Shown in pieces: positions 1 through 64,000 of a stretch of DNA of 64,000 bases. The notes below the pieces were generated by a model, which saw nothing but the letters and a program-made list of their open reading frames with translations, ran no database searches and was not told the DNA's origin. The stretch comes from Narthecium ossifragum (lineage: Eukaryota > Streptophyta > Magnoliopsida > Dioscoreales > Nartheciaceae): positions 23,702,145 through 23,766,144 of the forward strand of contig OY986971.1 of assembly GCA_963920575.1 (NCBI GenBank). Direction: 5' to 3'. A program made the position numbers and the translations under genes. Position 1 is the first letter of the stretch, and each line of letters opens with the position of its first letter.

Positions 1-2
1 TT

Positions 3-2255
3 TGTAATGCACCGGCAACGTTTCAACGTTGCATGTTAGCTATCTTTGGAGACATGATCGAACACTTTCTAGAGATCTTTATGGATGATTTTTCAGTCTT
101 TGGCCAATCTTTTGACTCTTGCCTTGAGAATCTTATCAAAGTCTTAGCTAGGTGTGAGGAAACAAACCTAGTCTTGAGTTGGGAGAAGAGCCATTTTATG
201 GTAAATGAGGGGATTGTGTTGGGCCATGTTGTTTCAAGTAGGGGGATCGAAGTTGATAAGGTCAAACTTGAGCTCATCTCTAAACTTCCTCCTCCATCAT
301 CGGTTCGACAAATCCGATCTTTTCTTGGGCATGCGGGTTTCTATCGTCGCTTCATCAAGGATTTTAGCAAAATCTCTCGCCCCCTTTGTGCTTTACTTGC
401 TAAAGACGTTCCTTTCAACTTTGATGATCCTTGCATGCATGCCTATACTACTCTTCGAGAGGCCTTGTCTTCCGCACCCATTGTGCACGCACCCGATTAT
501 TCACTTCCGTTCGAAATCATGTGTGATGCCTCGGATTATGCCGTAGGAGCTGTTTTGGGTCAACGAATTGACAAACTCCCTCACGTCATATGCTACGCCA
601 GCAAAACCTTGAATGATGCTCAAGTCAATTACACGACTACCGAGAAAGAGTTGCTAGCGGTAGTCTTTTCTTTGGAGAAATTTCGATCCTACCTCCTTGG
701 TTCCAAAATCATTATCTTCACCGATCATGCCGCTTTGCGGTATTTGTTTTCCAAGAAGGATGCCAAGCCATGCTTACTTCGATGGATCTTGCTTCTCCAA
801 GAGTTCTATCTTGAATTTAAGGATAAAAAAGGCTCCTCTAATGTTGTAGTGGATCATCTTTCTAGGCTATCATCCGAGCACATCTTAGACTCTATTCCGA
901 TCAATGAGTTATTCCCAGATGAGCATCTTTTGGCCATTGATCAATTTCCCAAGCCGTGGTTTGCTCATATTGTCAATTATCTCACCACCGGGCAAATTCC
1001 ACTCTTTTGGCCCAAAAATGATCGAAACAAATTCTTCTCACATATCAATAACTATTTTTGGCATGATTCATATTTGCTCAAACGAAGCTCGGACCAATTG
1101 TTGAAAAGGTGTGTTCCCGAATCGGAAGTTACGTCCATCCTCACTCATTGTCATTCTCATCCTTGTGGTGGACATTTCTCCGATAGGAAGATCGCCGCAA
1201 AGATCTTTGAATGCGGTTTTTATTGGCCTACCATATTCCGTGATTCTCATAATTTTGCCAAAGCTTGCCTCCGGTGTCAACAAGTTGGCACAATTTCTAG
1301 ACGCAATGAAATGCCCCAAACTCCCATTCTTGTTTGTGAAGTTTTCGATGTGTGGGGTATTGATTTCATGGGGCCATTCCCTCAATCAAATGGCTACTTA
1401 TACATTTTGGTAGGGGTAAATTATGTTTCCAAATGGGTGGAGGCAATCGGCACAAAAACCAATGATCATAATGTCGTGTTAAAATTCTTGCATGCCAATA
1501 TTTTCACTCGTTTTGGTTTCCCGAGGACCATCATAAGCGATGGTGGCCCTCACTTCTCCAACCGGCATTTTAAATCTCTATGTGAAAAATATGGAATTAC
1601 ACTTAAGGTAGCCACGCCTTACCATCCTCAAACTAGTGGCCAAGTTGAGGTATCCAATCGCGAGATCAAGCGGATTTTAGAAAAAGTTGTGAGAATTGAT
1701 CGGAGGGATTGGGCATTTAAGCTCAATGACGCATTGTGGGCCTATCGAACGGCCTACAAGACGCCAATTGGGATGTCGCCATTCCGATTGGTCTTTGGAA
1801 AACCTTGCCATCTTCCGGTAGAGATTCAACATAAAGCGTTTTGGGCAATTCAAGCTCTCAATTGGGACGCTAATGATATTTCAAGCAATAGGAAACTCCA
1901 ACTTCATGAGCTTGAAGAAATTCGAAATGAGGCTTACGAGAATACCAAAATCTACAAGGCTCGGACTAAAGTTTTTCATGATAAGCTCATAGTTCGGAAA
2001 ACCTTTGATGTTGGCGATAAGGTTTGGCTCTACAATTCACGTCTTCGACTTTTCCCGGGCAAACTTAAAACTAGGTGGGATGGTCCATTTGATGTCACTA
2101 AGGTTTTCACCCATGGAGCTGTTGAGGTGCAAAATCCTTTCTCAGGGGCTACATTCACTGTCAATGGCCAACGTTTGAAACCTTATATTCATAGTTTCCC
2201 TCTTGACATCACTCTTGAGCCAACAGTGATGTTGGCGGAACCATACGATACTTGA
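3..2255 (+). CDS. pol: Athila pol, array copy cut by window edge (RT end, RNase H, integrase)
   Basis: This is the open reading frame of the leftmost visible pol copy, entering the window in the RT domain. It carries the RT catalytic box FMDD, the RNase H start CDAS, the integrase HHCC zinc finger and a D-D35-E triad, and then a GPY/F-like C-terminal region. It is not a start-to-stop gene: its 5' part lies to the left of the window. In the intact element this reading frame would be part of a gag-pol polyprotein giving reverse transcriptase, RNase H and integrase for element replication. It is identical in translation to the copy at 3325-6153 over the shared part. Confidence 0.9.
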
Positions 2256-2680
2256 GCTGTATTGCGTCTCGCTATAGACGGTAAATTTAGCGTTTGGTGG
2301 GAGGCAACCCATCCGTTCTTCGTATTTTTGATGATTGTGTGTTTGTCATTTCTTCCTTTTATGATTGATTGTTTTTCCAATTATTTGCATGTTTGATTTT
2401 GGTGTGTTTTTGAATTGACCTTTGTTTGAATAATTGTGATGTCGAGATGGTATGTTGAATGGGTATGATGATCGTTGAATTGTTTGGATCAGAGTGTGTC
2501 TTCTGTGGTATTTTATCGCCTAAAGATCCTAGAATTCAGGCATGGGGAGTGTGGAGCAAGTTCCCAGGTTTTCAGCCCTATTATACATTTTTGTATGACA
2601 AAGATCGTTCTTCCGAGCGGTGAAGATCGATCCTTTTCCTCCGATTGTATAGAAGCTGAAGCTTGGGTTTGCATGATTGA
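2256..2680 (+). other. Post-pol spacer of the Athila unit
   Basis: This non-coding stretch follows the pol stop and is repeated in each unit. It contains TTGGTGGGAGGCAACCCA around 2294-2311, a block I recognise as conserved just downstream of pol in Athila-type plant elements. It also contains one GATCGATC site (about 2626). It ends at the tandem junction at 2680/2681. The equivalents are 6154-6578, 10052-10476 and 13950-14374. Confidence 0.75.
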
Positions 2681-3170
2681 CATGGAACCGGGTATTAGAC
2701 ATAAGAAATCCATTCTCATCATACTTGGACGACCTTTCTTGGCTACGACCAATGCATGCATCAATTGTAGGAGTGGCATCATGACTGTTACGTTCGAGAA
2801 TATGGAGTTGAAATTAAATATTTTTGATGCTACTAAACAATCTATGCATGGGAATGAATGTTTCATGGTCGATTCGTTAGTAGATGATGATATTGTTGAT
2901 GAATGTGCAAATGATGTGATGGTTGCGAATTTTGATATGGATGATGCTTGTGAATCATTTGTTGATGTTTGTGATGACTCTTTATCGAGTGGCGATGATG
3001 TTTTGAATTTTGATGATTTGCCGATTGTTGAAGAGGATTTTTCGGGTTTACGTGATGAAGTGTTGACTTTTGATGATTTTCCGATGGTTTTTAATACGTT
3101 GCAAGATGCGGATTTACCCACTTCGGATTTACTCGATGAATTTGAACATACTTATGCCATGGCCTTTTGA
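2475..3170 (+). pseudogene. Junction-spanning chimeric ORF with protease C-terminal remnant
   Basis: This 231-codon open frame crosses the tandem junction. About the first 69 codons come from the normally non-coding post-pol spacer, and the rest is the C-terminal part of an Athila protease. The protease is recognised by ILGRPFLAT followed by an NACINCRSG-like stretch and an acidic tail. The catalytic Asp-Thr/Ser-Gly half of the protease is absent from the unit. After the TGA at 3168 the frame resumes through a Pro-rich linker until TGA at about 3276. There the RT frame differs by a 1- or 2-base shift. I see no reason to think the chimera makes a functional protein. Confidence 0.7.
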
Positions 3171-3324
3171 AAAACTTCTTTTGAGCCATTGCCACCTATA
3201 TCCTCCACACCGGCACCCCCATCTTTGATTAAGCCTCCAACCTTAGAGTTGAAACCCTTGCCATCCAATTTGAAATGAGTATCTTGGGCCGAATTGCTCC
3301 CTCCCGGTAATCATCTCGTCATCC

Positions 3325-6153
3325 TTGACTCTTGCACAAGAGGGGAAACTCATTAAGGTGCTCACCAAACACAAGAGGGCCATTGGGTGGTCCGTTGCCG
3401 ATCTCAAGGGGATAGACCCATCTATATGCATGCACCGCATACATTTAGAAGATAAGTCTAAGAGTGTCATAGAGTTTCAACGTCGATTGAATCCAAACAT
3501 GAGAGAAGTTGTGTTGAAAGAGGTTTTTAAACTCCTTGAGGCGGGAGTCATTTTCCCTATCTCGGACTCCAAATGGGTGAGCCCAATCCAAGTAGTGCCC
3601 AAGAAATCGGGCATTACCGTGATTAAGAATGAGAGGGGAGAAAGTATCGCTACTCGCCAAACTACGGGATGGCGAGTGTGTATAGATTACCGGAAGTTGA
3701 ACTCATTCACTAGAAAGGATCATTTTCCACTTCCATTCATTGACCAAATCTTGGAAAGACTTGCCGGGCAAAGCTTCTATTGTTTCCTTGATGGCTACTC
3801 CGGATATAACCAAGTGGCTATTGACCCTAAGGACCAAGAGAAAAAGACATTTACTTGTCCTTTTGGTACTTTCGCCTACCGTCGTATGCCCTTTGGTCTT
3901 TGTAATGCACCGGCAACGTTTCAACGTTGCATGTTAGCTATCTTTGGAGACATGATCGAACACTTTCTAGAGATCTTTATGGATGATTTTTCAGTCTTTG
4001 GCCAATCTTTTGACTCTTGCCTTGAGAATCTTATCAAAGTCTTAGCTAGGTGTGAGGAAACAAACCTAGTCTTGAGTTGGGAGAAGAGCCATTTTATGGT
4101 AAATGAGGGGATTGTGTTGGGCCATGTTGTTTCAAGTAGGGGGATCGAAGTTGATAAGGTCAAACTTGAGCTCATCTCTAAACTTCCTCCTCCATCATCG
4201 GTTCGACAAATCCGATCTTTTCTTGGGCATGCGGGTTTCTATCGTCGCTTCATCAAGGATTTTAGCAAAATCTCTCGCCCCCTTTGTGCTTTACTTGCTA
4301 AAGACGTTCCTTTCAACTTTGATGATCCTTGCATGCATGCCTATACTACTCTTCGAGAGGCCTTGTCTTCCGCACCCATTGTGCACGCACCCGATTATTC
4401 ACTTCCGTTCGAAATCATGTGTGATGCCTCGGATTATGCCGTAGGAGCTGTTTTGGGTCAACGAATTGACAAACTCCCTCACGTCATATGCTACGCCAGC
4501 AAAACCTTGAATGATGCTCAAGTCAATTACACGACTACCGAGAAAGAGTTGCTAGCGGTAGTCTTTTCTTTGGAGAAATTTCGATCCTACCTCCTTGGTT
4601 CCAAAATCATTATCTTCACCGATCATGCCGCTTTGCGGTATTTGTTTTCCAAGAAGGATGCCAAGCCATGCTTACTTCGATGGATCTTGCTTCTCCAAGA
4701 GTTCTATCTTGAATTTAAGGATAAAAAAGGCTCCTCTAATGTTGTAGTGGATCATCTTTCTAGGCTATCATCCGAGCACATCTTAGACTCTATTCCGATC
4801 AATGAGTTATTCCCAGATGAGCATCTTTTGGCCATTGATCAATTTCCCAAGCCGTGGTTTGCTCATATTGTCAATTATCTCACCACCGGGCAAATTCCAC
4901 TCTTTTGGCCCAAAAATGATCGAAACAAATTCTTCTCACATATCAATAACTATTTTTGGCATGATTCATATTTGCTCAAACGAAGCTCGGACCAATTGTT
5001 GAAAAGGTGTGTTCCCGAATCGGAAGTTACGTCCATCCTCACTCATTGTCATTCTCATCCTTGTGGTGGACATTTCTCCGATAGGAAGATCGCCGCAAAG
5101 ATCTTTGAATGCGGTTTTTATTGGCCTACCATATTCCGTGATTCTCATAATTTTGCCAAAGCTTGCCTCCGGTGTCAACAAGTTGGCACAATTTCTAGAC
5201 GCAATGAAATGCCCCAAACTCCCATTCTTGTTTGTGAAGTTTTCGATGTGTGGGGTATTGATTTCATGGGGCCATTCCCTCAATCAAATGGCTACTTATA
5301 CATTTTGGTAGGGGTAAATTATGTTTCCAAATGGGTGGAGGCAATCGGCACAAAAACCAATGATCATAATGTCGTGTTAAAATTCTTGCATGCCAATATT
5401 TTCACTCGTTTTGGTTTCCCGAGGACCATCATAAGCGATGGTGGCCCTCACTTCTCCAACCGGCATTTTAAATCTCTATGTGAAAAATATGGAATTACAC
5501 TTAAGGTAGCCACGCCTTACCATCCTCAAACTAGTGGCCAAGTTGAGGTATCCAATCGCGAGATCAAGCGGATTTTAGAAAAAGTTGTGAGAATTGATCG
5601 GAGGGATTGGGCATTTAAGCTCAATGACGCATTGTGGGCCTATCGAACGGCCTACAAGACGCCAATTGGGATGTCGCCATTCCGATTGGTCTTTGGAAAA
5701 CCTTGCCATCTTCCGGTAGAGATTCAACATAAAGCGTTTTGGGCAATTCAAGCTCTCAATTGGGACGCTAATGATATTTCAAGCAATAGGAAACTCCAAC
5801 TTCATGAGCTTGAAGAAATTCGAAATGAGGCTTACGAGAATACCAAAATCTACAAGGCTCGGACTAAAGTTTTTCATGATAAGCTCATAGTTCGGAAAAC
5901 CTTTGATGTTGGCGATAAGGTTTGGCTCTACAATTCACGTCTTCGACTTTTCCCGGGCAAACTTAAAACTAGGTGGGATGGTCCATTTGATGTCACTAAG
6001 GTTTTCACCCATGGAGCTGTTGAGGTGCAAAATCCTTTCTCAGGGGCTACATTCACTGTCAATGGCCAACGTTTGAAACCTTATATTCATAGTTTCCCTC
6101 TTGACATCACTCTTGAGCCAACAGTGATGTTGGCGGAACCATACGATACTTGA
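3325..6153 (+). CDS. pol: Athila pol, first full array copy (RT, RNase H, integrase)
   Basis: This is an open frame of 942 codons. The leftmost in-frame initiator is a TTG, so it is the RT-to-integrase part of a polyprotein, not a free-standing gene. The RT shows FMDD with aspartates at about residues 220-221. RNase H begins near Asp367 (CDAS) and includes TEKELLAVV and TDHAALRYL. The integrase has an HHCC finger near residues 570-620 and a D-D35-E triad at about 646, 705 and 741. It ends with a GPF-type region and no chromodomain. All catalytic residues I can see are present, although the protease-RT frame break upstream means the unit cannot give a normal polyprotein. Confidence 0.92.
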
Positions 6154-6372
6154 GCTGTATTGCGTCTCGCTATAGACGGTAAATTTAGCGTTTGGTGGGA
6201 GGCAACCCATCCGTTCTTCGTATTTTTGATGATTGTGTGTTTGTCATTTCTTCCTTTTATGATTGATTGTTTTTCCAATTATTTGCATGTTTGATTTTGG
6301 TGTGTTTTTGAATTGACCTTTGTTTGAATAATTGTGATGTCGAGATGGTATGTTGAATGGGTATGATGATCG

Positions 6373-7068
6373 TTGAATTGTTTGGATCAGAGTGTGTCTT
6401 CTGTGGTATTTTATCGCCTAAAGATCCTAGAATTCAGGCATGGGGAGTGTGGAGCAAGTTCCCAGGTTTTCAGCCCTATTATACATTTTTGTATGACAAA
6501 GATCGTTCTTCCGAGCGGTGAAGATCGATCCTTTTCCTCCGATTGTATAGAAGCTGAAGCTTGGGTTTGCATGATTGACATGGAACCGGGTATTAGACAT
6601 AAGAAATCCATTCTCATCATACTTGGACGACCTTTCTTGGCTACGACCAATGCATGCATCAATTGTAGGAGTGGCATCATGACTGTTACGTTCGAGAATA
6701 TGGAGTTGAAATTAAATATTTTTGATGCTACTAAACAATCTATGCATGGGAATGAATGTTTCATGGTCGATTCGTTAGTAGATGATGATATTGTTGATGA
6801 ATGTGCAAATGATGTGATGGTTGCGAATTTTGATATGGATGATGCTTGTGAATCATTTGTTGATGTTTGTGATGACTCTTTATCGAGTGGCGATGATGTT
6901 TTGAATTTTGATGATTTGCCGATTGTTGAAGAGGATTTTTCGGGTTTACGTGATGAAGTGTTGACTTTTGATGATTTTCCGATGGTTTTTAATACGTTGC
7001 AAGATGCGGATTTACCCACTTCGGATTTACTCGATGAATTTGAACATACTTATGCCATGGCCTTTTGA
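6373..7068 (+). pseudogene. Chimeric junction ORF with protease remnant, second array junction
   Basis: This is the same 231-codon frame as at the first junction, and its translation is identical. It crosses the unit boundary at 6578/6579. Spacer-derived codons come first, then the protease C-terminal ILGRPFLAT region without the catalytic Asp. Confidence 0.7.
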
Positions 7069-7222
7069 AAAACTTCTTTTGAGCCATTGCCACCTATATC
7101 CTCCACACCGGCACCCCCATCTTTGATTAAGCCTCCAACCTTAGAGTTGAAACCCTTGCCATCCAATTTGAAATGAGTATCTTGGGCCGAATTGCTCCCT
7201 CCCGGTAATCATCTCGTCATCC

Positions 7223-10051
7223 TTGACTCTTGCACAAGAGGGGAAACTCATTAAGGTGCTCACCAAACACAAGAGGGCCATTGGGTGGTCCGTTGCCGAT
7301 CTCAAGGGGATAGACCCATCTATATGCATGCACCGCATACATTTAGAAGATAAGTCTAAGAGTGTCATAGAGTTTCAACGTCGATTGAATCCAAACATGA
7401 GAGAAGTTGTGTTGAAAGAGGTTTTTAAACTCCTTGAGGCGGGAGTCATTTTCCCTATCTCGGACTCCAAATGGGTGAGCCCAATCCAAGTAGTGCCCAA
7501 GAAATCGGGCATTACCGTGATTAAGAATGAGAGGGGAGAAAGTATCGCTACTCGCCAAACTACGGGATGGCGAGTGTGTATAGATTACCGGAAGTTGAAC
7601 TCATTCACTAGAAAGGATCATTTTCCACTTCCATTCATTGACCAAATCTTGGAAAGACTTGCCGGGCAAAGCTTCTATTGTTTCCTTGATGGCTACTCCG
7701 GATATAACCAAGTGGCTATTGACCCTAAGGACCAAGAGAAAAAGACATTTACTTGTCCTTTTGGTACTTTCGCCTACCGTCGTATGCCCTTTGGTCTTTG
7801 TAATGCACCGGCAACGTTTCAACGTTGCATGTTAGCTATCTTTGGAGACATGATCGAACACTTTCTAGAGATCTTTATGGATGATTTTTCAGTCTTTGGC
7901 CAATCTTTTGACTCTTGCCTTGAGAATCTTATCAAAGTCTTAGCTAGGTGTGAGGAAACAAACCTAGTCTTGAGTTGGGAGAAGAGCCATTTTATGGTAA
8001 ATGAGGGGATTGTGTTGGGCCATGTTGTTTCAAGTAGGGGGATCGAAGTTGATAAGGTCAAACTTGAGCTCATCTCTAAACTTCCTCCTCCATCATCGGT
8101 TCGACAAATCCGATCTTTTCTTGGGCATGCGGGTTTCTATAGTCGCTTCATCAAGGATTTTAGCAAAATCTCTCGCCCCCTTTGTGCTTTACTTGCTAAA
8201 GACGTTCCTTTCAACTTTGATGATCCTTGCATGCATGCCTATACTACTCTTCGAGAGGCCTTGTCTTCCGCACCCATTGTGCACGCACCCGATTATTCAC
8301 TTCCGTTCGAAATCATGTGTGATGCCTCGGATTATGCCGTAGGAGCTGTTTTGGGTCAACGAATTGACAAACTCCCTCACGTCATATGCTACGCCAGCAA
8401 AACCTTGAATGATGCTCAAGTCAATTACACGACTACCGAGAAAGAGTTGCTAGCGGTAGTCTTTTCTTTGGAGAAATTTCGATCCTACCTCCTTGGTTCC
8501 AAAATCATTATCTTCACCGATCATGCCGCTTTGCGGTATTTGTTTTCCAAGAAGGATGCCAAGCCATGCTTACTTCGATGGATCTTGCTTCTCCAAGAGT
8601 TCTATCTTGAATTTAAGGATAAAAAAGGCTCCTCTAATGTTGTAGTGGATCATCTTTCTAGGCTATCATCCGAGCACATCTTAGACTCTATTCCGATCAA
8701 TGAGTTATTCCCAGATGAGCATCTTTTGGCCATTGATCAATTTCCCAAGCCGTGGTTTGCTCATATTGTCAATTATCTCACCACCGGGCAAATTCCACTC
8801 TTTTGGCCCAAAAATGATCGAAACAAATTCTTCTCACATATCAATAACTATTTTTGGCATGATTCATATTTGCTCAAACGAAGCTCGGACCAATTGTTGA
8901 AAAGGTGTGTTCCCGAATCGGAAGTTACGTCCATCCTCACTCATTGTCATTCTCATCCTTGTGGTGGACATTTCTCCGATAGGAAGATCGCCGCAAAGAT
9001 CTTTGAATGCGGTTTTTATTGGCCTACCATATTCCGTGATTCTCATAATTTTGCCAAAGCTTGCCTCCGGTGTCAACAAGTTGGCACAATTTCTAGACGC
9101 AATGAAATGCCCCAAACTCCCATTCTTGTTTGTGAAGTTTTCGATGTGTGGGGTATTGATTTCATGGGGCCATTCCCTCAATCAAATGGCTACTTATACA
9201 TTTTGGTAGGGGTAAATTATGTTTCCAAATGGGTGGAGGCAATCGGCACAAAAACCAATGATCATAATGTCGTGTTAAAATTCTTGCATGCCAATATTTT
9301 CACTCGTTTTGGTTTCCCGAGGACCATCATAAGCGATGGTGGCCCTCACTTCTCCAACCGGCATTTTAAATCTCTATGTGAAAAATATGGAATTACACTT
9401 AAGGTAGCCACGCCTTACCATCCTCAAACTAGTGGCCAAGTTGAGGTATCCAATCGCGAGATCAAGCGGATTTTAGAAAAAGTTGTGAGAATTGATCGGA
9501 GGGATTGGGCATTTAAGCTCAATGACGCATTGTGGGCCTATCGAACGGCCTACAAGACGCCAATTGGGATGTCGCCATTCCGATTGGTCTTTGGAAAACC
9601 TTGCCATCTTCCGGTAGAGATTCAACATAAAGCGTTTTGGGCAATTCAAGCTCTCAATTGGGACGCTAATGATATTTCAAGCAATAGGAAACTCCAACTT
9701 CATGAGCTTGAAGAAATTCGAAATGAGGCTTACGAGAATACCAAAATCTACAAGGCTCGGACTAAAGTTTTTCATGATAAGCTCATAGTTCGGAAAACCT
9801 TTGATGTTGGCGATAAGGTTTGGCTCTACAATTCACGTCTTCGACTTTTCCCGGGCAAACTTAAAACTAGGTGGGATGGTCCATTTGATGTCACTAAGGT
9901 TTTCACCCATGGAGCTGTTGAGGTGCAAAATCCTTTCTCAGGGGCTACATTCACTGTCAATGGCCAACGTTTGAAACCTTATATTCATAGTTTCCCTCTT
10001 GACATCACTCTTGAGCCAACAGTGATGTTGGCGGAACCATACGATACTTGA
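7223..10051 (+). CDS. pol: Athila pol, second full array copy
   Basis: This is a 942-codon open frame with the same RT, RNase H and integrase motifs and positions as the first full copy. The one amino-acid change seen is Arg to Ser, from C to A at 8141. It falls in the segment between RT and RNase H, where other copies read FYRRF and this one reads FYSRF. The residue lies in a conserved basic stretch that normally follows the FLGxxGYYRRF motif of Ty3/gypsy RT, so the substitution could matter. Otherwise it appears undamaged within RT to integrase. Confidence 0.92.
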
Positions 10052-10270
10052 GCTGTATTGCGTCTCGCTATAGACGGTAAATTTAGCGTTTGGTGGGAGG
10101 CAACCCATCCGTTCTTCGTATTTTTGATGATTGTGTGTTTGTCATTTCTTCCTTTTATGATTGATTGTTTTTCCAATTATTTGCATGTTTGATTTTGGTG
10201 TGTTTTTGAATTGACCTTTGTTTGAATAATTGTGATGTCGAGATGGTATGTTGAATGGGTATGATGATCG

Positions 10271-10966
10271 TTGAATTGTTTGGATCAGAGTGTGTCTTCT
10301 GTGGTATTTTATCGCCTAAAGATCCTAGAATTCAGGCATGGGGAGTGTGGAGCAAGTTCCCAGGTTTTCAGCCCTATTATACATTTTTGTATGACAAAGA
10401 TCGTTCTTCCGAGCGGTGAAGATCGATCCTTTTCCTCCGATTGTATAGAAGCTGAAGCTTGGGTTTGCATGATTGACATGGAACCGGGTATTAGACATAA
10501 GAAATCCATTCTCATCATACTTGGACGACCTTTCTTGGCTACGACCAATGCATGCATCAATTGTAGGAGTGGCATCATGACTGTTACGTTCGAGAATATG
10601 GAGTTGAAATTAAATATTTTTGATGCTACTAAACAATCTATGCATGGGAATGAATGTTTCATGGTCGATTCGTTAGTAGATGATGATATTGTTGATGAAT
10701 GTGCAAATGATGTGATGGTTGCGAATTTTGATATGGATGATGCTTGTGAATCATTTGTTGATGTTTGTGATGACTCTTTATCGAGTGGCGATGATGTTTT
10801 GAATTTTGATGATTTGCCGATTGTTGAAGAGGATTTTTCGGGTTTACGTGATGAAGTGTTGACTTTTGATGATTTTCCGATGGTTTTTAATACGTTGCAA
10901 GATGCGGATTTACCCACTTCGGATTTACTCGATGAATTTGAACATACTTATGCCATGGCCTTTTGA
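10271..10966 (+). pseudogene. Chimeric junction ORF with protease remnant, third array junction
   Basis: This is the same chimera as at the other two junctions, crossing the boundary 10476/10477, with an identical translation. In the last unit the equivalent frame (from 14169) runs instead into unique DNA and stops at 14390. That shows the first part is ordinary post-pol spacer. Confidence 0.7.
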
Positions 10967-11120
10967 AAAACTTCTTTTGAGCCATTGCCACCTATATCCT
11001 CCACACCGGCACCCCCATCTTTGATTAAGCCTCCAACCTTAGAGTTGAAACCCTTGCCATCCAATTTGAAATGAGTATCTTGGGCCGAATTGCTCCCTCC
11101 CGGTAATCATCTCGTCATCC

Positions 11121-13949
11121 TTGACTCTTGCACAAGAGGGGAAACTCATTAAGGTGCTCACCAAACACAAGAGGGCCATTGGGTGGTCCGTTGCCGATCT
11201 CAAGGGGATAGACCCATCTATATGCATGCACCGCATACATTTAGAAGATAAGTCTAAGAGTGTCATAGAGTTTCAACGTCGATTGAATCCAAACATGAGA
11301 GAAGTTGTGTTGAAAGAGGTTTTTAAACTCCTTGAGGCGGGAGTCATTTTCCCTATCTCGGACTCCAAATGGGTGAGCCCAATCCAAGTAGTGCCCAAGA
11401 AATCGGGCATTACCGTGATTAAGAATGAGAGGGGAGAAAGTATCGCTACTCGCCAAACTACGGGATGGCGAGTGTGTATAGATTACCGGAAGTTGAACTC
11501 ATTCACTAGAAAGGATCATTTTCCACTTCCATTCATTGACCAAATCTTGGAAAGACTTGCCGGGCAAAGCTTCTATTGTTTCCTTGATGGCTACTCCGGA
11601 TATAACCAAGTGGCTATTGACCCTAAGGACCAAGAGAAAAAGACATTTACTTGTCCTTTTGGTACTTTCGCCTACCGTCGTATGCCCTTTGGTCTTTGTA
11701 ATGCACCGGCAACGTTTCAACGTTGCATGTTAGCTATCTTTGGAGACATGATCGAACACTTTCTAGAGATCTTTATGGATGATTTTTCAGTCTTTGGCCA
11801 ATCTTTTGACTCTTGCCTTGAGAATCTTATCAAAGTCTTAGCTAGGTGTGAGGAAACAAACCTAGTCTTGAGTTGGGAGAAGAGCCATTTTATGGTAAAT
11901 GAGGGGATTGTGTTGGGCCATGTTGTTTCAAGTAGGGGGATCGAAGTTGATAAGGTCAAACTTGAGCTCATCTCTAAACTTCCTCCTCCATCATCGGTTC
12001 GACAAATCCGATCTTTTCTTGGGCATGCGGGTTTCTATCGTCGCTTCATCAAGGATTTTAGCAAAATCTCTCGCCCCCTTTGTGCTTTACTTGCTAAAGA
12101 CGTTCCTTTCAACTTTGATGATCCTTGCATGCATGCCTATACTACTCTTCGAGAGGCCTTGTCTTCCGCACCCATTGTGCACGCACCCGATTATTCACTT
12201 CCGTTCGAAATCATGTGTGATGCCTCGGATTATGCCGTAGGAGCTGTTTTGGGTCAACGAATTGACAAACTCCCTCACGTCATATGCTACGCCAGCAAAA
12301 CCTTGAATGATGCTCAAGTCAATTACACGACTACCGAGAAAGAGTTGCTAGCGGTAGTCTTTTCTTTGGAGAAATTTCGATCCTACCTCCTTGGTTCCAA
12401 AATCATTATCTTCACCGATCATGCCGCTTTGCGGTATTTGTTTTCCAAGAAGGATGCCAAGCCATGCTTACTTCGATGGATCTTGCTTCTCCAAGAGTTC
12501 TATCTTGAATTTAAGGATAAAAAAGGCTCCTCTAATGTTGTAGTGGATCATCTTTCTAGGCTATCATCCGAGCACATCTTAGACTCTATTCCGATCAATG
12601 AGTTATTCCCAGATGAGCATCTTTTGGCCATTGATCAATTTCCCAAGCCGTGGTTTGCTCATATTGTCAATTATCTCACCACCGGGCAAATTCCACTCTT
12701 TTGGCCCAAAAATGATCGAAACAAATTCTTCTCACATATCAATAACTATTTTTGGCATGATTCATATTTGCTCAAACGAAGCTCGGACCAATTGTTGAAA
12801 AGGTGTGTTCCCGAATCGGAAGTTACGTCCATCCTCACTCATTGTCATTCTCATCCTTGTGGTGGACATTTCTCCGATAGGAAGATCGCCGCAAAGATCT
12901 TTGAATGCGGTTTTTATTGGCCTACCATATTCCGTGATTCTCATAATTTTGCCAAAGCTTGCCTCCGGTGTCAACAAGTTGGCACAATTTCTAGACGCAA
13001 TGAAATGCCCCAAACTCCCATTCTTGTTTGTGAAGTTTTCGATGTGTGGGGTATTGATTTCATGGGGCCATTCCCTCAATCAAATGGCTACTTATACATT
13101 TTGGTAGGGGTAAATTATGTTTCCAAATGGGTGGAGGCAATCGGCACAAAAACCAATGATCATAATGTCGTGTTAAAATTCTTGCATGCCAATATTTTCA
13201 CTCGTTTTGGTTTCCCGAGGACCATCATAAGCGATGGTGGCCCTCACTTCTCCAACCGGCATTTTAAATCTCTATGTGAAAAATATGGAATTACACTTAA
13301 GGTAGCCACGCCTTACCATCCTCAAACTAGTGGCCAAGTTGAGGTATCCAATCGCGAGATCAAGCGGATTTTAGAAAAAGTTGTGAGAATTGATCGGAGG
13401 GATTGGGCATTTAAGCTCAATGACGCATTGTGGGCCTATCGAACGGCCTACAAGACGCCAATTGGGATGTCGCCATTCCGATTGGTCTTTGGAAAACCTT
13501 GCCATCTTCCGGTAGAGATTCAACATAAAGCGTTTTGGGCAATTCAAGCTCTCAATTGGGACGCTAATGATATTTCAAGCAATAGGAAACTCCAACTTCA
13601 TGAGCTTGAAGAAATTCGAAATGAGGCTTACGAGAATACCAAAATCTACAAGGCTCGGACTAAAGTTTTTCATGATAAGCTCATAGTTCGGAAAACCTTT
13701 GATGTTGGCGATAAGGTTTGGCTCTACAATTCACGTCTTCGACTTTTCCCGGGCAAACTTAAAACTAGGTGGGATGGTCCATTTGATGTCACTAAGGTTT
13801 TCACCCATGGAGCTGTTGAGGTGCAAAATCCTTTCTCAGGGGCTACATTCACTGTCAATGGCCAACGTTTGAAACCTTATATTCATAGTTTCCCTCTTGA
13901 CATCACTCTTGAGCCAACAGTGATGTTGGCGGAACCATACGATACTTGA
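11121..13949 (+). CDS. pol: Athila pol, last array copy, joined to the native 3' end
   Basis: This is a 942-codon open frame with intact RT FMDD, RNase H, integrase HHCC and D-D35-E, and the same translation as the first full copy. It is the copy that continues into the element's own downstream sequence (spacer, envelope-like ORF, 3' LTR), so it sits at the original right-hand position. Its spacer carries the few base changes (13975, 14053-14054) that set it apart from the other units. Confidence 0.92.
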
Positions 13950-14389
13950 GCTGTATTGCGTCTCGCTATAGACGATAAATTTAGCGTTTGGTGGGAGGCA
14001 ACCCATCCGTTCTTCGTATTTTTGATGATTGTGTGTTTGTCATTTCTTCCTTGCATGATTGATTGTTTTTCCAATTATTTGCATGTTTGATTTTGGTGTG
14101 TTTTTGAATTGACCTTTGTTTGAATAATTGTGATGTCGAGATGGTATGTTGAATGGGTATGATGATCGTTGAATTGTTTGGATCAGAGTGTGTCTTCTGT
14201 GGTATTTTATCGCCTAAAGATCCTAGAATTCAGGCATGGGGAGTGTGGAGCAAGTTCCCAGGTTTTCAGCCCTATTATACATTTTTGTATGACAAAGATC
14301 GTTCTTCCGAGCGGTGAAGATCGATCCTTTTCCTCCGATTGTATAGAAGCTGAAGCTTGGGTTTGCATGATTGATCCTTGCATCACCTA

Positions 14390-14786
14390 AAGATCGATCT
14401 CTCTTGCGCATTTATTTGTGACAGGGGGATGGTTTTGAGGAGATCAATCCTTCCATACCTCAAGATCGATCTCTCTTCCGCATTTATTTGTGACAGGGGG
14501 ATGGTTTTGAGGAGATCGATCCTTCCATACCTCAAGATCGATCTCTCTTGCGCATTTATTTGTGACATGGGGATGGTTTTGAGGTGATCGATCCTTTATC
14601 ACTTGAAGATCGATCTTACTCACTTGAACACGTCGGCACGACTTAAGTCAGATCTGTTATGATGCTGCCACGTGTCAAAAGATCGATCTTCCTCTTGACA
14701 AAGATCGATCCTTTGTGGGGTTTTGTAAAAAAATTTTATATACCCAGGAGACCGACTTAGGGCTCACAAGCCCTAAGATCGATCTC
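14390..14786. promoter_or_regulatory. GATCGATC cluster and TATA-like box upstream of the envelope-like ORF
   Basis: About ten copies of the palindrome GATCGATC, usually as AAGATCGATCTT or AAGATCGATCC, lie between 14390 and 14786. A TATATA sequence at 14737-14742 lies about 310 bases ahead of the likely ORF start at 15049. The same motif cluster stands upstream of a TATA box in the 3' LTR of this element. I infer an internal promoter for the envelope-like ORF; no transcript evidence is available here. Confidence 0.45.
14391..14606 (+). repeat. 72-bp tandem repeat, three copies
   Basis: Three direct repeats start at 14391, 14463 and 14535, each beginning with AGATCGATCTCTCTT and containing a CATTTATTTGTGACA segment. 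The third is slightly diverged at its end. The period is a multiple of three, so an open frame (about 14378-14587) reads through as a 24-residue repeat. I treat that as a by-product, not a gene. Confidence 0.85.
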
Positions 14787-15048
14787 TTTCCCCCCTTTTC
14801 TTCCCTCACGCGACCCCGCCGCGCCGATCAACCTCACCGCCTCCAACCATCGAGCCGCCGCCTCCCACCTCCCAGTGTGTCCACGACCCTTCCCCACCAC
14901 TCCCTTTCCCTCAATTGACCCCGGCGCCGTCCACATTTCTCCCTCACCTCCCACCGGCGGCGTTTCTCCTCCAACGAGCTCCTCGTCGCCGGCCACCTTC
15001 GTTGTTCCGCTTCACCCCAAGCCGACCTCCTCCTTCTACTTACCTCCG

Positions 15049-16563
15049 ATGGGCCGCAAGCCAACCGCCGCCACCAAGAAGGCCGCCGAGAAGGGAAAGG
15101 CCACTGCTTCGTCTTCCACACCACCAGCAAGACCTCCCTCCGCACCTTCAGCTAGACCTCCAGCGCTTCCGGCACCTCCACGGCAAGCTTCAACCCCTCC
15201 GGCTTCACCATCTCCCCCACGAGCTTCCGTCCCTCCAGCCTCGTCGACCCAGCTAGTATGGACTCCGAGAGCGCCGTCCACATCCTCCACGCGTGCTCAG
15301 GCTGCATCACCCACGGCTCCGGCAACATCCAAGAGGAAGAATGCTTCTTCATCCAACCTTTGCCAATCCAAGAAGGCCAAGAAGAAGTCCCAGCCTTCAA
15401 CTGCGCCCACAGTCGTCCGAGGTCTCCATCCAGATTGGCAGCGGGAGGTAAACCTCGAATTCACATTCGATGTTGAATTCTTCCGCACTATCGAGCATGC
15501 CCATGATTCCATAGAGATGATGGAGAATCGTCGTATTCTTCCTTTTTGTACACCTGAGACCACGGTGTACCCTAGGCTTGTCTGCATGTTCTACCAGAAC
15601 ATGACAGCCATCGCCTACGGGGATGATCGGGACGACGCGGTCGATGGATACTTCCCCTGCCTTGGCTTCACGTCCCTGATTGAGGGGGTCGACGTTACCT
15701 TGACGGCCAAGGCCATCTGCGAGGTTTTGGCAATTCCGTCGCGTTGCCCCGGTCTTCATAAGCTGCAGCCTGAGGAGTTGTTCCTTCATGACTACGAGGC
15801 TCATCTCGTCCTCAACCCGGATCGTATAAGCCGGGGCAAATTTACACGGGCAAAGCTGTCGCCTCCACTTTGGCTATTCGACGACATTTTGCGCCGCAAT
15901 GTCTTCCAGAATGGCCATGACCAGTATCGAACTGGTAATTGGCTTTACATATTGTGATTGTTGGCCAAGGATTGGGCGGTCAACATACCTCAGCAGATTT
16001 TAGAGGACATGGCGCAGTTTTACCGCGGGGCGATCAGGGACAAGAAACCGAGCTATGACAAGAAAGTCGTCCCACACTCGTGCCTCATTTCGGCTTTTCT
16101 TGCTGGCCAGGACCTAGTCCCTGAGGGCGAGCCGACTGTCTCGGACAAGGCCCTCAGGATTGCCCGCTTCGGTGGTCCCACCTGGGGCAAGGTCCTTGGC
16201 CACATGAGGAAGGCCGGCGCGCCAGTCCGACAGCCGCGACCTGTGCGTCCCCCACCAGAGTTTGGGCCCGTCGAGCATCCGACCATAGGTGAGATCTATT
16301 GGCAGCACCGGGCGTTTCAGGACGCAGTGCTCCATCGTTTGGACGCGGTAGATGCGCGCGACATCTCAGGCCTTCGCCATGACATCTCCGCACTTCACCA
16401 GGTTGCCTCAAGTATCCTCGCGCGACTCGATGCCATCCACCCTCCTCCTCCGCCCGGTCACCGCTATCGTTCAATACCGACCTCTTACCTTTCCAGAGCC
16501 GAGACCTCAGGGATGACCGTATCTAGGGGTCGATTCTGTATTTTGTGGTTGGTTGGAGCGTAG
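15049..16563 (+). pseudogene. Athila envelope-like ORF (plant transposon protein), one in-frame stop
   Basis: This is a long reading frame in the position where Athila-group elements carry their extra ORF. I chose the ATG at 15049 because the protein then begins MGRKPT followed by a Lys/Ala/Pro/Ser-rich segment with a basic KRKN...KKAKKK stretch. That is the usual low-complexity N-terminus of this family, although the frame is open further upstream to 14875. The central part (codons about 130-300) looks like the putative plant transposon protein domain. A TGA at 15955-15957 interrupts the frame, which then continues in phase to 16563. I see no signal peptide or clear membrane segment, so 'envelope-like' is positional and not functional. 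Confidence 0.65.
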
Positions 16564-18345
16564 TCTTTTTGTGACTGGAGGGTGGGTAACTTTTTTGTAT
16601 TCCATTGCTCTACTTTTGTATATGGTTAACATCGTTGATAGTGGATATATATTTACATGATTTTTGGCTATCGGGGTGTGCCCCGGGTGTGGATGTATGT
16701 CTGTGGATGTGGATGTATGCTTGTAAATGACGGTTGGTATGGATGTATTTCTGTATTTGGATTTGAATGAATGTAAATATGTTTGGATGCAAATGGCATC
16801 TTTGTACAGCCCTTGGGCTTATTGAATAAATAGAGGGAATGCTGCCCAATTTTTCTCAAAAATTTGCATCTCTATTCTTTGATTTCCATAATGCTATGAT
16901 GGGTATTTCCTCTATGATTTTACAGGGCATACGAGCTATGGATAGCAACGCGATATACGACATTTTGACATCGCAACATTACTATTTTTCACGACTAACC
17001 TTGACCCTAACTCCTTTCATATCTTTCGTCAAGGTTACATTTTCGTCCATATCGTCACAAGGTTATCTCTACACTTTACCCTTCTTCCGTGCTTGAGGAC
17101 AAACCCGCTTAAGTTAGGGGGTATGATTTCATCATATTTATAGATAACCTGTGATCGATCTACATTAAGTCACACGTTTATTTGATTGGTAAATATGCGA
17201 AAAAATTTCAATTCTTATGCTAGCATGGATGACTATTGCATAATTCATTTTGATTCTCATGCTTTGTAAAATTTGACAAATCATTTCATGAGTAGTGTTA
17301 TTCTTCTACTTTAATTCTACTTGCCATGCATTAAGGACATTTAAGTGATCCAATCCACTTGTGCGCTTACACTTGTATGAGGGGGCAAGTAGTGTTTGAT
17401 TGGGGGACCTTGATAGATTGGGGGTTCAAGGCTATTTACACTCGATTGAGATGACTTGTAGGAGGGTTCGAAACCAAGTTAGAGGCCAACAACCAGGTTA
17501 ATAAAAGTGACTAGTCTTGATTCGTAGCCTTCTAGGCTCGAGTATTTAGATCCGAGGGGTGCTTCAACACCTAATGCCCCAAAGCCATATGGCTTGGGAA
17601 TCATTGATCTAACACTCGTTAAATGGGCCTAGTAGAAAGCTTAAAGGATCAAGGCATTGCACGGTCACGCTAGTATCAAATAAAAGCTTGTTGGTAAGCT
17701 GTGATTCGTGGCCTGCTAGGTTCGGGAAATTAAGCCCGAGGGGTGCCTCAACACCTAGTGCCTTTAGGTCATCTGACCGAGGAGCCACTGACCCAAATCT
17801 CGTTACATGGGCCTAGTAGAAAGCCTAAGGGATCATGGCATTGCACGACCACTAGTTCTATTCATAAAAAAATAAAAATAAAAAGAAGAAAAAAAGAAAA
17901 AAAGAAAAGAGGAAACAAAGATTTCGCTTTAAATAAAACTTGTCATTTGTTGAACTGGTGTAAAGTGCTAAGGATGCCTAGTTTTGATTGGAACCATACT
18001 TGAATGACTATGAGACCCCGAGTACTTGAGTAGCAACTTTCACTACACGGATTGCTTAGATGAGCTTTGATCTTGTTCAAGTGCTTTGAAGTGTTTGAAT
18101 GATGCGATTGATGGAATTATTCGCTTGCATTTTAATTGTGCTATGGGTTGATGGATGGAGTTATGCATTTGAATTTATGTGTGCATATGAATGAATCTTG
18201 ATTGCATAGGAACCAAAGCTATTTGAGAAGTGACTAATTGTAGATCGGGTGATTGCTCTTAAATAGTTTCTTATTTCTTTTCTTTCCCTTCAAAGTTATT
18301 TTTCTTTTGCTTTGCTCAAGGACTAGCAAAGATCAAGTTAGGGGG
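16564..18345 (+). other. Spacer between envelope-like ORF and 3' LTR, with polypurine tracts
   Basis: This is non-coding. A polypurine tract AAGTTAGGGGG at 18335-18345, preceded by a GGACTAGCAAAG block, lies immediately before the 3' LTR and would prime plus-strand DNA synthesis. A second similar tract, CTTAAGTTAGGGGG, occurs at about 17108-17121. An imperfect direct duplication with a step of about 184 bp (about 17519-17702 and 17703-17860) contains the shared blocks GGGCCTAGTAGAAAGC and GGCATTGCACG. A purine-rich AAAAGAAG stretch follows at about 17867-17915. Confidence 0.65.
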
Positions 18346-20013
18346 TGTGATAAGACGTGAAAAGTGCACAAATCACCCTTTCAACTTGGCCTTGTTAGTC
18401 TCCGAGCAAGACCTTACTGATGATTATTACCCCATCACATGTACAAGAGCCCTCAACGAGGATTAGATTAAGTTCCGAGCTAAAACGAACTCATTCGGAC
18501 CAGTTTAGTATGAAGAAGATCGATCCTTTATTGAAGAGGATCGATCCTTTTAAGACATTAAGAAGAAATCCAGTCGGAACAACAAAGATCGATCTTTCAT
18601 CATGAGAAGATCGATCCCTTATGAGTATTTTTCAGTGACAGAGCGCAAGTTTTGGAAGGATCGATCTTTCCCAAGTGTATGATCAATCTTTCACGGGCGA
18701 AAGAAATGACAGAGCGCGACATTCTAGAGGATCGATCCTCGTCTACTAAAAGATCGATCTTCATCGGGGCGCAGCCAGAACTCAAGAGCAAAGATCGATC
18801 CTCATCTATAGGAAGATCGATCTTCCACGGGACCATCGATCACACGGAAGAGGAAGATCGATCCTCTACCCTATAAAGATCGATCATTTGTGCCAGCCGA
18901 GCAAAATCAATGGTCCAGATCTAATCTGAGTGGGGGAGGCTTGTTTACTATAAATAGACCCCTTTTGGGGGATTTAAAGGATCTTCTCTTAGACTTCTTT
19001 CTCAGCTTTTCTTCTTTTAGATCCTTTTTACCCAATTGAGAGGAGGACTTTTTGGGAGGAGATCCATGGGAGGAGAACTTCATCAACCTCGATCCATGGG
19101 AGGAGAGCTTCATCAACCTCCATCCATGGATCCATCTAAGATGAGTAGCTAGCTTCCTTTCTTTTAGGATTTCCATGTAGTTGTAGGAATCTTTTGTAGT
19201 TCTTAAGAATTTTTGATGTGTAATCTATGGGGATGATCTATTGTATGGATTTGAGCATGATTTCTCTATCTTTGTATTTGGATCTTATTTGTTGAATGGA
19301 TGAATGCCCTTATTTGGTATGAGCTAGAACTTGTGCATGATGGGTGTTTGTTGTTATGCCCCAATGAGTTGGATGTGCTAGAAATACATCCAATTACTTT
19401 GGGAGGATGAATAGCCCTAGATTAGAGATTAGGGATGCTAGAACCATCCCTATCTCTCTAATTAGAGGACCCATTCTATCTTTCTCTTGCATTGGATTCG
19501 AGGTGCTAGAATCATCTCAATCCAATGCCCGATTCCATACAATACCTTTTCCTTGCAATGAATCGATCTTAATCGAAGGTTCGTTAGCGACGATAGAAGC
19601 TAATCACTCATTCATCGACTTTGTGAATGTGATTTTTTTTCGACGGATGATTCTAAGCCAACTTCTGTTGAGCGATAAGTGAGGCTAACCTCCCGCTTGT
19701 CAACTTCTAGATTTCGATCGTCCCAATTGGATTACACACATTAATTTCTTAGGAGGCTACACTAGAACCTACAATGAAATAGAAATCCCAAGGCTTCTCT
19801 ATATTAGTTTACTTCCATTTACTTAGTTAATTACTTTAATCATCATTAATCCAAAACCCAAATTATCTTAGCTATTGTTGGGAGTTATCTATCGAGTGCG
19901 TTAATCAATTCTCATTTCCCTGTTGATCGACCCGGACTCCCACTGACTACGTAGTAGTTAGTTAGGATTCGGTCTATATTGTAATCTCGACGCCCTAGTC
20001 ACTTTTGCGACGA
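18346..20013 (+). repeat. 3' LTR of the Athila-type element
   Basis: The LTR starts with TGTGATAAG (or TGATAAG at 18348) directly after the polypurine tract. It ends near 20013 with the segment running GACCCGGACT...CGACGCCCTAGTCA...GCGACGA, which I know as typical of Athila LTR ends. Its 5' partner is outside the window, so the ends cannot be confirmed by comparison. It contains a GATCGATC cluster (18514-18885) and a TATA box (18949). Confidence 0.75.
18514..18956 (+). promoter_or_regulatory. LTR promoter: GATCGATC array upstream of TATAAATA
   Basis: At least eleven GATCGATC sites occur at 18514-18885, many flanked by AA/GA and TT/CC to make longer palindromes. They are followed by TATAAATA at 18949-18956 and a pyrimidine-rich leader. 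The order fits the U3 enhancer and core promoter of the LTR. The assignment of function is inference. Confidence 0.55.
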
Positions 20014-23000
20014 GTGGTTTGGGCACGTCACTCCCTGAGCTGGCTCAGTGGGCACCTCCGCTTCACTAGGCATCGCGGAATCGTCGGGCATCTCTTCTGG
20101 CTCAGAGGGCACCTCTGGTTCCTGCTCATTTATAAGGCACGCCTTCTGCCTATCGACGCTTACTAAGATATACGCAAACTGTCCACGAATGCTTGCAATG
20201 TCAGTTTGTCTGAACTCCAAATCATACTAAGGACGATCGGCGCGCATGCCTTTTTCGTACTTCAACAAGGAAATACTATAGTCTAGTCTAGCAATGACAA
20301 CGAAAAATTAATCAGTGTACAATTGAAGCACTAAAAAGGAAAGTTGAAAGGTGGTGTTTTCTTACGATCCGCGCTGCATTGGTATGCCGGTGGCATGCTC
20401 AATCACCCAGCCCCAACGCTGCTCTCCTTCACCATACAACTCTGACAGCCAAGTCCGGATCACATGTGCCACCCACTTAGCCATATCCTCAGCATCCTTG
20501 TTGTAGATTGTCGCCTCAGAAGATGAGTAGTGCCTGCAAACCCCGCCCAATAAATCAATTGCAAGCAGGTGCCAATGCTGACTGGTGTGCAGTGGAAGAA
20601 CCAGACGTCCAACTTCGGAAGTGCGGAGAAGGTTTTGCACGCGTGCAGGAATGAATCACGCAGCGAATAACGGTTGTCACATACATCATGTTGAAATAAA
20701 CCATTAGATGTTTATTGCTACTTGCATAACACAAACTTATTGACGTAACATGATTAGATACTTACATGAATGCGAGAAGGTGAAAAAAAAGATTGGCGGG
20801 ATGTCTTCACCGGTAGATAACGATACGCCAAGACATCCTGCACCGCGTCGATGACGTCATCCTCGATTGAGCAATTGTTCAGTAAGTCCATGATCTGCCC
20901 ACGGGTGCAGTAGCCCATCCCATAGGTATAGACGATGGTGCTGAACACACACAACAAATATACGTGTATACTCAATACATTCGCGTCAACAAATACGCAT
21001 ATAAAGCCAAATTACACGCGTACAACTTGATTTAGACACGTAAACCTATGCGAACAGCTAACAACAAATATACATGTATGAATGGAAATTACACGCATAT
21101 AAAAAGAAAATCAATGAGTATTTAAACAAACCCGTAGAAAGTGAGAACTTACTCACCATCAAGCATGCTGAGATATTGAAGCGCCCGCTTCTCGAAGTCT
21201 TGAAGCAACTTCACAACATCCTTAGAGTCATCCATGTATCGCTTCTGTCTGACGATGGGTCTAGAAGTTGCTTCTCTCGCAGAAATATAGTCTATGGGCC
21301 TTATGTAGCCATTCTCGAGAAGTCTCAGTGTGTGTGCAAGTTCCTCCAGCGTTCGCTGTGCCTCATTTACCGCAATCTAGCTGTCAATCTCTAGAGATTC
21401 CGCCTCGTTGCCGTCTCCCTGGCCATGTATATGCACATCCTCAGAACCATTCGAGGATGCCAACGACGGAGAATATGAGTGGGCGAGCTGAACTACTGCC
21501 GCCACATCACACATCTCTTTACCGGGTTGGACTGGTGCTACGTCCTTGGCTGCATCATCTGTAGGTTCACCGGCCTTTTGGTCACCTTCATTAGCAGTTG
21601 CTGCCTTCGCAACCTCAGTAACAGCGGGCTCTGCCTCCATGACCCTCTCCTCGTCTGTGACAATCACGGGCTCTGCCCCCATGGGCACTGCCTCCACAGC
21701 GTCTGCATCCGCGGCAACTACATCCACGGGCTCTGCCTCATCTTCCCTCGCCTCCTCTTCCACGGCGGTCATACTTGACAACTCGCTGACCGTGGTCACA
21801 ATAATGTCTGTGGTGGCCACTTGGTGTGCGTCTTTACCTGGAGATCGACTCGTCTAGGGCATGCGCCTCTTGCGTGTTGTCGCCCTAGTCGTCTTCGACC
21901 ACATGGCATATGGGGGACTGATGGTTTCTTGCAACTGATGCTCCCCGTGTCCTTGCTTAGTGACTTTCGGTTGCGGCACACTCATTGCATCTGTGGCCGC
22001 ATGCTCGGGCTGATGTGTATCCTTCTCCTCTTGGCTTGGGTGTCTCAAGGAGGTCTTCCTCCGCTTGGTGATTGAGCTACGAAATGATTCCCCGAGGAAT
22101 GGTTCTAGGGGTTGTCCTGCCTCCATGTTTGATTTTCTCTTTAGGGCTACAATGTTCTTTCCAGCCCTGTCTAGCTTGGCATTTGCCGTGGCTAGCTGGC
22201 CCCCCAACCTGTTCACAATGATATTCATGCGCCTGATTTCCTCTGATCTTTCCAGATCCCGGCGTCCAATTTTGAGGAACTCCGATTTTACCTATGTTCA
22301 AGAGTAAATATCACATAGTTACTAGACATGTATGAGCAAATGCACAGAAATTTCGAACGCGTCCACTACCATGAGTACAAAATAATACGCGTTCTAGTGT
22401 ACGTGTGCAACCAGTAAGAAAGGAAAAGATGCGTACAAGGAAACATGTCACTGAGTTTAACAATAAAATGCATAAAACAAATACGCCTAAGGAACACGCG
22501 TATAAACAAAGAAACACGTATAACCATCGATTAAGTGTGTATAATCAAACAAGTGAAATAAACGACACACTTAAGTACCACGTGTATAAACGAAGACGCG
22601 TATAATTATAGTTTTTACATGTAGCCATTTAGTTTCGTCGGTTGGGCTCGATTGGGGGTATTGAGCTGCGAAGTCGGGTTGCCACTGTTCATTGACCACG
22701 TCATCAGGTGGAGTTTCTAGAGGAGACATGAAAGAAACGCGCATGGTAAACTTCTTAGGCGCAGACGGAGCCTCTATAGACGGCATACCAACAATCTCTG
22801 ATGGTTCAGTTGGCTACAAACTTCCAAGGTATAATGCGACCTCCATGTTTGTGTAACCAAGCTGTAACATAAAACCGTAAGTTTAATTAGTGGCGAGAGC
22901 ATCAGTATAATGCAAAAGGAAGCTCAAGGAATCGGGACTCACCTCTGCGGGGACAGACGTTGAACGTGGATCATATAGCCTTTCCCGCTTTGGTTGCTTC

Positions 23001-23790
23001 ACTTTAGTCCATTTCAATATGTAGGGGTCTTGCTGGGTTCCCCGGGTTCTTTATAACCGGTCAGCTCACAGTTACAAGTCGTAAGGACTAGTGTGCAGCC
23101 ATACACGTACCTCAAGGATCTAGAAGAAGACTTCTTCGAAATCCTCCACCGGTTCAGTGCCGCTACTATTTCATTCTTCATGTGATTGTGGACTATAGTA
23201 GGCTAATTCCAGTTGTAGAGGGAGCTGAGATCCTCTAAAATTCCAACTAGATCCGGGGGGGCGTGTAATTCGACCGCAAGAACAGGAATGTCACAAAGAT
23301 GTAGAGGATAAAGTACAAGCATAAATCTTCCACCATTCCTGGTCCCTTTTGTCCTTCAGTTGCTTTAAGATTTCCATGATCCCCTGCGTCAGGAGGTCGT
23401 CATTCTTGATCTTCCCCTGGACGCGTCTGGTGAAGTAGGGTATATCCATCATATTCTTGCGCACATTCTTCTCCCGATCGACGAGCTCCCCGCCTAGCGG
23501 AAGGGCGAGGAAGATGACAACGTTCTCGGGTCTCAATGCCCTGACGTTGCCTCTAAGGTTAAACTGCAGGTCTCCTTGGTGGTTTCGCACCATCTCGTCG
23601 AGTAGTTGGTTGTTATCCTTGACCTCTAGAAGTTCGAGGAAGTGGCCGAACGAGATCTTGCGAATGATTTCTCGATGTACGTCCGCGACATAATCCTCTG
23701 ATATTTCCTTCATCTTGGCTTTGTAGCACCGCCCAGTGAATGATGCGCTGCATGTCCCCGCCTCGCCTTCATCTGAGAGTTTTACACGAC
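20014..23790 (-). pseudogene. Ulp1-like (C48) cysteine peptidase gene of a DNA transposon, decayed and truncated
   Basis: This is a multi-exon minus-strand gene. An N-terminal exon (about 23790-23290) resembles the DUF1985/plant-mobile-domain-like region that precedes Ulp1 domains in plant transposon proteins. A linker exon near 22786-22620 and low-complexity Ala/Glu/Val-rich segments (21820-21377) follow. The peptidase exons are at 20940-20780 and 20640-20360, with HWHLLAIDL giving the catalytic His and Asp. The exon after the splice donor at 20360 should hold the nucleophile: it reads Leu-Asp-Tyr-Ser, so the expected Cys is Tyr (codon 20278-20280). A TAG follows about 20 codons later. The 3' end is lost to the Athila LTR. 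It is inactive as a peptidase if this alignment is right; the exon limits are approximate. Confidence 0.55.
20941..22612. repeat. Dispersed ACACGCGTATA-type motif in the introns of the Ulp1-like gene
   Basis: Variants of ACACGCGTATAA, ACACGTATAA and TACGTGTATA recur at 20960-21110 and 22320-22612. In the densest part, sites begin at about 22494, 22514, 22534, 22574 and 22594, close to a 20-bp step. A few more occur near 23845-23870. They fall between exons, not within them. Confidence 0.5.
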
Positions 23791-24123
23791 GACATGTTAG
23801 TAATGTGTGACAAAACAGACTATTTGGATAAAGATAAATACACGTGCAAATGGGCATAATACGCCCATAGATTTCAAATAAACGAGCAAAGGCGTAAAAA
23901 TCCCCGATAGCCAAAGCGTGCGGGAATCTAAGTCGGTGGACCAACCATCGGCAAACCCCACCCAGCGCCCGCCACGTGCCGATATCGCTCGCCTGTCCGT
24001 CTGATTTCCTCGCGGGCGACACGTGTCCCTCCGCTTTCTCTTCCACTCGATCCTCAGTTGGATCTCAGTGCTTGAGAGCTCTCTGAAGAGAGAGAGAGGG
24101 AGTGAGAGGGGTCTCCGTTTCCA

Positions 24124-27100
24124 ATGCCGGCAGCGTGGAGCTCGGCGGGGGAGAGGATTCTCGCGAATGCGATGACTTGGTGGGAGGAGATCAACGAGTC
24201 GGAGGAGTGGCAGAAGGGGATCTTCGCCGGTCTCTCCGCCTCGTTCGCCCTCGTTGCCCTAGTGGCGCTGGTAAGTTAGCGACTCACCACCATCGCAGCC
24301 AATTATCTTTGGTACTCATTAATGCGGGTCTTGTGAGTTTTATTCTAGGTCCAATTGTGTCTGTAAAAGTAATTGCATGTGAGCTTAAGCGAGATCACAC
24401 CTCCCACCCCTCTCCAAGAGTCTTTTTTTTAAAGCAGTTTTAGGGTTTCATCGTGTGCTTTTAATCCAAAAGATTGATTTATTGTGGCATTTGGTTTCTC
24501 TTTTTTGGAGACATCTCAACTTTTATGCTACGGTACAGTGCCTATTATTTGCAGAATTCTCTCTAGATGAAATGCGATACTTGAGCAACCCTAGAAGTTT
24601 AATCCAATTGACGCAAATGTAGTCATCGTGTAATGAGATTGGCTATCTGATGTAAGGCTTGAACAAAATGAAATGATGAATTTAGTGATTTTGGTACTTT
24701 ACTGCAAGTTGCTAGAAGTGAGAAATGTGCTATATATATTAGGTGGCAATGTAATGACCGATAAAGCTTCCTCCAGGTGCAACTGATCCGGATACAAAAG
24801 CGAGTACCGGAGTATGGCTGGACAACACAGAAGCTTTTCCATTTGATGAACTTTGTGGTGAATGGATGTAATACTTAAAATCTATAACATAGTATATTGG
24901 TTTTCTCGCCAACATTTGTGGTGTTTCCTTGTTCATTCTGATGGAGTATTTCTTTCGCAGTGCGAGTGGTCCTCTTTGGGTTTTATCATAGTGTGTTTCT
25001 TCTCAGACCAAAGGTGAGTTTCTCTCTGGTTAGGCTTTCTTTGGATACCACTGGCATTGAAGTTTGCATGCTTAATTTCAGTAAACTTGAATGAAAATTT
25101 TATGCTGCTCCCTGCTTTGCTATAGGCCATGCTAAAAAAGGAAAAAGCATCAGTAGCTGTTAAGTTGCTTAGTTTAGTTAAACTTTTTATTTTATCGAAA
25201 CCAAGTTTGATGACAAGCTCTTTATTTTTGTTGTCCAACTCAAATATTGGGATCCTAAAATCTGAAAACCAGTTTTTCTAAAGAATATGGGGAAGTAGTC
25301 TGTTGAGATACCTATTTTTTGGCCCCATCCAAACCATTTTAGTCAAAATTAATCAATTAGCAAACAAATCCCTTAACCCATTATCAATTTTTGTAGGCAG
25401 GTATTTAGTATAGTAAATTGTTCCAGTAAATTTAGCACATTCTAGTCCTTGTGACAGCTCGGAAAGAGGAACTGCAATCCTGCATGTGTATGGGACATGT
25501 CCAAGCTCCAGCTCGAGCACTGCTCAATCTCATATTTGTGTTTCGAGGCAGCTTGATGCCGTATGGCTACATGCAGCGTGGCTGCTGCATGTTGTGATAC
25601 AATATCGTCACAACGTGCTTGGATCTCTTGGTGCGGCCTACCAAGCAGCAACTATGTGTGCCATAGATTGTTGTGTTTCATGATATGCATGTATGAGGAG
25701 AAATAGCTTGTTGTAAGCACATGCTGGCTATCAGCACCTATCTCCTATTGTTCCAACTTGGTAATCAAGTTTTTTCTTGATGAGTTGAGCCCAAAGGCTG
25801 AAATTATTTACAGAACTAGGGGAAGGGTCTCAAACCCTTCCACAACCTGCCACACAAAACAGGCGCCGTTGATCCGGCACCATCTAGCCAAACGGTCCAC
25901 CTTGGTGTTGGCATTCCAGGGTATATGCATGATTAATACATATTCAAACTCCATGTATAGCTTCCATACAATTTTCACTAGATCTTCTACTTCCCTTGGC
26001 CACATACGCTGACCATTCAGCACCTCGATGACCTCCTTGGCATCCAACTGTATGAAGACACGCAGCTCATTCCAATGTTTTGCCTCTTGCAGTGCAACAC
26101 AAACTGCAGTCATCTCAGCTGCAAGGACTGAGCCAGCAGTAATCTCCTTGCCCTGTACCCATCTCAAGTCCCCTCCATAGCTACAGGCCACCACCCCGAC
26201 GGCCGCTTGGTGACCACCATCGACCTCCCGGGAGGCATCCACCTGTAGCACCATCGCTCCACTCTCACCTTGTTGTGCATTTCCCATCCCCACTGTGCGT
26301 CTGCTAGTTAGGAATTCCTCCGCAAGTCGCTTAGCACGTCGTGCCACCACCTCTTGTCTTTCCCCTGTTTCCTTGAAGATCCTAGCATTCCGGTCCTTCC
26401 AGGCTAACTAGATGCCATAACTTAGGCAGGCTTGAAGCTTCTTAACCCCCGGCTGGCTTGAAGATCGCGTGAGCACTGTCATCAGGTTGTCGGCGTTCCA
26501 GTCGCAGTCACCAACTCATAGCTCGAGCAACAGCCAGTCAACAACTTGGCGGACATAGGTGCAATCAAAGAGAGCATGTTGCACCGTCTCATACATCCCA
26601 CATCGAGGGCATTGCCTTTCCGCAGCAAGATGGTGGTGCCATAGCACCTCTCGAACATGGATCTTCCCCTTCATAGCTCGCCACAGGAATTGCTTTACCC
26701 TAGGGCCGGCCGGCAGTCTCCATTGGCAGGACCAATCCATCTCGTCCGTTTCCACATTGAGGTACCGGCATCTCTGCATGAGAAGTTAATAAGCCGATGA
26801 GGATGTGACCGTTCCACTGCTGTTGAACTCGACACCTGTGGCTATCCTTGGCGTGTAGAGGGCAGCTGGGTATGCTAGCGATGATGCTAGCCAATTCTGG
26901 GTGAAAGAGCTCAGCCAACCTATCCATATCCCACCCATCACCAGTTTGCAGGTCCTCCACCAACATTTGATCAAGCTTAGCGGTGACTAGGCTTGGCAAA
27001 TTGATCAGAGCTTCATCTATAACCCATCGGTCTTGAAGCACACTAACTTTACTCCCCTACCCCGGCATCCATCGTAGGCCTAGCCGCAGGTCTCTAGCAG

Positions 27101-30100
27101 CGCTGCAAATCATCCTCCAATGGTGCGAGGCAGTGCTGTAGTTGCAGAGACTTGGAGGGACACCTTCCCATTTATATTTTGCTCGAGCCCGCTTAGTCCA
27201 AACTGAGTCTTGATCAAGGAGAGTGGTTGCCCTTTTAACCTTCAAAGCTCTTTGCCAGATAGTGTAATCCTTCACACCCAATCCCCCCCACTCCTGAGGT
27301 CCGCAAACCTCTCGCCTGGCAACAGCATTCAGTCCAGACCTCCAACCCTACCAAATAAAATCCTTGCAAAGTCTTTCTAACCATTTGATAATCAAGGCTG
27401 GGAGCGTACCTGTAGTCATAGCATAGATCAGCATCCCTTGAAGCACTGATTTGAGAAGTGTAACCCTTCCGGCCTCCGACAATTTCCTTCCCTGCCATGA
27501 CTTAATTCGAGAGGTCATCACATCCATAAGAGGTGAGAAATCTGCACTGCGCAACTTTTTAGTACTAAGAGGTGCTCCCAGATACTGCCATCCCTCTGTC
27601 TTCTTTGCAACTCCCAAAATTCCACAGATAGCAATCCGTCGGTCTTTGTCCACCGTCTTCGAGAATCTAATGCTGCTTTTGCTCCTGTTCATCTCTAACC
27701 TGCTGAGCACATGGAACTTAGTGAGCTTCTGCCTCAATCACCGGGCTTCAAGACATGTAGCACGGGATACCAGTAGACAGTCATCAGCATTGAGTAGGTG
27801 AGATATCGAAAAATCAGACCCTCGGAACGTGATGCCTTCCACCCTGTAGCCCGGACTGTCTAGGATACTTGTAAGCACCTCCTGAACGAGAAGGAAGAGG
27901 TATGGTGATAATGGATCTCTCTGTCGGAGTCCACGTTTAGGTTGAACTCTCCCATGTACCTTACCATTAACAATGAATGAATACATAGCTCCTTGGACAC
28001 AGGCCATCACCCATCGTATCCAGGTCGGTGGAAATTCCATTCGAAGCATAATTTCCTCCAAAAACTCCCATCTGACTCTATCATAGGCCAACATGAGGTC
28101 AACTTTCAGGACCATAAGACTGCGTGTTTTTGGAGCAATGGCTACTGAGTGAATTACCTTCTGGGCAGCATCTATACTATCAAAAATGCACCTCCCCTCC
28201 AGGAAGGCTGATTGTTGGTAGCTAACCAGTTCGCCTAAGGGACCCTTGCGTCGGCGTGCAAGGATCGTGGTGATCACCTTGTAGCCCCCATTGCACAAAC
28301 TAATAGACCTGAAGTCCTTCACCCGTCGTGGGAGATTGCATTTCGGGATGAGGGAGATGAATGTTTCTTGCCACGCCGGTGGGAGTCTCGCATGTAAGAA
28401 GAACTTCACTAATTTAACAAAATCAGTGCCCATGACCTCCCAAAACCAGATGTAGAACTCCGCTGGCATTCCGTCGGGGCTGGGGCACTTGTTCCGGCCA
28501 AGTTAGAGTGATACTTTCTATTGAGTTCTATCGTGGAAAAGGATGGGGCCAAGTTACATAATCAAGCTACAAGCAGATTGAGATGATGAGTTTTACATCC
28601 CTTGGATGAATAATCAATTGGAGCTATATTCATTACCATTTTCTTCCTTATCATAATGAAAGTTTTTAGCTCATTAACAGCTTTACTTTTTTTGAGGAGA
28701 TGTAGACTTCTGATTCCTAATTTAGCCATTTATCATCCTATTCTTGATGGCTGGAGTAATGTATTCTAGTTTTGCCATGGTAAGTGTGCTAAGTTGCAAA
28801 AATGTTTCATCCAGGTTCTCGTTATGGTTTTACTAGATCTTCCTGGTCTGTTGTTTTTCTCAACGTACACTTTGCTGGTGCTCTTCTGGGCAGAGATATA
28901 TCATCAGGTACTTCAATTTTGTACACATCTTTTTTCCTACTGTGCGAACACTGATGCTTATTGGTTCACGTTTGCAATCAGGCCAGAAACCTTCCAATCA
29001 ATAAGCTTAGACCTGCGTATTATATCATCAATGGGGCAGTATACGTCATTCAGGTAACAGAAGATGATGGAAATTGTAGACACTCGTATGTCATATAAAA
29101 ATTCATGCCTTTTTCTGCTGCAGATATGCATTTGGGCGTATGTAGGAATTAGCCGAAAACCTGTTGTTGTGGAAATTGCGAAACTCTTCTTCGCAGGTAT
29201 TCCATATGACATCAGAACTAGTTGGATTTTCACTTCTTTGCATATAGCAATTTCTCCTTATATTGAATCAGTGGATAATGGGTTTCTGAAGGATGTTTTT
29301 TTGTTAAATTTTCATCTGAAGAAAAGCTCGATTGCTTGTGCTGAAATGGTGTATTTTAAGTTTTTGTATTGCTTATCAGACTTGCATCTTTGCAGTTGTC
29401 TCATTTTTTGCTGCTCTGGGTTTCTTGATATATGGAGGAAGGTTAGCTCTGAATTTACAAGGCTCTTGAATTAATGCTACACTATGCATTAATGAGTCCT
29501 AAGTTTGCTCACATTCTTTTTATAAAAGTGCATTCCCTTGTGAAGGTTGTTTGTTATGCTAAGGCGCTTCCCAATTGAATCCAAAAGCCGTCAGAAAAAG
29601 CTCAATGAGGTACGCATTGAGAACTTCCGTCTTCTATTTAATGTCTTTCTTCTTTCTGTACTCTTTGGTTGTTTATAAGGATTGCTTATAAGGATTAGAA
29701 AGTGTGTAAATAATGGAAGTCTGCTCATATCATTAGGGAAGCTGAGATTCATTGGACAAAGTTCAATGAACAAGAATACAATAATAAATGTTGGCTGTAT
29801 GTTCTTACTTCTCTCGCCTTAATAAGTATAACAAACTACTAAAAATAGATGATGAGTGGTATCCACTCTTTTGAAGATGAAACAAAGTCTAACGCAATTC
29901 CACCATATCATGTTCGAAGCAACAGACTTGCTAAGACCTAGTGGCTAACAGTAAACTAGGTAATTCTAATGTTTCTTTACCCTACTTGGTACATATATCT
30001 GCCATGGCAATTTAAAAACAATCTCATTATGTAGGCTTAGAGATAAGGACCAAATGGATTCCCTGTGAAGAATCAATTGTAGTTCAATTCTCGACTTCCT

Positions 30101-31132
30101 TGGCCTGAAGAGCCGTTTTCCCCACCTGCACTAGGACATTAACTTTTCGATTTTATGCAAGTAAACTTTTCCAATCTTAATATCTGGGCATTTATTTTCT
30201 TTCTTAATGTTCTCTCTGTTGATATGGTCATGCATGCCACAAGGTAAAGAAGCCAACATTTATTCTGATATATCATATTATCCATTGTTGGTCTGGGCAT
30301 GTAAAGAAGCTGAACTTATATGAACCTTTTATTTTTCCACCTTATGTTTTTTCATTTATGCAAAGTCGCCCATCACCCTCTCAACCACTATTGCTATCTG
30401 TCACTGTTCATGCGACTTCAAATCGTGGAGACTTCGTTTGTGCATGAAAAGAAAGTGGAGAATACCTTTGTGCCTGCGAGGGCTTATGAATTATGATAAA
30501 TGCATGGGAGCCAAATAGCAAAGTTTATTGAGATGATCTATAAGAAAGCTAAATACATCAGTAAACTAGGGTTTAACTGGTAACCTGAGTTGGCAAATTA
30601 TTCCCCATGAATGCATGGCATATCTTATTTTTCCATGCAATTACATATATACTTGCAACTTTTGCAGGTTGGTTTTGTGACTGCAATCTGCTGCACATGT
30701 TTCTTCATACGGTGCTTTGTGGTATGACTTCCTAGCCAAACTTTGTTTCCTTCACATATTCTGCCAATAGAGCTGAAGTACTCATCTTAATTTCCATAAA
30801 AATGATAGGCCTGGATTTGGTTATTTTTCATAAGCTTAATGATTTTTTGGAATGATTAGGTTGCGCTCTCCGCCTTGGACACTGATGCTGATCTTGATGT
30901 TCTTGACCATCCTATTTTGAACCTCATTTACTACATGGTGAGAGCTTCTACAAATCTAACGGTGTCGACATCTTAAGCTATAGTCTTGCAATTTGCGCCT
31001 TGAATTCTATAATGGATTTGTTGTTTACCTCTTCTCCAGTTGGTTGAGATTCTTCCATCAGCACTCGTACTTTCCATCCTACGGAAGCTGCCACCCAAGC
31101 GAATCTCTGAACAGTATCACCCAATTAACTGA
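24124..31132 (+). CDS. TOM1-like: TOM1/TOM3/THH1-family multipass membrane protein, 11 exons
   Basis: Spliced from exons 24124-24270, 24777-24867, 24961-25013, 28815-28907, 28982-29053, 29124-29196, 29396-29441, 29546-29609, 30668-30721, 30860-30937 and 31040-31132. All junctions are GT-AG and in phase, giving 287 aa, the usual family length. Recognisable blocks are [16 protein letters not shown] at the N-terminus, [50 protein letters not shown] and the C-terminal RKLPPKR. The protein has about seven hydrophobic segments. Family members are tonoplast membrane proteins that tobamoviruses use as host factors for RNA replication; their normal role is less clear. The ATG is the first in the leader after a GA-rich stretch. 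A LINE fills most of intron 3, but no coding damage is seen. Confidence 0.9.
25772..28498 (-). mobile_element. 5'-truncated L1-type LINE in intron 3 of the TOM1-like gene
   Basis: Minus-strand coding remnants appear in order: reverse transcriptase (28469-27738) with [19 protein letters not shown] and the catalytic ADD box; C-terminal RT/thumb region (27737-27060); zf-RVT region with CPRC...HALFDC (26779-26516); and an RNase H domain (26270-25850) with VDAS, AAEMTAV and LDAKEV. The 3' end shows a short A tail (T run at 25770-25775 on plus). CAAGTT at 25766-25771 and 28499-28504 may be a short target duplication. Everything upstream of mid-RT is missing. Stops at about 27738 and 27348 and a frame change near 27050 make it inactive. 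Confidence 0.85.
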
Positions 31133-32244
31133 AGGTTGCTATGAGTAGAGAATTGCTATCATAGGACTAGAGCTGGAGCAGCAGGTTGGGGTCTTCCTTG
31201 GTCAGCCGAGATTCTATCAAATTTTTTTTTGGAGCAGTAAGTACAAACCCCGAGTTCTTTTGGTTCCTATGTCAACTGCAGATGATCCATGCATCAAGGT
31301 GCGCAGAATTCATTGCGCGTTTTAATGGGGACAAACTGACTTTGCTCAAAGCCTTTGTTTAATCTTCAAACTGGCGAGCAAACTTATAATGGCAAACAGA
31401 GAGAGAGGTCTTGCGCTAATCTCTTAGTGAAATCTGAGTTTAGAGAAGAATAAAAACTTAAGATTTTTTTTCACTTAGCTTTCATTTCGTGACATCTCTG
31501 ATTGTACTTGCTTTTCAAAAGTTTGAAGATTTTCCATAACTATCCAAGAGGATACATATCTGACTAAAAATGCAGGCCTTTCCTTTGCTGAAAGAGGCAG
31601 ATATGGCCCTATGCGTTGTAAAGAGTAACAAGAAGAAATCTCTTTATGAAAAATTAGATGTTGCAAGTTATTCCTGGTAGTTCCTACAAAGGATCGAATT
31701 ATTGCTGCATGCAATACTCGAATTATTGATGGATATGTTACGTAGTTGGTTCTCGTCCTTCAGGGAGTATGTGTGTAACAAGAACATTGACAAAAGAATC
31801 ATGCCAAGATTAGTATGTCATGGCTATTGAGAAAATCAGATGGGTCTATGTTTCAATCCTTTTGACATGCTCTTGCGAAAAGAGTACATATTCAGGTTCT
31901 ACAAATTAAACTTTCGAGGTTCCTTTACAACAGTAAGATATTGGAAAGCCAGCCAAAAAATAAGAAGAAGAAGCAAACAATGATTCCGCTGAATGGATTT
32001 TGGCATTCTTGATTGTACTTTGATGCCACCAAAATACACAGATAGGCTACAAGCGCTGTCTAGAGCACCCCGCAGGAGGATCTTAAGGCAAAAGAACTGC
32101 GAGCAAGCGGACGTACTCAATTGGTTACATGCAGCCACCATTTGTAGAGGCCAAAGCAATAAATAGTTCCAAGTACGGCAACCCTTAAGGGATGAAATTT
32201 GAACCTGCAGATTGACAGGGAAATAAGAAAGGATAAAAAAAAGG
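31133..32244. other. 3' flank of the TOM1-like gene, no other gene seen
   Basis: This presumably contains the 3' untranslated region and intergenic DNA. I see no convincing coding frame, repeat structure or RNA gene here; the short open frames have no recognisable sequence. Confidence 0.5.
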
Positions 32245-33399
32245 GGTTAAATTTCATCTTTGTACCCGTAAAATATGTGAGTTACCACTTGAGTACTTGA
32301 GCTTTTCTATTTATAAAATTGATACCTCAAGTACCTTAACTTATCAATATAATACCTGCCGTTAGTTGTCGTTCTCTTCAGTTAACGGTATTCTGCTCAC
32401 GTGAACGGTTTTGCTGGGTTCCCGCTTCACGAACGCGGTTTTGCTGGTTACCGCATCATGAACGGGGCGAATGCGAACAGGTGAAAGGTGGCGGAGTCCG
32501 GAATAGAAATGTCGTCGGAGGCGAAGGTGTTGGTAGTGGACCAGAGAGACGAGAGCGAGGCACCGAGAGAGAATACGTGGTCGGCGACGTCGGAGAGGAG
32601 ACGCGGACAGGCCTGCTCCAGCTCCCGGAGGCACTCGCAGGCAGCAATGCGAGAAGTGCGATCTAGGGAGTGGTTTGGGCGGTTGGCGACGAAAAGAGGG
32701 AGCTCAGTGAGTGATGAGATTAAGAGACTAAGGTAGCATGTTCAGAATGGAGAGGAAGAGAGAAAGGGAAGACGAGATGAGGATGGAGGTGGTGGAGAGC
32801 ATGGCTTGGTCTTTGGGATTGGGGAGAGGGGTCAGAGACGATGGAACGAGTGGAGTCGATGAGAGAGGAGAGGGAAGAGGCGGACGGGATGAGCATGGGA
32901 GAGACATCCTCGAGGAGGAGGAGGAGGAGGTGGATCTTTAGGTTTATAGCGAGACCGAGACAGTGGAGAGCGGCGACGGCGAGGACGGGGAGGTCGAGCC
33001 ACCGCGCGCGACAGACGGGGGAGCCGGACTGGAAGTCGTCGAGGAGGGAGTCCCAGTCTTGAGCAGAGAGTTGTTGGGGCGACGGAGCCGGCATGGAGGG
33101 CTGCTTGACAGAGGCGGGTCTCTCCATGGATGGGTTAGTTATTAACTCTTGGTTTGCTCGGATTTGAGCGTTGGAAGGGAGCGTGAGAGGTGGATCTTTA
33201 GGTTAACTAACACCGGTGACTTCCGATCAAATTGTTAACTAACACTGGTCAGTTTTCTGTTAAGATTTTGACGCCGTTCGAGTTTCCGATCAAATTGTTA
33301 CGGTATTGATACTTGAGATACTAATTTTGTAAATAAGAAAGCTCATGTACTCAAATGGTAAGTCACACATTTTATCGGTATCAAATATGAAGTTTAGCC
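32245..33399. mobile_element. Pack-MULE-like element with about 93-bp terminal inverted repeats
   Basis: The left end (32245 onward, GGTTAAATTTCAT...) matches the reverse complement of the right end (33399 backward, GGCTAAACTTCAT...) over about 93 bp, with roughly 80-85% identity by eye. The outer flanks are A-rich and look like an imperfect 9-10 bp duplication (TAAAAAAAAG against TTAAAAAAG). The interior is GC-rich and holds a captured gene fragment with no transposase. These traits fit a non-autonomous Mutator-like element that picked up host exon sequence. Confidence 0.7.
32456..33127 (-). pseudogene. Captured gene fragment resembling the AP-5 complex beta subunit N-terminus
   Basis: Read on the minus strand from 33127, the frame gives a short Pro-rich start, then DWDSLLDDFQSG, an RW-containing helix and a Leu-rich segment, ending at a stop at 32720. 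After a frame change near 32730 it continues as IAACECLRELEQACPRLLSDVA. I recognise this order from plant AP-5 beta-like proteins, which belong to an endosomal adaptor complex, but I could not align it here. The fragment is broken by the frame change, sits wholly inside the inverted-repeat element, and has no sign of the remaining exons. The family call is tentative. Confidence 0.45.
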
Positions 33400-34359
33400 T
33401 TAAAAAAGAGAGAGAGAGAGAGGTAAATAACAATATCTCAGATCATATGCCTAGTCATTGCAGCTCAAAAGGAATAGCTAAAAGGATATATGCCTTCCAT
33501 CTTTGTTTTTCCTCCTCAAAGACGGCACATAGGGACAGGGAATAGTGGGTACACCCTAGACTAGACATAAATGCTAATGGTTACAACTGACCATGATTTT
33601 CAGCGAGGAAATTTTCATGTGTTAAACCATAAATTTTCATAAAAGCACGTTTAAGGTATGACAATGGAATCATGTGTTAAACCAGAAATTTTCATGGAAA
33701 GAAGTAGGACAAAATCTAACCCAGCAATACCAAAACAACTTTTTTTTTCCTGATAAACAAGTCACCATAGTGGTCTTGATTAAGTTAGTTTGGTGTTAAT
33801 TAAGATATCACTTATTGGTATCTCTACAGTATGTGTTTGAATCCTAGTTTTTGAGATCCTAGTAGGATAGAATCCTTGTTTAATATGAGGTTCCTAGTTA
33901 GGCAGATACAATGCATAGAGCCTCTTCCCAGAGAGAGAGAGAGAGAGAGTGTGTGTGTGTGTGTGTGAGGTTCATTGTATTCTTTCCTTGATTCCAAATC
34001 TCCAATAATTTGAAACACTGTTCCGTTGCCCCAAGTCATACGCAATCTTGGCGTAATCTAGTGCCCTTTGTTTCTTATTTGTGCCTCTACTCATTTTTTT
34101 CTTCTGATTGTGATATGATTCCTAACACTATATCCTACATGTTTTAGTAAATTCCTTCTCGGAGTTATAAAACACTTCAATACAAAGTTTTAAAAATAAA
34201 ACATCTAAGATAGCAGAAAACAGAACAAATCTGATATATGGAAAAACCAGTACTTTCAAAATTTCGGCACACACAGAAATGTATATATCAACAAAATGAC
34301 ATTCCATCATCAACAAGAAGCCAAGAATCTAGAATAAAAAAAAAAAACAGATTTTTAAG
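33400..34359. other. Intergenic, with GA/GT microsatellite
   Basis: A (GA)n run at 33930-33949 passes directly into (GT)n at 33950-33967, and a shorter GA run lies at 33409-33422. I see no gene in this stretch. Confidence 0.7.
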
Positions 34360-34611
34360 TTAGGGATCGGACCTCATCGCAGCCGGAACCCCGCCGGCGG
34401 CGGATCTGCGGCGGCCAGGCATGGGAGTGAACCACTGGGAGAAGTCCCGATCAAAGAACTCCCAATCGGGAAGAATTATCCCGGCGATCCCCACCACCCC
34501 GAACCCGTACGTCGCCGCGGCCTTCTTGAGCGACATTGTCGCGATCCCCACAGCCGCCACCACCACCGCCAGCGCCACCAGGCTCGCCTGCAGCGCCCTT
34601 TCCCTGCTCAT
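34360..34611 (-). CDS. DTM1-like: DTM1-like signal peptidase complex small subunit family protein
   Basis: This is a single-exon gene of 83 aa starting at the ATG at 34611; the frame is open a little further upstream but without an ATG. The protein has an N-terminal amphipathic start (MSRERALQ) and two hydrophobic segments (about residues 8-27 and 33-47). It then has the conserved LPDWEFFDRDFSQW motif and a short basic tail. This arrangement matches plant proteins annotated as signal peptidase complex-like DTM1, small ER membrane proteins. In rice, DTM1 is needed for tapetum and meiocyte development. The upstream region has a GA-rich leader and telomere-like AACCCTAACCCTAA. Confidence 0.7.
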   Translation of the reverse strand: MSRERALQASLVALAVVVAAVGIATMSLKKAAATYGFGVVGIAGIILPDWEFFDRDFSQWFTPMPGRRRSAAGGVPAAMRSDP

Positions 34612-35608
34612 CCCCGCCCCCAAAACCCTAACCCTAATCCCCAAGCTAAATAAGGGTTAGCTCGAAGGTAGGTGGACGGCGAGGCCTGCGTGAGAGAGAG
34701 AGAGAGAGTTCGCGCCGTCCCCATGAGCGCTGGAGTCCTGGGGAGCAGTTAAAGCGGACACAGAGAAGTGCTTATCTACTACTCCTCTGGCAATGCTTAG
34801 TTAACGTAAACCTACGACGTGGCGTATAGATAGTGGCTGCCACTTCCGCTAGCTTCAACTAGGAAATAGCCGTTGGTTGTTTGAAGTTAACTAAGGTTGG
34901 CCCGCGAGGGAGAACGGTCATGTTCTTAAGCCGCGGGAGGAGTGTAGCTATCTTATGGCAGTGACGTGGCGGGGCTTTATGGCGCCACCTAACTGTTGGC
35001 AGATGCCAACGGTTTCTTTCTGTTCATTGTGGTAGTTAAACTACTTACCTTTTTTTTTTGTTTTAGTTTAATATTTTTGTTAGCTTGGTTTGTTTAGACT
35101 AGTTCGGATGAGCCGATGATAGTAAGTACTTTTTTTTTTCCCCTTAGAGCAATAGGCTCAACTCGTACAAGAACAAACAAGAAAAAAACGCCACCCAACA
35201 CGTGCTATGATTGCTATCTCAATCTCAAACGCCACCCAATCGTATTGAGTGGGCTAATATAAATTTTCATTGATTATAGAGTTTATTTTACATATTTATC
35301 TTTGAAAAACTTTCGAATTATTTATTTATCCTTCAAGATTTACAAATATCATTTATCCCTCAATTTAAAGGTTTTGCATAATTGAAAAGTTTTTTTTTCT
35401 CAAGGGAATGATAGTTATGTGAAAACAATTATTCTTAAGCTAGGTTGGATTATGGACATGAGTTGACACAATGACATTTATTTAAAAAGTAAACAATTTG
35501 ATGCATAGGCTTGTAATTCGAAAATTTTGAAAGAAAAATATATAATAATAATTTTTTGGAGATAAACGTGTAAAAAAAAAACCCATGATTATATTAGGTC
35601 TATTGCGG
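34612..35608. promoter_or_regulatory. Upstream region of the DTM1-like gene
   Basis: AAACCCTAACCCTAA at about 34623-34637, a telo-box type element common in plant promoters, lies just upstream of the start codon. A GA repeat lies at about 34690-34707. Further left of the gene's 5' end the sequence becomes AT-rich, with no other gene seen up to the hAT element. Confidence 0.45.
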
Positions 35609-35616
35609 CTTGTGGC

Positions 35617-36943
35617 TAGGGGTGAGCGTTCGGTTTTCGGTTCGGTCTTCGGTCCAGAACTGAAAAATCGAACTTTATTCGGTCCAGAAATTTGAGAACC
35701 GAACCGAACCGAACTTTCTTAAAGAACCGAACCGAACCGAAGTTTTCAAAAGCACATTTAAAAGAACCGAACCGAACTGAAGTTATTAAATAACCGAACC
35801 GAACCGAAATTGTTCGGTCCAAATCCCTAAAAACCGAACTTTTTATAATAAAAAAATTAAAGACTCTCAGCTGACATTCTCAGTTCCTTGTACAAATTTT
35901 ACAAACTCCAGCAATGGCAACAATGGAAAGTTATGGTGCAACACTGAGAAAAGAGTGCAACGTATGTTCTCATTCCCATTTATCAAATAAATTAAGTCTT
36001 AGTCAGAATTATAAACATATAAACTCAACCGTTTCTATAGCTATACAGCAAAAGAGTACTAATTTTATGATGGGACCAAAAAAAAAAGAGAGAAAGCATG
36101 GCTGGGCATCCGAGGCCAAAAGAGAGAGAAAGAAACATCCCAAAGGAAGGAACTCTAATGAGATGCTCACCACACTGTCTTTCCTCCAGTTCATTCGTTG
36201 GAATGCTGACAGTCCTGCACACAATACTCTTTCAATCCATCACTTTTGCAGACCCACTGTATCATAAATACCTGCAAATAATTATCATAGGGCCTCGTCG
36301 TCGTCGTCGAACCCGTTGGAGGCCAGAGGCAGAGACAATGCTGGTGGTGGTGGGAGGGAAGGATCCGGCCTGGAGGGGTTGGAGGCGGAGGCGAGCAGAG
36401 GAGGAGCACAGGGCCTCGTCGAACCCGTTGGAGGCGAGAGGCGGCGGAGCCGCGGAGGTGTCAGCAGAGCACAGGGCCTCGTCGTCGTCGTCGAACCCGT
36501 TGGCCGTTGGAGGCGAGAGGCGGCGGAGCCGCGGTACGCGGAGGTGTCAGGCGGTCAGCAGAGCACTGTCAGGTAGGTTAGAAAAGAATAGTGGGTGAGA
36601 AATGAGAATTGAGAAGGAGAATTGGAGAAAGGTCAATGCTAAAGGCCGTGGAAGAGTGGTTGCGGCCTGCCAGCCTATGGCCTGTGGGCTGTGGCTGTGG
36701 ATCCCGATGGGTTAGACCAACTATACCGGACCGGGTTTTTTGGGTTAGACCATGTTAAATTAGTTCGGTTTTTCGGTTTTAAACCGAATTTGTAAATCCA
36801 GAACCGAATCGAACCGAACACCGAATTATTGATATATTTAAAAACCGAACCGAACCGTTTGAACCGAAAAACCGAACCGATTGGACCGAACTAATTCGGT
36901 TCGGTTCGGTTTTTCGGTTTCGGTTCGGTTCTGCTCACCCCTA
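35617..36943. mobile_element. Non-autonomous hAT element with perfect 8-bp target duplication
   Basis: The ends are TAGGGGTGAGC (35617) and GCTCACCCCTA (ending 36943), an 11-bp perfect terminal inverted repeat of a type common in plant hAT elements. They are flanked by CTTGTGGC at 35609-35616 and 36944-36951. Both subterminal regions (35630-35835 and 36770-36930) are packed with AACCGAACCGAA/TTCGGTTCGG repeats, which are likely transposase binding sites. The 1.3-kb interior has no transposase; it contains GC-rich partial repeats at 36292-36570 around CGTCGTCGTCGAACCCGTTGG. Confidence 0.9.
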
Positions 36944-36951
36944 CTTGTGGC

Positions 36952-37829
36952 CGTTCGGTTCGGCGAAGTGGGGAGTGAAGTGGTCTGTGGCTGCACTACA
37001 ACGGCATTTGCTTTTTGATCCGGCGAAGTACGATGTGGGGGTAGTGGTATCCTATTCTCAAATCCCTCCACTTAGCTATTTTGACTAAAAATTTGTCTGA
37101 GTGGAGAATGATGCAAGACCAAGTTCAGATCACAGACTTGGCTGAGTCCGGTCAGGAGAGACTTAGGCGTTCAGGTCGTATTCGAACTCCCTCAGTTCGA
37201 CTCAGATCTCCGTACGACCGTGACCATCGAATGGGCATAAGTTTTGACCCCGATGTCTGATCGGGGCGTATGACCAGCCGTTTCGACCGGCTCGACGAGC
37301 CCCACAAGATTCATCGGAGATCAAAGATCTTTCCATGACCTGGGCCTCCAAAGATCCAGATTCCTTTCCTTTATGGCTTAAAAATCCGTTTTAGAGTAAA
37401 ACTTTTCTTTTTAGGCGGGTAATCTGTCTTCACTTTTTTTAGCAGGGTTTCCTATTTCTAGCCGTTTTCTTCTTTCTTAATTCGGGATTAGTTCATTAGT
37501 TATTGGGTTTGAGTTTAATTCCTGATTTGAGTCCATCTGTAAGTTGGTCTCTCCTTATCCTATAAAATGAGTTTTAGGGTTTATAATTAGGGCAGCTTTT
37601 GATTAGTAAAATTTTCGAGTAGTTTTCTTCTCTTTGAGAATTTTGGTGGTCTCTCCCATAAAGAGGATGGTTGTCTCTCACGACGAGAGGCTTTCACGTT
37701 TACCCTGCGTCAGAGTGGCTCGGACTCCACTCCATTGATGCAAGCAACCAAACAACCCAACTAAGAGCCTCAAAGCTAAGTAGATGATGCATTAAGGACA
37801 CACAACTGTGCAATGTATATGATACATCA
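36952..37829. other. Unassigned intergenic stretch
   Basis: There is no coding frame I can support. A TATA-like CCTATAAAATGAG at about 37559 and GGGTTT... leader sequence suggest an old LTR or promoter remnant, but I found no partner copy in the window. Confidence 0.3.
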
Positions 37830-39521
37830 TGTCACACTTCGACCCAGAAAACCCATTTGATCCAGGACGTGGGGTTCTTAATCTATTCAATCCATATGTG
37901 GTGCATTTATAATAAAATAAAACATCTAAATTAACAATTGATAAGGAGTTATAATTTAAAATCTTTAAGATAAGACAAAATTATCACACAAACTGATCCT
38001 CAAAAGAACATATATTTAAATACCTCAAAAATTTCTTACAGAAGGAAATTATGCATTTAAATAATCTAACTAGATAACTGAACCTCAAGTCCTCGAACAC
38101 CTCTACAGATCGACGCACCTCAAAGAGCCTTTCCAGCGGGAGCTATGGAAGAAGAGCTGGCGCCTACACCTACCAACGCAACCTGGGTAGGAGTGAGCGA
38201 TAAGTTCAGTAGGATTCTATATTATGACACTCACAAGGAAAGAGGACTACAACTGTGCCATCTCTCTGTACTAAGACCAAGGCGTAGCTACACTACACAA
38301 GCATGCAACCACGGTGAGGATCACGCCGGCTCTAGGCGTCCTCGAAGTGCGACCACTACAGCTAACAACAACCGCCCAAGGAGTAACAGAAAAGTAAACC
38401 AGCTTAACCTTGGCGTAAAAGAAACATTACGACCTCTAAACCTCAAGCATGCAAAGCTGATAACAACAATCTCACCCTACACCTTACTACTCAGCCATGG
38501 TCCTAAGACTAGATCCGAATTACCCGAGAGCCTCGGATCGGCGATTGACCCATCGCCCACGCCCTAACCTTTATGCATCTAATGCAATCAGATGCATGCA
38601 ATGCTCATGCACAAATATAAGTATAAGCATGCAACATGATGCCAAATAATATACAAGGCTAGGCGTAGCATAAAGCTTGCCAAAGGGTAAGCATAACAAG
38701 GGTCTAAGGAAAAGCATATAAATAGGCATGCATGCCTACTAACGGGATATAACCCCGGCTAACATTTAACAACTAGCAGTTATAATAATAATTAAAGAGT
38801 CGGGCACCTTTCAGTCCACTATTCTACACATCCCAAGGGTTTGACTCCATTGGTTCAACCACAAGCCTCACACAGGGCTGGGCCACACAAGGCCAAGACA
38901 TATATAATAACATATGTATGTATATCAATATTGAAAGCTCGAATTATCGAAAGGGTGCGGCTATCCGCACCACAATTTGGACTCACCGCACCACATCTAC
39001 TTAACACAGTTTTCATACCCAAAACACCCATTGATTGAATGTCCAAAATAACATTCCAAAACACAATACACCACAAAACCTAATTTACCTTAACAAATTA
39101 TTTCTCAATACACCACAACACCACATCTTCTCCTACATCTAGCCATCATTTTCACCACTTTCTACAAGCCCTAAAACTCCTCAAACCACCTCCTCCAAGC
39201 CCTAACCATCTCCTCCAATCCCTAGGTCTTCAACTTACTCACTCCCCCTCCATCCTAGATAGTTCTTCCCTACCCTCATCATATTCTATCTTCTTTCTTA
39301 TCCTCCCAACACATTCACATTATACTCCCAACCATCTCCTCCAAGCTGTAGGTCTTCAACTCACACAAGCCCTCCCCATTATACATTGTCAATTCAAGGT
39401 GTGTTTGGTCGAAATGGATGGAAAAGACGAATGCTGGAGAGAAAGGAGATGAGAAAAGGCCCTAAAAAATGTACATTTCCTCTTCTCTTATTTTTTTTTG
39501 TCCTTCTCGGATCGCGTTTTG

Positions 39522-39720
39522 ATCGGTAGTCTCAGACCGACAGAAAACGTCAACGTATCGGTATGTGTCCACCGATACTTTGGCTTTATGTACCGGTAAC
39601 ATGGTACCGATCGATTAGTACGCTATGTATACCGGTACGTATCCACTGAAACTATAGCGTTATATACCGGTAAAATGGTACCGAATAATACGTTTCGTAT
39701 ACCGGTATCATGGTACCGAT
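39522..39720. repeat. Left array of the ATCGGTA-N6-TACCGAT dyad (6 copies)
   Basis: Twenty-base dyads start at 39522, 39557, 39592, 39631, 39666 and 39701, so the steps are 35, 35, 39, 35 and 35 bp. Left arms are ATCGGTA or ACCGGTA, right arms TACCGAT or close variants, and the spacer is always six bases. The array lies between the left subterminal region and the transposase gene. Confidence 0.85.
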
Positions 39721-39996
39721 GTGAACACAGTGTTGGCTACCTGCCTTACTAACTCTTTGCTTACATTCAGTAGCATGTTTCTACTGATGCGAGCGGTGTA
39801 GGAGCTATAAATACTCACGACTACACCCGGGAATTCACGACCAATACGGTATGTTGTTTAATCGCTATATCTTGCCGGACGACAACTAGGTTTAAAGTTC
39901 ATTAACATAATTCTTATTGTTTGATTAACATAATTCTTATTGTTTGATTATAAATATTTCAAAGTCGACAAGCACTTGTCCAATGGGTATAGACAG

Positions 39997-42545
39997 TTGG
40001 GAGGCAGAATGGGTTGGTGATTGTGACAAAGAATTCAGAGGATTGGGGGTGTGGTAGAAAGCCGAGGATTACCTTGGCATGTGAGCGTAGTGGAGAGTAT
40101 CGAAAAACTATGAAGAAAGATGATAGCGGGAAGAAAAAATTTGCCAATCGAAGGAAAAAATCCGTCGACTCCGGGACGAAGAAGTGTGGATGTCCTTTCA
40201 AGCTTCAGGGTGTGAAGCTTGTATCTGATGATGATTGGATGCTCAGAGTTATTTGTGGAGTCCACAATCACCCCCATGCGGATCACCTCGAGGGTCACTC
40301 GTTCGCCGGAAGATTATCTGTTGAACAAAATGATATGGTAGTTACGATGTCAGCAAACCTAGTGAAGCCACAGTAAATCCTGAACACTATAAAGCAACAA
40401 GATCCTGAAAACGTATCCACCATGAAGACCATCTACAATGTACGCCAAAGGAATAGGGTGATTGAAAAGGCTGGGAGATCAGAGATGCAGCAACAATTGA
40501 AGCATCTAAATGAGTTTGGATACGTTGAGTATCATACGGTTCGAGAAGACACAGACGTTGTGAGGGACGTATTATGGGCACACCCTGTGTCTATTGATTT
40601 AGTCCGTGCATTTCCCGAGGTGTTGATTATGGATTGCACCTACAAGACCAATAGATACCGACTTACACTGCTAGAGATTGTTGACGTCACGTCGACGAGT
40701 ATGACATTCGCTGTAGCTTTTGCCTACATAGAGTGTGAGAAGGAGGACATGTATAAATGCGCTTTGAAAATATTAAGGACATTGCTGGAAGGATGCCCAA
40801 TGCCACGCGTTGTGGTGACAGACCGAAAAGTGGCTTTGATGAACGCTATCAGCTCGGTCTTTTCGGAGTCCAAAAGCATGCTATGTAGATGGCATATCCA
40901 AAAGAACGTTGAACTCAGCTGCAAACACATTTTCAAAACTGCAAATAAAGCCGACTTGTTCATGACAATGTGGAAATTGGTTGTAACTGCATCTACCGAG
41001 GAGGAGTACAAGAAACACTTGGAGACACTAGAGACATCTTTTTGCGGTTACCCAGCATCTTCTAAATATGTTCGGGAATCGTGGCTGGATGGCTTCAAAG
41101 AACTGTTCGTTAGTGCTTGGACTGACGAATATATGCATTTTGACAATCACACTACAAACAGGGTAGAGAGTGCATATGCCAAGTTAAAGAGGCATCTCGG
41201 GGAATCCAGCTGCAGTTTTGACACATCGTGGGCTACCATTCACTCCCAGCTTGAGCTGCAACACTGTGAGATCAAAGCCTCCTTCGAGAAGAGCAAATAC
41301 ATTATGCAACACAGTTTCAAGCCTGCCATCTTCAAAGAGCTGCGAGGCTTCATTTCAAAGAGTGCACTTTTAATAGTTCAAAAAGAATCAGAGAGAGCCA
41401 ATGAGATCGGTGCGGATAAGTTCGCATGTGGTTGTACAGTCCGACGCACACATGGCTTGCCATGTGCCCATGAGATCACCAACTACAAGCTTCATTGCCG
41501 CCCCATACCCTTAGAATGCATACATCACCATTGGCGGAAACTTGACTTGTCGGCTACACCAGCCAATGAAATCCCAAAACTCAAGTGCCAAAATACGCTA
41601 GAATGCTTAGAAAACGCATTTCTAGCTCAGAATGAGGCAGGAAGAATGCATATGCTGAGGAAAATGTATGAGCTAGCAGAACCGCAGTCTAGTTACGTTC
41701 TTGAACCAGAGGTGAAGTTGAGGACCCGCGATCGACCAAGCGCTAAGGAGAAGTTGATGCTCTCAACACGACGCGACCCATCCGCCTTTGAGTATGCACC
41801 TTCGTTCAAGGACAGTAACTCACTAGAAAAAACACCTCTACATATTAGTCCCATATCTTGCATGAAACCAGAGAAGCCTGATATAGTCAAAAAAAGGTGG
41901 CCAAAGGAGAGAGTGATAAGGGCTCGGACAGCCGCTCCGCTGGGCTATCTTGGCCAGTTTCCAGAAGGGTTGACAAAATATATTAAGCATGTTAAGGATG
42001 TTGTATCAGATGATAACTGCGGCTTTAGAGCTATAGTCGGGCTATTGGGCTACGGCGAGGACAACTGGTCTCAAGTGAGGAACGATCTTATCAATGAGTT
42101 GCGTGATCACTTCGAGGGCTACCTTAAGTTGTATGGGGATGAAAAGCGTGTTCACGAGCTTATGTACTCATTGTCGTTTCTCGAAAACAACCCTCTACCC
42201 GATCGGTGGATGACCATGCCGGACATGGGTTATCTTATTGCATCACGATACTCGGTTGTCCTACTTCACATCTCCAGAAGACAATGCATGACCTTATTGC
42301 CACTTTGGACAGCAGCTCCCCCGAAACCGGCACGGAGGATCATCGCAATCGGGTTCGTAAACGGAAATCACTTTGTTCAACTACACATGCAGCTTGGATG
42401 TCCAATGCCACCAGTAGTCAGCAGCCGAGCTCGATATCGAGATGCTTGTGCCATTGGATGGGATTCCTATAATGATGAGATAGAAAAATTTGGGTTAATC
42501 GTGCCATCAGATGTTGCTACAACGGACACTATGGACCTTGAATGA
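39997..42545 (+). pseudogene. MULE transposase with FAR1, MULE, SWIM and OTU-like domains, one nonsense codon
   Basis: One frame runs from a splice acceptor near 39996 to 42545, interrupted only by TAA at 40374-40376. Before the stop is a FAR1-type DNA-binding domain with KCGCPFKL and a CGVHNHPH ending. After it come the MULE core with DCTY (first Asp), VVVTDRKVALMNAI (second Asp) and NRVESAYAKLK (Glu). Next is a SWIM finger CGC...PCAHEI near codon 335 of the second part. Last is an OTU-like cysteine peptidase region with DDNCGFRAI (Cys about 533) and GNHFVQLH (His about 650). The 5' exon(s) and start codon were not identified. The stop could come from CAA to TAA. All catalytic residues otherwise look present. 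Confidence 0.85.
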
Positions 42546-42633
42546 AAATTTGGATATTAATATATTGTATGATTTTGAATATTAATATCTTGTATGGTTG
42601 TAAACATTGTGTTGCAAAGGGTTTCTTCAAAAA

Positions 42634-43081
42634 CTGTTTTTTATCAAGTATGGTTCTATCGGTACCAAAGTACTGATAACAACCCAGACAAATATCAGTA
42701 CCATACAATCGAATATATATCCCAATATATCGGTAATTGAAGACCGATACAAAGCCAATCAAGTTAAACGTACAACGATTCAGTACTAACACTTTCGAAT
42801 AGTGAAACATTTTATCGGTATGATACTACCGATAAAACGCAGCTTACTTCTACTTTTGATTCCATGTGCTATCGGTATTAAAGTACCGATATAATGCTTC
42901 ACTTTTTGGAAGAGTGAGTACCGAAACAGTGTTTGTTTTACTTGATTGACTTTGTATCAGTATTTAAGTACCGATAAGTTGTGGTATATATTCGGTAGTA
43001 TGGTACCGATATTTTCTGGGTTGGTATCGGTACTTGGGTACCGATAGAGTACCGATAGAACCATACCTGATAAAAAAACAG
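42634..43081. repeat. Middle dyad array, bracketed by a 32-bp inverted repeat
   Basis: Dyads start at 42658, 42694, 42729, 42814, 42871, 42956, 42991 and 43026, with degenerate ones at about 42779 and 42906. Steps are mostly 35 bp, with some of 50 or 57. The array lies between the converging 3' ends of the two genes. An inverted repeat beginning CTGTTTTTTATCA (42634-42665) and its complement (43049-43081), with one indel and one mismatch, closes it at both sides. Confidence 0.8.
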
Positions 43082-43239
43082 AGTATTTGGGAGGGAGGTT
43101 TAATTCTACCAATCCTGTAGAAATTGCAATGCATTGGAAACACGTCCATACATTCGAAACACGTTCATACATTGGAAACACATTCATACTTTGAAATCAC
43201 ATTCATGACGATCAATATACATGCTATTCTTTGGTTCGT

Positions 43240-45256
43240 TGTCTAGATCTTCTCTCGTAGGTGCGCTCCGTGTCAGTCTCACCGCGGGCTATTCTTTGCG
43301 CCCGCGCCTACCTACTCCTATGGTCGTCGATGGTCAGGGTATCCAAGTGCGCCATGGTGTCGTCGATGATCGTGACAATCCGATCATACTGAATTTCAAG
43401 AATTCGAAGCAAATTAGACATAATATTACGTGCTAGTATTTCATTTCCATTTAGAATTTCTAAAAGTTACCTTCGCCGGTAGATAATCATCTGCATGTTC
43501 AGCCTGGAAAGTCCTCCGCTCTGGGTTTATGACTTTTACATGAGATATGGATCGATACCAGTCATAATACTCATCCACGCAGTCATACCCACGGATAGCA
43601 TACTCACATGTTCGACATAGAGCAGTGCAGTGGCTTGGCCAATCAGCCCAGAACCGCGGCTCGTAGTGGAAGGCCCTCTTGTACCCCCGGGCAGTCTCCT
43701 TGGCTCCCATGTGGAAGTGGGTTGGCCTTAGTGGGGCGGCGGGAATGGTCTGTATGATCTCGAATTGCCGAAGCACCCGATCAGGATGGTATGGCTCGAC
43801 GTGCTCCCCGCCGCTTATGGTGCCGAGGAAAAGCCTAATATCGTCAAGAGGGAAGGGGCCTCCTCTATGTCTGACGTATGGGTCCCACACAACCTGCAAC
43901 CATACTCATACTAAGGGAATCAATATTTGATCACTACTGAATAGATTACAAAATTCAACTCGAAGTCAAACACAGATTACAACTCACCTGATGTCTACTC
44001 ATGGAATCAATCTCTGCGCGCCATTGAAGCAGAGCCATTTCCGGATCCTGACCTGGATCTTTGTGATCCAGCCTTGCAAGAGCAATCGGCTTGTCAACCG
44101 TGTATTCTGGGTCGGGCTGTGGCTTTATAATTACCGGGAGGCGATTATATATCCATGCTTGCATTGATTAAAAAAATGTGGGTCAGTCACAATTATTGGT
44201 ATTATATCACAAAGCAGATGTTTTAAAAGTACGTACCTCCGCCAGAGTCAAGTATCCGCCAATTGCCCTTGTCCCCCATCGACTGGTAGAGCCAAGCATG
44301 CGAGAGAGGTAGACGAGGCTGGCGGCACCCCACACATACTCACGCACGGTATCCAAGTTCGTGAGGGCAGAAAGGCAGGATACGTGAACCTTCGACTCCG
44401 ACTTGTCACAAAAAGGGTGCAACCCAGCAGATTCATGATATATGTCTTGACAGAGCACTCCAGGCCGACCTTACGGAGAGTGCACTCTCTCTTCAGCCAG
44501 GTCATACTGACTGACAACCCTCTCCCATCCAACTGGCTCGCGGCCTCTGATTCATTGACTCCCAAATTAACCTTCATAAACGCTTTCAGCTAGGAGACTT
44601 TCAGCTTGCACTCTTCAAGCGGCCTACCGGCGACGGGGATGCCCAGTATATGGCTCACGTCACCCAAAGTGATCGTCATCTCTCCACAGGGCAGGTAGAA
44701 CGTGTTGGTCTCCGGGTGCCACCTCTCGACGAACGCCGACACTAGGGCACTGCTGATAGTCCTGTAAGAACACTCCGTCAGATTTGCTAGACCGGTGACC
44801 TCCACGGCATTCTTAAATTCTTGCCTTTCGATGCCGTCCCATTTCATAGTGGACAACCCATGCGCATAAATTTTTAGTGGGCCACGCTCCTGCGTTGAGA
44901 AGAAGGGGAAAAGTGAGCAGACTTTGATATAAACACTACATGATATAAAAAAAAACTCAACCTTTTTTTACCTCTCCAACCCATATCTGATATGCCACGT
45001 GTGTTTTGAACTCCGTCAAAACCGACCGGTCAACATGCCCATCAGGGATGGGTGCCTCGTCGTCAGACACCTCTTCCTCTTTACCAGGGCCAACAACCAT
45101 CAATGCACCCTCTGGGATCTCCTCTGGAATCTCCTTAGGTACCGCTCTCCTCCTCCTAGCTGAGGCCGTCGGTCGGTCACCGCGGGCCGATGAAGATGTC
45201 GAGGCCGCCGAAGATGACGAGGCTCCGGCGGGTGCTTTTCCCCTTAAACGAACCAT
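43240..45256 (-). pseudogene. Plant mobile domain (PMD/MAIN-like) protein gene of the MULE, disrupted
   Basis: Exon 1 is 45256-44972 (95 aa: basic Ser/Ala-rich start, then an acidic segment). Exon 2 starts at 44889 with the mobile-domain hallmark MTITLGDVSHILGIPVAGRPL. The frame meets TAG at 44590-44592, resumes, then needs a one-base shift near 44412 to continue as ALTNLDTVREYVWGAA to a donor at about 44238. Further exons are about 44159-43988 (NRLPVIIKPQ) and 43899-43460 (VWDPYVRHRGG, YHPDRVLRQF). A short last exon may follow near 43400-43240. PMD proteins are found in Ty3 and Mutator elements. The host versions MAIN/MAIL1 act in silencing and gene expression. Two lesions make this copy inactive. 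Confidence 0.75.
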
Positions 45257-45297
45257 TTAACTGTTTTGAAAAAGAAATGCAAAGATTAGTAGAGAGT

Positions 45298-45541
45298 TTC
45301 GGTATCTATATACCGGCAATTAAGTGTTATTAACGGTACCTAAGTACCGATAATAAAGCATACATATCAGTAGTAAGTTACAGATAGTGTAGAATAGATA
45401 TCAGTACCTTGATACCGAACAAGCTCTTTTCCATGCAGCAACAAACGTATTGATCGGTACCTATGTACCGATAGATAATCCTATCATATCGGTGAATACG
45501 TACCGATAGGATAGTGAATCATTTGGTTATCTTGTACCGAT
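45298..45541. repeat. Right dyad array upstream of the plant-mobile-domain gene
   Basis: Dyads start at 45298, 45332, 45366, 45400, 45453 and 45488, plus a half-conserved one at 45522. Steps are 34-35 bp apart from one of 53. The arms vary (AACGGTA, ATCAGTA, TACAGAT) but the 7-6-7 layout is kept. The array begins about 40 bases upstream of the ATG of the minus-strand gene. Confidence 0.85.
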
Positions 45542-46545
45542 TGATATGTATAAAACTGAAAGGTCGAAACTCATTGGAAAAATTTGAAAATCTTGAAAAA
45601 AAACGCAATCGGAGAACAATGCTGCAAAACCAATGCTATATATGCAAAAACAATACAAAGGCAATGCATTTCATGCAACAAGAAATGAAAAACTCACTTG
45701 TTGTGAAATCTCACTCGACGGAGGCGTGGACAGCTCGCCGGCGAGGCTCTGTCGCGAGTGTAGGGAGGCTGGCAACGTTCGGGAGAGGGTGTTGGGAAGG
45801 TGGAGGGAGATGCTCGGGAGAGTGGAGAGAGGGAGAGGGTTCGGTAGAAGAGGGAGGGAGGAAGTCTCGGTAGAAGAGGGGGAAGAAGGTAGGGGGTGGA
45901 GTGGGGTGAGGGGTAGTGTAGGTATTTTGGGTTTTGTTTGGGGTGGAGTGGGGGTGTTAGTGTGGTGTGGGGTTTTGAGGGTAGTTTAGATAAGCAGATT
46001 TATTTGTGTGGTGTGTTGAGTAAAAACTGGGGTTTTCAAACTTTGGCTGTGGTGTGTTGAGTAAATGTGGTGCGATGAGTCCAAATTGTGGTGCGGATAG
46101 CCGCACCCTTATCGAAATCAAACCAATGGTACTACTAACTTCGGAAAATCCTAACTTTCAATTTAGCCATCCGATTGATATGAAACTTGATATGCTCACT
46201 CAAGGGCATACCTCGAATCACATAACCATCAATTGGATCAATCGGATAAAAGCAAATTGATGAAAACCTATAATTTCGGTTAAATCTCAGATTTTATAAA
46301 CCAATCAAAATCCCTTTGAAAATAACTCAGATTGAAACCAAACTTTTTAGATCGCTCCCAAAGATCACTATGATCATCATGTCAAAAAAATCAAATCAAT
46401 TGGTCAACGAAAAACCATTTAATTTCACACATTAAGATGACTGCCCTGTTCCAGCACAGTCAGGCCATTTAATTCACTAAAAATCATACATAAATCCGAA
46501 AATCATGAAACTAGTTGTAATTAAAAACTAACTCAGAGATATACA

Positions 46546-48884
46546 TGTGAGGACCTGCCCCTCTACCCATGTGGCTCGTTGTAGACCGCAAGAGCAATTT
46601 GGTAAATTGTGCCTTGTTGGTTTGTTTCACACCCGCGTGTGCACACACTGGCCTTGTATGTGTTAGTGTTTGTTTAGAATGGCTAGGTGGACCCGGGATC
46701 GAAAGATCCGAACTTGGGCTTGAGTTCTTGCCCAAGTTTAGCTTTCAGCACACAAAGGATCGATCTTCCATTGAGGAAGGATCGATCATTCATAAGTCGG
46801 TTGATTTTCTGCTTCGCGAGGACGGCCGCCGTTGGCCGTCGCTCTCTTTTGTCAGAGGTGGAGGACTTTCCCTCCCCTCCCCTCACTTTTTCCCCTCTTT
46901 CCCGGCTGTCCCCTCCCCCTTTCCCCTCCTTTCTTCCCCTCATCTTCCTCCTTCTCCTCTCTTTCTTCTTCCTTCCTTCTTCTCTCCCGAAGCTCTGTTT
47001 TTCCCCTGTTTCGGGCAGCCACCTTCCTCACCTCCGTTCTCCCTCCTCCGACCATCAAATTGGGTGTTCTTTGGCTCGTTGGATTCCTGACAACGAGAGG
47101 AAGATCCCTGAAGTGGTTTGGAGGCTTGTTGGTGATCAAATCGCGGGGAATCAGCCGAGGAAAGCGCAGCTAGGTAGGGTTATACCTACTGTGTTCTTTT
47201 CGGGTGTTCTTGAGATCTAGCCGTTGGATCTTGTTGATCCTTGTTTTGTTGGTTTCCTTATATCTTGTAGAATAACTGATTTAAGTTTCATGTTAATCAG
47301 TTGAGATTTGATTAGGTTTTATGGATGATTAGTCTCGGATTTCTGGTTTTCTGCTGTTCTTGAGAAACAGCCGGCTTGCGGCGAGTTTTCTGGCCGGCAA
47401 GTACATAATCTTGGCTTTTCATAAACATGAGAGTTGTAGATCTATTCGTTATTTTTCCATTCCATCTTGTTTCATATTTTTCCGATTTATGTACGATTTC
47501 TTATGAATTGTTTGCTGGAGGGCTGCGTTGCAGCAATTAATGGGTAAGTTAGTTTGATTGACGATTTTGATTAGCGTTTTTCCGTTAATCCAACCGTTGG
47601 ATGATTATGATTTTTGGATATGATGATTCTGGTTTATACACCTACTGGTGGCTAAGTTGGTTCTTGAATCCGATGTCGTTTGGACGTCGGATCGACGGGA
47701 TCAATTAGCCCCTAAGTAGAGGCTTGGGTGTTTTGTTGAATATAATATTATATTTCGAAATATAATATTATATTGCGTTTTATTCATCATCGGTTTTCGG
47801 GGTTGCTTCCCGTTGCAGGAGTCTGCGGTCGACGGTCGTGGTACCGTCGTAATGCCGGGACCCGCTGCGGATTGGCTGGCAGCGGTCGGTGGTACCGCTG
47901 CAGCGATCCGGTTGACTTATATGATGTTTGTCATACTGTTGCATGCCTATCTCCTGTTTGTGTATGTCATAGCATGCATTGTTGTTGTGTGCATTAGTTG
48001 CATTGGTTAGGGCGTGGGTGATCTTTGGGTCGCCGTCCCGAGGCTGGAAGCTCGGACTTAGCCCTAGGACCGGGGTTGGGTAGTTTGGACCCGGTTTGAA
48101 TTGTGGTGTCCAGTCAACTTAATGATAGGCTTAGATGACTGGTACACTGTTGTGTTTGATGTTTAGAGGTCGTGTCGGCCTCGAGCCAAATCGAGGTGTA
48201 GCCGGTACCCAGTCCTTCTAAAACTCTTGGGTGGCAGGTGTGACTACCCAGCGGTGCTATCCGCCAACAGTGCTCAGGATCCTGTTGTGAGTGGCAGTGC
48301 CGTGTCCTGCCTTACTGAGTGTGACCCAGTGTGTGACCAGTTAGCTGGAAGATCATGACTGGGGCTCTCAGGGGTATCCGGTGGGGTTATGGGACCCCTG
48401 TATACACCCAGGTCCTACTTGAGGGCGACACTGTTGTGTTTCCCTCTTCCTTCTGTGTGTCGTAGTGTAGATCCCTACTGAGCTTAGTGCTCACACCTAC
48501 CCGGGCTGCGTTTTGCAGGTGCAGGCGTCAGTTCTTCTTCCTTGGCCCCTACCGGGCAGTTGGTTGGCGGTGCGGCGGCGCCAGGTGGAGTCTGAGAGGT
48601 GGTGATCATTTACTGCTTTTACCCTTATGTTAGTTAGTCTCCTACGGGAGTAATGTTGTACTTTGAATCTTCCCCCTCTCCGAGGATATGTATATTAACA
48701 CTTGAGTTTTTAATCTGAGGTTCGAGGTTTTGCTAATTAATATTGTTTTAATTGAGGGTGCTTTGGTGAACTGTTAGGGAGACCAATAGGTTAGAGGGAA
48801 CCCTCGCCAGCTTTTCTTCCGTGTTTGTAGGTTCCGGTTCGCGTCGCCCGGCCCGGTTGGGCTTTCGCAGGTCGGGGCGCGACA
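46546..48884 (+). repeat. 5' LTR of the outer Tekay element (2339 bp)
   Basis: It begins TGTGAGGACCTG and ends GCGCGACA, directly before the primer site. It matches the start of the 3' LTR at 63256 closely. Near its 5' end are two GATCGATC sites (about 46759 and 46788). A perfect 36-bp AT-rich palindrome lies at 47739-47774. A pyrimidine-rich CT tract runs from about 46870 to 47000. Confidence 0.9.
47739..47774. repeat. Perfect 36-bp AT-rich palindrome in the outer 5' LTR
   Basis: An 18-base arm reading AATATAATATTATATTTC is followed at once by its exact reverse complement, centred on CG at 47756/47757. It could extrude a cruciform or, in RNA, form a hairpin. Confidence 0.9.
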
Positions 48885-48887
48885 GCT

Positions 48888-48899
48888 TGGTATCAGAGC
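48888..48899 (+). other. Primer binding site of the outer Tekay element (initiator tRNA-Met)
   Basis: TGGTATCAGAGC is complementary to the 3' end of plant initiator tRNA-Met and starts four bases after the LTR end. It would prime minus-strand DNA synthesis. Confidence 0.9.
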
Positions 48900-49085
48900 A
48901 TAGGCTGTAGATTCCAGGGTTTAGGATCAGGATTCGGTTGAGATTGAGCGTGGAATGGGTTAGTTCTATGTCTAGAACATCCGTGCATGCTCATTTTGAT
49001 GTGTTGTGCTTTTCCGCTTTATGTTGTGTTGCTTTGTCTTGGGTTTCGAACGAGTGGACGCTCATTTGTTGTTGGTGATTGCGCA

Positions 49086-50027
49086 GATGTCGGGAGCTCG
49101 AGGCTGACCTTCGGTTGATGGTCGGGGTGGGGCACGACTTGGTCGACTCGCCCGACCAGACAGGGTAGCACCTGTCAAGGAGGTCAGAGCTAGACGGACT
49201 AAGCCATCACCAGCGACGGCTTCGGTCGCACGGGAGGAGACCCTTCTCGCCGAGGAGGGGGTTCTCGCTCCGGTTGACGTGCGGACCGCTGTGGTGGTCT
49301 TGCTGGGGTTTCAGCAGTATGCCACCCGGTTCACGCACTTGGTCCGTTTTGCGGGGGCAGTGGTAGCAGATCCAATGGCCAGTGCATGTCAGTTTGAGCA
49401 GAGGCTTCGATCAGAGATCAGACGACGGACCAGTTCTTACCTCTTCCAGGCGTACTCAGCAGTTCCGGACCGCGCCTTGGCAGTAGGGGCGCAGTTGCGA
49501 GACGAGAGGTGCCGGGCAGTTCCACCGGCATTCTCTACCAGCACACCGCAGAGACCCCAGTTCAGAGGGGGATTCGGCAGAGGGAACCAGCGGCGTCAGC
49601 GACGCTTTCAGCAGCGGTCGCAGCACCCGCAGCAGATCCAGGCACAGTTGCCGAGTCCGCCAGGCCAGTTTCTCCTGACGGCCGGGCCGTCTAGGCAGGC
49701 TCCGTCAGGGGGAGGCCAGGGTCAGCAGCCTGATAGCGCGTCAGTCATGTGCTTCTTGTGCGGGCAGCTGGGACACTACCGTAGGGACTGCCACTTGCGA
49801 GGAGCGCGGGGCGCTGTGCCGCAGGGGAGTCGAGGTGGAGGTCCAGTGCTTGGAAGGGGAGCAATGGCGAGAGCGGGTCAGGGGCTGAACCGGGCCACTC
49901 CAGGGGTGGAGGCGGCCAGCGGGGGCGTGTGTTTGCTTTTCCGATGCGGGAGCAGCCGGACATCGTTCAGCTTCTCCAGTCGCCACAGCAGCCGCAGTAG
50001 TACCAGCAGGCAGCGGCAGAGCCATCC
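49086..50027 (+). pseudogene. gag: Outer Tekay gag remnant
   Basis: The ATG at 49086 (MSGARG) meets a stop at codon 7. An open frame from about 49279 then gives the C-terminal half of gag: QQYATRFTHLVRFAG, an Arg/Gln-rich segment and a CCHC knuckle CFLCGQLGHYRRDC. Against the intact inner element about 100 residues of the central gag domain are missing at about 49300. A frame change near 49920 ends the similarity. It cannot give a working capsid protein. Confidence 0.8.
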
Positions 50028-51497
50028 GTGCTCAGAGGGTTGGAGACGAGTTGGCTAGAGGTGGTACAGTCTGTAGACTCACCGATCGGCGGCACCGTCA
50101 AAGTAGACCGGGTCTGCCGATCTTGTTCTTTGGAGGTTGGAGACCTCCGTGTCTGTCTAGACCTGCGGGTGCTAGACATGACAGGCTTCGATGTGATACT
50201 CGGTATGGACTGGTTAGCAGCATACCGAGCTATTATCGACTGTGGTCGCCGGAGGGTGGTCGCTTGGACACCCGATGGGACACAGTTTGTGTTGTTGGGG
50301 GATCGGTTTTCGGCCGATTCCTTTGCTTGTGGTGTGGGGAGGCGTGGCAGCGAGCTTTCAGCCTTGCTGGCCAGCCTGTCCCTATTCGAGTCAGAGGGAG
50401 TGCAGCAGAGCAGTTTCCCCATGATCATGTGCGACTACACCGATGTGTTTCCCGAGGTGTTGCCAGGGCTTCCACCGCCCAGAGAGGTCGATTTTGAAAT
50501 CGACCTGGTACCGGGTACCGCACCGATCTCTCTCCCAGCTTTCAGGATGGCACCAGCAGAGCAGAGTGAGTTGAGGACTCAGCTAGACGAGCTTACCAGC
50601 AGAGGCTTCATCCGTCCTAGCATGTCTCCCTAGGGGGCGCCAGTGTTGTTCGCAAAGAAGAAGGATGGTACCCTTCGACTTTGCATAGACTACAGGCGGC
50701 TCAACAGGGTGACGGTGAAGAACAGGTATCCCATGCCGCGGATCGACGACCTGTTTGACCAGTTGAGAGGATCTTCAGTGTTCTCGAAGATCGATCTCCG
50801 CACCGGCGACCACCAGTTGAGGGTTCGGGATTGCGACATCCCAAAGACGGCTTTTCGGACTCGGTACGTCCTGTACGAGTTCTTGGTGATGCCGTTTGGG
50901 CTGACGAACGCACCAGCAGCGTTCATGGATCTCATGCAGAGGATCTTCCGGCCTTTCCTAGACGAGTTCGTGGTGGTGTTCGTCGATGACATCCTTATCT
51001 ACTCCCAGTCAGAGGTAGAGCACGAGCGACACTTGGCGACAGTGTTGCAGCTACTTCGGGAGCATCGGCTTTATGCCAAGGCTTCCAAGTGCGAGTTCTG
51101 GCTTGCACAGGTGGGATTCCTTGGACACGTGGTGTCGGCAGCAGGGATCTCAGTTGACCCGGCCAAGGTCGAGGCAGTGGTACAGTGGCAGAGACCGAGG
51201 ACAGTGTTCGAGGTCCGTAGCTTCTTAGGCCTGGCGGGTTACTACAGGCGGTTCGTGCGGGACTTCTCCAGAGTTGCCGGACCGTTGACCAGACTGACAC
51301 AGAAGGCCGTCCCGTTCGTGTGGGATGATGCTAGTGAGCGAGCCTTCGTAGAGCTGAGGACCAGGTTGACCAGTGCACCGGTGCTGATCGTCCCCGAGCG
51401 AGGTGTTGGTTACAGTATCTACAACGACGCTAGATGGAGCTACTGGAGGACTACGACTTTGCGTTGCATTACCATCCTGGTAAAGCAGACGTCGTAG
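50028..51497 (+). pseudogene. pol: Outer Tekay protease tail and reverse transcriptase remnant
   Basis: The first frame (50028-50632) has the protease C-terminal part with VILGMDWL and the linker to RT, but the Asp-Ser-Gly active-site region present in the inner element is absent. TAG at 50631-50633 replaces an expected Trp codon. The second frame (50643-51497) is RT with [20 protein letters not shown] and [10 protein letters not shown]. It runs into a deletion at the start of RNase H (after YNDA at about 51430), where the frame shifts. Confidence 0.85.
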
Positions 51498-52829
51498 CAG
51501 ACGCGCTGAGCAGACAGGTGAGAGACACCATAGCAGCAGTTGCAGGGTTGTCAGCGCGGCAGTGGCAGGCTCTAGAGACGGCGGGCCAGTTGGGGCTCGA
51601 GTTTGAGGATCGGTGATCCAGCAGCTTCCTCTACGCAGTGCAGAGTATGCCAGCAGTTCTAGCCAGAGTGTTGGAGGCACAGTACAGTGACCCAGAGCTC
51701 GAGGAGTTACGCACAGCAGCGGGCACGGAGGGCGCAGACGGAGACTGGACAGTATCGCTAGACGGAGGGCTACGGTTCAGAGGCAGAGTAGCAGTTCCAG
51801 CAGATCCAGTTCTTCGAGACGACGTCCTACGAGAGTTCCACCACTCTCGCGTTGCGGTTCATCCCGGCGGCACCAAGATGTACCAGGATCTTCGGCGACA
51901 GTTCTGGTGGCGCGGGATGAAGAGGGCAGTGACGGAGTTCGTATCGCGCTGCCTTACCTGTCAGAAGGTCAAGGCAGAGCACCAGCGGACTCCGGGGTTA
52001 CTTCAGCCGCTTCCACTAGCTGAGTGGAAGTGGGAGCACATCACGATAGACTTCGTGACCGGGCTACCGAGATCCCCTAGGGGGAATGACGCGATTTGGG
52101 TCATCGTTGATCGATTGACCAAATCGGCGCACTTCCTGCCTATGCGGGTGACAGACTCGACCGACAGGTTGGGCAGTTTGTACGTCAGAGAGGTGGTCAG
52201 ACTACACGGAGTTCCAGTTTCTATCGTGTCAGACCGTGACCCCAGGTTCACTAGCAGGTTCTGGCGCGACTTCCAGGAGGTAGTTGGCACACTCCTGACT
52301 TTCAGTACGGCATTCCATCCGCAGACAGACGGACAGTCAGAGCGGACTATCCAGATCCTGGAGGACATGCTGAGAGCATGTGTCCTCGACGCAGGAGGCA
52401 GCTGGGAGGAGCACGTTCCCTTGGTGGAGTTCGCCTACAACAACAGCTACCAGTCCAGTCTTGGAGTGGCGCCTTTCGAGGCGTTGTACGGTAGGCCGTG
52501 TCGTTCCCCAGTGTGCTGGACAGAGGTTGGAGAGGCTTCACTCACCGGTCCAGACATCGTCAGGCAGTCGTCAGAGAGGTTAGTGCAGATCAGGCAGAGG
52601 CTTCTGACGGCTCAGAGCCGACAGAAGAGTTATGCAGATCAGAGGCGACGACCGTTAGAGTTTGCAGTCGGCGACCGAGTGTTTTTGCGAGCATCGCCGT
52701 ACAGAGGTTCTGTCAGGTTTGACAGAGGTGGCAAGTTGGCGCCGAGGTTTGTCGGGCCGTTTGAGATCTTAGAGAGGGTCGGCGAGGTAGCTTACCGCCA
52801 GGATCTTCCTCAGCACATGTCTGCTGTGC
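51434..52829 (+). pseudogene. pol: Outer Tekay RNase H tail and integrase, interrupted by inner element
   Basis: After the RNase H deletion the frame resumes as [23 protein letters not shown] at 51614-51616 interrupts it. From 51638 the integrase is open, with HHCC finger (EFHHSR...CLTCQKVK) and catalytic motifs IDFVTGL, SDRDPRF and [10 protein letters not shown]. The frame reads to MSAV at 52829, where the inner element begins, and resumes at 62899 with HPTFHVSML. Confidence 0.85.
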
Positions 52830-55356
52830 TGTGAGGGCCCGTCCCTCAGACCTGACTCGACCACGTGGGTCGAGAGCCGGTTTCATGTTGGTTTGGTTCC
52901 GCGTCGGGCACGATCGGGCGATCGTGTGGCGGTTTGGACCCCAGGGGCATTTTGGTAAATATGCCCCCTGGTGGTCGGTTTCACACCCGCGTTGCACCCA
53001 CGGCCTTGGTTTGATGTATGTGATTGTTTAGAATGGTTAGGTGGGTCTGGGATCGGAAGATCCCAGCTCGGGCGCGCTAGAGCTCGCTATCGGGCTCGTA
53101 AGCGGGCTTTCGACCCGTTAGAGGACCCGGCCCATTAGAGGGCCTGGTGAGTGGAGGGTGGTTGGAGCAGTTGGCTCCAACCCCCTACCCGATCCCCTCT
53201 CTTCTCTCCTCTCTTCTCTCCTTCCCTTCTTCCCTTCCTTGGCTGGTTCTTCCTTCTCTTCTCCACCGACAGCCCCTCTTCCTCTCCCTTCTCCCCTTCT
53301 CCTCCGGCTGGGCTAAAGCTTGGAGGACTGAGCTTGAGTAGCGGATCTTTGCGGCGAGGTTGGCTGGACGCGTGGAGAGCTTCGTTGCTGTTGAGGTAGG
53401 TGTTTCTACCTCGATCCTTGGATCGGGTTCTACTAGGTTAGGATGTTTATGGTTGTGCTGTGAATGCCATGTTAGAATGCTTGTGGTTCTTGGTGTGCAA
53501 TGTAGGTCATTCCTTGTATTCTTACTTTGCAAATTCTGGTATTGCAACGGTTCGTTTTCCGTATTTTCGAAGTTTCGTCGGTTTTGGTTTTCCGACCTAG
53601 AATGGGATTTAACCGTCCAAATATGGATTTCTTTGCATCCTTAGATCCCTCACTTCAAAATACACTTGCTTGCAAAGTTTGATTGTATTCTAACATGTTT
53701 TGATCCTTCAAATCTTAGAAAATGGATTTCCGGAATACTGCGTTTTGAGCTCGACGGTCGATCGGTGCATCGACCGTCAGGCTCGACGGTCGATCGATGT
53801 ATCGACCGTCCAGCTTTAGTACGTTTGCTTTGGGCCTGACGGTCGACCGTCGCATCGACCGTCGGGCTCTGTTGAGATTTTGGGTTCCCAGGGTCGATGG
53901 ATCGATCGACCGTGGGACCTTAGCTTCATCGCCATTTACCTGACGGTCGACCGTCGGATCGACCGTCGCATCGACCGTCAGGCTCTGGTTGGTTTTGGGC
54001 TGTTCAGGGTCGATGGTTGGATCGACCGTCGCCCTTGATTTTCTTCGCGTGGGCCTCACGGTCGATCCACGGATCGACCGTGGCATCGTCCGTGGCCCCA
54101 CGGTCGATGCACGGATCGACCGTGACCCTTTGAACAGTGTTCTTTGATTCTTCTTGAATGGCTTTCAACTTTGATTGAGTCTTAAACGTGTTGGGAGGTT
54201 TATAGATGGATTTAACGAGGTTTTCAAGGGGTTTTCCCTCGGGTTTGAGAATCGATTCAGGTGACTTCCTTTTTGGTAAATATATGGCTTTACTTGCATT
54301 TAAATACTTGTATGATTGTAATTAAATGCCTGGTTGTTTGCTTAACCATTAGCTAGCTATGAGTGCTAGCTAATGAGGAATTGTGGAACCTTAGCCTCTT
54401 GCCGGCGAGTGCCGAGGTCTATTGTATATTTGTTGAACTTATAACTGTTGACGTGACATATAGAGACATCTAGGGTAGATGTTTGCTTAAGCTCATGCAT
54501 TGTATGCATTAGAAGCATTTGAGGTTAGGCGGGCGATGTTTTAGGTCGCCGATCTGAGGCTCTCGGGTAGCTCGGATCTAGCCTTAGGACCGTGGATGGG
54601 TAGTCAGGATTAGGGTGTGATTGTTGATCTGAATCTTTGGTGATTGAGGATTGCGTTAGTCGGCTTGAATCTTTGTTTAAGGTTTAGAGGTCGTGTTGTC
54701 TTCCTAGGCCAAGTGCTAGGGATGCAACCGAGGAGTTCCCGACGTGGTCCCCAGGCAGTGGTATCCCTGCTGGGTAAGGGCTAGAGCCTGCATGTTACTG
54801 TTTCCGTGGTCCTCCTGGTAACATGTTCAGGAGAGAGGTTTCATGACAGGAACCCTTGAGACATCGGTGGGTTATGGGACCCGTGGCATCCTTTAGACTT
54901 AGGCTGGGGGACAACACTGTTGTTGTTTTCCTCCCTTCAGTGTGCCGTAGAGTAGAACCCTACTGGGCTTTTTGCTCATTCCTACCCGGGCTGCGTTTGC
55001 AGGTGCAGGCGGCGGTCCTTCTTCGGTGGAGCCGACTGGTTCAGCTTTTGGCGGCGCAGGTACATCCAGAGGCGTCTGAGGTTTTGTTGGAGGATGTAAC
55101 TGTTGTAACTTTTTGAATATATAATTATGCATGTTGTACCCTCTTTGGAGAACCTTTGAGATGTTGTATAAGTATGTATTTTGAAACTCGGACATTGTAA
55201 GACTTGATGTTATATTATGATCAAATCTGCTTAGCCTCTTGATTACTTTTGATTAAATTGTTTATCCTTTCCGCTTGTACTGCGCCGGTTGATGATGAAT
55301 AGTGTTAGGACCCTCACGCCCCGTCCTGGATGGGTTTTCTGGGTCGGGGTGTGACA
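52830..55356 (+). repeat. 5' LTR of the inner Tekay element (2527 bp)
   Basis: It begins TGTGAGGGCCC and ends GGTGTGACA. It includes a dense array of the inverted motif ACGGTCGAT/ATCGACCGT at 53752-54122, a CT-rich tract at 53205-53300, and no open gene. It is nearly identical to the 3' copy. Confidence 0.95.
53752..54122. repeat. ACGGTCGAT / ATCGACCGT inverted-motif array in the inner 5' LTR
   Basis: About twenty half-sites alternate in both orientations, often as GACGGTCGATC followed within a few bases by GATCGACCGTC, so many can pair into short hairpins. The sister array in the 3' LTR (61266-61665) is 24 bp longer owing to two extra 12-bp units. Confidence 0.85.
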
Positions 55357-55359
55357 ACT

Positions 55360-55371
55360 TGGTATCAGAGC
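55360..55371 (+). other. Primer binding site of the inner Tekay element (initiator tRNA-Met)
   Basis: TGGTATCAGAGC starts three bases after the LTR end (CA at 55355-55356), the same primer type as the outer element. Confidence 0.92.
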
Positions 55372-55559
55372 AGGCTGTAGGTCCCAGGGATAGGATTAGG
55401 CTTGCGGTTAAGGTTTTGAGCGCGGTTTGGGATAGTTTTAGGAGTAGAGCATCCCTGTGTGCTTGACTGTGCTCATGTGTGTTGTGCTTTTATTTTATTG
55501 ATTGCTGCTGTGTTTTGTTTCTCACGGGTGGACACTTGTCGTCTCTGTTGAACGTGCAG

Positions 55560-58500
55560 ATGCCAGGGGAGCAGGCTAGCTGTCCAGTGTTGGGTCAGGG
55601 TACCGCGCGCGATCAGCGCGCTGCCCGACGGGCCTTAGGGTCCAGCGCAGCCGTGCCCCATGTACCTGTGCGAGAGACAGAGCCGAGAGTTAAGGTCGTG
55701 GTGGAGGAGGATACTTCGTTCATCGCCGAGGAGGTCTCTCCTCCACTCGACCAGCGTGCTGTTGCGACAGCGGTGTTCGACTTCCAGAGGCTGAACCCTC
55801 CTAGGTTCAGCGGTACTGGAGGCGACCCACCGGTGGCGGACGACTGGCTGGAGGGAGTCAGTCGCGTCCTTGACACTCTTTTCGTCCAGGATGACCAAGT
55901 GAGGGTCAGACTTGCCGCGTTCCAGCTCGACGGGGACGCTTTGGACTGGTGGCGCTCTTTCCAGGCCGCCAGGGACGGGAGTGACCCATCGTGGGCCGTG
56001 TTCCGTTCTTCGTTTCTCGGCGCGTACTTTCCCCGCAGTGCGCGGTCGGCCCTTGTTCGCGAGTACCAGACTCTCTCTCAGGGTACTCAGTCGGTTGTTC
56101 AGTATGCTGCTAGGTTCACGAGACTTGCCAGATTTGCCGGAGCAGTTTCAGCGGACCCTCTTGCCAGAGCTGAGCAGTTTCAGTGGGGGCTTAGGCCCGA
56201 GCTCAGGCGGCTGATCGCGGCTCAGCGCGCTAGCACGTACGCAGAGGTGTTGGACAGTGCCTTGGCAGTTGAGGCTCAGTTGCAGGAGCCGGGGCCCAGG
56301 GCAGTCCAGCCTGCGTCGTATGCGAGCACCAGTGGCGGAGTGCAGCCACAGAGAGCAGCTCAGGGCAGAGGGGGTTCGTGGAGGAAACAGAGGTACCAGC
56401 GACGCCCGCAGCCGTACCAGCGTTACCCACCCCAGCACCAGCAGCAGCCCAGGCAGGGAGGCCAGCCACTTCTTCCGGCTGGGCCTCAGGGGCAGACGTC
56501 CGGAGGAGGCCATAGCCGGCAGCTAGCGCTTGGTCCTCCTGTGTGCTTTGAGTGCCAGCAGACGGGGCACATTCGCCGTTACTGTCCGACGTTGAGGGCA
56601 CAGGCAGTGCGTGGCGGAGCAGGCGGAGGTTGGCGAGCATCAGGCGCCGGGAGAGGCAGAGGTCGCGGTGGAGGTCGAGGCGGACCCGGAGGGGGAGTGT
56701 ACGCACTCCCAGACCGCGAGTACCCAGACTTTGTTCAGCCACCTTTTCAGCCTTACCAGTACCAGCCACCCCATCAGACTCTAGCACTTCCTCCAGCCCC
56801 AGCTGACCCCCCTGTTCTCAGAGGTACCTTCCAGCTTTTCAGTTCATTTGTAGATGTTCTGATAGATTCTGGGGCGTCTCATTCCTTTGTAGCTAGCGAC
56901 TGTGTGGCATCGCTAGGGCTAGAGACTGAGCCACTTGGGGTACCACTGCACTTAGACACACCCGTCGGCGGAGGGGCTCGGGTTGAGCTGATCTGCCGTT
57001 CTTGCGAGTTGGAGGTTGGGGGCCTCCGTGTCTTTCTAGACCTTCGGGTGCTAGACATGGTCGGGTTCGACGTGATTCTCGGTATGGATTGGCTGACATC
57101 GTACCGAGCCGTCATCGACTGTGGCCGTCGCAGGGTGACTGCTTGGACACCTGACGGCGCTCGTTTTGTTCTGCTGGGGGATCGCCAGTCGGCCAATTCC
57201 CTCATGTGTGCTTGTCTTCCCAGGCGCGAGGGCCAACTGTCAGTCCTACTGGCGCGCCTTTCCTTGTTTGCTGCAGAGGGCAGTCGAGAGAGCAGTTTGC
57301 CTGCAGTGGTTTGTGAGTTTGCTGACGTCTTCCCAGACGAGCTACCGGGTCTTCCTCCTTCCAGAGCAGTAGACTTCCAGATAGATCTTGTACCGGGTAC
57401 CGGGCCGATCTCTTTGTCAGCTTTCAGGATGGCACCGGCAGAGCAGAGGGAGCTGAGGGTCCAGCTGGACGGGTTGCTCAGCAGAGGTTTCATCCGTCCC
57501 AGCACGTCACCTTGGGCAGCCCCTGTCTTGTTCGCAAAGAAGAAGGACGGTACGCTTCGTCTTTGCATTGATTACAGGAAGCTGAACCGGGTGACAGTGA
57601 AGAACAAGTATCCGATGCCGAGGATCGATGACTTGTTCGACCAGCTCCGAGGCTCTTCGGTCTTTTCAAAGATCGATCTCCGTACCGGCTATCACCAGTT
57701 GAGGATTCGGGATTGCGACATCCCGAAGACAGCTTTCCGTACGAGGTACGGGTTGTACGAGTTCACGGTGATGCCGTTCGGCCTGACGAACGCACCAGAA
57801 GCGTTCATGGATCTGATGCAGAGGGTCTTCCGACCGTACTTGGATCAGTTTGTGGTGATCTTCGTCGACGACATCCTAGTCTACTCACGTACCGCGGAGG
57901 AGCACGAGCAGCATCTGAGGACAGTGTTACAGTTGCTGAGGGGGCATAGGCTGTATGCCAAGGCCTCCAAGTGTGAGTTCTGGCTTCCTGAGGTGCAGTT
58001 TCTGGGGCACGTGGTGTCAGCGGCAGGTATTTCAGTTGATCCAGCCAAGATCGAGGCAGTGCTACAGTGGCAGAGGCCGGCGACAGTGTTCGAGGTCCGC
58101 AGCTTCCTCGGCTTGGCGGGTTACTACCGGAGGTTCGTGCGGGACTTCTCCATGGTTGCAGGGCCGCTGACCAGATTGACACAGAAGGCAGTCCCATTTG
58201 TTTGGGACGAGGCTTGTGAGCAGGCGTTCACCCAGTTGAGGACCAGACTGACGAATGCACCGATCCTCATAGTTTCAGAGCGAGGCGTCGGCTATAGTGT
58301 CTACTGTGACGCCAGTGGGGAGGGCCTAGGCTGTGTGCTTATGCAGGAGGGCCATGTGGTGGCCTATGGTTCCAGGCAGCTGAAGGCCCATGAGAAGAAC
58401 TATCCGATCCACGATCTCGAGCTTGCGGCGGTTGTCTTCGCCCTGAAGACGTGGCGGCACTACCTCTACGGTGAGCGGTTCTCGGTGTACTCTGATCATA

Positions 58501-60347
58501 AGAGTTTGAGGCACGTGTTTACCCAGCGTGACCTCAACCTCAGGCAGCGGCGGTGGATGGAGCTTCTAGAGGACTACGACTTCGAGTTACATTACCACCC
58601 TGGTAAGGCAAACGTCGTAGCAGACGCTCTCAGCAGGCGGACCAGAGACAGCAGAGTGACCTTGGCAGCAGTGTCAGCTCGGCAGTGGCAGATGCTGGAG
58701 ACAGTCAGTCAGTTTGGGCTTGACTTTGAGGACCGGGCGACAGGTGGTTTCCTGTATGCTGTTCGCAGCATTCCAGTTCTTTTGGCCAGAGTGATCGAGG
58801 CACAGACTGGAGACCCAGAGCTCGTGGAGACCCATGTTGCGGTCGGCACTGAGCACGCGGTTGAGGGCTGGACAGTGTCGGCAGACGGTGGTCTACTCTT
58901 TAGAGGCAGAGTTGCAGTTCCAGCAGACCCGGCGTTGCGAGAGGAGATTCTTCATGAGTTCCACCACTCCTGCTTCGCCGTTCACCCCGGGAGCACCAAG
59001 ATGTACCACGACCTACGCCGACAGTTCTGGTGGTGCGGGATGAAAAGGTCAGTAGCTGAGTTTGTTTCCAGATGCCTCACCTGTCAGAAGGTGAAGGCAG
59101 AGCACAGACGGACCCCAGGTTTGTTGCAGCCACTTCCCGTGCCAGAGTGGAAGTGGGAGCATATAGCTATGGACTTCGTCACCGGGCTACCCAGGACACC
59201 GAGGGGGAATGATGCGATTTGGGTCATTGTCGATCGACTGACCAAATCGGCTCATTTCCTTCCCATGAGGACGACGGATCCAGTTGCCAGACTGAGCCAG
59301 AGGTACATTGACGAGGTAGTACGACTGCACGGCATCCCAGTGTCGATAGTGTCAGACAGAGATCCCAGATTCACCGGCAGGTTCTGGAGCAGCTTCCAGG
59401 ATTCCTTGGGGACAGCACTGACGTTCAGCACAGCTTTCCACCCTCAGACAGACGGGCAGTCAGAGCGGACTATCCAGATCTTGGAGGACATGCTCAGAGC
59501 ATGTGTGCTAGATGCTGGAGGTACTTGGGAGCAGCACGTGACTTTGGTGGAGTTTGCCTACAACAACAGTTTCCAGGCCAGTTTGGGTTTTGCACCCTTC
59601 GAGGCGTTGTACGGCAGACCGTGTCGCTCACCGGTGTGTTGGACAGAGGTTGGGGAGGCGTCTCTTACCGGTCCAGACATCATCAGGCAGTTGTCAGAGA
59701 GGTTGGCACAGATCAGGCAGAGGCTTCTGACAGCACAGAGCAGGCAGAAGAGCTACGCAGACCGCAGGCGACGACCCCTGGAGTTCGCAGTTGGCGACAG
59801 AGTGCTACTGAAGGTGTCCCCGCGCAGAGGGTCGATCAGGTTTGGTAGCAGGGGCAAGCTAGCACCGAGGTTCACTGGTCCATTTGAGATCATCGGACGC
59901 GTTGGAGCAGTCGCCTACCAGTTGGCTCTACCTCCGCACATGTCAGCAGTCCATCCCACCTTCCACGTTTCTATGCTGCGGAAGTACGTTCCAGATCCTT
60001 CTCACGTGATCAGACACGACGACCTTGAGGTAGAGGAGGACGCCACCTACATAGAGCAGCCAGTGCAGATCTTAGACAGACGTGATCAGGTGCTCAGAGG
60101 CAGATCTTTACCGTTGGTCATGGTCAGGTGGAGACACGGCAGTGCAGAGAGTCTGACTTGGGAGCGAGAGGATCGCATGCGTCGGGAGTTTCCCCGACTG
60201 TTCACCTCTTCAGGTAGTTCCTTGTTGCGGGTGTTGGCACCCCTAGCTGTAGCCTTGTTTGTGCATGTAGGCTTAGTTGTTTCTTTTTCCCCTGGCTTCC
60301 ACCTTGAATTTCGGGACGAAATTCTTTTTAAGGTGTTTAGGTTGTGA
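55560..60347 (+). CDS. gag-pol: Gag-pol polyprotein of the inner Tekay chromovirus, intact
   Basis: This is a single frame of 1595 aa from the ATG at 55560. The frame is open back to 55479 but without an ATG, and MPG... mirrors the outer element's MSG start. Domains: gag with RLNPPRFSG (about 75-200), CCHC knuckle at 329, aspartic protease [10 protein letters not shown] (Asp436), RT FVDD (770-771), RNase H CDAS (Asp917), integrase HHCC from His1132, catalytic D1205, D1266 and E1302 (D-35-E spacing), then a chromodomain at about 1490-1555 ([16 protein letters not shown]). Every catalytic residue is in place. The TGA stop at 60345 lies in the first bases of the 3' LTR. It is probably competent for transposition unless silenced. 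Confidence 0.95.
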
Positions 60348-62893
60348 GGGCCCGTCCCTCAGACCTGACTCGACCACGTGGGTCGAGAGCCGGTTTCCTG
60401 TTGGTTTGGTTCCGCGTCGGGCACGATCGGGCGATCGTGTGGCGGTTTGGACCCCAAGGGCATTTTGGTAAATATGCCCCCTGGTGGTCGGTTTCACACC
60501 CGCGTTGCACCCACGGCCTTGGTTTGATGTATGTGATTGTTTAGAATGGTTAGGTGGGTCTGGGATCGGAAGATCCCAGCTCGGGCGCGCTAGAGCTCGC
60601 TATCGGGCTCGTAAGCGGGCTTTCGACCCGTTAGAGGACCCGGCCCATTAGAGGGCCTGGTGAGTGGAGGGTGGTTGGAGCAGTTGGCTCCAACCCCCTA
60701 CCCGATCCCCTCTCTTCTCTCCTCTCTTCTCTCCTTCCCTTCTTCCCTTCCTTGGCTGGTTCTTCCTTCTCTTCTCCACCGACAGCCCCTCTTCCTCTCC
60801 CTTCTCCCCTTCTCCTCCGGCTGGGCTAAAGCTTGGAGGACTGAGCTTGAGTAGCGGATCTTTGCGGCGAGGTTGGCTGGACGCGTGGAGAGCTTCGTTG
60901 CTGTTGAGGTAGGTGTTTCTACCTCGATCCTTGGATCGGGTTCTACTAGGTTAGGATGTTTATGGTTGTGCTGTGAATGCCATGTTAGAATGCTTGTGGT
61001 TCTTGGTGTGCAATGTAGGTCATTCCTTGTATTCTTACTTTGCAAATTCTGGTATTGCAACGGTTCGTTTTCCGTATTTTCGAAGTTTCGTCGGTTTTGG
61101 TTTTCTGACCTAGAATGGGATTTAACCGTCCAAATATGGATTTCTTTGCATCCTTAGATCCCTCACTTCAAAATACACTTGCTTGCAAAGTTTGATTGTA
61201 TTCTAACATGTTTTGATCCTTCAAATCTTAGAAAATGGATTTCCGGAATACTGCGTTTTGAGCTCGACGGTCGATCGGTGCATCGACCGTCAGGTTCGAC
61301 GGTCGATCGATGTATCGACCGTCCAGCTTTAGTATGTTTGCTTTGGGCCTGACGGTCGACTGTCGGATCGACCGTCGCATCGATCGTCGGGCTCTGTTGA
61401 GATTTTGGGTTCCCAGGGTCGATGGATCGATCGACCGTGGGACCTTAGCTTCATCGCCATTTACCTGACGGTCGACCGTCGGATCGACCGTCGCATCGAC
61501 CGTCAGGCTCTGGTTGGTTTTGGGCTGTTCAGGGTCGATGGTTGGATCGACCGTCGCCCTTGATTTTCTTCGCGTGGGCCTCACGGTCGATCCACGGATC
61601 GACCGTGGCATCGTCCGTGGCCCCACGGTCGATGCACGGATCGACCGTGGCATCGTCCGTGACCCTTTGAACAGTGTTCTTTGATTCTTCTTGAATGGCT
61701 TTTAACTTTGATTGAGTCTTAAACGTGTTGGGAGGTTTATAGATGGATTTAACGAGGTTTTCAAGGGGTTTTCCCTCGGGTTTGAGAATCGATTCAGGTG
61801 ACTTCCTTTTTGGTAAATATATGGCTTTACTTGCATTTAAATACTTGTATGATTGTAATTAAATGCCTGGTTGTTTGCTTAACCATTAGCTAGCTATGAG
61901 TGCTAGCTAATGAGGAATTGTGGAACCTTAGCCTCTTGCCGGCGAGTGCCGAGGGCTATTGTATATTTGTTGAACTTATAACTGTTGACGTGACATATAG
62001 AGACATCTAGGGTAGATGTTTGCTTAAGCTCATGCATTGTATGCATTAGAAGCATTTGAGGTTAGGCGGGCGATGTTTTAGGTCGCCGATCTGAGGCTCT
62101 CGGGTAGCTCGGATCTAGCCTTAGGACCGTGGATGGGTAGTCAGGATTAGGGTGTGATTGTTGATCTGAATCTTTGGTGATTGAGGATTGCGTTAGTCGG
62201 CTTGAATCTTTGTTTAAGGTTTAGAGGTCGTGTTGTCTTCCTAGGCCAAGTGCTAGGGATGCAACCGAGGAGTTCCCGACGTGGTCCCCAGACAGTGGTA
62301 TCCCTGCTGGGTAAGGGCTAGAGCCTGCATGTTACTGTTTCCGTGGTCCTCCTGGTAACATGTTCAGGAGAGAGGTTTCATGACAGGAACCCTTGGGACA
62401 TCGGTGGGTTATGGGACCCGTGGCATCCTTTAGACTTAGGCTGGGGGACAACACTGTTGTTGTTTTCCTCCCTTCAGTGTGCCGTAGAGTAGAACCCTAC
62501 TGGGCTTTTTGCTCATTCCTACCCGGGCTGCGTTTGCAGGTGCAGGCGGCGGTCCTTCTTCGGTGGAGCCGACTGGTTCAGCTTTTGGTGGCGCAGGTAC
62601 ATCCAGAGGCGTCTGAGGTTTTGTTGGAGGATGTAACTGTTGTAACTTTTTGAATATATAATTATGCATGTTGTACCCTCTTTGGAGAACCTTTGAGATG
62701 TTGTATAAGTATGTATTTTGAAACTCGGACATTGTAAGACTTGATGTTATATTATGATCAAATCTGCTTAGCCTCTGGATTACTTTTGATTAAATTGTTT
62801 ATCCTTTCCGCTTGTACTGCGCCGGTTGATGATGAATAGTGTTAGGACCCTCACGCCCCGTCCTGGATGGGTTTTCTAGGTCGGGGTGTGACA
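60343..62893 (+). repeat. 3' LTR of the inner Tekay element (2551 bp)
   Basis: This is a near-identical copy of the 5' LTR, starting after GGTGTTTAGGT. It is 24 bp longer, both differences being 12-bp units within the ACGGTCGAT array (near 61363 and 61648). Confidence 0.95.
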
Positions 62894-63255
62894 TGTGCAC
62901 CCGACTTTTCATGTGTCGATGCTGAGGAAGTATCACCCAGACCCGTCTCATGTCATCAGGGTGGATGACATTGAGCTTGAGGCAGACGTGAGTTTTGTTG
63001 AGCAGCCGGTTCAGGTACTTGACCGAAGGGATCAGGTCTTGCGGGGCAAGACGATTCCCTTGGTCAAGGTACTGTGGAGGCACAGAGGCACCGAGGAGGT
63101 CACTTGGGAGCGCGAGGCGCGCATGCGGCAGGAGTTTCCGCAGTTGTTTTTTTCTCCAGGTACTTCTTGTCCTGTCCTCTAGTGTAGCTGTTTTGTTGTT
63201 CCGAGCCCTACCCTTATCGAATCTCGGGACGAGATTTCCTTTAAGGGTATTAGGA
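62894..63255 (+). pseudogene. pol: Outer Tekay integrase end and chromodomain, separated by the inner insertion
   Basis: The frame resumes as [18 protein letters not shown] and includes a chromodomain (LVKVLWRHRGTEEVTWEREA), ending at TAG 63180-63182. The following CGGGACGAGATT...TTAAGGGTATTAGGA contains the polypurine tract just before the 3' LTR. This half is undamaged in itself. Confidence 0.85.
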
Positions 63256-64000
63256 TGTGAGGACCTGCCCCTCTACCCCTGTGGCTCGTTGTAGACCGCA
63301 AGGGCAATTTGGTAAATTGTGCCTTGTTGGTTTGTTTCACACCCGCGTGTGCACACACTGGCCTTGTATGTGTTAGCGTTTGTTTAGAATGGCTAGGTGG
63401 ACCCGGGATCGAAAGATCCGGACTTGGGCTTGAGTTCTTGCCCAAGTTTAGCTTTCAGCACACAAAGGATCGATCCTCTTCGTGCCAGAAAGCCTTGTGA
63501 ATCATCGTGAAGGATCGATCCTCCCTTGAGGAAGGATCGATCATTCGTAAGTCGGTTGGTTTTCTGCTTCGCGAGGACGGCCGCCGTTGGCCGTCGCTCT
63601 CTCTTGTCAGAGGGGGAGGACTTTCCCTCCCCTCCCCTCACTTTTTCCCCTCTTTCCCGGCTGTCCCCTCCCCCTTTCCCCTCCTTTCTTCCCCTCCTCT
63701 TCCTCCTTCTCCTCTCTTTCTTCTTCTCCTCTCTTTCTTCTTCCTTCCTTCTTCTCTCTCGAAGCTCTGTTTTTCCCCTGTTTCGGGCAGCCACCTTCTT
63801 CACCTCCTTTCTCCCTCCTCCGACCATCAAATTGGGTGTTCTTTGGCTCGTTGGATTCGTGACAACGAGAGGAAGATCCCTGAAGTGGTTTGGAGGCTTG
63901 TTGGTGATCAACTCGCGGGGAATCAGCCGAGGAAAGCGCAGCTAGATAGGGTTATACCTACTGTGTTCTTTTCGGGTGTTCTTGAGATCTAGCCGTTGGA
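63256..64000 (+). repeat. 3' LTR of the outer Tekay element, cut by window end
   Basis: It starts TGTGAGGACCTG and follows the 5' copy at 46546. It has about 45 extra bases in the GATCGATC region (63468-63545), giving three full GATCGATC sites where the 5' LTR has two. It also has an extra CTTTCTTCTT unit in the CT tract near 63715. Confidence 0.92.

Follow-up and report, generated by a model that had tools for sequence, protein, structure and literature searches.

The question raised by this locus is what reads a palindromic motif that recurs throughout the non-coding parts of a Mutator-like element (MULE). The window, the whole stretch of DNA that was analysed, is 64 kb long (C9:23702145-23766144) and lies within a 379.4-Mb plant assembly. 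The element in it has the transposase domain, the terminal inverted repeats (TIRs) and a target-site duplication (TSD) in the 9–11 bp range that characterize MULEs, and it also carries a gene for a plant mobile domain (PMD) protein (Table 1).

The motif ATCGGTA-N6-TACCGAT is matched 23 times in the 64 kb at ≤3 mismatches, against 1.48 expected and a maximum of four in 100 shuffles. Nineteen of these matches, four of them exact, are inside the element, close to the twenty or so dyads of 7-6-7 geometry reported in the initial annotation, and the three arrays lie where it had placed them. The other four are a single 3-mismatch site repeated within a 3.9-kb tandem repeat (299-12012), and there is no dyad at ≤2 mismatches in the window outside the element. 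The spacing is specific: the element has its 19 sites at a spacer of 6 and 0–6 at each of the remaining spacers between 0 and 24 (≤3 mismatches), and the core CGGTA-Nk-TACCG occurs 17 times at k=6 and at most three times at other k from 0 to 20 (≤1 mismatch; mean 0.16 and maximum 2 under block shuffles). In an unbiased count of inverted 5-mers, CGGTA with spacer 6 ranks first (10). With two weaker sites included, the steps are 35, 35, 39, 35 and 35 bp in the first array, 71, 85, 57, 85, 35, 35 and 25 bp in the second, and 34, 34, 34, 53, 35 and 34 bp in the third; the proposed 34–36 bp stepping thus fits the outer arrays for the most part and the middle one only partly. A 'same face' helical phasing of the dyads was dropped because a step of 33–35 bp does not correspond to an integral number of helical turns. 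The coding parts, from which dyads were said to be absent, have none at ≤3 mismatches and three weaker ones (4–5 mismatches; 42410, 45011 and 45172), and the CpG ascribed to every half-site is at the expected place in 32 of 38, the other six departing from this.

Table 1. Coordinates of the window element, of its dyad arrays and genes, and of a C-lineage relative
Feature	Position	Strand	Comment
Window copy of the A-lineage MULE (not intact)	38953..46108	+	exact ends, TIRs and 9-bp TSD
TIRs of window element	38951-39008 / 46053-46110		58 bp, 95% complementary
TSD TTATCGAAA, left	38944..38952	.	perfect 9-bp TSD
TSD TTATCGAAA, right	46109..46117	.	perfect 9-bp TSD
Dyad array 1, upstream of transposase gene	39522..39720	.	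5 dyads (≤3 mismatches) and a weaker one at 39631
Transposase N-terminal part, FAR1-type DNA-binding domain	40014..40376	+	sub-threshold Pfam, 21.1 bits, cutoff 28.1
MULE transposase body	40422..42545	+	Pfam MULE E 9.2e-22, cutoff passed
Large imperfect inverted repeat, encloses array 2	42637..43077	.	441 bp, between convergent genes
Dyad array 2, between 3′ ends of convergent genes	42658..43045	.	7 dyads
PMD gene, broken by frame changes	43441..45256	-	Pfam PMD in two pieces, one above cutoff
PMD gene open stretches	44957-45256, 44590-44856, 44207-44458, 43441-43899	-	
Dyad array 3, upstream of PMD gene	45298..45541	.	7 dyads
C-lineage MULE (L043+L048+L073)	C6:22380400-22394000		~10.7 kb; two PMD genes, minus strand
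C TIRs	369-411 and 11040-11082		C locus coordinates
C dyad arrays, five	852-1027, 4346-4518, 6885-7206, 7612-8021, 10315-10493		C locus coordinates

A transposase search of the same genome gave 67 matches and, among the 63 of 1,450 candidates that were scored, identity to the window query defines lineages A (~89–93%), B (81–83%) and C (63–64%). In the window copy, an in-frame TAA closes the N-terminal transposase stretch, and the two PMD pieces score 64.6 bits (above the Pfam cutoff of 34.9) and 31.4 bits (below it); several A copies have uninterrupted transposase frames. One of these, L045, has an intact transposase yet an in-frame stop in its PMD gene, which when spliced matches the Pfam PMD profile at E 9.5e-64 (216 bits); PMD-b of the C element scores 203 bits and a D-lineage protein (see below) 241.5 bits. 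The initial annotation had described the transposase as OTU-bearing; Pfam gives no OTU domain in the window transposase body (E≤0.1) or in C (E≤10), and 'OTU domain-containing' appears in the name that a source gives to each of the homologues P0046 and P0084.

The arrays are a shared property of these lineages, with departures. A-L045 has three arrays with 22 dyads, and the fixed stretches corresponding to array 2 in eight A copies contain from 4 to 13; one of these copies has tandem units of 177 bp there, with three dyads per unit. Three of eight A copies show no dyad in the sequence fetched at the position of array 3, where the fixed offsets leave absence uncertain. Of the three arrays, B keeps the one at the gene junction and the one preceding the transposase, and both copies read lack the one upstream of PMD. 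In C there are five: the transposase and the second PMD gene each have one on their upstream side, two separate the PMD genes from each other, and the remaining one is at the junction. A DNA search of the first 7.8 kb of C against A gives alignment in coding stretches only, and C retains the core, spacer and step of the dyads despite the non-aligning non-coding DNA, the core being counted 28 times at k=6 and at most three times at other spacers.

Three further groups emerged when P0096, a distant homologue, was used as query and 55 of 1,639 candidates were scored; they were separated on the length of their frames, which is mostly 876 aa in D, mostly 912–972 in E and 920 in F. For one copy of each the flanking parts were read, together with the PMD part in D and E. 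The D and E copies carry arrays of a different word, TTCGGTT-N6-AACCGAA, in which the 7-6-7 geometry is retained and most steps are 33 bp; these lie ahead of the transposase gene, beyond its 3′ end, and ahead of the PMD gene. At ≤1 mismatch the ATCGGTA dyad is counted 13, 12, 9 and 11 times in the window copy, A-L045, B and C and not at all in D and E, and the TTCGGTT dyad is absent from the first four and counted 4 and 15 times in D and E. Relaxing this to ≤2 mismatches leaves ATCGGTA at zero in D and E and gives TTCGGTT once in A-L045, never in the window copy, B or C, and 10 and 17 times in D and E, where 100 block shuffles each yield at most 1 and 0 respectively. In the unbiased inverted count TTCGG with spacer 10, which is the same register, ranks first in E (11) and joint first in D (4), the D array being less regular, with spacers nearly all T/A. 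In F, the 1.1 kb read on the upstream side of the transposase is free of arrays, and the downstream part contains four sites within two mismatches of ATCGGTA. A phased motif, expected in related elements if the first reading was right, is therefore present in A, B, C, D and E; within F it is confined to part of the sequence read. The transposase of F (L078 and L079, on C12) is matched in pieces, as if it had introns.

Identity in PMD exon 2 is 65% between D and E, 46–53% between D or E and A, B or C, and 51–65% within A, B and C. Dyad class and PMD similarity agree, which is consistent with protein and site having changed together, on identity ranges that overlap and a single switch of dyad class.

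The dyad is not private to the family of the window element. There are 4,165 exact copies in the genome, and three of the reversed pattern. Twenty loci on C1 were fetched, representing 21 of 33 hand-grouped clusters among the matches listed, and 11 of them were read. None of the 20 matches the transposase or PMD pieces of the window element at E 1e-3, and its DNA gives one 68-column match, to the third array. In most of them the dyads occupy a few hundred bases of similar sequence at loci whose surroundings differ, L019 being the least similar to the rest. The dyad step is exactly 35 bp in 40 of 104 cases, with 27 bp next (8). One subfamily, L018 and its relatives, is 312–319 bp long with ends that are mostly CAGAAATGATTTGTGCAC / GAGTCGTGATTGGTGCAC, and an exact 9-bp TSD flanks 13 of the 15 copies with placed ends (three of 18 could not be placed). 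By its TSD this subfamily is of MULE type, and its termini are unlike those of the window element; a common origin of the two sets of termini was considered and set aside, as they are dissimilar by eye. The possibility that the dyad is equally frequent outside the family, which would weigh against the first reading, is thus realized in part, most of the sampled loci carrying it in short elements with other termini. An autonomous partner of these small elements was not found. We note that L018 and L025-L042 are abundant short elements consisting largely of ATCGGTA dyads, and that dyad spacers such as GTGGGA/TCCCAC recur in L018 and other loci.

What the PMD protein might do is suggested by structural models. 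For two models of PMD homologues, VANC21-DNA (9lnj) is the sole PDB match at E≤0.001, and one of the modelled homologues, P0123, shares 40% identity with the PMD of lineage A; homologues of the element's PMD thus have a predicted VANC21 fold. Sequence identity between the models and VANC21 is 8–13%, and the PMD profile has no match among PDB sequences at E≤10. Matches of the PMD proteins to DUF1985 are sub-threshold (15.0 and 18.3 bits, cutoff 35.1), the D-lineage PMD has none at E≤1, and DUF287 is not listed by Pfam for the PMD proteins searched. Among the models with VANC21 as sole significant PDB fold match is that of P0227, a protein named MAIN-LIKE 2, which bears on the mode of action of the MAIN/MAIL proteins.

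The comparison with the Arabidopsis VANDAL elements is close in several respects. Both are Mutator-like elements encoding a transposase and a second protein, both have arrays of short motifs that expand and contract and are confined to non-coding DNA (B here lacking one of three arrays), and in both the motif varies between related families, here ATCGGTA in A, B and C and TTCGGTT in D and E. PMC5735166 describes the VANC motifs as tandem arrays in non-coding DNA that diverge rapidly, with YAGTATTAY in a single orientation for VANC21 and AGTTGTCC/AGTTGTAC for VANC6, and places the VANC6 motif also in the unrelated transposable element AT9TSD1, much as the dyad is present here in elements with other termini. 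There are also differences. The second protein is a PMD protein here and VANC, with DUF1985 and DUF287, in VANDALs; the site is a 20-bp palindromic dyad at 33–36 bp steps rather than an 8–9-base motif; and the TIRs of the A copy are 58 bp and 95% complementary whereas those of VANDALs are described as degenerate (PMC10398659). Because several defining features of VANDALs were looked for and not found, we do not file the element as a VANDAL; its mode of action is most likely theirs all the same, exerted through a dimeric site. PMD-carrying MULEs have been described, and the authors of PMC5418596 speculate that MULEs use the PMD they captured against silencing; those in several grasses and Amborella are fusions with transposases, whereas here PMD is a separate convergent gene, with two in C. 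Among the open-access papers listed (further PMD literature including PMC7156037), we recognised none that links PMD to VANC or describes the dyad, none that joins DUF1985 with 'plant mobile domain' or treats the VANC21 structure, and, by title, no plant transposon paper with the half-site letters.

The phased arrays, the lineage-specific word and the VANC21-like fold of the models suggest a second, palindrome-reading form of a VANC-type system. The dyads are very likely binding sites for an element-encoded protein; PMD is the likely candidate binder on its predicted fold; and VANC-like anti-silencing is a plausible outcome by analogy. We consider the best joint explanation, with a probability of about 0.55, to be that the element's own protein, most likely a PMD dimer, binds the dyads and works like VANC, the latter following from the predicted VANC21 fold of PMD proteins. 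One protomer would contact each ATCGGTA half-site, several dimers would sit side by side at 33–36 bp steps, and PMD would coat the element's own promoters and gene junctions, clearing silencing marks from them or holding such marks off. Having the same sites, small non-autonomous relatives would profit in trans, and lineages would change protein and site together, directing each system at its kin. The initial annotation, in which either PMD or the transposase might bind the dyads as a dimer, is partly supported overall; its VANC analogy and its choice of PMD are strengthened by the fold and by the dyad word differing between lineages with differing PMDs. Against the PMD explanation are the B copies without a PMD-upstream array, the three A copies with no dyad seen at array 3, F without an array in the 1.1 kb upstream, array 1 half-sites that are no less diverse than linkers, and D without a DUF1985 match. 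The low identity of the models to VANC21, the use of homologues for the fold match, the single switch of dyad class with one copy each of D and E, and the overlapping PMD identities also weigh against it. By analogy, so are the VANC21 motifs, which are short, in one orientation and not palindromes, and the host PMD proteins MAIN and MAIL1, which promote silencing and so act with the opposite sign.

A broader proposal, held more tentatively, is that PMD proteins as a whole, including MAIN/MAIL, could be relatives of VANC: a plant family of sequence-specific DNA binders used by transposons against silencing and domesticated by hosts to enforce it. Several MULE lineages here would run private palindrome-reading versions distinguished by positions 1 and 7 of the 7-6-7 dyad, one of them exploited by small non-autonomous elements.

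Of the alternatives, the one that survives best, and which we regard as unlikely, is that the transposase binds the dyads through its FAR1-type domain, in regulation of its own promoter, demethylation or transposition complexes, with PMD having another role. The arrays are accompanied by the transposase as constantly as by PMD, and dyads are retained in short non-autonomous elements that need transposase in trans. Nor does the change of dyad word single out PMD, since the transposase also has a FAR1-type domain (an N-terminus below the Pfam threshold), presumably diverging alongside. According to PMC10398659, hypomethylation is associated with MURA of MuDR and with TnpA of Spm, the MURA effect being described at TIRs. 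Both share with the system proposed here an element-encoded protein tied to methylation loss of its own family, the actor there being MURA, which is the transposase, or TnpA, another protein of Spm, rather than a PMD candidate; a search of the open-access literature found nothing joining TnpA, Spm, demethylation and subterminal. The positions of the dyads are unlike those of end-binding sites, the outermost being 569 and 567 bp from the element ends and the C arrays occupying every interval, also deep inside, and the predicted VANC21 fold is that of PMD models, in a comparison made on PMD homologues.

That a host transcription factor binds the dyads, with several MULE lineages having evolved host-driven promoters, is distinctly improbable. 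It would account for a dyad common to lineages with different termini and to the small elements; however, the D and E elements of this genome share the architecture and have a different word, for which an element-encoded partner fits better. The one host PMD-linked promoter motif seen, the candidate MAIN/MAIL1 'DOWN' motif CATGCAGTTT of the MORC1 promoter (PMC9899485), is unlike the dyad and does not match it.

Selection of the dyads as hairpins or cruciforms, or of the arrays as sources of hairpin siRNA, is very improbable, although array 2 lies in a 441-bp imperfect inverted repeat (a possible hairpin-RNA source) and, among 128 small-element dyads, changes on both sides number 21 against 12.4 expected, 17 of them compensatory. 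In 107 MULE dyads (≤4 mismatches) the corresponding figures are 22 and 19.5, with nine compensatory; the two sides change independently, as in separately read half-sites and unlike a hairpin, and it is the bases that are conserved, not pairing alone. In pooled A copies (nine copies for array 1, eight for the initial part of array 2, and for array 3 five of eight, leaving out the three that showed no dyad in the fetched stretch) half-site diversity is 0.056, against 0.101 for spacers and 0.108 for linkers (p 0.003), and in array 1 alone half-sites are not less diverse than linkers (0.061 and 0.051). That the arrays are passive products of tandem duplication, as the varying dyad number and the copy with 177-bp units might suggest, is hardly credible given the half-sites less variable than linkers in the pooled A copies and the dyads, spacer and step retained in C.

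Should the PMD explanation hold, transposon anti-silencing would extend beyond the Arabidopsis VANDALs. The match to VANC21-DNA and the lineage-specific arrays beside PMD genes offer a candidate biochemical function for PMD and predict its binding sites; co-evolution of protein and site becomes testable through swaps between two lineages of one genome, and the system could offer tools for sequence-specific epigenome editing.

The window contains further repeats. Positions 1-14374 form a tandem repeat with a 3,898-bp unit in nearly identical copies, inside which one weak dyad-like site recurs. There is a direct duplication of 2.55 kb (52830-55356 and 60343-62893; 98.55%), and near it parts of 46545-47228 recur within 63255-64000.
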